A DNA stretch of 37,973 nt from an uncultured Clostridia bacterium (GTDB lineage Bacteria > Bacillota > Clostridia > Oscillospirales > Ruminococcaceae), in NCBI GenBank assembly GCA_947626755.1, contig CANQTP010000026.1, positions 1 through 37,973 of the forward strand, in the 5' to 3' direction. Positions 1 through 37,973 of the stretch are shown here, piece by piece. The position numbers were made by a program, and so were the translations under genes. How positions within the stretch are numbered: position 1 is the first letter of the stretch; every line of letters starts with the position of its first letter. The notes under the pieces are model-generated. The model was not told the origin of the DNA. It saw only the letters and a program-made list of their open reading frames with translations, and ran no database searches.

Positions 1-260
1 GCAAAATTCTTTCCGATAAGCTGAATTTCGCCGTTTCCGGAAGCATAAATTGTTTTTATCCTGCAAGAACTTGTTTCGCCGATGGTAACAATGGTTTTCC
101 CGTTCAGAATGATAACATTATCATCTCCGCGAACGATCCCGGGTCTTGTGGAAATAAGTATTTCGCTGCTGCTTAAATTGTTTATTTCGACAAAAGCATG
201 AGCGCTGTCAAATTCAATTTTTGTCTCTTCACCTGTTAATTTAATTGTTTTTACTTGCAT
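1..260 (-). CDS. Small phage structural protein, partial (C-terminus outside window)
   Basis: The gene starts at ATG 260 behind AAAGGAG and stays open to the left edge, giving 86 visible residues that begin MQVKTIKLTGEETKIEF. The sequence is beta-strand-like with no transmembrane segment. It lies downstream of the tail-tip genes in the late operon, where small fibre, tip or decoration proteins are usual. I do not recognise the family, and the structural role is inferred only from position. A host gene is unlikely because spacing and orientation continue the phage operon. Confidence 0.6.
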   Translation of the reverse strand, partial: MQVKTIKLTGEETKIEFDSAHAFVEINNLSSSEILISTRPGIVRGDDNVIILNGKTIVTIGETSSCRIKTIYASGNGEIQLIGKNF

Positions 261-285
261 AAAATTTTCTCCTTTGAAATTTGAA

Positions 286-1125
286 TTATTTTAAAAAGTC
301 TGTAGGCTCTGCGAGATATTTACGAGTAACTATATATTTTCCTTGACTAAATAACATTTTGGCAGGAGATTTTGAAAGTTGATATGCATTTGACGGTACC
401 CAGTCAATATAGTCTCTTGCTATTAAAGGTGCACCAACATAGTCAGTAAGAAAATCAGCCCAGTTTTCCTGATCGGTATAACCTGTATCTCTTAAACTGC
501 CGTCCCAATTATAGCTATACCATTTCTGTCTCCCCCAAATGTGAACATTTTTAACATCAAAATGCCACCCAACAAATTTAGCTGTGATTCGATGAGAATC
601 AGAATTATCAATAGAGAACAGTCCGGAACTTGCTTGACCATTCGGAACAGAATACCACCTTCTAACAACTTCATTACTGCTGTTATATATTTCTATATTC
701 CATCCACCAACAGCTCTTGGACGATTAATATTATTAGACCATAGGTCATTAACAATGCCTTGATTTAAAGATAATTTCAAAGTATAATTATCTTTTACGC
801 CATCTATTTCAATTGGTTCACTGCCACCGAAATATACACCATCAGTTAAATCATTTATTGCACCGGGTTGATCACTTTCACCGGTGTCTATATAAACGTC
901 GCCACTGTCCGGAATAGTTTCATCAATATCTTCTTCTAATTTTGGATCGTCTTCCTCTGGACTGGGAACCCAACCGGCTTTTTCAAGAGCCTCTTTAGTT
1001 TTATCAAAAGAATCTTTAACATCTTTACGAAATTTTTTCTGCTCATCAACAAAAGTTTGTGCTTGCTCGTTATTATGAGCTATCGCCCAAGCAATTGCGG
1101 TTGAGTCAAAACCGATGTTTGCCAT
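286..1125 (-). CDS. Phage tail-tip/baseplate-associated protein, unknown family
   Basis: This 279-residue protein starts at ATG 1125 behind AAAGGAG. The first ~50 residues are helical (FVDEQKKFRKDVKDSFDKTK). An acidic, proline-containing linker (residues ~54-85, rich in D and E) follows, then a tryptophan- and tyrosine-rich C-terminal half that looks like a beta-sandwich. A short helix, a linker and a globular end fit a tail-tip or fibre protein. It lies 14 bp after the preceding small gene and ends 25 bp before the next start. No catalytic motif is visible, and the role is inferred from position after tape measure and tail protein genes. Confidence 0.6.
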   Translation of the reverse strand: MANIGFDSTAIAWAIAHNNEQAQTFVDEQKKFRKDVKDSFDKTKEALEKAGWVPSPEEDDPKLEEDIDETIPDSGDVYIDTGESDQPGAINDLTDGVYFGGSEPIEIDGVKDNYTLKLSLNQGIVNDLWSNNINRPRAVGGWNIEIYNSSNEVVRRWYSVPNGQASSGLFSIDNSDSHRITAKFVGWHFDVKNVHIWGRQKWYSYNWDGSLRDTGYTDQENWADFLTDYVGAPLIARDYIDWVPSNAYQLSKSPAKMLFSQGKYIVTRKYLAEPTDFLK

Positions 1126-1139
1126 AATTATTTTCTCCT

Positions 1140-1523
1140 TTAATCTATTAAAATATTTTTTCCGTCTGAATCATAATATCCATAAACAGTTCCGGAATCA
1201 ATATCATAGTCTGCATCAAATATTGAATCGCCATCAGAGTTGTATATATGTGTCACCATGGTTTTTGAGAAAGTATCAGCTACAGTGGAAAGTGTCTCAC
1301 CATTTGACGTGATATTTATTGACAAAACTTTTTCAAATGTTTCAATATCACAAGTATATTCTACCGTTTTGGTAACAGTTTTCTTCGGATCTTTTTCATC
1401 GGGAACGTCATAGCTTATAGTTATTGTCTCTGACCCGTTGATACCTCTGAATTTTCCCGAAATACCGCCGCCGGATCTTCTTCCTAAAAGCAATCCCGCT
1501 TCCAATCCTGCCGCAAAACTCAT
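1140..1523 (-). CDS. Hypothetical phage tail-region protein
   Basis: The gene encodes 127 residues. Its ATG at 1523 overlaps the stop of the upstream tail gene as ATGA, and AAAGGAGG lies just upstream, so the two are translationally coupled. The N-terminus is glycine- and alanine-rich (MSFAAGLEAGLLLGRRSGGG), and the rest is acidic with predicted beta strands and D/Y-rich turns (YNSDGDSIFDADYDIDSG). I recognise no family. Small tail-tip accessory proteins are common at this place, between the hub-like gene and the fibre-like gene. Confidence 0.6.
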   Translation of the reverse strand: MSFAAGLEAGLLLGRRSGGGISGKFRGINGSETITISYDVPDEKDPKKTVTKTVEYTCDIETFEKVLSINITSNGETLSTVADTFSKTMVTHIYNSDGDSIFDADYDIDSGTVYGYYDSDGKNILID

Positions 1524-2827
1524 GAACTTTCCTCCTTTACTTCTTCCATGGAAAGCTTGTTATCGCCGTCCCATGTAAGCTTGTATTTTACCGCTTTATC
1601 ACCGTAAGTCGCAGTAAGTTCCGTGGCATCGCTGTTTATTTCCATATCGGGAAATACACTGTCAAGCATTGCTCCGTCGAAAGTGGTAACGCCTTTCTCC
1701 TCAACATTAAATCCGTACTTCTCAATTTCCGAATTGTTATCCAATGCAATTGAAGCGGTCTTGTTTTTATTTACAAAAACAATTCCCTTTTCGTTGTTTA
1801 TCTGAACATTCCCTGCGGTCTTGTCAAATTCAACACGATTATTAATTTGTCTTTGAGTGTAATCGTCATACTTCCACATTTCATCACTTTGGGGATCGCA
1901 GGATAAACTTGCAAAGATCCCGCAGGAGTCCACGGAAATTTCAACATTATTTGCAAGCAGATAATTTTCTCCGAAATACACACGGCAGGACGCGGGAATA
2001 AATTCCGTAAGAATTGCTTTTTCCACATTCCAGCCTTGATAAATATATCCGCCTATGCGAGAAAATACGATATTGTCAAGCCCCGAATTATTTGCCGCAA
2101 ACGGCGAATTGATCTCAATTACAGTGCCGTACTGACCGCCGTAACTGTATTCGCGGACGTTTCCGCTTTCGGAATTTCTGCATATAAGTTCAGTGATCTG
2201 TTGCATACCCTGATAGTCGATCTCGGAGTAATTCTCGGGCGTGCATATATGATCGTAAGGCTCACCCAGACAGGAAAGCACCGCGCCGTTATCATCGGAA
2301 GCGATCCACACGCCGCACATTGAAACTGCGATCTCTTCCAAAATGCTGCGGATCGTGCGGTTTGTCAGCATATCTTTTTTATAACGGATCAGGTTCAGAT
2401 CTCCCGCGGAAGCGCCAATGCTTGTGAAACCGCACTGCCTTTTAATTTCTTCAAGAACATTTCCGCATGGGATAAATTCATCATCTGAAAAAAGGCTCAG
2501 TGCTGACGGATCAAATTTCTTTTCGGTGTTCGACATAATATCGTAAGCGGTAAAATGGCATATATGCTTGCTTATTGTGCGTTTGGAAATATAATAATTA
2601 CGGGACGGGGCGCAGCGTGAATTTTTCTCTTCAGCAATTCTCTCCGCAAATTCATGCGGAACTTTTTCAAGCGTGCAGGATATTTTCGTATCATATCCGA
2701 GTATTTTTACGACTTTATTCCCCGAAACATCGGTAAAAGTATTATCGGAAATTATCGGCGAGGCATTGATGTCATAGCTTGTTATGTACTCATGAAGCGG
2801 TATATTTTCCGCAATTATCTGTATCAT
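1520..2827 (-). CDS. Phage tail/baseplate hub-like protein
   Basis: This 435-residue protein starts at ATG 2827 behind AGGAGG and directly follows the tape measure gene, where siphovirus-tailed phages of Firmicutes place the distal-tail or tail-associated (Gp37/hub-like) protein. The sequence is mixed alpha/beta with no transmembrane segment. Residues ~1-250 (N-terminus MIQIIAENIPLHEYITSYDI, later HICHFTAYDIMS) resemble the beta-rich hub fold of such proteins, and the last ~100 residues are acidic. No peptidase or lysozyme motif is obvious. The assignment rests on position and overall character, not on a diagnostic motif. Confidence 0.6.
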   Translation of the reverse strand: MIQIIAENIPLHEYITSYDINASPIISDNTFTDVSGNKVVKILGYDTKISCTLEKVPHEFAERIAEEKNSRCAPSRNYYISKRTISKHICHFTAYDIMSNTEKKFDPSALSLFSDDEFIPCGNVLEEIKRQCGFTSIGASAGDLNLIRYKKDMLTNRTIRSILEEIAVSMCGVWIASDDNGAVLSCLGEPYDHICTPENYSEIDYQGMQQITELICRNSESGNVREYSYGGQYGTVIEINSPFAANNSGLDNIVFSRIGGYIYQGWNVEKAILTEFIPASCRVYFGENYLLANNVEISVDSCGIFASLSCDPQSDEMWKYDDYTQRQINNRVEFDKTAGNVQINNEKGIVFVNKNKTASIALDNNSEIEKYGFNVEEKGVTTFDGAMLDSVFPDMEINSDATELTATYGDKAVKYKLTWDGDNKLSMEEVKEESS

Positions 2828-2838
2828 AGAGATACCTC

Positions 2839-5800
2839 CTATTCTCCTTTGATATGTGCTGTTTTCTTCTGATAATCAGTGACCTGTTCGCCGACTTTCT
2901 GATTATCAAGATAAACATTTGACTTGCCCGAAATATCTATATCAAGCTTTATAGTGCGTTCCTTTCCGCTTTCGTCCTTAATGACATAGTTTTCATAGGA
3001 ACGTGATGCACCTGCTGCATTAAGCTGATTATAGACCGTTCCAAACTTCAACTCGTTCAATGCTTCGGAAAATCCGAGAGCAAACTGCTCTGCGGACATT
3101 GCTCCATAATCGTATGAATCGGTAACAAGCCCTGCAAGTTCTTCTGTCATAGCATCGGAAACAGCCTGAGCCTCATCAGCATACATATCCTTTGACAGTT
3201 CATCGGCAAGTTTCTGCTTTTCGTTGTAAAGTTCATTTATCCTTCCGAACTCGGAAGCGGACATTCCCGAAAGATATTCCGCAAACTGATAGCTGTCCTC
3301 ATCGGACATTGAAGTAAGCTCGGCAATAAGGGCATCGGAAGCGTTCTGCTCTTTGAGCGAACGTATCGCAGAATCATACTCCCGCATTTTACGCAGCTGC
3401 TCATCAATATTGTTGACTATGTAAGACGTGTTTCCGTTATCGTCCGTTTCTACGGTAAAGAGATCACCGCCGACAGACATAAGCTTGTCGCGGTAAGCCT
3501 GCCGCTTCTTTTCTATCTCGTCATAAGCGTCCTGATATTTTTTAAGAATATCTTTCAGCCCGTTATCAACAATATCCTGCTGCTCGTCCATGGCAGCCGC
3601 GATCTCCTGTGCGCGTTCTTTGTCGGCTTTTTCCGTTTCGGCAAGTATCTTGTCATTGTACTCCTGCTCTTTTTTCAGCTGCTCATCGGAAAAGTCCTGC
3701 TCCATGTCGTGAAGCTTCTCATAATAGCTCCGGTGTTCGGAATTGCTTTCATCGCCGTATTGTTCAAGCAATTCCTTGCGGCGGGCATACAGTTCGGTAT
3801 CATCGGCAATAATGCCCATGGCATACTCATGGTCGAGAGCAGACCACAAGTCTTTCAGATCGCTTGCCGTTTCCTCTGCTCCGGATGCTGCGTTTCCGTA
3901 TAAATTACGGTAATAATTGCCTATTGCTTCGTTCTGTTCGTTCATTGCGTCAACGTATGAACCGGAAACACTGCTGTTGGCATCTGAAAGTATACCTTCA
4001 TATTCGTCAATTACAGCTTTTGCGTTCGTGTACGACTCTGAAAGCTGAGCATAATATGTGCTTGCGTTGGAAAACTCTGTTTCAGCAGCTGTATATGCGT
4101 CAACGATCTTCTGATCGTAATTATCCATGTTATCAATGTCGTGCATCGCCTGTTCATAAGCTGCTTCTTTTTCAACAAGGTCATTCCAAGCATTGTCGAG
4201 AGCTTCTTTATCATAGTTTAAAAGTGCTTCTCCATATGCGGGTTTAAGTGCGTCCAACTTTGCGCTTGTGCGAATATCTTCAATATAGTCATTAAAGGTG
4301 CTTGCAAGTTCCTTATAACCCTGTATCTGCCCGTCTATGACCTGAATATTTGAATCAGAGACTTCATTCAGTCTCGCAACTGCCGTTTCCAGTTCCGATA
4401 CCGAAACGGTCGCATTTCCGTTTTCATCGACAAGTTCCTGAACTTCTTTCCAACATCTTGCGGAAACCTCTGCATTTTTGTCGATCGCTTCCATGCTTTC
4501 GTGCGCTGCATTAACGGACGCTGTGAACGCTTCGTTCTGTTTCTGAATGGCAAGTGTGGTTTCATCAACAGCCGTAAGGCTTTGCTGATAATCTTCAGCT
4601 GCGTTCATAAACTCTATCATTCCGACTGTTGCAGCAGCCAGAACGGAAACCAGAAGTCCAAGCGGATCAAGCATGATCTCTGCCGTAAAAAGCTTTGTTG
4701 CGGCAGCGGCACCGTTGACGGCTATCTGATAAGAAACGACAGCAGCGGCAGTTATTGCAAATGTATTCGCAATGCCTTCTCCGTTATCAACTATCCATGC
4801 AAAACCATTAATAGCCGCAGGAAGAATATCCTCTGCAAGCAGTTTTGAAAAACCGCTGACAAGCTCTGACATACCTGCCGAAAGTTTATCAAAGCTTTCC
4901 GAAAGTTCTCCGTCTGTAAGACTTGAAGTAAGTGCGCCTATGTCTTCCGTAACGCTCTGTACCGCCGTCCTCATAGGCTCTTGGAATTTTTCATATGCTG
5001 CTATGCCAAGACCTTCAAGAGCGGACTGCATAATGGTTAGATCGCCGTTAAGATTATCGTCCATTGTTTCAGCCATTTGCGCCGCTGCACCCTCACAGTC
5101 GGAAATATACCCGCTGAGTTCGCTGAAACGTTCCGCGGACGTTCCGAGCAGAGCGTTGACGGCTTTGAGATCCACCTTGTTGAATATCTCGTTAAGTACG
5201 GCTGTCCTGTCCTGATCGGACATATCGGAAAGCGCATCGTTAAAATCAGCAATTGTGTCCTGTAAAGGACGCATTTTGCCGACCTCATCAAAAGCATTTA
5301 TCCCAAGTCTTTCAAGAGCTTCCGCCGCCTTGTCGGTGGGTGCGGAAAGCGACAGTATAACGTTTCTGAGAGCCGTTCCGCCCTCTGCACCTTTGATACC
5401 GTTATCCGCAAGGATACCGAGCGCGGTGTTCATTTCCACAACGCCGCCCGAAAGAGTCTTTGCAGTTCCACCTACTGTAAGGATAGCTTCGCCCAGCTGC
5501 TCAACGCTTGTATTTGACTTCTGCGCCGTTACTGCAAGCTGATCGGCGAACGTGTTCATGTCGGAAAGTTCCAGTCCGAGAGCGGACATGGCGTCCGTTA
5601 TCAGGTCGGAAGCCGCCGCAAGTTCCATTCCGCCTGCCGCGGCAACGTTAAGAACGGTAGGAAGTGCGGAAACGGCTTCCTCGGCGTTCATGCCGGCGAG
5701 AGCTAAGTAATTAAGACTTTCACCCGCCTGCTGTGCCGAATACTTCGTGCTTTCGCCGAGTTCCTTTGCCGCTTCGGTAAGTATGCCGAACTCTTCCGCC

Positions 5801-6270
5801 GTGTCGGTAATGCCCATTGTAGCCGCGACTTGCGACATTGAGGATTCAAAACCCGCGCCGATAGATACCATTTGCTGAGGTAGTTCAGAAACCGCTGAAG
5901 AAATTGCCTGAACGATCTGAAACTTTATATTTCCAAGCGCAACAGCAGACGATAATTTCTCCGTTATTTCTTTTCCAACATCTTCTGACGCTCTACCCGC
6001 TTGCTTTTGCAAGTCGTTCATATCGTCTTTGAATTGATCGTCATCGACTTTAGGTTCAATTTTTGGCTGCTTAATTGCTTGGGCAATAAAGTTTGTTAAG
6101 TTATTTACATCTTGGCTGATACTGCTTGTATCAACGGTGGCAGCGACAACCATAGCCTGATCAATTGCGCTGCACGCTGCCAAGGCTGTATTCTTTAAAT
6201 TTTTAGTATCTTCTGTAAAATTTTGAGTGCCAATTCTTGCATCAAATATCAAAGAGCCGTCCGCTGCCAA
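2839..6270 (-). CDS. Phage tail tape measure protein (TP901 family)
   Basis: About 1143 residues. The N-terminal third carries the TP901-type tape-measure core (residues ~150-440), with the characteristic string of alanine-rich helices (ESTKYSAQQAGESLNYLALA, then GGTAKTLSGGV and IKGAEGGTALRNVILSLSAP). Hydrophobic stretches at ~500-560 are followed by long coiled coil to ~1050. It sets tail length and helps pass DNA into the target cell. I prefer the TTG start at 6270 because an AGAGGTGAG site sits at good spacing before it and the protein then begins MAADGSLIFDARIG, usual for the family. A GTG at 6279 would add three residues. It lies between the tail chaperone/Com-like genes and the tail-tip genes. 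Confidence 0.93.
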   Translation of the reverse strand: MAADGSLIFDARIGTQNFTEDTKNLKNTALAACSAIDQAMVVAATVDTSSISQDVNNLTNFIAQAIKQPKIEPKVDDDQFKDDMNDLQKQAGRASEDVGKEITEKLSSAVALGNIKFQIVQAISSAVSELPQQMVSIGAGFESSMSQVAATMGITDTAEEFGILTEAAKELGESTKYSAQQAGESLNYLALAGMNAEEAVSALPTVLNVAAAGGMELAAASDLITDAMSALGLELSDMNTFADQLAVTAQKSNTSVEQLGEAILTVGGTAKTLSGGVVEMNTALGILADNGIKGAEGGTALRNVILSLSAPTDKAAEALERLGINAFDEVGKMRPLQDTIADFNDALSDMSDQDRTAVLNEIFNKVDLKAVNALLGTSAERFSELSGYISDCEGAAAQMAETMDDNLNGDLTIMQSALEGLGIAAYEKFQEPMRTAVQSVTEDIGALTSSLTDGELSESFDKLSAGMSELVSGFSKLLAEDILPAAINGFAWIVDNGEGIANTFAITAAAVVSYQIAVNGAAAATKLFTAEIMLDPLGLLVSVLAAATVGMIEFMNAAEDYQQSLTAVDETTLAIQKQNEAFTASVNAAHESMEAIDKNAEVSARCWKEVQELVDENGNATVSVSELETAVARLNEVSDSNIQVIDGQIQGYKELASTFNDYIEDIRTSAKLDALKPAYGEALLNYDKEALDNAWNDLVEKEAAYEQAMHDIDNMDNYDQKIVDAYTAAETEFSNASTYYAQLSESYTNAKAVIDEYEGILSDANSSVSGSYVDAMNEQNEAIGNYYRNLYGNAASGAEETASDLKDLWSALDHEYAMGIIADDTELYARRKELLEQYGDESNSEHRSYYEKLHDMEQDFSDEQLKKEQEYNDKILAETEKADKERAQEIAAAMDEQQDIVDNGLKDILKKYQDAYDEIEKKRQAYRDKLMSVGGDLFTVETDDNGNTSYIVNNIDEQLRKMREYDSAIRSLKEQNASDALIAELTSMSDEDSYQFAEYLSGMSASEFGRINELYNEKQKLADELSKDMYADEAQAVSDAMTEELAGLVTDSYDYGAMSAEQFALGFSEALNELKFGTVYNQLNAAGASRSYENYVIKDESGKERTIKLDIDISGKSNVYLDNQKVGEQVTDYQKKTAHIKGE

Positions 6271-6334
6271 TTCTCTCACCTCTCATAAAGTAGGAAAGAT
6301 CATCGGCACTTGGATCGGATCCTGATGTATGGCA

Positions 6335-6493
6335 CTACCTGATCTCGCTGTTTATTCGTATCTCAAATTCTTTTCGGCAGTTCCGGGCTTTGCATTTAAC
6401 ATAAATGCCCTTACAAACTGCGTTTTTATCCCGTTCAATAGGCATTTTATAGCCGCAGAACGGGCATTGCACTTTTTCTTTTTGATTTTTCAT
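6335..6493 (-). CDS. Com-like small zinc-finger protein
   Basis: This 52-residue protein starts at ATG 6493 behind AAAGGAG. It carries a CPFC pair near the N-terminus and a second pair in VKCKARNCRKEF, a two-knuckle zinc finger as in the Com protein of Mu, which activates translation of the mom DNA-modification gene. Com-like proteins of this length are common in Clostridial prophages. Here it lies between the tail chaperone and tape measure genes, not next to a mom gene, and no mom-like gene is visible in the window. The cysteine motif is seen; a nucleic-acid-binding role is inferred from the family. Confidence 0.7.
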   Translation of the reverse strand: MKNQKEKVQCPFCGYKMPIERDKNAVCKGIYVKCKARNCRKEFEIRINSEIR

Positions 6494-6512
6494 GTCTGCT
6501 CCTTTCAGAAAT

Positions 6513-7085
6513 TTAACCGTCAAGAAAACGCCTTGCCTTGCTGATGCGCCGCTGTTCGGTAATGGAAACGGGCAGTTCATAAAGCTCCTGCATATCAAGC
6601 AGGAACGCTTTCCTGCTGTCGGGAAGATCGTCCGATATTTCCGCGCCCCTGTAACTCATGATGTCGGCCATACGACAGTCACGCAATCCCTTGAAAAGTG
6701 CGCGGAACTCCCACCAGTGCAGGTATTCCGTATGTGCAAGGTTTATCCCATACTGCCCTAAGAACGCCGCGTAAATGTATTCCGAATCATATTCAAGATC
6801 GTAAACGCGGCGGCTTTCAAGATATGTTCCGCTGTTCTTGCAGTTCGGCGCAGGATTTCCGCCGCGGTAGAACCAAAGCATAAATTCCTGCGCCCCTGCA
6901 ATATCGTTTTGAGGAATGTTATCCGCAAATATCATTCTGAGTGCGATTATACTTTTCAGATCTTCGGGAACATCGGAATCCGAGATAAGGCTTTCAAACC
7001 TTATCCATTCCCGGAAATCCGTATGCACGGGATAAAGCTTCCCTCCGCTTTCATAGGCATATGGGAAGCTTTTGACATCGTACAT
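6513..7085 (-). CDS. Phage tail assembly chaperone, Gp15-like (T part of G-T)
   Basis: The 190-residue ORF matches the bacteriophage Gp15 family in length and character (FPYAYESGGKLYPVHTDFRE near the N-terminus; LHWWEFRALFKGL near residue 142, with its typical tryptophans). Gp15 sits between the tail tube and tape measure genes and is the downstream partner of a frameshifted tail chaperone. Its ATG at 7085 has no convincing ribosome binding site. Instead the frame is entered by a -1 shift from the upstream gene at an A AAA AAG site (7097-7103), with no stop in between. It is therefore probably made mainly as the C-terminal part of a fusion of about 316 residues. Confidence 0.88.
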   Translation of the reverse strand: MYDVKSFPYAYESGGKLYPVHTDFREWIRFESLISDSDVPEDLKSIIALRMIFADNIPQNDIAGAQEFMLWFYRGGNPAPNCKNSGTYLESRRVYDLEYDSEYIYAAFLGQYGINLAHTEYLHWWEFRALFKGLRDCRMADIMSYRGAEISDDLPDSRKAFLLDMQELYELPVSITEQRRISKARRFLDG

Positions 7086-7093
7086 TCCCGACG

Positions 7094-7462
7094 TTACTTT
7101 TTTGCCGCATTCATTGAAATAGGCGGCTTTTTTATCTCCCTGTTAGGAGAGTATTTCTCTATAACGTCCTTTGTAGCTTTGTTTGAAGCCTCGTTGAGTA
7201 CCCACCAGAACGCTGTGAGTTCATCGGTGTCAAGCTCGTTTAATTTTTCTTTTGGGAAAATCCTTTCGGTCTCCTGTTCACCTATAAAGACTGCAATTCC
7301 GTCTCTGAGGGCAGCCGTCATGTCCGCCGCACTCTTCTTTTCGGAAATGCGCTTCTGTATGGCGTTGACCTCATCAACAAGGACTGCTGTTTTTGTCGGC
7401 ATAGGGTATTTGTTACCGTATGCTTCAACATATTCGGTCTTGCGTTCGTATTCAAATTTCAT
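7094..7462 (-). CDS. Phage tail assembly chaperone (G protein)
   Basis: The gene encodes 122 residues from ATG 7462 behind AAAGGAG. It is an acidic alpha/beta protein with a helical centre (IQKRISEKKSAADMTAALRD) lying between the tail tube and Gp15-like genes, the standard place for the short tail chaperone. Its stop follows directly on a slippery heptamer, so two products are expected: the 122-residue G form and a G-T fusion with the Gp15-like frame. In lambda the two forms together coat the tape measure before tube polymerisation. Family membership is inferred from gene order and the frameshift. Confidence 0.82.
   Translation of the reverse strand: MKFEYERKTEYVEAYGNKYPMPTKTAVLVDEVNAIQKRISEKKSAADMTAALRDGIAVFIGEQETERIFPKEKLNELDTDELTAFWWVLNEASNKATKDVIEKYSPNREIKKPPISMNAAKK
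7097..7103 (-). promoter_or_regulatory. Programmed -1 ribosomal frameshift site (A AAA AAG)
   Basis: The heptamer A AAA AAG is read in the zero frame as ...GCA AAA AAG TAA, so the slip site abuts the stop codon of the upstream tail chaperone gene. After a -1 slip the reading continues without a stop through KVTSG into MYDVKSF, the start of the Gp15-like protein. This is the arrangement of the conserved G/GT frameshift of tailed-phage tail chaperones. Confidence 0.85.
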
Positions 7463-7479
7463 AGCCTGCCGCTCCTTTC

Positions 7480-7983
7480 TTATCCGGCTGCGCCGTCAGC
7501 GGTAAATGTTTTAGTCCCGAGTTCAAACGTACCGCTCACGCCGTCGCCCTGACAGTTTAAGTTTCCTGTCATGGACATCTTTTTCGTACCGTCAATATTG
7601 TTTATAGCCACCGCAAGATTTTCGCGGCGGGCATAATACTTTCCTTCCTCTTTTCCCCTGAAACTGTCAACGATGCACATATCAACGACAGCTTCTGCAC
7701 CCGTCAGACGGTTCTTGGCAATGTCATAGACTTTTTTGATGGTAGGTTCATCATACATAAGGTCTATTTCAATGCTGTACTGGGGAGAATATGAAACGGT
7801 GTCGGTCGTTTCAGACGCCTGATTGATATACTGTGTTGATTCCGTCTGAGCGTTGGGGTTTTCGGAAAATTTCTTCCAGCCCTCTCCGCATTGTTCCCAC
7901 TTCGGCTCCTCATCAGTTCCGAGATTCATGAACGGAATTATATCGGGACGCATTATAACGCCCGCTTTTACTGTATCCGGCAT
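7480..7983 (-). CDS. Phage major tail tube protein
   Basis: The gene encodes 167 residues from ATG 7983 with AAGGAG upstream. The protein is rich in beta strand, with features of tail tube proteins from Clostridial siphophages: an N-terminal strand (MPDTVKAGVIMRPDIIPFMN), central YSIEIDLMYDEPTIKKVYDI, and a C-terminal GDGVSGTFELGTKTF strand pair. It lies directly before the chaperone pair and after the head-tail joining genes, the canonical tail-tube position. It should polymerise as rings around the tape measure protein. Confidence 0.82.
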   Translation of the reverse strand: MPDTVKAGVIMRPDIIPFMNLGTDEEPKWEQCGEGWKKFSENPNAQTESTQYINQASETTDTVSYSPQYSIEIDLMYDEPTIKKVYDIAKNRLTGAEAVVDMCIVDSFRGKEEGKYYARRENLAVAINNIDGTKKMSMTGNLNCQGDGVSGTFELGTKTFTADGAAG

Positions 7984-7995
7984 AAGATCAACTCC

Positions 7996-8433
7996 TTAAT
8001 TTTTGATAGTATATGTAAGTTTTACTGTAACGGCATAAGTGCTGCGCTTTCCCGTTTCGTCCTGTTCAAGCAGCATGGCGTTGGGAGCTTCAATATCATA
8101 GGGCGTGCAGCCTTCCGGCATTTCGGGGAAATTTTTCTTTTTCACCTGCTCTGCGAGCCAACGTTGGAAACGTTCGAGCCATTCGGACGATTTGAGCCGC
8201 TTCAAATCGGTATCATCGAATTTGCGGACGTTTATCTGAGCGGTGTATTCCCATTCTTGTGTGCCGTTGATATATGGTTCTCCGAGAGGTTCGTTGCCAT
8301 CGGGAAAGATACTGTAATTTTTGTCTGTGCTTGCCTGCGTCCAATTGATATGACGGTCTTTAACGGGTATCTCGGCAAGCAGCGGACATTCCGCAAGATA
8401 TTCCCGCAAACCGTCAATAATACTGATAACCAT
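7996..8433 (-). CDS. Phage minor capsid / tail terminator-like protein
   Basis: The gene encodes 145 residues from ATG 8433, with AAGGAG about 12 bases upstream inside the end region of the preceding gene. It has an N-terminal helix (IIDGLREYLAECPLL), central strands and a C-terminal YAVTVKLTYTIKN strand. It sits just before the tail tube gene, where tail terminator or completion proteins occur. The alpha/beta layout and size fit the minor capsid/terminator families of Firmicutes prophages. The precise role is inferred from position. Confidence 0.7.
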   Translation of the reverse strand: MVISIIDGLREYLAECPLLAEIPVKDRHINWTQASTDKNYSIFPDGNEPLGEPYINGTQEWEYTAQINVRKFDDTDLKRLKSSEWLERFQRWLAEQVKKKNFPEMPEGCTPYDIEAPNAMLLEQDETGKRSTYAVTVKLTYTIKN

Positions 8434-8441
8434 CTGATGTT

Positions 8442-8798
8442 TCAGCTCCTTTTTGCTCCTGCATAGATACGCGCTTTTTCAAGAATATTCCGTAACCGTG
8501 CGGCTTTCATTCGCTCAAACCATTTCCTGCCCCGCAGACCGCCGTTTGCAGTTCCTTGCAGACCGCGACCCTTGTTCCCGTAATAGTTTGAACGTGCATA
8601 AGGCGCGTTCTGACGGATAATTCCCGAACCGACCACCGTTCCGGTGATTGCTGAACGGATCAGAAAGCCCGACCGTTTCGGCGTGTACGGATCCATGTTC
8701 CGCATGACCTCGCTGTCGATGAATTTCTGCACCCTGCCGCCTTTCTGCAAACCGCGGGCGCGGAGCAGTTCTTCCGTGTCCTTTATTCTGAACTCCAT
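8442..8798 (-). CDS. Phage minor capsid / HK97 gp10-like protein
   Basis: The gene encodes 118 residues from ATG 8798 behind AAGGTGATG. The protein is basic and contains motifs typical of the HK97-gp10/minor-capsid group: DPYTPKRSGFLIRSA, then YARSNYYGNKG and RGRKWFERMKA. Such proteins join the head to the tail or help complete the tail. It lies between a head-closure-like gene and a terminator-like gene with gaps of only a few bases. The YTPxxxGxL-type motif and the WFERM element make the group call fairly safe; the exact role is inferred. Confidence 0.8.
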   Translation of the reverse strand: MEFRIKDTEELLRARGLQKGGRVQKFIDSEVMRNMDPYTPKRSGFLIRSAITGTVVGSGIIRQNAPYARSNYYGNKGRGLQGTANGGLRGRKWFERMKAARLRNILEKARIYAGAKRS

Positions 8799-8802
8799 AA
8801 CA

Positions 8803-9120
8803 TCACCTTGCTCCGACTTGTATGTGGTTCAGTTCGCCGCCGTAATCCTTTACGGAAACGCTTGTTATTACAAGGGCATTTTCCGGCAGGAAATTTTCAG
8901 CTGTGACCGTTCCGCGAATTATATAATCTTCTTCCCGCACATCAGCCGTAATGTCGGGGATATATACTGCCGCCTTGTCGGCATTTTCCTGACCGTACTT
9001 CTTGACTTCATAGCCCTTGACTTCCTGCCACATACAAGGATATGTCCCAACAGCAATGTAGCTGCCGTTATCGTCTATGCGGAATATCGTGCAATCTGTG
9101 TTTGTTATCATCAAAGCCAT
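8803..9120 (-). CDS. Phage head-closure-like protein
   Basis: The gene encodes 105 residues from ATG 9120 with AGGCGGTG upstream. The start overlaps the end of the upstream connector gene by 10 bases, so translation is coupled. The protein is mostly beta strand with no transmembrane segment (FRIDDNGSYIAVGTYPCMW; IIRGTVTAENFLPENALVIT). It is a small protein between the connector and the gp10-like protein, where head-closure proteins of the gp16/DUF6751 type are found. I recognise the arrangement better than the sequence. Confidence 0.7.
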   Translation of the reverse strand: MALMITNTDCTIFRIDDNGSYIAVGTYPCMWQEVKGYEVKKYGQENADKAAVYIPDITADVREEDYIIRGTVTAENFLPENALVITSVSVKDYGGELNHIQVGAR

Positions 9121-9464
9121 TTCACCGCCTTGACAAGATCAGCAAGGTAAAGATTTATCGCATCGTCAAGTTTCTGTGTTTCGGAACGCTGAGTTCCCAC
9201 GGCATAGGAAACCGACAGATCGCCGACGCTTTCGGAAGCCTTTACCCCGCCGCCCGTTTCGCTCTGACACATGACATCGGAAAGGGCGCAGCAGGCTTTC
9301 TTTACCCGCTCTTCCATTTCCTCGGTTATAGCGGCTTTTTTGAGGATATACTCGGTGCGGCTGTCGATGTAGTCGGAAGCACGCTCCGAAAACCGCCCGA
9401 AAGCGGTCTCGGATAATGCTCCCCTGTAGGTATCACGGTAAAATTCAAAATCTGCATATGCCAT
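9111..9464 (-). CDS. Phage head-tail connector (gp6-like adaptor)
   Basis: The gene encodes 117 residues from ATG 9464 behind GGTGGTGA. The protein is helical, beginning MAYADFEFYRDTYRG, followed by a helix containing ASDYIDSRTEYILKK and a long C-terminal helix. This is the usual look of gp6-like head-tail adaptor proteins, which form a ring under the portal and lie directly after the major capsid gene. The gap to the capsid gene is 25 bp. Confidence 0.82.
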   Translation of the reverse strand: MAYADFEFYRDTYRGALSETAFGRFSERASDYIDSRTEYILKKAAITEEMEERVKKACCALSDVMCQSETGGGVKASESVGDLSVSYAVGTQRSETQKLDDAINLYLADLVKAVKWL

Positions 9465-9489
9465 AATTTCACCACCACTTAATTACGCA

Positions 9490-10635
9490 TCAGGATTTAG
9501 TTACTTTTACGGTGTAGGTCTTGCTGTAAGAGCCGTTTGTGACCTTAACGGTAACAATGTTCTCGCCCTCACTCCACGTCGCCGCTGACCCGCTTTCGAC
9601 GACGGTTTCTCCGTTTTTTATTTCCACCGCTGCACCGCTTTCGGCAGCTGTCGCTGTTGCGGTAATATTATCGCTCTCATTGCTTGTTGTGGTGGTGTAC
9701 GCGGTAACATCTGCGGAGAATGTAGGTTCAAGGGAACATTCGCCGATAGTCAGCGTTGACAGTGATGTGTCAAGCGGCTTGGGAACAAGCGCGGAGAACG
9801 CTTCCGGCTTTACGCAAAGGTAGCCTATACGCATTGTAGCCTTGATGGCAGCCATGTCCTGTTCCGCAAGGGAAAGAGGTTTGCCGTCATCGTCAATGTA
9901 GTTCTGGAGCGTTGCTTCGGTAAGTATTTCATAGGAAATATCATCACGGATACCCACAAGAGAGTACTTCCATTCGCCCGCGACAAGGACAGCTCTGTCG
10001 TCTATCCATGCGCCGTTCCTTACGAACTCAATAGGCTGTCCGTAGAGTTCATTCTGATCCGTGCCTGTGATGAATATGGGCGCGCCGTTTGCGTCGCGGA
10101 GCTTTCTCAGCGAATTCTTAACGCCTATCTTTGCGGCAAAACCGTCCACATCATAGCCGTTGCTTTCAACGTTTGCCATAACGTCAGAAACGGCAAGGTC
10201 AAATGAGCTGCTGTCTGCTTCTACCTTCTGACATTTGCCGAGGATAGATGTTTCGTATAAACCATCACCGAACAGCGCAGCAGAATCGAACTTCTCATAG
10301 AAACTCTGTGCTATGCTGTCCTGAAGCTCTGCAAATACATCAATTGTGGAATCTTCGAGCTTTTCCTTTGTCACCGGGATAATTACCGCAAGCTTCTTTG
10401 CTTTGAGTTCGGGGAATATCCATGTTGCGCCCGAAGCACCGATACGCTGACCTTCTCCGACCCAGTAAGCACCTGCTCCGCCTGTCATAACGGGTATCTT
10501 TTTGGTATCGCTTTTCATCTGTTCGACCCGGGACAGCCTGATAACGCTTGATCCGCGAGCCACCTTTTTGATAATGTAATTTGCCTGTTCAACGGGTACA
10601 AAACCGCTGAGTTCGTCCTTTAAGTATTTTGCCAT
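9490..10635 (-). CDS. Phage major capsid protein (HK97 fold) with C-terminal Ig-like domain
   Basis: The gene encodes 381 residues from ATG 10635 behind GGAGGGAA. Residues ~1-285 are an HK97-type capsid protein: RLSRVEQMKSDTKKIPVM, WVGEGQRIGAS, AVIIPVTKEKLEDSTIDVFA and the C-terminal MRIGYLCVKPEAFSAL are typical of the phage major capsid family of Firmicutes. Residues ~295-381 form an added beta-sandwich (cadherin-like/Ig-like, ending TVKVTNGSYSKTYTVKVTKS) that would sit on the outside of the shell, a known type of built-in decoration. It follows the scaffold gene, as expected. Confidence 0.92.
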   Translation of the reverse strand: MAKYLKDELSGFVPVEQANYIIKKVARGSSVIRLSRVEQMKSDTKKIPVMTGGAGAYWVGEGQRIGASGATWIFPELKAKKLAVIIPVTKEKLEDSTIDVFAELQDSIAQSFYEKFDSAALFGDGLYETSILGKCQKVEADSSSFDLAVSDVMANVESNGYDVDGFAAKIGVKNSLRKLRDANGAPIFITGTDQNELYGQPIEFVRNGAWIDDRAVLVAGEWKYSLVGIRDDISYEILTEATLQNYIDDDGKPLSLAEQDMAAIKATMRIGYLCVKPEAFSALVPKPLDTSLSTLTIGECSLEPTFSADVTAYTTTTSNESDNITATATAAESGAAVEIKNGETVVESGSAATWSEGENIVTVKVTNGSYSKTYTVKVTKS

Positions 10636-10658
10636 TATAAATTCCCTCCACTTAATTT

Positions 10659-10745
10659 AATTCGTAATTCTTAATGCGTAATTCGTAATTAAAAGCGTGC
10701 GGATCCGGTCTGCTAATTACGCATTACGAATTACGCATTACGCAT
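10659..10745. repeat. Intergenic inverted repeat built from ATTCGTAATT / AATTACGCATTACG units
   Basis: Left arm 10659-10690 and right arm 10714-10745 consist of short units (TTCGTAATT, TGCGTAATT) that are reverse complements of each other, separated by 23 bp. The repeat fills the gap between scaffold and capsid genes, and transcripts would fold into a long AU-rich hairpin. A second copy of the same design lies at 16987-17063. Confidence 0.8.
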
Positions 10746-10747
10746 TA

Positions 10748-11290
10748 TTAATTGCGTTTTACCTGATTTTCCTTGACGATATTCAGGAAGTTTGAGCCTT
10801 TAGCGGAATTTCCCGAAGGCGGATCGCCGTGGGTGAAGCCTGTGTTCACGGGCGTTCCCTCATTTGTTTCAAACAGGAAAGCCTTATCCTTTCTGAGCTG
10901 TTCAAGCTGTTCTGAAACGCCGGTGAGCTTTCCGCCGGGGTCAAGCTTGACAACAGACTTGTCAATAAGTCCCTTGACGATCTCCGTGTCCTTTGCTCCG
11001 CTGCCTGCAAGGGCAAGGGGAAGTGCGCTGTCAAGTTTCAGTGCGGCGGTATCGTCCGCGTACTTCTTGGACATTTCCGCAAGGTCGGCTTTGAGTTTCT
11101 CAACGTCCACGCCGTCAAATTTCTTCACCGCTTCGGTCAGCTCGCCGATCTTGTCGGTCGCCATAGTCAGTTCCGCGTCCTTGTCGGCAAGCTTTTTCTT
11201 TTCGGCGGTAACTTCGGCATCATTCATGGCAATTACCTGTTTAGCCGTGTCCTCGGCAATGCCGAGCTTTGTTAATGCTTCAAGTTTCAT
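10748..11290 (-). CDS. Phage capsid scaffold protein (Gp20-like)
   Basis: The gene encodes 180 residues from ATG 11290 with AAAGGAAC upstream. The N-terminal ~90 residues are an acidic/lysine-rich coiled coil (VTAEKKKLADKDAELTMATD, then KFDGVDVEKLKADLAEMSKK). The centre is LDSALPLALAGSGAKDTEIV, a hallmark of the phage minor structural Gp20 scaffold family, and the C-terminus is disordered. It lies immediately before the major capsid gene. It would guide capsid assembly and leave or be degraded before DNA filling. Confidence 0.88.
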   Translation of the reverse strand: MKLEALTKLGIAEDTAKQVIAMNDAEVTAEKKKLADKDAELTMATDKIGELTEAVKKFDGVDVEKLKADLAEMSKKYADDTAALKLDSALPLALAGSGAKDTEIVKGLIDKSVVKLDPGGKLTGVSEQLEQLRKDKAFLFETNEGTPVNTGFTHGDPPSGNSAKGSNFLNIVKENQVKRN

Positions 11291-11318
11291 AGCTTATCGT
11301 TCCTTTCGTTTTTGGTAT

Positions 11319-11348
11319 AAAAAAGCTCCTTAAAACGGTGTTTTAAGG
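11319..11348 (-). terminator. Intrinsic terminator inside the late operon
   Basis: On the minus strand CCTTAAAAC, a 3-base loop and GTTTTAAGG form a 9-bp stem (11328-11348), followed by AGCTTTTTTA. It stands after the two small genes downstream of the MuF gene and before the scaffold gene, so late transcription must read through it to make capsid and tail. Confidence 0.75.
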
Positions 11349-11370
11349 GCGTTTTTACAGGATTTTAAGT

Positions 11371-11556
11371 TCAGATTTTCACTTCCGAAAGCTTGCATAT
11401 TATCAGGTTACTTGGTTTATCTTCAAGCATACAGCCCGATACGCCGTTGCTTCGGTATTTGACTACGGCACTATCGGGATATATATGCAATTCCTGAATG
11501 TCTGTTATAACTCTGTCTTTGTGGATAATTGCTATGTTGTTCAGTTTCGCTTTCAT
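11371..11556 (-). CDS. Hypothetical small protein in MuF toxin/immunity region
   Basis: The gene encodes 61 residues from ATG 11556 with AAAGGAGCTGATGAA upstream. The protein is mainly beta strand (ITDIQELHIYPDSAVVKYRS) with two cysteines and no transmembrane segment. It lies between a hairpin at 11584-11608 and a terminator at 11319-11348, next to the putative immunity gene of the MuF toxin-like protein. I recognise no family. A second immunity or accessory protein is possible from position only. Confidence 0.55.
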   Translation of the reverse strand: MKAKLNNIAIIHKDRVITDIQELHIYPDSAVVKYRSNGVSGCMLEDKPSNLIICKLSEVKI

Positions 11557-11583
11557 TTCATCAGCTCCTTTCCGGCAAAATTA

Positions 11584-11608
11584 AAAGCACCCTGTTCAAG
11601 AGTGCTTT
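11584..11608 (-). terminator. Hairpin, possible weak terminator
   Basis: The arms AAAGCAC and GTGCTTT (11584-11590 and 11602-11608) form a 7-bp stem, followed on the minus strand by TTAATTTT. It lies between the 74-residue and 61-residue genes. The short U-run makes termination uncertain. Confidence 0.45.
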
Positions 11609-11639
11609 CTTTTATTCAATACTGACTTACTGATATTCA

Positions 11640-11864
11640 TTAATCTATAATTATTTCCGGCGTTTTCAAATATTTAGGCGGTACAGTTCCGTAAGCTTCA
11701 ATTGTGTAATCAAAGTCATCTTCAATACTTTTATCGATCAGATCAGAAAATTTATTAAAATCTCTTTCACTGTCAATTTCCATATATCCCGGAATTTTGC
11801 AGCCATAACCAAAATGACGGCTGAACTTTATTACCGGTTCGTCCCAAGGTATTGATTTTTTCAT
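11640..11864 (-). CDS. Putative immunity protein for the MuF-linked toxin domain
   Basis: The gene encodes 74 residues; its ATG at 11864 overlaps the stop of the MuF gene (ATGA), so it is translationally coupled. The protein is acidic (EIDSERDFNKFSDLIDKSIE) with no membrane segment or known motif. A small acidic protein right behind a phage head protein with a toxin-like C-terminal enzyme domain is the usual position of a cognate immunity protein in MuF and other polymorphic toxin systems. The immunity role is inferred from position, size and charge. Confidence 0.6.
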   Translation of the reverse strand: MKKSIPWDEPVIKFSRHFGYGCKIPGYMEIDSERDFNKFSDLIDKSIEDDFDYTIEAYGTVPPKYLKTPEIIID

Positions 11865-13780
11865 TTTACCGCCTCCTCTAATTTAGTTTCAAAATATTTT
11901 AAAGCGTTTGGGAAATATTTTTGCATTTCTGAATATCTTGTTTTGTCAAATTGAGCTTCATACATATGTGCAAATGCTTCTGATGTGATTGAATGATTAG
12001 CCCAATACGATGTACCATCAGAATATGGAGAATGTATTGCACACCCCTGTATATTACCTTGTGTCAAGCCGTCAAGCATATCTGAAACAGCAGAATGTTT
12101 TCTCATGTTGCCCAATTCGGAAGATATTTTCTTATCTACTTTATCAAATGTTTTGAGATTGTACTTTTTTCCTATGCTTTCTCTATAATTCTTAACATCA
12201 GCATAAAGTAAATCACTAAATCTTTTATCATTTGAGAGTTTTCCTGCCATATCATCTATCATATGCCCATGCTCATGAAACCATGTCGCACATTTTCCAC
12301 GTTCATTATTTAAATCGGCATTGTAATGCATACTTATCTTTTTAGTAACAGTATTATAATGTGCCACTCCCTCATATGAAGCATTAGCGACTGAATCCTG
12401 CGGAACAAATTTACTGAAAGCTTTCTTAGCTGCATCAGAACCACGAGAGAATTTACCTCTTACTGCCGCATAGTATTCTTTGGAAACACGGCTGTCCGCT
12501 CTGAGCTTTTCTTTGAATTTTCCAAGATCCGACTGTTGTTCTTCTTTAATTATAGCACTTTTAGCAGCTTTGTCAAGCTCATAATTTTTCGCCGCATGAA
12601 CCGCTTTCTGCGAAACGCTCCTGTTGAACCCGTCCACACGGACTCTTGAACTATCCGGCAGCAGTCCGGTGTTTTTCAGATGTTCGTTAAGCCGTCCCTC
12701 TTGCCTTTTCAGAACAGCAGATTTACGGGCAAACTCTCTGTCAAGCTTTTCTTTCAGCGCAGGATCGGCAGCGGAACGCGCCCCGTCCAGAGCCGCAAGC
12801 TCTCTCTTTGACTTTCTTATTGCCCGTTCATAAGAACGCTGCTTCTGCGTGTCCTCATAAACGCGGGCGTTTTCCTCTTTGGTAAAGTCGGGAACGCTTG
12901 CCCTTTCGGAAAGCCCCTCAAAATACGGGTAAAAGGAATGTCGGCAGTTCCAGCCGCACAAGCCCTCTCCCGTTCCGTAACCTGTTGCGTCGTAAAAGTA
13001 CGGATATTTCGGATCGTCCTTGTCAAGGGAATAGACCTGCCCTTGCCATTCGGCGTGAGAGGGTCGCGCTCCGAGGTGCGAATCCACCTCAACGAGCCTG
13101 CTGTCCATTTCCTTTGCAAGGTCAAGCTGCATATCTCCGCAGGTCTTTCCAACGGCGGTAACGATAGCGCGCCTTACCGCAACATCAAGCTGATCTGTAT
13201 GCCCTGACGGATACTTTACGGCTTTAAGACCGTCCGCTCCCAGCTTTTTGACCGCGTCAAATACCGCCTGATCGGGCGTGAATGCTCCGCTGGTTACTTT
13301 CAGATACGCAAGATCAAGAGCTTCTGCAAGCTGACTGTTTGCCGCTGCCGCCGCGGAATTGGTAAGGTTCCGCATCAAGCCGTTTGTGTTCTTTAAACCC
13401 CTGTTAAGGGTATTTGAAAAGGCTTTTGAACGGGTGTAATTTGTCAGCTTTTCGCGGTAATTTTCAGACAGTATTCCGTCATCAACGGCAAATTCATATA
13501 TCTGCCTGTCCTCGGCAATAGCCGTTTTTACCGCATCGGTGTAAAGCTCCTTAACGGTATTTTCACGGGCTTTCAAGCCTTTTGCAATGCGCTTTTTGAC
13601 TTCCTGCGAGGAAAGCGTAAGCTGATTTGCTTTGATAAGCTGCCATTCGGCAGTGGAAGTCAGGTAATTTACCTTTGTGATGCGCCTGCAAATATCGGAA
13701 ATGATCTCGTCTTGCAGTTCCGACATTAATTTTATCACAGCTTCGGGCAGTTTGTCAAGGTATTGCGGCGATAATGCCAT
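11861..13780 (-). CDS. Phage minor head protein (MuF/min-cap2) with C-terminal HExxH metallopeptidase toxin-like domain
   Basis: This 639-residue protein starts at ATG 13780, overlapping the portal stop as TAATG. Residues ~1-300 form the minor capsid/MuF part, with the diagnostic SHLGARPSHAEWQGQVYS (~234-251), GYGTGEGLCGWNCRHSFYPY (~267-286) and a basic linker to ~420. The C-terminal ~220 residues carry FHEHGHMIDD (zinc site HEHGH at 502-506) and a downstream SEAFAHMYE (E601), a gluzincin pattern like that of anthrax lethal-factor-type peptidases. MuF proteins are packed in the head and can enter the next cell with DNA. C-terminal toxin exchange in MuF proteins is known; the target here is unknown. 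A small putative immunity gene follows at once. Confidence 0.85.
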   Translation of the reverse strand: MALSPQYLDKLPEAVIKLMSELQDEIISDICRRITKVNYLTSTAEWQLIKANQLTLSSQEVKKRIAKGLKARENTVKELYTDAVKTAIAEDRQIYEFAVDDGILSENYREKLTNYTRSKAFSNTLNRGLKNTNGLMRNLTNSAAAAANSQLAEALDLAYLKVTSGAFTPDQAVFDAVKKLGADGLKAVKYPSGHTDQLDVAVRRAIVTAVGKTCGDMQLDLAKEMDSRLVEVDSHLGARPSHAEWQGQVYSLDKDDPKYPYFYDATGYGTGEGLCGWNCRHSFYPYFEGLSERASVPDFTKEENARVYEDTQKQRSYERAIRKSKRELAALDGARSAADPALKEKLDREFARKSAVLKRQEGRLNEHLKNTGLLPDSSRVRVDGFNRSVSQKAVHAAKNYELDKAAKSAIIKEEQQSDLGKFKEKLRADSRVSKEYYAAVRGKFSRGSDAAKKAFSKFVPQDSVANASYEGVAHYNTVTKKISMHYNADLNNERGKCATWFHEHGHMIDDMAGKLSNDKRFSDLLYADVKNYRESIGKKYNLKTFDKVDKKISSELGNMRKHSAVSDMLDGLTQGNIQGCAIHSPYSDGTSYWANHSITSEAFAHMYEAQFDKTRYSEMQKYFPNALKYFETKLEEAVK

Positions 13781-14154
13781 TACGCATCATCTCCGAATCC
13801 CATGTCGATCTCCTGCGAGCCTTGTATTTCGTCAATAGCCGCACGGGCGTTTTCCTTCGATTCGCCATACCATTTCATGCGGAACTCCCACGGTGCTTTT
13901 ACGCCCGCCTGAACCTCGCCCAGATCCTGCAAGCGTTCCGCAGCTTCGTCAATTACCACCGACTTGTCAAAGCATATCTCAATTTCGGGATCGTCGGAAA
14001 TATCCGCGCCGATGAAATTCCTGCCTATGTAAATTACCGAGCGTATCAGGGAAAGCAGGAACTTTTCAACAGCCAGATAATGCTTGTCGGCGTTCTGGAT
14101 AAGATCCTGACGGTCACCCGTGTACTGGGTGGCGTAGTAACTTCCTACCCCTCC
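13780..14154 (-). pseudogene. Phage portal protein, C-terminal remnant
   Basis: About 120 residues of a portal C-terminus remain (YATQYTGDRQDLIQNADKHY, then SDDPEIEICFDKSVVIDEAA and KAPWEFRMKWYGES), typical of SPP1-like portal proteins of Clostridial phages, which are usually over 400 residues. The open frame runs back to 14271, but residues upstream of ~14154 are AT-rich foreign sequence that includes a terminator, so there is no normal N-terminus. About three quarters of the gene is gone. The stop overlaps the MuF start as in an intact phage. Without clip and wing domains no portal ring should form. Confidence 0.8.
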
Positions 14155-14201
14155 CGAAAATAAATACATAAATTTAAAAATTTTAATAAAATAATATAAA
14201 T

Positions 14202-14240
14202 GGAAAAGACGTGCCGTAAATATAAAGACACGTCTTTTCC
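14202..14240 (-). terminator. Intrinsic terminator after the FN3/cell-wall-binding gene
   Basis: GGAAAAGACGTG (14202-14213) pairs with CACGTCTTTTCC (14229-14240) in a 12-bp perfect stem, followed on the minus strand by a T-rich tract. It lies 62 bp after the stop of the secreted-protein gene and before the portal remnant, so it belongs to the inserted segment and would block transcription into the downstream head genes unless it is read through. Confidence 0.8.
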
Positions 14241-14302
14241 GTTTTAAATTATTTTGTTTTGCACATTTCAATAAATTGCTTTAGGTTCAGACATAAAACA
14301 TA

Positions 14303-15406
14303 TCAATATCCCATTTCAGATAATTTATCAGAAATAGCTTCATTTATCAGAGAAAGTTCATTTTTAAAAGAGTGATATTCTCCAAGATCTTCCGGATTTC
14401 CGTCAGAAGTACCCATTATTTTTTGATCTTTAAATCCATAAGGATTTAACGGCTTTCCGATGCTGCTTTTTTCGAGTTCGTCCACTTCCTCTCCGGATTC
14501 ACTTTTATGTGTTATCAAAAAGTATGTTTCCGAATCTCTTGCGCCAAAACTATTTTTAGCAGAGATCGTCATCCAATATCCAAAATATCTATCAAAATAG
14601 TTATAATTATGAGCGGTAATGATTTTAACCGATGATGGATCTTTAAAACCATAAATGTATGTTATAACATCATCAACCAATTTTTGACCTTCTTCCGAAA
14701 GCAATACATAAGCAGGTAATTTGCCATTTACCGTTCCATCTGAATTAATAGTATAATTTGTTCCGTCAATATTTTTAGTTGTATTTGTAAACATTTTACC
14801 TGTATTGGAGAAATAATAGTAATTATCCCCGGCTTTAAGTCCACTTGTTACAGCGTTATAATTTGTTTTGTCAAAATAATAAGTATATCCATCGACCGTC
14901 TGCCAGCCGGAAGCAATTTTACCATTTACAAAATAATAAATTTTTCCATCATTTCCTTTTCGTAATCCGGTATATTTTGATGATGGTGCTGATGGAATAT
15001 CATTTTTCTTTGTAGTAACTTTTATTTTTTTACTTTTGGTTCCCTCGGTATATGAGTTACCGTTTTGTTTAATAGCAACAACTTTAAAATAATAGGTTGT
15101 ATTCTTCTTCAAATCTGTTATCTTACAAGCTGTATCAGCTATGACTTTGTATTTCAGCCACATATCAAGTTTTGCATTATATTTGTATACTCTATACGCA
15201 TAAGCACCATTTACTGCCTTCCATTTCAGATTGACAGATGTTGAAGTTCTGGTACATGAAAAACCGGTAGGGGCAGGAAGTTTTGATGCCGCTTCCGCTG
15301 TAATTACAAAAGAAGTATTGCTCTCCGTTCCTGCAGGTATACCGGAGCAAAAGCTTACCGCCATAATTGCAGCCGCTGCAAGTGAAGTTATCTTTTTGAA
15401 TTTCAT
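14303..15406 (-). CDS. Secreted protein with FN3 domain and choline-binding-like cell-wall repeats
   Basis: The gene encodes 367 residues from ATG 15406 with AAAGGAG upstream. Signal peptide: MKFKKITSLAAAAIMAVSFC with likely cleavage near residue 40. A fibronectin type III domain spans ~44-133 (VNLKWKAVNGAYAYRVYKYN; YYFKVVAIKQNG). Two to three aromatic/glycine repeats at ~150-228 (GKIYYFVNGKIASGWQTVDG; YYYFSNTGKM) are of the choline-binding/cell-wall-binding type. The last ~135 residues are an unrecognised domain. It is probably displayed on or released from the cell surface. It is not a phage structural gene: it sits in DNA that replaced the terminase-portal junction, opposite a divergent XRE regulator. 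Ligand unknown. Confidence 0.85.
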   Translation of the reverse strand: MKFKKITSLAAAAIMAVSFCSGIPAGTESNTSFVITAEAASKLPAPTGFSCTRTSTSVNLKWKAVNGAYAYRVYKYNAKLDMWLKYKVIADTACKITDLKKNTTYYFKVVAIKQNGNSYTEGTKSKKIKVTTKKNDIPSAPSSKYTGLRKGNDGKIYYFVNGKIASGWQTVDGYTYYFDKTNYNAVTSGLKAGDNYYYFSNTGKMFTNTTKNIDGTNYTINSDGTVNGKLPAYVLLSEEGQKLVDDVITYIYGFKDPSSVKIITAHNYNYFDRYFGYWMTISAKNSFGARDSETYFLITHKSESGEEVDELEKSSIGKPLNPYGFKDQKIMGTSDGNPEDLGEYHSFKNELSLINEAISDKLSEMGY

Positions 15407-15433
15407 ATGATATTCTCCTTTAAATTATATTTT

Positions 15434-15456
15434 TAGCTATTATACCATAATAGCTA
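15434..15456. promoter_or_regulatory. Palindromic operator overlapping the -10 box of the FN3 gene
   Basis: TAGCTATTAT, a 3-base spacer and ATAATAGCTA form a perfect 23-bp dyad. The minus-strand sequence TATAAT (15439-15444) lies inside it and is suitably placed upstream of the FN3 gene start at 15406. The dyad is in the 218-bp gap between this gene and the divergent XRE regulator, its obvious candidate binder. Confidence 0.6.
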
Positions 15457-15624
15457 ATAACCGTTTTTATACAAAATTGGTACAATATAACATATATTGC
15501 TATTTAAACTATACATTAATAATAATTATATCATGTTATACAGGATATGTCAACAAATATTGCGTGTCAAACTGAACAAAAATACATAATATATATTGTA
15601 CAATAAGATAAAAGGAGGATTATT

Positions 15625-15936
15625 ATGGAAATTGAAGAAAAATTTGCTGACAGACTTGTGCAGTTAAGAATGGAGAAAGGCGTATCGGCAAGAGATATGA
15701 GTTTATCTATAGGTCAAAGTCCGGGATATGTGAATAGCATAGAAAACAAGAAAAATTTTCCGTCCATGCTTTCGTTTTTTTATATATGTGAATATCTTGG
15801 CGTGACTCCAAAAGAATTTTTTGAATTTGATATGCAAAGTCCACAAAGATATAACGAAATGATAAATTATCTTAAAAAAATGAGCAAGTCAAAAATCGAT
15901 CACTTGATAGCCATTGCAAAAGATTTGACAGAGTAG
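15625..15936 (+). CDS. XRE-family helix-turn-helix regulator
   Basis: The gene encodes 103 residues from ATG 15625 behind AAAGGAGG. Residues ~8-62 are an XRE/Cro-type helix-turn-helix (RLVQLRMEKGVSARDMSLSI, then PGYVNSIENKKNFPSMLSFF); the rest is a short helical tail (MINYLKKMSKSKIDHLIAIA). It is coded opposite to the phage operon and divergent to the FN3/cell-wall-binding gene, with an operator-like dyad between them, so it probably regulates that gene. Its 3' end overlaps the end of the broken terminase frame. Confidence 0.88.
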   Translation: MEIEEKFADRLVQLRMEKGVSARDMSLSIGQSPGYVNSIENKKNFPSMLSFFYICEYLGVTPKEFFEFDMQSPQRYNEMINYLKKMSKSKIDHLIAIAKDLTE

Positions 15937-16283
15937 CAAACAAAAACAAGCGTTCCACTGTTCGATACGACGGTAAAACCCACCCGGTTCGGGAACGTCC
16001 TTGCCGTATGCTTTCTTTGCCCGCGGAAGTAATGCTCTATCCCGAAACCGTTGCAGTCACCGATAACGAGCTTTGCGGTGGGAGCGGTGGAAGCCGTTGC
16101 AAGGTGCAGCTTGTCGGGAGTCCTGCACAATTCCCGACAGAACGCGATAACATTGTCAACGGTCTTTCCCGCTCTGACCGCGCCCTCTGCCACATTGTAA
16201 ATGCAGTCACGGCAGTTCCTGATATATTCCCTGTGCTTTTCGGAGAAATTATACGGTATCGTCTTTTTGGTTATCAGTGCCAT
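15900..16283 (-). pseudogene. Terminase large subunit, N-terminal remnant
   Basis: From ATG 16283, residues 1-89 are the start of a PBSX-type large terminase: YNFSEKHREYIRNCRDCIYN, then the Walker A-like AEGAVRAGKT, then LHLATASTAPTAKLVIGDC and GFGIEHYFRGQ. Recognisable terminase ends at about 16017. The frame then runs through unrelated residues to a stop at 15900, inside the oppositely coded XRE gene. Walker B and the RNase H-like nuclease domain are missing; normal length is about 420 residues. The protein cannot cut or pump DNA. AAAGGAGGAGG lies ~25 bases upstream of the ATG, with a 15-base hairpin between them. Confidence 0.85.
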
Positions 16284-16290
16284 AAAAATT

Positions 16291-16401
16291 GCTTGCGAAG
16301 CAAGCCTCCTCCTTTCCAACGTTTTGCGGTTTTGCTTTAGCAAAATTTCGGACGTGAGTCCGAAAAGCAAAACTTGGTGCTGAAAAATTATTTTTTCAGC
16401 A
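16291..16401 (-). repeat. Structured intergenic element, copy 1 (before large terminase)
   Basis: Read on the minus strand: a dyad around the stop of the small terminase gene (GCTGAAAAA...TTTTTCAGC), then GTTTTGC, the hairpin TTCGGAC-TCAC-GTCCGAA, the hairpin TTTTGCTAAAGCAAAA, CGCAAAAC, then AAAGGAGGAGG and a further hairpin GCTTGC-TTC-GCAAGC before the start codon. It is nearly identical to the copies at 18841-18957 and 23909-23993. GTTTTGC can pair with GCAAAAC, so two alternative folds are possible. Confidence 0.85.
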
Positions 16402-16846
16402 TCTCCTCCACTTCGGAAATATCCTCTATTTCAACATCTCCGACAGGCTTGTCGCTGTACTTGTCGGGCATACGGTTTTTCAGCAGGAATTTTACAGCTT
16501 CCGCATTTGGCGGACGTTTTCTGACCTTTTCGGTGATCCGCTTCCTGCCGCCCTTATAGGAAACTTCGCGTTCGGTGTCGGACGAACCCACAGCCGCCGA
16601 AATAAGAGCAATTTCCGCTTCGGCGTTTATCAGTTCGGCATTATCCCGCAGGAACTTTGCCGCGTCCTTGTGCCGCTCTGCATAGTCTTTCATCATAGCT
16701 TTCCGCTTTTTCTTGTCGGGTTCTCTTATAAGCGCGTTGATAAAATCAGCCGCAGTTTCAGGACTTACCTGCTCGGCGGCAGTTCCCCCGACAGCCTTTA
16801 AAGCCTCTGTCAAGGCGTTTATACTTGCTTTTTGAACGGGATCCAT
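16388..16846 (-). CDS. Phage terminase small subunit
   Basis: The gene encodes 152 residues from ATG 16846 with AAGGAAGTGAG upstream; a start at 16891 would lie in the preceding terminator. The C-terminal half has the pattern found at the end of many small terminases, RKRPPNAEAVKFLLKNRMPD followed by KYSDKP, after a helical part (INAEAEIALISAAVGSSDTE). It lies directly before the large terminase remnant. Small terminases bind phage DNA to start packaging. It looks intact although its partner is broken. The stop codon lies in the dyad that begins the structured element. Confidence 0.75.
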   Translation of the reverse strand: MDPVQKASINALTEALKAVGGTAAEQVSPETAADFINALIREPDKKKRKAMMKDYAERHKDAAKFLRDNAELINAEAEIALISAAVGSSDTEREVSYKGGRKRITEKVRKRPPNAEAVKFLLKNRMPDKYSDKPVGDVEIEDISEVEEMLKK

Positions 16847-16864
16847 ATACTCACTTCCTTGTAT

Positions 16865-16911
16865 AAAAAATACGGCTCGCAGGAAACGCATGAGAACGCG
16901 TTCTGAGCCGT
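16865..16911 (-). terminator. Intrinsic terminator between LoaP-like gene and small terminase
   Basis: On the minus strand ACGGCTC (16905-16911) pairs with GAGCCGT (16872-16878), with an inner hairpin GAACGCGTTC, and is followed by ATTTTTTAT. It lies directly downstream of the NusG/LoaP-like gene and before the packaging genes, a place where a processive antiterminator would matter. Confidence 0.72.
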
Positions 16912-16986
16912 CTTTGTGTTTTGACTGATAGTTTGCCGCAAAAATCTTTAAAACGTCCCTCTAACGCGTTTTAACGCCAATTTAAC

Positions 16987-17063
16987 AATGCGTAATGCTT
17001 AATGCGTAATTCGTAATTGAAAAACATATGCAAATTACGCATTACGAATTACGAATTACGAAT
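16987..17063. repeat. Intergenic inverted repeat, second copy of the ATTCGTAATT type
   Basis: Left arm 16987-17019 (units TGCGTAAT, TTCGTAATT) and right arm 17032-17063 (ATTACGCATTACG, AATTACGAATTACG) are reverse complements around a 12-bp centre. It shares its units with 10659-10745. The rest of the gap between the small terminase and LoaP-like genes (16847-17151) holds the terminator at 16865-16911 and the small dyad ATGGC-GGA-GCCAT. Confidence 0.8.
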
Positions 17064-17151
17064 TTTTTGGCATGGCTCCGCCATTCGGCTCGGAAAATTT
17101 CCGTCCGCTCAGCCTTGCGATATACGATAACAGCCGGAACAAGGGAACGGA

Positions 17152-17646
17152 TCAACCTTGCTCCGCGTCTGCCATACTTTGTATGCTTATATTTGCCCGA
17201 TGTGTTTTGCCGCCGAATTTAACTTCAACGGAAGCCTTTTTCTGCCTGATATTCAGAAATTTTATCCTGTTCTCTTTGCCGTTTAAAAAGCCTTTGAAAG
17301 CCGTTATCCTGCCGTTTTCGTCCGTAATGAACGTTGACGGCTCTATAACTTCACCGCTGTTGGAGAGCCAGCGTATCATATCCGCTTCGTGATCCGGCAG
17401 CGGGGACGGCGCACCGAGGAATCGTATCACGCCGGGAACGGTGTTTATCCTGTGGAATATTTCAGGCGTGTAATCTATATTCACAAAAACATAAGCAGGG
17501 AACAGCAGCTTTAATTGCTTGCTCCACAATCCGTTTTTGCGGATAATAATGCGCTCTCTCGGAACGTCCGCGAGTATTTCACGTCTTATCAGTTCGGCGC
17601 GGACATTCATTTCCTTTCCGGACATGACTTGTAAAACATAGATCAT
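17152..17646 (-). CDS. NusG paralogue, LoaP-like processive antiterminator
   Basis: The gene encodes 164 residues; its ATG at 17646 overlaps the upstream stop (ATGA). Residues ~1-105 are an NGN domain (MIYVLQVMSGKEMNVRAEL; LKLLFPAYVFVNIDYTPEIF; HRINTVPGVIRFLG). A C-terminal KOW-type part at ~113-160 contains GRITAFKGFLNGKENRIKFL, then KFGGKTHRANISI. Layout and motifs are closest to LoaP-type specialised NusG proteins, which bind RNA polymerase and, at an RNA hairpin, let it pass terminators in long operons. It sits early in the late operon, upstream of at least two terminator-like hairpins native to it, so a late antiterminator is the likely role. Housekeeping NusG is unlikely given the location. 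Confidence 0.88.
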   Translation of the reverse strand: MIYVLQVMSGKEMNVRAELIRREILADVPRERIIIRKNGLWSKQLKLLFPAYVFVNIDYTPEIFHRINTVPGVIRFLGAPSPLPDHEADMIRWLSNSGEVIEPSTFITDENGRITAFKGFLNGKENRIKFLNIRQKKASVEVKFGGKTHRANISIQSMADAEQG

Positions 17647-18206
17647 TCCGCCGTCATCTCCGTTCTTTTCATTTCAAGATAATCCGAAAGCCGCTTGTAC
17701 AGTTCCGGATCGTCCCGTCCGAGTGCGGAGAATACCTTGTCTTTCACTGTATCGAATCCCATTTCGGTAATTTCCTTGTTCTTGATGTCCAGATTCCGCT
17801 TGTATGCCGATGCCCTTATCAGGTCGGATGCCTGTTTCAAAAGTTTCAGCGGGTCTATGCTTTCAAAATCATCATCGGAAAGTTTTTGAATATTGGTAAG
17901 CAGAATGTGCGACAGGATCCGTATAATGCCCTCTGTAGTGTCCATATCGGGAGTGCGGTTAATTTCATCATTGACCGCCCGAAGCGTTTCCTGAGCAAAT
18001 CTGATGCTTTCCAGTGATTCGCAGAGTCCCTGCGCGTATCGGCAGACCGCCGCCTGTGAGATCATTTCTCCGGTGCTTTGAGTGATATATTCAACGATCT
18101 CCTTGTATGTGAAATCGTTGGAAAGTATCATAGACTCCACTTCCGACTTAACGGCAGGGTCAAGCTTATCTATTTTGGAATGTTTCCGGTTATGCTTTCT
18201 TGCCAT
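17643..18206 (-). CDS. Mu gp27-like protein (DUF3486), terminase-associated
   Basis: The gene encodes 187 residues from ATG 18206. The N-terminal part RKHSKIDKLDPAVKSEVESM, NDFTYKEIVEYITQSTG and ISQAAVCRYAQGL is the helix-turn-helix pattern of the DUF3486 family (Mu gp27-like), linked to packaging in Mu-like phages. The C-terminal ~100 residues are helical. It is coupled by ATGA overlap to the LoaP-like gene. A second small-terminase-like gene lies at 16388-16846, so the division of labour is unclear. Confidence 0.82.
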   Translation of the reverse strand: MARKHNRKHSKIDKLDPAVKSEVESMILSNDFTYKEIVEYITQSTGEMISQAAVCRYAQGLCESLESIRFAQETLRAVNDEINRTPDMDTTEGIIRILSHILLTNIQKLSDDDFESIDPLKLLKQASDLIRASAYKRNLDIKNKEITEMGFDTVKDKVFSALGRDDPELYKRLSDYLEMKRTEMTAE

Positions 18207-18217
18207 ACCATCACGCC

Positions 18218-18541
18218 CTATATGTTGATGCAGGGATCATCTATCGCCCCCGCAAGAAGCTGTATGCCCTTAGCTGTCAGCTTGCCCTCTATCTCGTCCA
18301 TGCCGTAGTCTGCAAGTTCCGCATCCTTTTTGGTGTCAATGTTTCGTATGCGGATATATCCGGATTCTATCAGGTAGTTTATACTGTCTGCAAAATCATC
18401 AATATCAAGTCCGAGAGCCGCGCGGATAGACGACAGCTTGTTGAAGTCCGTCCGGAGCATATTCACGCCCCGCAGAACTTTCCCGTTATTCTCCACAAAG
18501 TCCGCCGCTCTTGCCTTTTTTATCATCTGTTCGGGGTTCAT
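18218..18541 (-). CDS. Mu gp26-like small late protein
   Basis: The gene encodes 107 residues from ATG 18541 behind AAAGGAGG, overlapping the previous stop by ATGA. It is helical with a winged-helix look (NMLRTDFNKLSSIRAALGLD, then LIESGYIRIRNIDTK and LTAKGIQLLAGAIDD). In Mu-like phages a small protein of this kind lies between the gp25-like membrane protein and the gp27/DUF3486 protein. The winged-helix impression is from secondary-structure pattern, and DNA binding is not proven. Confidence 0.65.
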   Translation of the reverse strand: MNPEQMIKKARAADFVENNGKVLRGVNMLRTDFNKLSSIRAALGLDIDDFADSINYLIESGYIRIRNIDTKKDAELADYGMDEIEGKLTAKGIQLLAGAIDDPCINI

Positions 18542-18831
18542 GATGTTCCTCCTTTGCTTATCTGCATTAAGATGTCCATAATATTGTCAAGCTTTTTATC
18601 TACTTTAGCCTGTTCGCGAAAGTAGTCGTCCTTAGTCAGATAATTGTCTTTGATACGCCGTATATCATCGGTGTTCTTTTCAATATCCTTTTTGGATATT
18701 TCAAATTCCTTAGCGGAAATTTTGTTATCAAGTTCTTTAAAAGTCCGCGTAAGGAAAAACCCTATAACTCCTATCAACAGCGTTAAAACTGCGGAATATA
18801 TTGATAAAATAGTTGTTGCTTCAATTGCCAT
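18538..18831 (-). CDS. Mu gp25-like small membrane-anchored protein (DUF2730-like)
   Basis: The gene encodes 97 residues from ATG 18831. One N-terminal membrane helix (residues ~8-28, ILSIYSAVLTLLIGVIGFFL) is followed by a coiled coil (~30-90, rich in K, E and D). This is the form of Mu gp25/DUF2730 proteins found just before the gp26/gp27 pair. It is the first gene of the late operon after the terminator at 18961-19002. AAAGGAGGAGG lies ~25 bases before the ATG, with the hairpin GCTTGC-TTC-GCAAGC between. A holin-like or spanin-like role cannot be excluded. Confidence 0.75.
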   Translation of the reverse strand: MAIEATTILSIYSAVLTLLIGVIGFFLTRTFKELDNKISAKEFEISKKDIEKNTDDIRRIKDNYLTKDDYFREQAKVDKKLDNIMDILMQISKGGTS

Positions 18832-18840
18832 ATATGATCT

Positions 18841-18957
18841 GCTTGCGAAGCAAGCCTCCTCCTTTCGATGTTTTGCGGTTTTGCTTTAGCAAAATTTCGG
18901 ACGATAGCCCGAAAAGCAAAACTCGTAGTTTGAAAAATTTATTTTTCAAACTTTACC
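18841..18957 (-). repeat. Structured intergenic element, copy 2 (late-operon leader)
   Basis: This has the same design as copy 1, in the same order on the minus strand: a 26-bp near-perfect dyad (AGTTTGAAAAAT-AA-ATTTTTCAAACT, written here in halves), GAGTTTTGC, the hairpin TTCGGGC-TATC-GTCCGAA, TTTTGCTAAAGCAAAA, CGCAAAAC, AAAGGAGGAGG and GCTTGC-TTC-GCAAGC. It forms the leader between the terminator after the Mor-like gene and the first late gene. The hairpin stem is kept while the four-base loop differs from the other copies. Confidence 0.85.
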
Positions 18958-18960
18958 TCG

Positions 18961-19002
18961 AAAAAAATAGTGTATGATTTGTTTTCACTTTAAATCATAC
19001 AC
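18961..19002 (-). terminator. Strong intrinsic terminator at the end of the early/middle operon
   Basis: GTGTATGATTT (minus-strand 5' arm, 18992-19002) pairs with AAATCATACAC (18970-18980) in an 11-bp stem with an 11-base loop, followed by TATTTTTTT. It lies 47 bp after the Mor-like gene and marks the early/late border. Confidence 0.9.
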
Positions 19003-19049
19003 CATTATTAATTGCATTTCTCTTTTCTTTTGAAAGAAATTTATGATAA

Positions 19050-19382
19050 TTAAATTTTTGTGTCCTTGTCAAATAAGGAGATCTGTCCGGGGAAAGGAGC
19101 GGCTTTGGCAGCGGTAAGAACGGGAGACGTTATCCGGCGTATCGTGCTTTCGGAAAGCGAATATTTCTTTCTGAGTTCGCTGTAATTGTAGCCGTTGAAA
19201 TCCGCCCTTATCATGTTGTCTCTTACCGAAATAGCTATCCTGTCAGGTTTGCCTATGTATATAGACGAGCCTGCATAGTTTTCCACAAGCTTCCGGTAAG
19301 CTTCCATTCCGATACATTCCGCAAGCTCCCTCTGATCGTCTTCCAGATCGTCAAGCTGTAGTTTTTCAAGCAGGCTGTCCAT
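19050..19382 (-). CDS. mor: Mor-like transcription activator of late genes
   Basis: The gene encodes 110 residues from ATG 19382 with AAAGGAAGATG upstream. The C-terminal half contains GYNYSELRKKYSLSESTIRR, the helix-turn-helix of the Mor/C family; the N-terminal part (ECIGMEAYRKLVENYAGS) fits the Mor dimerisation region. Mor activates the middle promoter of Mu. Here it is the last gene before the terminator, and the late operon follows at once, so it probably switches on late transcription directly; no separate C gene is visible. The 26-bp dyad at 18932-18957 is one possible target, though that is only inference. Confidence 0.88.
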   Translation of the reverse strand: MDSLLEKLQLDDLEDDQRELAECIGMEAYRKLVENYAGSSIYIGKPDRIAISVRDNMIRADFNGYNYSELRKKYSLSESTIRRITSPVLTAAKAAPFPGQISLFDKDTKI

Positions 19383-19401
19383 AATTCATCTTCCTTTCCG
19401 A

Positions 19402-20298
19402 TTATTCCTCTTTTTGATCCGCAAGTTTTTCAATATCCTCAAAAGATAACTGAGCATGATCCAGACCGACCCACCAACGGAAAACATCTTCACCATTTTC
19501 CCAAGGAACAGAGAGCTTATTTTCAGTCAATCCGGCTTCACGTCTTACTATCAGCATTCTGTCAAATGTTTTAACATAGAGATTTCTATACTTTGGAAAC
19601 ATAGCAAAATCGCGGAAAATACGCTTTCCTGCCATCGGACAGCCCACACAACCGACACGATCAAAGCCCATACAATATAAGGGATTTAATTTAATACGAC
19701 TTTCTTCCAGATAGTCATATACGTCAGAAGTCTCCCAGTCAATTATAGGATTACAAATCATTTTCTTTCGTTTAAAACAGCTCTCGGTCAAGCGCCGTTT
19801 ATCATCGTTATCATTTGTAAGTATTATCCTTTTATCTCTGTCATTATGTGAACCCTCATATATACCGCGAGTGTTTTTTCTGCGTCGGCTTTCTGCCCAG
19901 CGTACACCGGTAACTATAAATCTTCCGTCTCCGGAATGTTCCTTAAGTACCTCACAGCAATAACGAACGATCATTGTCGGAGGAAATTTCTTTTGAACTA
20001 TCAAACCCCACATACTTGTCCTCTTACCTTTGTAATAAGGGTAGTCAACAGTACATTTTATACCTTTGGCTTCAAGATACTTAAATTTTTCTCTTACGTG
20101 ATAAACGGTCTGCGGAGCGTCCGCGGTAGTATGACTATGAATTACTTCATACGGAATACCCGAACGATCCGCCAGAAGAAGCAACACATCACTGTCTTTG
20201 CCGCCAGAATATGTGATCATAAGCGGCTTACCATACATATCAACAGACATTTTAGACGCTTCTTTCAGACGTTCTATCGCCTTTTCCTCCAAATTCAT
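19402..20298 (-). CDS. PAPS-reductase-like PP-loop enzyme (phage)
   Basis: This 298-residue protein starts at ATG 20298 with AAAGGATC upstream; a start at 20325 would have almost no spacing from a binding site. The PP-loop SGGKDS is at 31-36. YCC (114-115), GVRWAESRRR (131-140) and cysteines C209, C217 and C220 (CMGFDRVGCVGCP) form the pattern of phage/plasmid members of the phosphoadenylylsulfate reductase/DndC-like superfamily, which adenylate or transfer sulfur. No cys operon genes are near, so sulfate assimilation is unlikely; nucleic-acid sulfur modification or defence evasion is possible. The gene is bracketed by 25-bp direct repeats (19404-19428, 20324-20348), suggesting acquisition as a cassette. 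Confidence 0.85.
   Translation of the reverse strand: MNLEEKAIERLKEASKMSVDMYGKPLMITYSGGKDSDVLLLLADRSGIPYEVIHSHTTADAPQTVYHVREKFKYLEAKGIKCTVDYPYYKGKRTSMWGLIVQKKFPPTMIVRYCCEVLKEHSGDGRFIVTGVRWAESRRRKNTRGIYEGSHNDRDKRIILTNDNDDKRRLTESCFKRKKMICNPIIDWETSDVYDYLEESRIKLNPLYCMGFDRVGCVGCPMAGKRIFRDFAMFPKYRNLYVKTFDRMLIVRREAGLTENKLSVPWENGEDVFRWWVGLDHAQLSFEDIEKLADQKEE
19404..19428. repeat. 25-bp direct repeat at the 3' end of the PAPS-reductase-like gene
   Basis: ATTCCTCTTTTTG, four variable bases, then GCAAGTTT. The same sequence with two mismatches occurs at 20324-20348, also at the 3' end of a gene, so both proteins end in LA(D/E)QKEE. Confidence 0.8.
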
Positions 20299-20321
20299 TA
20301 TATGCCGATCCTTTCTTGCGC

Positions 20322-20591
20322 TCATTCCTCTTTTTGCTCTGCAAGTTTGCACTTATTAAAAGTAATCTTCGTAAGTATAGCCAAGAAGTCTATCATATCC
20401 TTGTCTACATCTTGCGTAACATTTGCGTAAAATATCTTTATGGCTGTCAGCATGGCATATATATCGTCCGTCATATCACCGTCTTCAGATATGCATATCG
20501 GCTCAAATGTACTTGCATCTCTGTTTTCCTCATTCTTATACATATCCGTTAGTGCAACATAAAATTGCACTATCTTTTCTCCATTTGTCAT
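20322..20591 (-). CDS. Hypothetical acidic phage protein
   Basis: The gene encodes 89 residues from ATG 20591 behind GAGGTGGAG. The protein is acidic and mostly helical (MTNGEKIVQFYVALTDMYKN; DIYAMLTAIKIFYANVTQDV), with no membrane segment or known domain. Its C-terminus LAEQKEE matches that of the neighbouring PAPS-reductase-like protein because of a 25-bp direct repeat. It is coupled by overlap to the upstream 66-residue gene. I do not recognise the function. Confidence 0.65.
   Translation of the reverse strand: MTNGEKIVQFYVALTDMYKNEENRDASTFEPICISEDGDMTDDIYAMLTAIKIFYANVTQDVDKDMIDFLAILTKITFNKCKLAEQKEE
20324..20348. repeat. 25-bp direct repeat at the 3' end of the 89-residue gene
   Basis: Partner of 19404-19428 (ATTCCTCTTTTTG...GCAAGTTT, two mismatches). 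The pair encloses the PAPS-reductase-like gene in a 920-bp unit. Confidence 0.8.
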
Positions 20592-20788
20592 ATGATCTCC
20601 ACCTCCTCTAAAGAAGCTATAACTATACTGTTTTGGTATAAATCAAGCAATTCCGCCTGATGTATAGGTTTGCCGTTTACCAAGCGGAGGATATATGCAT
20701 TGAATATGTACTCTGTGTCCAGAAAAAGCCGCTCATTACGGTAACGGACTGATTTTCCAAGTGTCCTTTTTACGTCTTGTATAGTCAT
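20588..20788 (-). CDS. Hypothetical small phage protein
   Basis: The gene encodes 66 residues from ATG 20788 behind GGGAGGCA, overlapping the stop of the upstream gene (ATGA) and the start of the downstream one. It reads MTIQDVKRTLGKSVRYRNER, then strands and an amphipathic helix (KPIHQAELLDLYQNSIVIAS). The mixed alpha/beta make-up and tight coupling show a real gene; no family is recognised. Confidence 0.65.
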   Translation of the reverse strand: MTIQDVKRTLGKSVRYRNERLFLDTEYIFNAYILRLVNGKPIHQAELLDLYQNSIVIASLEEVEII

Positions 20789-21153
20789 CTGAATGCCTCC
20801 CTGTTGCGTTTTACATATTCATCAAGTCCATATATCTCACTGTTAGGTGCAAATATCCAGTCCGGATAATGCAGCACATTCCCAAACCCATAAAGCAGGA
20901 TCAGACCACTGAACGCCGGATCTTTCAAAGATGTCCTGTCAATTATCTTTATTGCCGAAAACCCGTTCAGTAAAATATATTGATCTGTTGATTGTCCATC
21001 ATAAATTTTACTTAATCTGTTATTCATTTTAATGTAAGTCATCAGCTGCTCTTTTATTGCTTTTAATTCTGTTTCAGTTTGCGTTATCACCATTACCGGC
21101 TTCCACATTGCTGCCGAAATAATAGCCGAGCATTGTTCTTTTGTTATCTTCAT
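20785..21153 (-). CDS. Hypothetical phage protein
   Basis: The gene encodes 122 residues; the ATG at 21153 overlaps the GemA-like stop (ATGA), with GAGGGCAG upstream. The N-terminus is helical (KITKEQCSAIISAAMWKPVM) and the C-terminal half holds aromatic-rich strands (GLILLYGFGNVLHYPDWIFA). It lies in a coupled run of small genes between GemA and the PAPS-reductase-like gene, a variable accessory stretch in Mu-like phages. Unknown function. Confidence 0.65.
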   Translation of the reverse strand: MKITKEQCSAIISAAMWKPVMVITQTETELKAIKEQLMTYIKMNNRLSKIYDGQSTDQYILLNGFSAIKIIDRTSLKDPAFSGLILLYGFGNVLHYPDWIFAPNSEIYGLDEYVKRNREAFR

Positions 21154-21638
21154 TTTTTCGCTGCCCTCTTTTCCGCCGACCGCACATATCTTTTCAGATA
21201 TTCGATAAGCTTTGAACCGTCCTCAAACGACACCCATTTAAAAATATCCCTGCCTGCCATAGCCGTTATACCGAGTATCTTTTCAATTGCTCCTGCCATA
21301 CGTTCGCCTACGGTAACGGAAGTGCCGTTCTCGTGAAACCGCGGTTTCTCATCAAGCTCTTGGAGACGGTACATCAGACGCCATGCAAGGGACTGCTGCT
21401 CCGCGGTCATCATTCCCGGAACGCTTTGCGGTCTCGGCTTTCTTTCCGCGGCAGGCTGATCACTGCTGTGATGCGTTCTGCTCCGCAGCTCCCTTATCAC
21501 GATTTCAGCCTGACTGTCGGGAAGTTCTTTCAGAGACTCTTTTCCTGTCAGACCGTTTACAAGCAAGTGCAGTTCATCGGTGTTCATATTCAAGCCTTTG
21601 GATAAGCCAAATATGGTTTTTCGCTGTTGTACGGTCAT
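21150..21638 (-). CDS. gemA: GemA-like protein (Mu gp16, DUF1018)
   Basis: The gene encodes 162 residues from ATG 21638 behind AAGGAG. The DUF1018/GemA pattern is clear: MTVQQRKTIFGLSKGLNMNT at the N-terminus, with KESLKELPDSQAEIVIREL, then a linker and MMTAEQQSLAWRLMYRLQEL in the second half. Mu GemA (gp16) modulates host gene expression and DNA topology; family members are standard in the middle region of Mu-like phages. Order (after replication-type genes, before Mor) agrees. Confidence 0.88.
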   Translation of the reverse strand: MTVQQRKTIFGLSKGLNMNTDELHLLVNGLTGKESLKELPDSQAEIVIRELRSRTHHSSDQPAAERKPRPQSVPGMMTAEQQSLAWRLMYRLQELDEKPRFHENGTSVTVGERMAGAIEKILGITAMAGRDIFKWVSFEDGSKLIEYLKRYVRSAEKRAAKK

Positions 21639-21642
21639 ATAC

Positions 21643-22134
21643 TCATCTCCTTATTGACGGCGTTGTGTTCATGGCATGATCCATTATTCTGTTAAGATCA
21701 TAGGAATGTTCCCTCTGCGGCTTCGGAGCGGCAGAACCGTAAGCACCTTCAAGAATTTTCTGCAAATTGTCAGGTTTGATGATAAAATCAAAATTTGCCG
21801 TCCAGTTCCGCTCGTTTTTTCCGGTCAGGAACGGAGTACCCGCCGCCGATCGGAACGCACTGCTCATATCTTCGGCGGAAAATCCCTGCGAAATGCAGGC
21901 TTTTATAGCGCGTTTGCGCTTGTCGGTGAGCTTTGTTACCTTTGGCAGAACATTTCCGCAAATTTCATTGTAGCTGTCAACGATCTGCTTGTATGGTATT
22001 TTGCCGTATTTTTCACGCTGTTTGAGAATAGCCGCGCCCAGTTCGGCGGCAGAAGCCAGAAGCTCCGCCGCCTCGTCAGGATCTGTCCGCGGATCGCATT
22101 TTTTGCAGCGTTCCACAAAGTCTTTCATTTCCAT
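21643..22134 (-). CDS. Phage replication-associated protein, helical
   Basis: About 163 residues from ATG 22134, six bases after AGGTGA; a GTG at 22143 would add three residues. The second half, YNEICGNVLPKVTKLTDKRK, then FLTGKNERNWTANFDFIIKP and DNLQKILEGAYG, is a pattern widespread at the C-terminus of phage replication-initiation/DnaD-type proteins. The N-terminal part is helical and acidic. It lies between MuB and GemA in the early region. A replisome-organiser accessory role is inferred from the motif. Confidence 0.72.
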   Translation of the reverse strand: MEMKDFVERCKKCDPRTDPDEAAELLASAAELGAAILKQREKYGKIPYKQIVDSYNEICGNVLPKVTKLTDKRKRAIKACISQGFSAEDMSSAFRSAAGTPFLTGKNERNWTANFDFIIKPDNLQKILEGAYGSAAPKPQREHSYDLNRIMDHAMNTTPSIRR

Positions 22135-22144
22135 AGCGTTCACC

Positions 22145-22441
22145 TTATGTGATCGTGAATTTCATTGATTCGGAAGTTTTGAGGAACATATCGTACAGCT
22201 TCCTGTTCTTGGCTTTTAAAGCCGCCGAATCAAAGCGGGTGGAAATGACGGGCTTGTATCTGACCGTGAACACATCGGCAGTAAGTTCATCAAGTTTAAA
22301 ATCTGTCATAGTCTGCTTGATCTCGTCTTTTGCCTGTTCGATCTCGGTTTCAAGCTGCTTTTTGGCAAGTTCCCGATCCTTGATGTCGTAGATAAGGTTT
22401 GTAATGTGTTCGATGTCGATCTTCTTTTTGGTTTTTGGCAT
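22145..22441 (-). CDS. Small coiled-coil phage protein, unknown role
   Basis: The gene encodes 98 residues. I chose ATG 22441 (MPKTKKKIDIEHITNLIYDI) because AAAGGAATG precedes it; a start at 22510 would lack a binding site. A coiled coil spans ~15-50, followed by a compact end with VFTVRYKPVISTRFDSAALK and KLYDMFLKTSESMKFTI, a sequence type common in phage early regions next to replication genes. A replication or recombination accessory role is inferred from context only. The 129-bp gap upstream has a short dyad (GGCAAGCT/AGCTTGCC) but no clear gene. Confidence 0.65.
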   Translation of the reverse strand: MPKTKKKIDIEHITNLIYDIKDRELAKKQLETEIEQAKDEIKQTMTDFKLDELTADVFTVRYKPVISTRFDSAALKAKNRKLYDMFLKTSESMKFTIT

Positions 22442-22570
22442 ATGGAACATTCCTTTCAATTTAAATTTTCCCTTGACTCTGCGTATATGAATACACGATA
22501 GGATATTCATATTTACGGGCTTGTCACCGTTGAAGCCGCATTAAGGGCAAGCTGAGCTTGCCGAATCAAT

Positions 22571-22765
22571 TTACTTGAAATTTGAGTGCAGTTCCCAACC
22601 GAACCAGATCAGTCCGATCATCAGCGGCAGGACAAGAGCCTCGCCGCCGATATTTCCCGCCGAACGGCTTCCGCTGACTTCCGCCGCCGCACCGATGAAA
22701 CCGTATATCATTGCTCCGAGAAGCATTAAAATTATGTATTTCGTTATAAGTGCAGGTCTTTTCAT
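22571..22765 (-). CDS. Small two-helix membrane protein
   Basis: The gene encodes 64 residues from ATG 22765 behind AAAGGAGG. Two hydrophobic helices (residues ~9-29, ITKYIILMLLGAMIYGFIGA, and ~43-58, LVLPLMIGLIWFGWEL) are joined by a short polar loop (SGSRSAGNIG). The product should sit in the cell membrane. It is in the early operon, so a superinfection-exclusion or similar role is more likely than a holin, but this is only inference. Confidence 0.7.
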   Translation of the reverse strand: MKRPALITKYIILMLLGAMIYGFIGAAAEVSGSRSAGNIGGEALVLPLMIGLIWFGWELHSNFK

Positions 22766-22777
22766 GAATATCCTCCT

Positions 22778-22933
22778 TTAGTTCTTGTATCTTGTTATGG
22801 TTTTTCCCGTATGCTTGTTGTACAGAACTATCATATCAGCCGTTTCACTGCATACAAGGTAATTTGCAGGCACGAGCCGCAGATTGCTTATAAGCTGTTT
22901 CTGCGAACGTGTCGGACGTTTAGGCTGCTTCAT
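22778..22933 (-). CDS. Small phage protein (DUF6906-like)
   Basis: The gene encodes 51 residues: MKQPKRPTRSQKQLISNLRL, then a strand-rich end (ANYLVCSETADMIVLYNKHT) and TRYKN. The ATG at 22933 overlaps the MuB stop (TAATG). The basic start KRPTRSQK and the C-terminal HTGKTI resemble small DUF6906-type proteins common in Clostridial prophages. Function unknown. Confidence 0.75.
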   Translation of the reverse strand: MKQPKRPTRSQKQLISNLRLVPANYLVCSETADMIVLYNKHTGKTITRYKN

Positions 22934-23898
22934 TATGCCGCACCGTCCTTTCGGAGCGGCTTTATGTCAAGTCCTGTAAGGTCAAGCTCCATAAACTTAG
23001 CCATGGCAGTCAGTCCCGGAAGATCATACTTTCCGTTGTCGTAAGCATTTGAAAAGAGGTTCACCGTGCCGCGTACAGCCTGTTGCGTCTGGGCGATCTT
23101 CCAGAGAAAATCAATTTCGGCGTTCATGTTTTTATTTACAAGTATCGGGAAAAGCAGCTCTATATCTTCACGTTTTATCTTTTTCGCGGAACATATCCGC
23201 GTCTGCTTTGTCCTGTTGCTTATCTGCGCAAACTCCGCCCGCTTGTTGCTTCCGAGCCGCCTTACCGTTTCGTTGTTGCCGATAAACATTATGCCGAGGG
23301 TCTGATCCCTGTCACGGAAGTAGTCGGAAAAAGACCTTAACGTCTCGATCGTCTTTATAGGCAGGTGCTGAGCCTCGTCGAATATAAGCACCATGCCGTC
23401 GGACAGCTTTCCGACTATGTTTATCCACATATCGTCTAAAGTAGATGAAATAGGTGCGTTAAGAGCGTTTGCAAGCAGTTTCAAAGTACTTTTAATACTC
23501 GTTAAACAGGGATTTAAAGTGAGATAGATCGCATTGTTAGGATTGTCCGAAACATACTTCTGAGCGGCTTTTGTCTTGCCTATGCCGGCATCTCCCGCGA
23601 ATATCGCAAGTCCGCCCTTGATATGGCATATTTTGATAGTGTCATATACTTTCTTTGAAATGGACGTCTGAACATAGCCTATTTCGTGGTATGTATCGTT
23701 AAGATCCGACTTTATCGCGAAATAGTCGGCGATCCGTTTCAGGTACTTATCCACATCTCCGCCGTAAGTTCCCTTGCGGAGCGGAGTAAGTATCCCTGCT
23801 GATATGCCGATTTTTTCGGCAGCCGCATTCTGCGACGGATTTTCCGCTATAAAAGCGTTAAGCTTGTCAATGATCTTCTGCTGTTCGGGTGTGTACAT
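22933..23898 (-). CDS. MuB-like AAA+ target-selection ATPase
   Basis: The gene encodes 321 residues from ATG 23898 with AAAGGAG upstream. An N-terminal helix-turn-helix at ~6-60 (NAAAEKIGISAGILTPLRKG) precedes the AAA+ domain: Walker A GDAGIGKT (102-109), Walker B MVLIFDEAQ (169-177) and the sensor region IMFIGNNETVRRL. This matches MuB, which coats target DNA, delivers it to MuA and gives target immunity. It lies right after the MuA gene, separated by copy 3 of the structured element. Length is close to that of MuB (312). Confidence 0.92.
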   Translation of the reverse strand: MYTPEQQKIIDKLNAFIAENPSQNAAAEKIGISAGILTPLRKGTYGGDVDKYLKRIADYFAIKSDLNDTYHEIGYVQTSISKKVYDTIKICHIKGGLAIFAGDAGIGKTKAAQKYVSDNPNNAIYLTLNPCLTSIKSTLKLLANALNAPISSTLDDMWINIVGKLSDGMVLIFDEAQHLPIKTIETLRSFSDYFRDRDQTLGIMFIGNNETVRRLGSNKRAEFAQISNRTKQTRICSAKKIKREDIELLFPILVNKNMNAEIDFLWKIAQTQQAVRGTVNLFSNAYDNGKYDLPGLTAMAKFMELDLTGLDIKPLRKDGAA

Positions 23899-23908
23899 AA
23901 ATTTATTC

Positions 23909-23993
23909 TCCTTTCGACGTTTTGCAGTTTTGCTTCAGCAAAATTTCGGACGGCAGTCCGAAAAGCAAAACTCGCAACTGAACTTGTTCAGCT
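23909..23993 (-). repeat. Structured intergenic element, copy 3 (between MuA and MuB)
   Basis: Read on the minus strand: a dyad holding the MuA stop (AGCTGAAC-AA-GTTCAGTT), GAGTTTTGC, the hairpin TTCGGAC-TGCC-GTCCGAA, TTTTGCTGAAGCAAAA, TGCAAAAC and AAAGGAG. It lacks the extra GCTTGC hairpin of copies 1 and 2. The first dyad has a different sequence from the other copies but keeps the shape. Confidence 0.85.
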
Positions 23994-26003
23994 TTCCTCC
24001 TCAAAATCAAAAGTTATTTTGTTTTTTGCGGCGTTTCTTGCCATAGCTTCAAGGTCTATGACAACATCTGTTCCGGCAGCTCTTTCCAAAGGTTTTTCTT
24101 CGGAAATAATGACCGGCTCAATGTTTTTCGGTCGTAATCTGACTTTGTCAAGATTTTTCTGCGCTTCGGTAACTGCAAGAGCAAGAGCGTCTATCTTTAA
24201 TCCGCCTGTCAGTTCCGCTCCGCACTCCTTGATAGCTCGCAGCTGACGTGCAATAAGTCTCTGTCTTGCGGCAATATCGTTCTTGTCTGACGTTATGTAG
24301 TCCACAAATACGCTGAGATCCATCTTCCAAGAGCCGACATATGTATCTTCCTTGTCATATATGCGGACATATTCCAGCTCCGCAGGATCGTAACGCACAT
24401 AGACTTCCTTGCCGACCCATCTCCAATTGTCCTCACCGCAGTTATACCATAGTTTCTCGCCGGAAATTTTGATGTAAACGCCGTTTTCCCGTACTTTCTG
24501 GTAGCCTGTGTGCCGCATGAGCAGGAGATCAAGAGTGCTTTCGCTGCACATTCTGACAGTCCTGCGCTGTATTGACTTGCTCCAAGCCTCAGCCCTGCTC
24601 ATTTCCTTAAACTGCCGTTCATATCCGCCGTAAGGCGATGCGTTGTACTGCCCGTCAAAAAGTATGTCGAGCTGCTCCCTGATCTGCCAGTCATAGGGAA
24701 CGTAACCATGTTTAAGCTGATATTTAAGGCTTTCGGGACGTTCAACAATGTTTCCGCCCGTAAATGTTGCTGTCAGCCTTGAAATTGTGTTCTTTAAGGT
24801 AAGGAACATTCTTTCAATAGGTTTCGCACGTCCGTTTTCGGGAATGGCATTCTGCATTTCTATACCCAGCAAGTCAAGAATAGTCGGCGGACGTTCCACA
24901 TCAAGCTGTTTCTTGTGTGTCCTGTGTCCTTTTCCGCCTATATCCCAAGTCAGGAACTCACGACCGTTATCAACATAGAGTATCTTTGGAATACCGCAAC
25001 GCTGTATAGCGTGTCTTAAAGCCATTATTGTCGAATGTGAGTTAGGCGTTTCGGTGATGTTCCAACCCACAAGCAGACCGGTTTTAGCGTCAAGTATACC
25101 TGTGATATACAGCCTGTGTTCCTTTGTGCCGTCGTCCGTACGCGTGATAAAATCAAGAGTGTGGTTATCAGCGACCCAGACGTCGTTTGCTTCAATTCCG
25201 TCGTAAAGCCTTTCTATGTACGGCAGACAGTTATCGATGCACGACTTTTCGCCGTACCGGAAGAACTCCGTTACCGCAGGCTCGATCTTTTCGGTCTGTC
25301 TGCGGAACGTTCTTTCACAAGCCATGTCAGGCAGATACTCCGGGTATTCTTTTTTCACAAAGTTTACCGTCTGTCGGTAACAGTCTGCTACCGGAAGCTG
25401 TTCCTCGGTAAGATAAAGCGAGTAAAAACATTCCAGAACAGCCTTTGGGATCTCCGTCTGACCTTTGTTCCAACCGCCGCGGTTTTCAACGAGACCTTGC
25501 AGATCATTTTCCTTGTATGCCTTGTACTTGCGGTAAAGTATGTCCCTGCTCAGTCTGATGTCATGTTCAGCCAGATATGCGCGTCTTAAACGCTTTGTTT
25601 CGGCTATGAACACCATATCGCCCTCGGAGCAGCTGTCATATTCCCTGCGGCGTATCTGCCATTCACGGAGCAGGTCTGTCCAGAAAGTTATCTGCTCACG
25701 GTCTTTTGCGTTAAACTCGCCAAACTCCTTTTTAATGCCCGTTTTATGGTGCTTTATATGCGGTTTTACGTCCTCATCATGTACTTTCGGCAAACAGAGC
25801 TGCGCTTCCGATGCGAGCTGTCCGTAATACTTCTTTTGCAGATCCGCCGACAGAGCGGAGATCGGTATTTTATACTGCATACAGTTATTGTCCGCATTGA
25901 TCTCTTGGATCGCTTCAAGTTTTCCGTCTTTAGCTATTCGCTTTATATATCTGACGGAACAGCCTTTCAGCTCTGCAACTTCCTTTACGGATAAATATTC
26001 CAA
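23988..26003 (-). CDS. MuA-like DDE transposase
   Basis: About 671 residues, starting at TTG 26003 seven bases after GGGAGG; an ATG at 26033 is upstream of that site and lacks one of its own. An N-terminal helix-turn-helix (EYLSVKEVAELKGCSVRYIK) and Mu-type DNA-binding part are followed by the rve/DDE core, with D279 (VWVADNHTLDF), D345 (ILYVDNGREF) and E397 (GRAKPIERMF), at spacing like Mu A (D269, D336, E392). The C-terminal Mu-type beta-barrel is at ~520-570 (EVYVRYDPAELEYVRIY), and the basic tail can contact MuB. It catalyses replicative transposition. All catalytic residues are present. Confidence 0.95.
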   Translation of the reverse strand: MEYLSVKEVAELKGCSVRYIKRIAKDGKLEAIQEINADNNCMQYKIPISALSADLQKKYYGQLASEAQLCLPKVHDEDVKPHIKHHKTGIKKEFGEFNAKDREQITFWTDLLREWQIRRREYDSCSEGDMVFIAETKRLRRAYLAEHDIRLSRDILYRKYKAYKENDLQGLVENRGGWNKGQTEIPKAVLECFYSLYLTEEQLPVADCYRQTVNFVKKEYPEYLPDMACERTFRRQTEKIEPAVTEFFRYGEKSCIDNCLPYIERLYDGIEANDVWVADNHTLDFITRTDDGTKEHRLYITGILDAKTGLLVGWNITETPNSHSTIMALRHAIQRCGIPKILYVDNGREFLTWDIGGKGHRTHKKQLDVERPPTILDLLGIEMQNAIPENGRAKPIERMFLTLKNTISRLTATFTGGNIVERPESLKYQLKHGYVPYDWQIREQLDILFDGQYNASPYGGYERQFKEMSRAEAWSKSIQRRTVRMCSESTLDLLLMRHTGYQKVRENGVYIKISGEKLWYNCGEDNWRWVGKEVYVRYDPAELEYVRIYDKEDTYVGSWKMDLSVFVDYITSDKNDIAARQRLIARQLRAIKECGAELTGGLKIDALALAVTEAQKNLDKVRLRPKNIEPVIISEEKPLERAAGTDVVIDLEAMARNAAKNKITFDFEEES

Positions 26004-26041
26004 ATATCTCACCTCCCGAAAAAATTCTTGCATTTATGTGT

Positions 26042-26069
26042 CGTCTATGATATACTTATACTATAGACG
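26042..26069 (-). promoter_or_regulatory. Palindromic operator with likely promoter for muA
   Basis: CGTCTAT...ATAGACG form a 7-bp dyad with inner TATA...TATA (28 bp in all). On the minus strand TTGTTC, 17 bp and TATCAT make a plausible promoter whose -10 lies in the dyad. It lies 39 bp before the TTG start of muA, so early regulators (repressor or the XRE protein at 26556-26768) may tune transposase here. Confidence 0.55.
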
Positions 26070-26158
26070 GAACAAGCGTTTTAAAGTGTTCCGACCTGCC
26101 ATCATCAGTGCAAGGCGGTCATTCCTTGCAGACGGAACGGCTTTCCGCTCCGTTTCGG

Positions 26159-26368
26159 CTAAACGCTAAGATCTACTCCTGTCTTAAACAGGAACTGTTC
26201 CAGAACGTCGGTGCAGTCCTCATCGGGAGCATACTCCGTAAGCAGGCTGTACAGTTCATGTGCCGCTGTAAGACAACATTCTTCTGTCCTGCCGGAAAGC
26301 TCCATGATAACTATACCGATCTCACCGAGTATATCTTCGATCGCTTCTGTTAATTCAATCGTGTCCAC
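26159..26368 (-). CDS. Hypothetical small acidic protein
   Basis: The gene encodes 69 residues from a GTG at 26368, one base after the stop of the upstream gene, with GGTGAA about eight bases upstream. The protein is acidic and helical (MDTIELTEAIEDILGEIGIV; LTEYAPDEDCTDVLEQFLF), with two adjacent cysteines. It belongs to the run of small early genes before muA. No family recognised. Confidence 0.55.
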   Translation of the reverse strand: MDTIELTEAIEDILGEIGIVIMELSGRTEECCLTAAHELYSLLTEYAPDEDCTDVLEQFLFKTGVDLSV

Positions 26369-26369
26369 T

Positions 26370-26552
26370 TTAATTCACCACGCTTTCTGCACCAAGTGCC
26401 TGTATCAGAGACACACCGGAGCAGTCGTTCTCATTTTTGAATCGTGTTATCGCAAGTGATAACGCTTCCTTTTCATTATGTGCATTTACCGAGTAAATGT
26501 CATTGAACCGTCCGTGAACGGTCTCAATGTGCAGATATACGTCATATTTCAT
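26370..26552 (-). CDS. Hypothetical small protein
   Basis: The gene encodes 60 residues from ATG 26552 with AAGGGGCG upstream. A strand-helix-strand layout (MKYDVYLHIETVHGRF; KEALSLAITRFKNENDC) resembles small ssDNA-annealing or dsRBD-like folds, but no family is certain. It is an early-operon gene directly before the GTG-started 69-residue gene. Confidence 0.6.
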   Translation of the reverse strand: MKYDVYLHIETVHGRFNDIYSVNAHNEKEALSLAITRFKNENDCSGVSLIQALGAESVVN

Positions 26553-26555
26553 AAA

Positions 26556-26768
26556 TTACGCCCCTTTCTTAACGTTCCTGCCCAGCAGCTCATCAACGGA
26601 ACAGTGCAGAGCGTCCGCAATCCTTACCAGTGTTTCCACACCGGGAACTTTAAAGCCGGATTCATAACCGCTCATTGCTCCCTTGCTCACACCGATCCGC
26701 TCCGCAAGTTCTTTCTGATCCAGCTCGTATTCCTCGCGTTTTCTGCGAATGTTATCTCCAAGTGCCAT
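26556..26768 (-). CDS. XRE/Cro-like early regulator (Ner-like position)
   Basis: The gene encodes 70 residues from ATG 26768 behind AGGAGG; a longer frame from 26849 would overlap the upstream gene without a binding site. It is almost entirely an XRE helix-turn-helix: LGDNIRRKREEYELDQKELA, ERIGVSKGAMSGYESGFKVP and ETLVRIADALHCSVDELLG. Its place between the repressor and muA corresponds to ner/Cro-type negative regulators in Mu-like phages. The dyad at 26042-26069 is a candidate target. Confidence 0.85.
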   Translation of the reverse strand: MALGDNIRRKREEYELDQKELAERIGVSKGAMSGYESGFKVPGVETLVRIADALHCSVDELLGRNVKKGA

Positions 26769-26787
26769 ATGTATTACCTCCTGTTCA

Positions 26788-27015
26788 TTATTTGATCTCA
26801 ATCGCTTTTCCGACATAGTACCAGTTTGTCTCATGATCCACAAACTCATCGCTTGAAAGCTTTGCTATGTCTTCAAAAAGATCGTCAAGCTCCTTATCCA
26901 CATTAAAAGCCCTTACAAATTCAGCTAAAGACTCATATACATCACGGAGAGACGTGCAGCTTGTTTCAAAATCATTCTTTTCAGTCTTCACTTTAACTCT
27001 GTAAAATAATACCAT
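26788..27015 (-). CDS. Hypothetical small acidic protein
   Basis: The gene encodes 75 residues from ATG 27015 with AAAGGAAG upstream. It begins with strands (MVLFYRVKVKTEKNDFETS) followed by acidic helices (LRDVYESLAEFVRAFNVDKE; LDDLFEDIAKLSSDEFVDHE). No membrane segment, no known motif. It precedes the XRE regulator gene in the early operon. Confidence 0.6.
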   Translation of the reverse strand: MVLFYRVKVKTEKNDFETSCTSLRDVYESLAEFVRAFNVDKELDDLFEDIAKLSSDEFVDHETNWYYVGKAIEIK

Positions 27016-27074
27016 TTTGTATCACTTCCTTTCATTCAGTGGTATTGGTGTACGGTTTAAATACCATTCCTTCC

Positions 27075-27103
27075 TTGATTTTACTCCTTATTTATGCTAC
27101 AAT
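27075..27103 (+). promoter_or_regulatory. Sigma-A-type promoter for the small plus-strand gene
   Basis: TTGATT (27075-27080), a 17-bp spacer and TACAAT (27098-27103), followed by GGGAGG and ATG at 27138. Confidence 0.65.
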
Positions 27104-27137
27104 TAAATTGCGAGCCTAAACAGGGAGGGATAATTAA

Positions 27138-27296
27138 ATGGACAAAGAAACAGCGTTGAAAGTTTTACTGTCTCTTATTGAGAATGGAAAATTGATTTTC
27201 AAACCAACTAAAATGAATTGTACTCCAGAAGAATACAACCAGTACGTTGTAGAAACAGTTTGTAATTTGTACAAACAACTAATTGGCGCTAAGTAA
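27138..27296 (+). CDS. Small plus-strand protein in the early region
   Basis: The gene encodes 52 residues from ATG 27138 behind CAGGGAGGG: MDKETALKVLLSLIENGKLI, then FKPTKMNCTPEEYNQYVVET and a helical end. It has its own promoter (27075-27103), a good binding site and sensible composition. It runs against the early operon and overlaps the 3' end of the minus-strand gene 27279-27440 by 18 bases. Same direction as the repressor, so perhaps expressed in the lysogen. Function unknown. Confidence 0.65.
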   Translation: MDKETALKVLLSLIENGKLIFKPTKMNCTPEEYNQYVVETVCNLYKQLIGAK

Positions 27297-27440
27297 TTCG
27301 TACAACTTGCACATAGCGATCGCATAACTTGTTAATAATTCCGGCTCGCAGAATTGAGATCTCTCCGCAAGAAGTGCCAGCTCCTTGTGGAGAAGTTCTC
27401 TTTCTTTTATCATTTCTGCAATAACGTTGACATCTTTCAT
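27279..27440 (-). CDS. Small early leader-region protein
   Basis: The gene encodes 53 residues from ATG 27440 behind GGAGG (MKDVNVIAEMIKERELLHKE, then a helical stretch LALLAERSQFCEPELLTSYA). It is the first gene behind the early promoter at 27550-27578. All-helical, acidic, no known family. Frames starting at 27488 or 27455 are longer but lack a binding site. Confidence 0.6.
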   Translation of the reverse strand: MKDVNVIAEMIKERELLHKELALLAERSQFCEPELLTSYAIAMCKLYELLSAN

Positions 27441-27481
27441 AGATTTTTCCTCCATTCCTATTGTTTTTTCAAGTTTCTTGT

Positions 27482-27542
27482 GGTACAATTACCTTGTACC
27501 TTTCCGGTAAACCAAGGGATACGTGTGCTTATTTGGTTTACC
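27482..27542. promoter_or_regulatory. Two dyads in the early transcript leader
   Basis: GGTACAA-TTACC-TTGTACC (27482-27500) and GGTAAACCAA...TTGGTTTACC (27506-27515/27533-27542) are perfect inverted repeats between the early promoter and the first early gene. They may be operators for a second regulator or RNA hairpins. Confidence 0.5.
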
Positions 27543-27549
27543 TAAGTAA

Positions 27550-27578
27550 ATTATAGTTGATTTAATTCAACTTGTCAA
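27550..27578 (-). promoter_or_regulatory. Early lytic promoter with operator in its spacer
   Basis: Minus-strand TTGACA (27573-27578), exactly 17 bp, and TATAAT (27550-27555) match the sigma-A consensus perfectly. The spacer holds the dyad GTTGATTTAATTCAAC (27556-27571). A related dyad TTGATTCAAATCAA (27599-27612) lies between this promoter and the repressor gene. Bound repressor would block the early promoter directly. Confidence 0.85.
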
Positions 27579-27648
27579 GGGATTTTGCTCAACTTTAATT
27601 GATTCAAATCAACTTTGTGTATTTTGCACAAGAAAGGACTGTACGTTT

Positions 27649-28368
27649 GTGGAATTTAGTGATATAATTTTGAAATATTTTAATGACAACAATATTCAGC
27701 CGTCAGCAATTGCAAAAGCAACTGGAATTGATAAAAGCACTTTTAGCAAATGGAAAACAAAACCTACATCAAAGATTGATTTTGAAACGGTTCACAAAAT
27801 CGTATCATATCTCAATATTTCTGTAGACACATTGCTTTATGGTGATAAAACAAGTTTGTCTATAAACAGTGACGAACAACAATTAATAAGTCTTTTTCGC
27901 AAATTGACTGACAAGGAACAACAACGGCTAATAGGGAGAGCTGAACTGCTTGTTGAATTATCAGAAAATAATGGCAACAAAAAAGTTGAATATAATCATA
28001 TGCGCCGTATAAATATTGCCTATGTAGCTGCCGGAGCGGGTATCTCCACACCTTTTACAATTGATAATGCTTTTTCCGAGCAGGAATTCCCAGCAGATGA
28101 GATCCCAACCGGAGCGGATTGCGGCGTTCCCATTAACGGAGACAGCATGGAACCGGAGTATCCTAACGGCTGCATTGTCTGGGTAAAACAGAACGCTGAT
28201 GTTAAGTACGGGGATTGTATTATCGCAGTCATTAACGGTGAGCCTTTTTTCAAGATCTACAAGCCGGACGGACTTCATTCTTACAACGCAAATTATAAGC
28301 CGATCATAGTAAATGACAGCGATCAATTTGAGATATTCGGTAAGGTTATCGGGTACTATTCTGAGTAA
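27649..28368 (+). CDS. Phage repressor, HTH + S24 (LexA/CI-type) peptidase
   Basis: The gene encodes 239 residues from GTG 27649 with GAAAGGA upstream. The N-terminal HTH is at ~5-62 (PSAIAKATGIDKSTFSKWKT). The S24 domain in the C-terminal half has the nucleophile in GDSMEP (S166), general-base lysine K202 (PFFKIYK) and a likely self-cleavage Ala-Gly in YVAAGAG (~126-131). It should hold the prophage silent and be inactivated by RecA-dependent self-cleavage on DNA damage. This differs from Mu Rep, which lacks S24. It is divergent from the early operon, with operators of GTTGA/TCAAC half-sites between. I see no clear promoter for this gene. Confidence 0.93.
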   Translation: MEFSDIILKYFNDNNIQPSAIAKATGIDKSTFSKWKTKPTSKIDFETVHKIVSYLNISVDTLLYGDKTSLSINSDEQQLISLFRKLTDKEQQRLIGRAELLVELSENNGNKKVEYNHMRRINIAYVAAGAGISTPFTIDNAFSEQEFPADEIPTGADCGVPINGDSMEPEYPNGCIVWVKQNADVKYGDCIIAVINGEPFFKIYKPDGLHSYNANYKPIIVNDSDQFEIFGKVIGYYSE

Positions 28369-28379
28369 TAAAATAGGGG

Positions 28380-28513
28380 GCTGCCAACCAGTTGGTAGCT
28401 CCATTGATTTTAGTTGGTAGGTTGGTAGCCCTTAATTTCCAGTTACTTTAAAAATAAAAATAGGCATTTTAACGACTTTTAAAAAATTTTTAAAAGCGTT
28501 TAAATGCCTATTT
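28380..28513. terminator. Hairpins after the repressor gene
   Basis: GCTGCCAAC-CA-GTTGGTAGC with further AGTTGGTAG repeats (28380-28431), then a large dyad TAGGCATTTTAACGACTTTT / AAAAGCGTTTAAATGCCTA with small mismatches (28461-28510), followed by TTTTA. Together they probably end repressor transcription and shield the prophage end. Confidence 0.6.
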
Positions 28514-28765
28514 TACGCGGTTTTATTCAATTATGGCGATAATCCTTTTAAAACGGTTTAACGCATATCTTCACAACAAAAAATTTCCAGTTTGATCTGC
28601 TCAAAAATCCAAAAATCTTCTGACACCAAAGTTTTCCACCATTTCAACATTTTCAATTTTTTACACCCTTTAAACGGCTATTTTACGCGGTTTAAAGGGG
28701 CTTTTTATATTTTTCACGCCTTTTTTGACTTTTTGCACTTTTTATATTATGCTTGTCAAATTACA
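28497..28765. repeat. Prophage terminus with candidate transposase-binding repeats
   Basis: This is the non-coding end of the element. TTTACGCGG follows TTTAAA(C/T)GGC(T/A)-type sequence twice: 28497-28524 (GCGTTTAAATGCCTA then TTTTACGCGG) and 28666-28699 (CCCTTTAAACGGCTA then TTTTACGCGG). The second sits in a dyad with CCCTTTAAAC/GTTTAAAGGG. Mu-type ends carry several MuA sites near the terminus, so these are likely MuA-binding sites. The final bases TGTAA (minus strand) abut IS sequence at 28766. Confidence 0.7.
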
Positions 28766-29017
28766 ACGAAAACATTGGTCTATTGAAAATCAGCTGCATT
28801 GGTGTCTTGATGTTATTTTCAGAGAAGATGCTTCAAGGGCAAGAAAAGATAATTCTCCGTTAAATTTGAATATACTTCGTAAAACTGCACTTTCTCTTTT
28901 AAATCAGGCTAAATATGGTCGCCTTAGTAAGAAAAGAATGAGATTTAAGGCTTCTCTTAACCCCGATGTCTTACTTTCTGTTCTTTTTACTCATAAAAAG
29001 TAAATGCTGTTGCCGTG
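28766..29017 (+). pseudogene. ISAs1-family transposase, 3' fragment split by the prophage
   Basis: The sequence from 28766 (ACGAAAACATTGG) to the IS end near 29017 is the last ~78 codons of an ISAs1-family transposase (KHWSIENQLHWCLDVIFRED; RKDNSPLNLNILRKTALSLL), ending with TAA at 29001-29003 and the terminal CTGTTGCCGTG. It differs from the copy at 37279-37530 at about seven bases in 252. The 5' part is not in the window. It was cut when the Mu-like element inserted, and should lie beyond the other prophage end. Confidence 0.9.
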
Positions 29018-29036
29018 GCAGTACAGGTTCAGGCTA

Positions 29037-29065
29037 TTGACAAATGGCGTTTTGTGTGCTATAAT
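29037..29065 (+). promoter_or_regulatory. Consensus sigma-A promoter upstream of the hybrid kinase
   Basis: TTGACA (29037-29042), 17 bp, TATAAT (29060-29065): a perfect match, 20 bp beyond the IS end. Transcripts starting near 29072 would have a short leader before the kinase gene. Confidence 0.9.
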
Positions 29066-29106
29066 AGGAATTAATTCCAAAAGGAAGATATCAGACGAAA
29101 AAATAT

Positions 29107-31350
29107 ATGCCCGGTATATTCTTAGAAAGCTGTGAATTTATGAAACTATTAAAAAGCAATCGCTTCTATGCTTTTTTTATTATAATAATAGCAATAGTCA
29201 TTTTTTTAGCAATATATGTGTATTCCATTGTAACAGGAAATATCCTCGAAGATGCGGCAGTCAGCAACATCAGGGAAGTTGCTGTGCATGACCGTAATAC
29301 AATTACGATGTTTATTGAATATAATTGGAAAAATCAGCAGCGTATCGGCGAAAGACTGAAGCGGAACAGTGATAAACTGAAAACCGTAGGTCAGATCAAC
29401 GAGTATCTGGGGCTGGAAGCATATGAATCCACATTTGATAAAGTTTATCTGCTTATGGAAGACGGTTCCTACTATACTGACATTACTTATAGAAAAGACA
29501 GCGAAACGCCCGATTATTACCCGTATATGGATCTGTTTGCGGATACGGATGATTACAAAGTCATCGGTTATGACCCGCTCCCTGTGATGGGTTCTGATAA
29601 GGTCGTCATTTACGGCTATAAATTGTCAGGCAATCCCAAAGATGAAGTATTATCCGGTATAAAAATAGGCGAGGATCAGAAAGAGGTTTATGCTGTGATC
29701 GGCATTTGCAAACGGTCTACTATCATGGACGGTCTTGTCATTGAAAATTATGCCGATGATGCAGGCAATCCGCAAGGATACAGTTCGGTCGTCAATAGAA
29801 ACGGCGAATATGTTGTGGACAGAAAAGATGCGGCAAGTTCCGATCCTGACAGCTTGTTTGACATCATAAAACGCTGCAGCAGTTCTGACCTCACGGCTTC
29901 TGATGTACAGAAAAAAATGAATGCAGGCGAAGAATTCTGGTTTTATATGGAAAAGAACGGTGTCCGTGAACTGAACTACTGCACGCCGTTAAAAAGCAGC
30001 AGCGTCAATTGGTATTTTATCATGTCGGTAAGCGATAAGGTAGTGAAAGATCAGACAGAATTATTTGTCTTGCTTATCATTGCAACAATGAGTGCTGCGG
30101 TAATTGTCATCATCATTGCTTTTGTATCGGCTATTATCATGCAAAGAAAAACGCAGATAGCCCACGCACAGGAAAAAGCACAAAGTGAATTCTTGTCCAA
30201 TATGAGCCACGAGATCCGCACGCCGTTGAATGGTATTATCGGATTAAATTACCTGATGATGAATGCCATCGATTCGCCTGAAAAACATCTTCAAATCAAA
30301 GAATGGCTTAAAAAATCACAGAATACGGCTGAATACCTGCTTGCACTGATAAACGATGTGTTGGATATATCCAAACTTCAGGCGGGTAAAGTTGAAGTTG
30401 CCCGTGCGCCGATGCTTGTCGAAGCAATGTCAGAATCTGTTTGTTCCATGCAGTATGATAATATAACAGGACACGGTATTAAATTTGTAAAAGATGTACA
30501 TATCACAGTTCCCTGTATACAATGTGATGAGGTACATATCAAACAAGTGCTTATGAACATTGTCGGCAATGCGGTAAAATTCACACCGGCAGGCGGGACT
30601 ATCCAATTTACGGTAGATCAGAGCATGATCGATGAAAATCATGTCATGACAACATTTGTATGTGAGGATACAGGCTGCGGCATGAGCAAGGAATTTCTGA
30701 ATGAAATTTTTCATAAATTTACCCAAGACCGCAGCAGCACCTCCAACTCCACCAAAGGCACAGGCTTGGGCATGGCTATCAGCAAGCTGCTTGTCAATGC
30801 TATGGGAGGGGATATACGTGTAGAAAGCGAATTGGACAAAGGCAGTACGTTTACAGTCGAAATTCCCGCTGAAATTTGTGAAATTCCCGACTATATGAAA
30901 ACACATACAGATGAATCTGAAAAAACATCTGACAATTCCAATAACGATGTCAGGTCAATGAAAATTCTTGTAGCCGAGGATAACGAACTTAATGCGGAAA
31001 TACTGATGGAGATATTAAGTCAATCCGGCTTTGATCCCGTACATGCACAGAACGGTCAGGAGGCTGTGGAGATCTTTGAGAGATCAAAGATAAATGAGTT
31101 CAAGATCATACTTATGGATATGCGGATGCCTGTTCTGGACGGCTGTGAAGCGTCGTCAAGGATCAGGGGACTTGTCCGTGAAGATGCCAAAACGGTCACC
31201 ATTTTTGCCTGCACCGCAAACAGTTTTCAAGAGGACAGGGAAAAAGCTTTGGCAAGCGGCATGAATGACTTTCTAACAAAGCCGATCGATATCAATGCCA
31301 TGCTCCGCAAAATGGAAAAAATCGAACGTGAAAAACATAATGTACAATAA
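29107..31350 (+). CDS. Membrane hybrid histidine kinase with receiver domain
   Basis: 747 residues from ATG 29107. An ATG at 29140 (MKLLKSNRFYAFFIIIIAIV) looks like a more natural N-terminus; neither start has a strong binding site. Membrane helix 1 is at ~21-43, an extracellular sensor domain (dCache-like length) at ~45-315, membrane helix 2 at ~318-345. HisKA has SNMSHEIRTPLNGIIG (H368). The HATPase has NIVGNAVKFTPAGG, CEDTGCGMS and GTGLGMAIS. The receiver near 619-740 has LVAEDNELNAEIL, D671 in LMDMRMP and the lysine in FLTKPID. It senses an external signal and autophosphorylates; no separate response regulator is adjacent. The solute-binding lipoprotein gene follows, suggesting a joint sensor. 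Confidence 0.93.
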   Translation: MPGIFLESCEFMKLLKSNRFYAFFIIIIAIVIFLAIYVYSIVTGNILEDAAVSNIREVAVHDRNTITMFIEYNWKNQQRIGERLKRNSDKLKTVGQINEYLGLEAYESTFDKVYLLMEDGSYYTDITYRKDSETPDYYPYMDLFADTDDYKVIGYDPLPVMGSDKVVIYGYKLSGNPKDEVLSGIKIGEDQKEVYAVIGICKRSTIMDGLVIENYADDAGNPQGYSSVVNRNGEYVVDRKDAASSDPDSLFDIIKRCSSSDLTASDVQKKMNAGEEFWFYMEKNGVRELNYCTPLKSSSVNWYFIMSVSDKVVKDQTELFVLLIIATMSAAVIVIIIAFVSAIIMQRKTQIAHAQEKAQSEFLSNMSHEIRTPLNGIIGLNYLMMNAIDSPEKHLQIKEWLKKSQNTAEYLLALINDVLDISKLQAGKVEVARAPMLVEAMSESVCSMQYDNITGHGIKFVKDVHITVPCIQCDEVHIKQVLMNIVGNAVKFTPAGGTIQFTVDQSMIDENHVMTTFVCEDTGCGMSKEFLNEIFHKFTQDRSSTSNSTKGTGLGMAISKLLVNAMGGDIRVESELDKGSTFTVEIPAEICEIPDYMKTHTDESEKTSDNSNNDVRSMKILVAEDNELNAEILMEILSQSGFDPVHAQNGQEAVEIFERSKINEFKIILMDMRMPVLDGCEASSRIRGLVREDAKTVTIFACTANSFQEDREKALASGMNDFLTKPIDINAMLRKMEKIEREKHNVQ

Positions 31351-31360
31351 GGAGAAAAAA

Positions 31361-32746
31361 ATGAAAAGAAGAATTACTGCATTTTTATTGCAGGTCATTT
31401 TAGCAACGTCATTCTGTCTTTCCGGGTGTTCTGAACCTCCAAAAACAGAAAAGGAAATTATTATAAAAGTACCTCACTCCAATACAATGAATTGCATCGC
31501 CGATGAAAATATAAAAAATGTCTATACTCTTCTCGAACTTGCAAGTCAGGATTTTATGGCACAATATGACAAAAATGTAAAAATAAAAGTCGTGGAATTT
31601 GAAAGCGGCGAGGAAACAAAAGCCATCACCAATTCTTTCGGAACAAGCGATGCAGCAGATATATTATATGACGGATTTTTCAATATGAGTTCGTTTATCC
31701 ATACGGGAAAGGTCGTTCCGATAGACGATGTCCTTACGCCTGAAATGGAAAAAGATATATATCCCACGTTTCTGGAACACGGGCGATTTAATGATAAGCT
31801 CTATATGATGCCCTATATGAGTTCCGAGAACATTCTAATATATAACAGGGAAATGCTTGAGCAATATGGCTTAGGCGAATATATTGACGAGGGAGAAGTT
31901 ATTTCAGAATGGAGTATTGATGACTGGACAAAGATACTGGATACGCTTGCGGACGGATTTGCAAAAGAGGGCAAAGGCAGAGTTCCCATGATGATGTACG
32001 CAAAGGATAATCAGGGGGACACGCACATAATGACAATGCTTCGTGCTTTCGGCGGTGATCTGTTTGACAGCAGCAATCAGTTTGATCTTGCGGATAATCC
32101 CGATATAATTGCTGCACTAAGGTGGCTTCAGAATGGTGTGGATCGTGGCTGGTATATGCCTGCTCCATATTACAAGACCATGTCCGATAACAGCAGTAAA
32201 TTCAAAATGGACGAGCTTACCTTTTATAACTTTAATCTTGGAAGCTCAACGTACAGCAGAGTAAAAGAGGATTACAATGCGGAAACTAAAACATTCAAGA
32301 AATACGGCTTTGTAAATTATCCGGGCAATCACTGCACTATTTTCAACGATGGATTTGAGGTTTTCGATAACGGCGACAACGAAAAAATAGAGATCGCAAA
32401 AGATTTCATAAGATATTTCTATGAAACCGATAAATGGCTTGAATGTTCCGCCGGAAGTATCCCGGTAAGTAAAAAAGTCATGGAAAAATATAAAGATGAT
32501 ATATTACTTTTGGAGGCATTTTCACAGAATTCCGTCAATTCAGTGGATTATACGCATAATCTCCCGAACTGGCAAGGCAATGATGATTCTGTCAGGAACG
32601 TATTTTACAAAGAAATAGCGCTTCTGATGCTCAAGGACGCAGATGGTAATTTTGCTGTTACGCCTGAAGAATGTGCGGAAAATTTGCAGAAAAAATTAAA
32701 TGCAGCTATATCGGAAGGACAAAAAAACAGTACGCTTCATGACTGA
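31361..32746 (+). CDS. Extracellular solute-binding lipoprotein (family 1)
   Basis: The gene encodes 461 residues from ATG 31361 behind AAGGAG, 10 bp after the kinase stop. The lipoprotein signal is MKRRITAFLLQVILATSFCL with the lipobox LSGC (C23). The body resembles ABC sugar-binding proteins of family 1: a mobile two-lobe type with NSFGTSDAADILYDGFF, LYMMPYMSSENILIYNREML and SAGSIPVSKKVMEKY. No permease genes are near, so it may capture a ligand for the neighbouring sensor kinase, not for import. Being in the same transcript as the kinase supports that. Confidence 0.9.
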   Translation: MKRRITAFLLQVILATSFCLSGCSEPPKTEKEIIIKVPHSNTMNCIADENIKNVYTLLELASQDFMAQYDKNVKIKVVEFESGEETKAITNSFGTSDAADILYDGFFNMSSFIHTGKVVPIDDVLTPEMEKDIYPTFLEHGRFNDKLYMMPYMSSENILIYNREMLEQYGLGEYIDEGEVISEWSIDDWTKILDTLADGFAKEGKGRVPMMMYAKDNQGDTHIMTMLRAFGGDLFDSSNQFDLADNPDIIAALRWLQNGVDRGWYMPAPYYKTMSDNSSKFKMDELTFYNFNLGSSTYSRVKEDYNAETKTFKKYGFVNYPGNHCTIFNDGFEVFDNGDNEKIEIAKDFIRYFYETDKWLECSAGSIPVSKKVMEKYKDDILLLEAFSQNSVNSVDYTHNLPNWQGNDDSVRNVFYKEIALLMLKDADGNFAVTPEECAENLQKKLNAAISEGQKNSTLHD

Positions 32747-32891
32747 TCCGAGCGTTGAGGTATGCATTTGTTTTTCATCAGATCCATTTTCCAAAAAAAG
32801 AGTACATTCGTTTGTTGCTTCATTATTTTCTTATTGTTTATAGTGCAACAAAAATCAAGCAGACCATGACTATAATAAAGCATAAATTGAG

Positions 32892-32933
32892 CATAAAAAT
32901 ACCGATAGGAGCAATTCTATCGGTATTTTTATG
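32892..32933. terminator. Bidirectional intrinsic terminator
   Basis: CATAAAAATACCGATAG (32892-32908) pairs with CTATCGGTATTTTTATG (32917-32933): a 17-bp stem with an 8-base loop, with T-runs on both strands. It lies between the convergent kinase/lipoprotein operon and the ABC-transporter operon, and serves both. Nothing else was seen in 32747-32971. Confidence 0.92.
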
Positions 32934-32971
32934 CGGAAATTATATTGTCAAATTATGTTTATTATTGTGCG

Positions 32972-33613
32972 TTACCAACCTCTTACTTTTGACAGAACGC
33001 CCTTATCCATTTCACAAACAGTATCACAAAGCACATCAATATCTTCGGCAGAATGTGATGCTATTAAAATTGTCTTGCCTTGTTCTTTTAGATCAAGCAG
33101 ATATTTTCTCATGTCGGCAACCCCGTCCTTGTCAAGACCGTTCATCGGTTCATCAAGAATAAGCAGATCGGGATCTTCCATGATAGCCTGTGCAAGCCCT
33201 AAACGCTGACGCATACCCAAACTGTACTTTTTTACATGAAGTTTCAGGTCTGGATCAAGTCCGACTTTAACCATTGCTTTTTTTATTTCCGAAACGCCGA
33301 TTTTTTTATTCAGATCTGCCAGAAGTTTTAAATTTTTAAACCCCGAATAATAAGGGATAAATCCGGGCGTTTCTATAATTATGCCGATATTTTCGGGGAA
33401 ATCGCAGTCCTTTCCCACACGTTTTTCGTTTACAATTATTTCGCCGATCGTAGGTCTTACAAATCCGCAGATACATTTCATCAGCATTGTTTTGCCGCTG
33501 CCGTTTCGTCCGATCAAGCCATGAATTTTACCTTTTGCAAATTCAATATTTATATTTTTTAATATATCATTTTTTTGTATGGTTAAAGATAATTTGTCAA
33601 TTTTTATCATCAT
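32972..33613 (-). CDS. ABC transporter ATP-binding protein
   Basis: The gene encodes 213 residues from ATG 33613 (overlapping the permease stop, TAATG) or 33610, behind GGAG; an ATG at 33652 lies inside the permease gene. It contains Walker A GRNGSGKT, signature YSLGMRQRLGLAQA, Walker B LLILDEP and the switch histidine region ILIASHSAEDI. It is of the short, antibiotic/bacteriocin-resistance or export type (as in BcrA/lantibiotic immunity) that works with separate permeases. It is the last gene of the operon. Confidence 0.93.
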   Translation of the reverse strand: MMIKIDKLSLTIQKNDILKNINIEFAKGKIHGLIGRNGSGKTMLMKCICGFVRPTIGEIIVNEKRVGKDCDFPENIGIIIETPGFIPYYSGFKNLKLLADLNKKIGVSEIKKAMVKVGLDPDLKLHVKKYSLGMRQRLGLAQAIMEDPDLLILDEPMNGLDKDGVADMRKYLLDLKEQGKTILIASHSAEDIDVLCDTVCEMDKGVLSKVRGW

Positions 33614-34449
33614 TATTCTCCTATCTGCATCGTTTTCAGATATTGTCTGCACAGCACAAATAGTCCGATCACCAACATTAACAAATATAAAACAGAACCC
33701 CAGAGCGGGAAATTAATATCTGAGAAAAAAGAATTGTAATGCAGACCAAATTCTATATGCGCAAGTGGGAAAATCCACTTAAAACTTCCTCCGAAATATA
33801 TCGCCGAACCGCCTACTACTGTAACAGCCGTGCCTGCTATCATAGCCATAGTTTCCTTTCCAATTATTGCTCCAAATAACATAAATATGCCGATTATGAT
33901 AAGATATAGCCACATCATACTGAATGAATAAAATAAAACTTGGTGAGGATTTCCGTGTGCAATAATTGATGAATCTAAAAAAAGCAATGGATTATTACTA
34001 TATAATTCAGGAAACTGCTCACGCATTTGCGTCATATACAGACTCCAATTTTCGTTTAAACAAATATATTTTAAAACAAAAAATATACTCCCCAAAAACA
34101 TTATCAACAATATCAGAAAAGAAGAAACTATAATGAATGCAACTTCTCCATATATCCAGTATCTCTTTTTTGTTCTTATTATTTGAAAATACTGTGTTTT
34201 GCAAAACGGAAAATTGCTGAGCAGTATCAGATAAATTAATGGGATCAGAACGACATTTGTGCTTCTGGTACAAAGAAGAATAAATGGTTCTGAAATTTCA
34301 ACAGCGAATTTACTTTCTTCACATATTGTTTTCATTGGCGAAAGGATACTTTCATATAAAAGTACAATAAAAAACAAAATGAGCAATATTTTTGTTTGTC
34401 TCAGGACTTGAAATAGTTCTGTTTTTAATATATAAATAATTTTTTTCAT
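33613..34449 (-). CDS. ABC transporter permease
   Basis: The gene encodes 278 residues from ATG 34449 with an overlap to the upstream permease stop. Six hydrophobic segments are visible (e.g. QTKILLILFFIVLLYESI; VVLIPLIYLILLSNFPF; VAFIIVSSFLILLIMFLGSI; MMWLYLIIIGIFMLFGAIIG; AMIAGTAVTVVGGSAIYFGG; WGSVLYLLMLVIGLFVLCRQ), the layout of ABC-2-type permeases. It would form the membrane part with the other permease and the ATPase. Substrate unknown, possibly a peptide or bacteriocin. Confidence 0.85.
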   Translation of the reverse strand: MKKIIYILKTELFQVLRQTKILLILFFIVLLYESILSPMKTICEESKFAVEISEPFILLCTRSTNVVLIPLIYLILLSNFPFCKTQYFQIIRTKKRYWIYGEVAFIIVSSFLILLIMFLGSIFFVLKYICLNENWSLYMTQMREQFPELYSNNPLLFLDSSIIAHGNPHQVLFYSFSMMWLYLIIIGIFMLFGAIIGKETMAMIAGTAVTVVGGSAIYFGGSFKWIFPLAHIEFGLHYNSFFSDINFPLWGSVLYLLMLVIGLFVLCRQYLKTMQIGE

Positions 34450-35342
34450 CTGTTATCTCCTATGGAATACCGAACCAACTTATCAAATATAAAATATAAA
34501 ATTAATGCTAATATACTGAATAGTATGAAAAAATAAACAAATGACGTATGCAAGTTGTTTCCCGGATAGCTGAAACAGCGTGTATAATTTGACGGAAACA
34601 GCAAATAAATGAATTTTAGCAGTATATTGTCCGAGCGTTCAGTTGCGGCATACAGCCATGAGGAATATAATATACTGCATTTCAGTGAAATGTACTGCAC
34701 AATCATAGGCAAAGTAAAAGATAAGAAGCGATCATGAAAAATGCAATAGCAGATAACCGATAAAACGGGAAAAATGCCGCACACCAGACAACAATTGACC
34801 GATTTCTTAACAAGTGCTGCAACTCTTGACCATACTGTTTTCCCATATATCTCAAATAATACTTCATCATTAAATTTTTCTATTGCCGGAAATGTAAGCT
34901 TAATTATAACAGAATAAATAACAATTCCTATTACAGCGATCAACACTCCACTGCAAAAAATCACAAAAAACAGGCTTGAAACATATTTACGTTTATTCAT
35001 GCGAATAAGAACAGGAATTTGAAATTTACCGGAATTTTGCTCGTAGATCAGAATTCCCGGAAAGGCTGTGATAACCGAAATTGCAACCACAAACCAAGGG
35101 GAAACGTCATAATTTAAAATCAAAATATATGAATTGCACTGCACACAATTTGCGGTTTTGGCATATAGATCAGAGTCAAGAAAAATTTCAAAAGCAGAAT
35201 ATCTTATTCCATCAATTTCCGCAGCATCTCCAAAAGCACAAAGAAAAATAAATATAACTATTGCCCCATAGAACGCAAATGAGCAAAATATTTCTTTCCA
35301 CAAAATATTAATATAGTTCAATGATTTATTCATAGCGAACAT
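34446..35342 (-). CDS. ABC transporter permease, second subunit
   Basis: 298 residues from ATG 35342 (MFAMNKSLNYINILW), with AGGAG six bases upstream; an ATG at 35369 is far inside the lipoprotein gene and ATG 35333 has poorer spacing. It overlaps the lipoprotein stop. About six hydrophobic segments (e.g. FAFYGAIVIFIFLCAF; WFVVAISVITAFPGILIY; YVSSLFFVIFCSGVLIAVIG; FVYFFILFSILALILYFIF) make it an ABC-2-like permease. Little sequence identity is visible with the other permease, as is usual in such two-permease sets. Confidence 0.82.
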   Translation of the reverse strand: MFAMNKSLNYINILWKEIFCSFAFYGAIVIFIFLCAFGDAAEIDGIRYSAFEIFLDSDLYAKTANCVQCNSYILILNYDVSPWFVVAISVITAFPGILIYEQNSGKFQIPVLIRMNKRKYVSSLFFVIFCSGVLIAVIGIVIYSVIIKLTFPAIEKFNDEVLFEIYGKTVWSRVAALVKKSVNCCLVCGIFPVLSVICYCIFHDRFLSFTLPMIVQYISLKCSILYSSWLYAATERSDNILLKFIYLLFPSNYTRCFSYPGNNLHTSFVYFFILFSILALILYFIFDKLVRYSIGDNR

Positions 35343-36471
35343 ATACCTCTCCTGTGCACGCATTGACATTCAAATAAATTATGCTGTATTCCTGAATACC
35401 AATGTCTGTAATAGTAAATTGCCACATAGGTTCTAAAGTAACTCCGCTTACACCCCAATATGATGTTTCATCAGCAATTTCACGCATACAGTATAAGAGT
35501 TCAGCTTCTTTTATTGTAAAGATGTGTTCTTGACTTAAAAAATCAGATATTATTGAACACGCTTTGTCGTAATCTATTGTGACATCACATATTTCCGCTG
35601 ATGACGCAATATCAGAATTCAAAGCGCATGTCCATATCCAATCTACAGATGTATCGGTAAGCATTAATAATTTCATTGTATTTGATACCATTCTGTAATT
35701 CTCAAGATCTGCTCCTTGGCTTGGGTCAATAGGAATATTGTCATAATTCAGTCCAAATGTAAAGTAGTATCCGTATGAGTTTTCTGAAAATTTATATACT
35801 TCTGCCTTTATCGGTGTATATACACATATATCCGAACATATATTTGTGGGATTATTTTCATTCAGATATTCCAAAGCATATGCAAGTGCATCCTGTACTG
35901 AAACGCTTTTCCCATTTAAAGTATATTGATCCTCGATAACATTTCCGTTGGTCAGATCATACTTTTCAGAAAGCGATCCGCTAAAATACGGACGCCAACT
36001 CCATGTTTCATTAAAGTCAATATTTAAAATATCTTTTACAGCTTTACAATTGTAAAGTTCTATTTTTCCCGCAGGGTTTATATCCATATAAAAATTGCTG
36101 TCAATACACCGCATATATAAAGTGCTTATATAATCTTCATCAGTCATATCGTTATATTTTATATCCGTATTTTCATTATCGTTTAACCACACATCACAAT
36201 AAATATTCTCCTGATCAATTGCAGAATTACAATATTCTTTTGCGGTTTCCTGAATTTTAAAGAAAGTATCGGCTGAAATTCCGGGATACTTAAAGTATAG
36301 TTTATGCCACTCCCCGGATCCCGGAGTGTTAATAATTACATTTGTATTATTAAGGTCAAGATTGCTGCAACTATTGTTTTCTTGTGTATTTTCAAAATTT
36401 TGATTTGTAGAACACCCGACCAAGCCTGCAATAATTAAAATTGCCTCAAACAAAGATAAAAACTTTTTCAT
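35326..36471 (-). CDS. Lipoprotein of the ABC-transporter operon (family not recognised)
   Basis: The gene encodes 381 residues from ATG 36471. The lipoprotein signal is MKKFLSLFEAILIIAGLVGC with C20 in LVGC. The long acidic extracellular part is rich in N, D, S and Y (e.g. HKLYFKYPGISADTFFKIQE; SWRPYFSGSLSEKYD; YSIIYLNVNACTGEVYVRYE near the end). The final part with a TGEVYVRY ending resembles PepSY-like or YycI-like folds, but this is only an impression. It overlaps both the tiny upstream peptide gene (ATGA) and the downstream permease. Probably a surface receptor or immunity lipoprotein for the transporter. Confidence 0.75.
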   Translation of the reverse strand: MKKFLSLFEAILIIAGLVGCSTNQNFENTQENNSCSNLDLNNTNVIINTPGSGEWHKLYFKYPGISADTFFKIQETAKEYCNSAIDQENIYCDVWLNDNENTDIKYNDMTDEDYISTLYMRCIDSNFYMDINPAGKIELYNCKAVKDILNIDFNETWSWRPYFSGSLSEKYDLTNGNVIEDQYTLNGKSVSVQDALAYALEYLNENNPTNICSDICVYTPIKAEVYKFSENSYGYYFTFGLNYDNIPIDPSQGADLENYRMVSNTMKLLMLTDTSVDWIWTCALNSDIASSAEICDVTIDYDKACSIISDFLSQEHIFTIKEAELLYCMREIADETSYWGVSGVTLEPMWQFTITDIGIQEYSIIYLNVNACTGEVYVRYE

Positions 36472-36581
36472 GACTTGCTTTCTCCTTGCTCTATGTCAAC
36501 ATCAGCCCGACACGCAACAAAGCCGTAAATCAGCGCAGCAGTTGTCATTATGTACAGCGCTTTCCTTAAATTCAGATTCAT
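36468..36581 (-). CDS. 37-residue membrane peptide or mini-lipoprotein, first gene of the ABC operon
   Basis: ATG 36581 is preceded by AAAAAGGAAG at good spacing. The product MNLNLRKALYIMTTAALIYG is followed by FVACRADVDIEQGESKS. A basic start, a 17-residue hydrophobic helix and a cysteine (FVAC, close to a lipobox) point to a membrane-anchored or lipid-modified peptide. Its stop overlaps the lipoprotein start by ATGA, so translation is coupled. It may be a leader, a signalling peptide or a transporter subunit. Confidence 0.7.
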   Translation of the reverse strand: MNLNLRKALYIMTTAALIYGFVACRADVDIEQGESKS

Positions 36582-36612
36582 CTGAACACTTCCTTTTTAA
36601 TTTGATAAACCA

Positions 36613-36641
36613 AGTATACCATACAAAAAAATGCAATTCAA
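36613..36641 (-). promoter_or_regulatory. Promoter of the ABC-transporter operon
   Basis: Minus-strand TTGAAT (36636-36641), 17 bp, TATACT (36613-36618). Transcription would start near 36606 and run into the 37-residue ORF. The -35 box is directly adjacent to the GGTTACA repeat array. Confidence 0.8.
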
Positions 36642-36645
36642 CAAA

Positions 36646-36715
36646 TGTAACCAAATTATAACCTTTTTGGGTGAAACTGTAATAATTTTGTAACCTTTGT
36701 AGCCATTTTGTAACC
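36646..36715. promoter_or_regulatory. Helically phased GGTTACA repeat array upstream of the -35 box
   Basis: Read on the plus strand, TGTAACC-type heptamers start at 36646 (TGTAACC), 36657 (TATAACC), 36678 (TGTAATA), 36689 (TGTAACC), 36698 (TGTAGCC) and 36709 (TGTAACC), with a weak unit at 36668. Intervals are 11, 11, 10, 11, 9 and 11 bp, i.e. the same face of the helix. The nearest unit is 4 bp from the -35 box, as expected for cooperative activator binding. No cognate regulator gene is adjacent. Confidence 0.7.
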
Positions 36716-36899
36716 GCTTCTGCTATTAAATGGTAATTCTCCGCTAATAAAAACTGATGTCTTTAGTCTGATAGTAAAATAGTTTAATTTTGTCCCCACA
36801 AAAATCTGTGCTTGCTAAGAAAATCCAGTTATTCTCCCCAGTTGAGCGGCAAATTATTCTCCACGGTTGAAAAACATATTCAACGCGGTAGAAAACAGC

Positions 36900-37075
36900 A
36901 TGATACCTTACAAAGATCCATAAATCATCGGTCTTGACCTCGGTTATGGGAATATCAAGACCGCAAACATCTGCTTTCCGACAGGCGTTACAGTTCACGA
37001 TACCGAACCTGTTTTCAAAGGTAAAACTTTGCTTTACAAAGGGATCTATTACAAGATCGGAGAATGCAGCGAAAG
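36900..37075 (+). pseudogene. ParM-like (actin-like segregation protein) N-terminal remnant
   Basis: Frame from ATG 36900: MIPYKDP, then an in-frame TAA (36921-36923), then IIGLDLGYGNIKTAN, FPTGVTVHDTEPVFKGKTLL and YKGIYYKIGE. The phosphate-binding GLDLGYGNIKT motif and FPTGV/YYKIGE elements are those of ParM/actin-like segregation proteins of Firmicutes plasmids and conjugative elements. Similarity stops near 37073 and the frame continues into unrelated codons; a full protein is about 300 residues. The remnant is thus broken by a nonsense codon and a 3' truncation. Confidence 0.75.
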
Positions 37076-37121
37076 CAGCAAGCATAGCTTTTGTGGGAAC
37101 AAAATCAATTATAAGCAAAAC

Positions 37122-37150
37122 TTGACAGGTCGGTGTTTGTATGATATAAT
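37122..37150 (+). promoter_or_regulatory. Perfect consensus promoter next to the second IS copy
   Basis: TTGACA (37122-37127), 17 bp, TATAAT (37145-37150). It reads toward a 20-residue ORF (37200) and the IS end. Confidence 0.85.
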
Positions 37151-37199
37151 CATGCTGTCAGATAAACTGACCGATAAATTTAAATTTAGGTGGTAAATA

Positions 37200-37262
37200 A
37201 TGAAGAAAAGATATTGTATAATATCTCAAATATTGCTTCTGTTCTGGTTTTCCTTGATATGA
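37200..37262 (+). pseudogene. Truncated signal-peptide-like ORF at the IS border
   Basis: ATG 37200 follows AGGTGG and a consensus promoter. It encodes MKKRYCIISQILLLFWFSLI and then a TGA, 16 bp before the IS edge. The basic start and hydrophobic run look like a signal peptide or membrane anchor; the rest is missing, probably removed when the IS arrived (or by a frameshift just before it). A true 20-residue peptide is possible. Confidence 0.5.
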
Positions 37263-37278
37263 CAGGTGTCTATTTCGG

Positions 37279-37973
37279 CACGGCAACAGCATTTAATTTT
37301 TATGAGCAAAAAGAACAGAAAGTAAGACATCAGGGTTAAGAGAAGCCTTAAATCTCATTCTTTTCTTACTAAGGCGACCATATTTAGCCTGATTTAAAAG
37401 AGAAAGTGCAGTTTTACGCAAAATATTCAAATTTAACGGAGAATTATCTTTCCTTGCCCTTGAAGCATCTTCTCTGAAAATAACATCAAGACACCAATGC
37501 AGCTGATTTTCAATAGACCAATGTTTTCGTACAGCATATGCAAATTCATTAATATCCGTCAGCGATGTAATAAAATATCGTGTGAAATTACTTACATTTT
37601 CGCCCTCAATTATTTTTGAACGAACCATTCCCAATGCGTTCAAGTGCGTCCAATCATCACGCTGTTCAAGCCAATCAATATCCGTTGTAAGATAATATTC
37701 CCTGATTTCAATTCTTCCGTGACCTTTTTCTGAAGTTATGGTTTTATCGCTTTCAGATGCAAATTCATTGAAATAATCTTCGGTATCTTTGAAAAGATTC
37801 AGTTGATTTTCTTTTAGTGCAATGCAATAATCAGCATTTCCATCGGTTATTTTCTGTACGATTTTTTTCTGACAGCTCATCGAATCAGTAGTTATTATCG
37901 TGTCTTCAATGCACATAAGATCAAGCAATTCAGGTACTGCCGTTATCTCATTGGATTTTTCTTCGACCGTTAT
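37279..37973 (-). mobile_element. ISAs1-family insertion sequence, partial at right edge
   Basis: The IS end (CACGGCAACAGCATTTA) starts near 37279, the reverse complement of the terminal sequence at 29001-29017, and the transposase gene runs off the right edge. It is inverted relative to the fragment at 28766-29017. Confidence 0.88.
37293..37973 (-). CDS. ISAs1-family transposase, N-terminus outside window
   Basis: 226 C-terminal residues are visible and open to the right edge. ISAs1/DDE_Tnp_1-type features are IEDTIITTDSMSCQKKIVQK (catalytic aspartate region), ADYCIALKENQ, EKGHGRIEIREYYLTTDI and HWSIENQLHWCLDVIFREDA (the Y/W-rich region with the catalytic glutamate). Complete members are about 370 residues. 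The stop at 37293-37295 lies 14 bp from the IS edge. The last ~78 codons match the fragment at 28766-29003 closely, and that fragment gives the boundary of the Mu-like insertion. Confidence 0.92.
   Translation of the reverse strand: MTVEEKSNEITAVPELLDLMCIEDTIITTDSMSCQKKIVQKITDGNADYCIALKENQLNLFKDTEDYFNEFASESDKTITSEKGHGRIEIREYYLTTDIDWLEQRDDWTHLNALGMVRSKIIEGENVSNFTRYFITSLTDINEFAYAVRKHWSIENQLHWCLDVIFREDASRARKDNSPLNLNILRKTALSLLNQAKYGRLSKKRMRFKASLNPDVLLSVLFAHKN

Follow-up and report, generated by a model that had tools for sequence, protein, structure and literature searches.

Can a Mu-like prophage carry RNA polymerase past terminators inside its own late operon, and if so, at which RNA would its antiterminator be loaded? 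The question is raised by a stretch of 37,973 nucleotides from an uncultured Clostridia bacterium of the Ruminococcaceae (hereafter the window), in which a sequence-only reading had joined a LoaP/NusG-like gene, three copies of a structured element at operon joints, and two terminators of the late operon into an antitermination circuit. The sequence comparisons below, in which the RNA family RAGATH-28 tracks LoaP, lend good support to the idea that a Mu-like phage encodes a LoaP-like, hairpin-directed circuit; the RNA named as its target does not track LoaP and has to be replaced. We think it likely that the LoaP-like antiterminator works on the transcript that encodes it, through a RAGATH-28-type signal starting at the stop codon of its gene. 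The features concerned are collected in Table 1.

Table 1. Features of the window bearing on the proposed antitermination circuit
Position	Strand	Feature	Evidence
11319..11348	-	Terminator-like hairpin further along the late operon, candidate for read-through at a later point	-16.3 kcal/mol, z -6.0
16309..16378	-	Three-way-junction element before the large-terminase fragment, outside the LoaP system	Fold and alignment
16388..16891	-	Terminase small-subunit-like gene, first past the terminator	phrog_309
16865..16911	-	Hairpin of intrinsic-terminator type with a U run, separating the RNA from the next gene	-18.8 kcal/mol, z -2.5
16946..16976	-	Weaker A+T-rich terminator-like hairpin, upstream of 16865..16911; similar one in L091	Terminator scan
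17075..17085	-	Invariant 3' block AATGGCGGAGC (TGGCGNAGC), 74 nt from the UNCG motif	Kept across LoaP loci
17075..17161	-	RAGATH-28-like RNA (RF03052), proposed LoaP loading signal	cmscan; same site behind LoaP in relatives
17086..17107	-	Second hairpin, adjoining the invariant block on its 5' side, in a pause-hairpin-like position	Rfam alignment and relatives' alignment
17136..17164	-	UNCG hairpin of the RAGATH-28-like RNA	Loop UCCG at 17151-17148, two-base 5' bulge
17152..17646	-	LoaP-like NusG paralogue, 164 aa, proposed antiterminator	Pfam NusG, NF033641, PHROG 6386, AF2 model, fold match
17643..18206	-	Mu gp27 / terminase small-subunit gene directly before LoaP, conserved neighbor	PF11985, phrog_426, synteny
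18859..18927	-	Three-way-junction element, late-leader copy, outside the LoaP system	Fold and alignment
19050..19382	-	Late transcriptional activator	phrog_532
23908..23976	-	Three-way-junction element before MuB, outside the LoaP system	Fold and alignment

The LoaP-like protein and the RNA behind its gene

The LoaP-like reading frame matches the Pfam NusG family (4e-15) and PHROG 6386, "transcription antiterminator" (1.6e-25), which bears out the assignment in the sequence-only reading. Against the NCBIfam LoaP model NF033641 it scores 113.8 bits, below the curated cut-off of 125, and the protein is therefore called LoaP-like rather than LoaP. Its AF2 model has a pLDDT of 93.4, and the closest fold is 8f5g_C, described as a "NusG-RNA complex" (E 1.7e-12, TM(query) 0.82), with all entries listed other than 8f5g at 0.55 or below; 8f5g is presumably the LoaP-RNA structure mentioned in the paper on Bacillus velezensis LoaP. 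Of the published LoaP RNA-contact residues E40, R41, and I143, the equivalents of R41 and I143 are retained and E40 is replaced by I; the R41 equivalent is present in 19 of 19 phage proteins, the prophage's own included. A viral scan with the prophage protein as sole query returned no relatives. The protein probably takes polymerase past stop signals.

A RAGATH-28-like RNA begins at the LoaP stop codon (17161-17075), overlapping the last codons of the gene and lying upstream of the 16911-16865 terminator; it had been overlooked in the sequence-only reading. As in the Rfam family, it consists of two hairpins and a terminal AUGGCGAAGC, and its place behind LoaP is identical in relatives; the 5' hairpin and the terminal AUGGCGNAGC stand at the spacing of the RF03052 model. 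The 5' hairpin bears a UNCG loop, as does the published LoaP ligand. The window copy differs from the family in its score, 29.4 bits by cmscan against a gathering score of 45.3, and is thus subthreshold; over its full length, it folds no better than shuffled sequences (z -0.63).

Both terminators of the earlier reading are sustained by fold energy as terminator-like hairpins, and the one at 16865-16911 is the probable candidate for read-through. The stretch 16946..16976 folds no better than shuffles (z 0.08). A further terminator-like hairpin, missed by that reading, is located at 19001-18960, just before the late-leader copy of the repeat (z -4.3). On the 3' side of the RNA, 15 of 20 stretches reached a terminator-like score of at least 30, versus 41 of 392 control stretches taken before open reading frames; the window is not counted among the 15, because its own 200-nt stretch ends within the strong terminator (score 29.5).

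Co-occurrence and conservation of RAGATH-28 with LoaP

The association was surveyed in 396 genomes of the family, 24 with a LoaP-like gene (E 1e-10) and 372 without. RF03052 was matched (E ≤0.01) in 23 of the 24 and in none of the 372 (P = 2e-36, Fisher's exact test), and the sole LoaP genome lacking a match is the window's own, with its subthreshold copy. Eleven of the 25 matches in the family exceed the gathering score, that of G051, for example, reaching 78.6 bits. A LoaP-like gene lies within about 260 nt on the 5' side of all 27 matches (25 from family genomes and two more). The UNCG motif and GGCGNAGC are both present at 20 of 20 LoaP 3' ends, separated by 67-78 nt in 19 and by 108 nt in one.

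In 28 distinct copies found with a strict pattern, TGGCG-N-AGC and TGGCGNAGC are invariant, and the variable position of the UNCG loop is T in 19, A in four, C in three, and G in two. The hairpin stem averages 5.1 pairs, compared to 3.3 (maximum 3.9) for shuffled arms.

Viral contigs were examined in two ways. A scan with the RNA pattern alone returned seven contigs, all seven with LoaP directly 5' of the match. In a set assembled through gp27, the signal is absent from all four LoaP-less loci, Mushuvirus mushu among them, and among the 27 LoaP loci it is present in 17 by the strict pattern and in four as variants; of the others, three are missing the 3' block, no UNCG hairpin is recognizable in two, and one is truncated by the contig end. 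These viral counts are not fully independent, since the two sets overlap in part (L283/L313, L284/L310, L285, L289/L324) and each of the pairs L315/L316 and L327/L328 appears to be one phage. Five motif-bearing LoaP loci escaped a strict hairpin script. Three related phage records came from human feces.

Since RAGATH-28 sits at the LoaP gene end in every match seen, simple linkage would yield equal counts, and the RNA could belong to the same phage module with another job, such as stabilizing the LoaP mRNA or terminating transcription behind LoaP, rather than serve as a loading site. We regard this as unlikely, because the UNCG hairpin and a TGGCGAAGC block recur at similar spacing behind some bacterial LoaP genes, and because a proven target of LoaP, the dfn leader, likewise carries the hairpin and, at similar spacing, a degenerate form of the block (GGGAGAAGTGTGCC), even though leader and LoaP gene are divergent there.

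It is also conceivable, though improbable, that the loading system is real in the relatives and dead in the window. The RNA is subthreshold and the prophage is disrupted in terminase and portal, the terminase breaking off after some 89 matched residues, with the gene for an unrelated secreted protein coming next; owing to this damage, the circuit may be of no further consequence for this particular prophage. However, the LoaP-like reading frame is intact with a confident model, and the UNCG loop, the stem (10 outer pairs), and TGGCGNAGC are all retained.

The proposed circuit and its known counterparts

Loading of the LoaP-like protein at the RAGATH-28-type signal is proposed from the gene, the RNA, their conserved order and spacing, their tight co-occurrence, the parts common to some bacterial LoaP loci, and the predicted fold; for the prophage system, we infer hairpin binding, pausing, and read-through as its steps. 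Late transcription would yield gp27 and LoaP and then halt at the terminator or terminators before the next terminase gene. The RNA just 3' of the LoaP gene would form the UNCG hairpin, and the second hairpin together with the TGGCGNAGC block would cause polymerase to pause. LoaP would then bind the UNCG hairpin and be passed to polymerase, and the modified polymerase would pass 16911-16865, and possibly 11348-11319 as well, and go on to transcribe the packaging and virion genes. Under such circumstances, packaging and structural genes would be delayed until LoaP is made. This would place LoaP-type antitermination in a Mu-like phage family, with a protein that seems to gate packaging and virion genes from within the late operon, and would assign a probable function to RAGATH-28, a family of unknown function that no paper found in our literature search names. 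A phage LoaP signal was likewise not described in the accessible parts of the literature on LoaP in prophages (including PMC7819879).

The nearest counterpart is LoaP at dfn and mln of B. velezensis. According to the LoaP sections of PMC12691694, LoaP antitermination at dfn depends on the hairpin, and polymerase pauses between it and the terminator; a NusG paralogue, a UNCG-type RNA hairpin, and a downstream pause with an intrinsic terminator are common to both systems, the pause being a predicted one in the prophage. The phage signal lies behind loaP within the late operon, whereas that of dfn and mln lies in the leader of an antibiotic operon (PMC12691694, LoaP sections). The prophage differs further in its protein, which falls under the NCBIfam cut-off, in the bulge of the phage hairpins (UU or UC) and their closing pair (mostly A-U), and in the TGGCGNAGC block, which is strict in phages and degenerate in dfn. 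Lambda N acting at nut is similar in that a phage protein and a nascent-RNA hairpin free polymerase from terminators, and different in that the protein is unrelated and N acts together with several Nus factors; LoaP, in contrast, was able to oppose NusA by itself in vitro (both in PMC12691694).

The analysis points to a further conserved block at LoaP genes, TGGCGNAGC, which follows the UNCG hairpin at a distance of about 75 nt; the two adjoin LoaP genes in phages, clostridia, and spirochetes, and the hairpin with ATGGCGAAGCTATG is common to some bacterial LoaP loci. The block is not discussed in the LoaP sections of PMC12691694. Among 30 canonical LoaP loci, seven are hairpin-positive, two of these with the exact block; by script, 23 have no such hairpin within ±1.5 kb, three of them showing a similar UNCG stretch by eye. 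A scan of genome contigs for the signal gave 53 matches in 52 stretches (L209 and L250, which come from two collections, have nearly the same sequence). LoaP is present in 14, of which L280 is probably a chance match, as its block coincides with the beginning of the LoaP reading frame. Another 11 (L231, L232, L238, L245, L248, L253, L254, L255, L263, L264, and L277) have a LoaP-like signature by eye and were left uncounted, no LoaP gene being found within the up to 8 kb examined; the remaining 27 are apparent chance matches.

The block may be compared to the ops element of RfaH. The 12-nt ops sequence, GGCGGTAGCGTG, forms a hairpin in the non-template DNA with a C3:G8 pair and a G4-A7 loop, and RfaH is recruited through DNA rather than through an RNA hairpin (accessible sections of PMC5995543). 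The exact ops sequence is not matched by the phage block, which is GGCGNAGC and could form an equal G-C core with a loop one base shorter. LoaP also departs from RfaH in binding only weakly and nonspecifically to single-stranded DNAs taken from the region immediately upstream of the dfn hairpin. The G-10 Y-1 G+1 pause consensus fits 15 of the 28 blocks, with about a quarter expected by chance on a rough estimate. We offer only tentatively a general scheme for phage and bacterial LoaP, in which loading would take place at a two-part signal made up of a UNCG RNA hairpin and, some 75 nt further 3', a pause backed by a second hairpin. The TGGCGNAGC core of that pause would be recognized in non-template DNA, as ops is by RfaH, with RAGATH-28 as the phage form of the signal and the dfn pause falling at a degenerate copy of the block. 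If this is true, LoaP would unite recruitment by RNA and by non-template DNA, the two known modes of NusG paralogues.

The three-way-junction repeat

The structured element that the sequence-only reading had taken for the LoaP target is present in three copies, each predicted to form a three-way junction; its assignment to the phage or to LoaP is not borne out, given the copies elsewhere in the host genome and the matches in the genus. Two further copies occur in the same genome (contigs C5 and C95), and 121 matches were found in eight genomes of the genus, which had been picked as already repeat-positive and include the window's own. Dozens of copies precede other genes, and those behind the dispersed copies resemble ordinary host genes by eye. 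Co-occurrence with the LoaP-like gene, proposed as a check in that reading, is not significant among the 396 genomes (repeat in 6 of 24 with LoaP versus 47 of 372 without, P = 0.11), and 47 of the 53 repeat-positive genomes have no LoaP-like gene, a distribution that the sequence-only reading had itself named as refuting the element.

That the LoaP-like protein loads on this repeat is hardly credible and is rejected: its three copies do stand at operon joints no more than 7 kb from the gene, and its structure is strongly supported, but it is dispersed without significant LoaP association, is absent from 20 of 20 other LoaP neighborhoods (3-20 kb each, E up to 0.05), and has no UNCG loop in any of the three window copies. 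Experiments guided by it would be directed to the wrong RNA. No Rfam family was matched by the repeat within the window at E up to 1, a viral scan with its pattern gave no match, and a literature search returned nothing of apparent relevance.

The three-way-junction repeats are best read as a dispersed element distinct from the LoaP system. In an alignment of 102 matches, which was fitted to the structure and has a few partial or reverse-strand rows, 96.7% of cells are paired and changes on both sides occur in 23 of 24 pairs. Each of the three copies in the window ends with a Shine-Dalgarno sequence.

The LoaP-like gene and the RNA behind it

The ORF read from the sequence alone as a LoaP/NusG-like gene was upheld in that assignment. 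It matches Pfam NusG (4e-15), is assigned to PHROG 6386 ("transcription antiterminator"), and scores 113.8 bits against NCBIfam LoaP, below the cut-off of 125; on these matches it is named LoaP-like. AlphaFold2 gives a confident model (pLDDT 93.4), whose top PDB matches are the three chains of 8f5g, an entry titled as a NusG-RNA complex. The best of these chains has E 1.7e-12 and a TM (query length) of 0.82, and other entries among the matches listed reach at most 0.55 TM. Aligned to L297, a LoaP that agrees with the published E40, R41, I143, and K128, the window protein keeps R41 and I143 and has I for E40. Late activator, gp27, and small-terminase genes adjoin the gene (PHROG), and the gp27-LoaP order was found again in relatives.

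Features in the window
Feature	Position	Strand	Remark
LoaP-like NusG-family ORF	17152-17646	minus	Pfam NusG, NCBIfam LoaP, PHROG 6386
RAGATH-28-like RNA	17161-17075	minus	Rfam scan 29.4 bits, gathering 45.3 (sub-threshold)
Three-way-junction element copies	18859-18927, 16309-16378, 23908-23976	minus	
Terminator-like hairpin	16911-16865	minus	folds better than shuffles, z -2.5
Terminator-like hairpin	11348-11319	minus	folds better than shuffles, z -6.0
Terminator-like hairpin, absent from the earlier list	19001-18960	minus	z -4.3
Promoter-like site	19043-19072		good match
Region of the cut large terminase and the two genes below	13900-16020		terminase match stops at about 89 residues
Secreted fibronectin-III and cell-wall-repeat protein gene	14303-15406		3' of cut terminase
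Small regulator-like ORF	15625-15936	plus	by eye
Type II hammerhead ribozyme	26090-26160		above threshold at 43.4 bits; directly 5' of MuA
Type-P1 twister-like match, weak	22471-22547		28.4 bits, gathering 67.2; early region
252-nt inverted repeat	28766-29017, 37279-37530		arms 97% complementary, with about 8 kb between them
Palindromic AATTACG(A/C)ATTACG-type repeats	10658-10763, 16982-17067		

The RAGATH-28-like match begins at the LoaP stop codon, and the relative L091 has one at the same place (32.8 bits, likewise under the gathering threshold). Among 20 LoaP loci (the window and 19 with an intact 3' end; L107 was omitted since the contig ends within its gene), a G(T/C)(T/C)GATNCG hairpin motif is accompanied in every one by a GGCGNAGC block, at a spacing of 67-78 nt in 19 loci and of 108 nt in one. 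Over the 383 kb of these loci, ATGGCGNAGC occurs 27 times in sense and once in antisense; seven of the sense copies sit elsewhere, with no UNCG motif ahead of them. RF03052 (RAGATH-28) was detected in 23 of 396 family genomes (E up to 0.01), all within the 24 LoaP genomes (P = 2e-36, Fisher's test), and the sole LoaP genome lacking a match is the window's own, where the copy is sub-threshold. The search of 371 class genomes gave two matches, and a LoaP-like gene lies within about 260 nt 5' of all 27 RF03052 matches.

Simple linkage was addressed by two controls. When viral sequences were scanned for the RNA pattern by itself, seven contigs came back, and in every one a LoaP-like gene immediately precedes the RNA. 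A gp27-based set comprised 31 loci (26 viral contigs and five phage stretches), 27 with LoaP and four, Mushuvirus mushu among them, without; none of the four LoaP-less loci has a RAGATH-28-type signal. The strict pattern recovered both blocks in 17 of the 27, and variants of both were seen by eye in L307, L321, and L327 (RF03052 scores 43.1, 28.0, and 47.5 bits), L328 being grouped with L327 for its same LoaP score and layout. Three loci (L322, L323, L325) have the hairpin without the block, two (L326, L332) the block without the hairpin, and a contig end cuts the signal region of L331.

Most likely, then, the LoaP-like protein loads at a RAGATH-28-type signal behind its own gene, as judged from sequence comparison. 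Polymerase would then be carried past the terminator, and the packaging and virion genes would be transcribed. The antitermination circuit of the sequence-only reading is probably right in kind, with its RNA misassigned: RAGATH-28, not the junction repeat. The window copy is a divergent signal in a damaged prophage.

The three-way-junction element

The three copies of a structured element, previously proposed as the RNA partner of LoaP, do exist in the window, each with a three-way junction and an AAAGGAG 3' of it; two have an extra hairpin between AAAGGAG and the start codon. Further copies lie at L026:10530-10596 and L033:5235-5301, in two other stretches. No Rfam match to the element was obtained within the window. 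In an alignment of 102 matches, fitted to the structure and with a few partial or reverse-strand rows, both-side changes support 23 of 24 pairs, and the covariation score is 0.436 vs 0.135 in shuffles.

The junction repeat was rejected as LoaP's RNA. It occurs in at least 53 of the 396 family genomes (a lower bound because 12 candidates were scored per genome) and the LoaP-like gene in 24, the two together in six (p 0.11), and it is absent (E up to 0.05) from 20 LoaP neighbourhoods of 3-20 kb, taken from 26 LoaP places outside the window. The RNA that tracks LoaP is RAGATH-28 (23/24), not the junction element.

Eight genomes of the genus, picked because already element-positive, hold 121 matches, and a stricter DNA pattern was positive in 3/21 genus genomes. 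The element precedes dozens of genes in the genus, often with a hairpin ahead of the start codon. Among 93 inspected copies (the 102 less nine secondary, partial, or reverse-strand matches), a Shine-Dalgarno-like match is present in 64, an ORF begins within 60 nt in 64, and 59 show both features; the opposite strand gave a start for five. By eye, the genes 3' of the copies look to be of ordinary host type (for example yidC, rbfA, pyrE, hisA, ispD). The element is best read as dispersed, strand-oriented, and intercistronic, and it may tune translation between cistrons. A second class of the fold, without Shine-Dalgarno (L145, L147, L148, L153, and others), lies between genes and bears more resemblance to a small mobile repeat.

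Anatomy of the signal and its bacterial counterparts

Thirty-five phage RNA copies reduce to 28 distinct ones (three are duplicates; four fail the strict pattern and show variants). The N of UNCG is T in 19, A in four, C in three, and G in two. The outer stem of the hairpin has a mean of 5.1 pairs, with counting capped at 6; exchanging arms at random among the copies gives 3.3, at most 3.9. TGGCG-N-AGC is unchanged in all 28, N being A, G, or C, and a second hairpin stops directly 5' of the block. The GNA loop of the block resembles very stable DNA mini-hairpins, and the pause consensus G-10 Y-1 G+1 fits 15 of the 28 blocks. The RfaH element ops, GGCGGTAGCGTG, forms a non-template-strand hairpin with C3:G8 and loop G4-A7 (PMC5995543); GGCGNAGC retains the G-C core of ops, whereas its loop is one base shorter. 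These likenesses, to ops and to a pause signal, are suggestive only.

LoaP binds a UNCG-type hairpin in the dfn leader, antitermination depends on that hairpin, and roughly midway between it and the terminator the polymerase pauses (PMC12691694). We located this leader beside LoaP in two Bacillus genomes with a dfnA-like start, and it is assigned as dfn from gene content and residue numbering. It runs CGCTGTTTCGGCACG, GAGGAAATAG, GGGAGAAGTGTGCC (about 72 nt past the loop), and ends in a strong inverted repeat of terminator-like form that carries a T run.

Thirty canonical LoaP loci were taken from the 59 genomes whose match exceeds the cut-off. In seven of the 30 a script found, 3' of the gene, a UNCG hairpin bearing a one-base bulge, and L207, L216, and L224 show a similar stretch by eye. 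Two of the seven (L209, L230) have ATGGCGAAGCTATG 65-70 nt on from the hairpin; the block is degenerate in L211, L212, and L218, and in L202 and L205 no form of it was seen 3' of the hairpin. An 84,980-species collection was scanned once for TGTTTCGGC-gap-ATGGCGAAGCT; of the 52 stretches retrieved, 14 hold LoaP within the fetched DNA, 13 of them convincingly. In ten of these 13 the signal follows LoaP at no more than about 160 nt; it lies 1.4 and 2.3 kb 3' in L235 and L256, and just 5' in L249. Hosts include Clostridium frigoris, Clostridium tagluense, Paenibacillus tyrfis, Desulfotruncus arcticus, Thermoclostridium caenicola, and a Leptospiraceae genome. Two signal matches lie 1.9 kb apart in Thermoanaerobacterium saccharolyticum (L248), and two (L232, L235) on one Spirochaetia contig; such pairs are possible multi-site LoaP regulons.

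Terminators and other features of the window

Both terminators claimed inside the late operon fold better than shuffles. On a simple scale made for this analysis (threshold 30), 15 of the 20 LoaP loci reach 30 within 200 nt 3' of the block, compared with 41 of 392 other 200-nt pre-ORF stretches; thus a UNCG hairpin followed by block, terminator, and next late gene is a common arrangement in these phages, as it is in the dfn leader. The additional hairpin lies between the promoter-like site and the late genes, like an attenuator-like leader, and no GATNCG-type hairpin was found in that leader.

The prophage looks defective, its terminase being cut. One palindromic repeat array adjoins the RAGATH-28-like RNA on its 3' side. 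Three related phages (L091, L092, and L093) also have the type II hammerhead, and the 252-nt inverted repeat resembles the ends of a composite mobile element.
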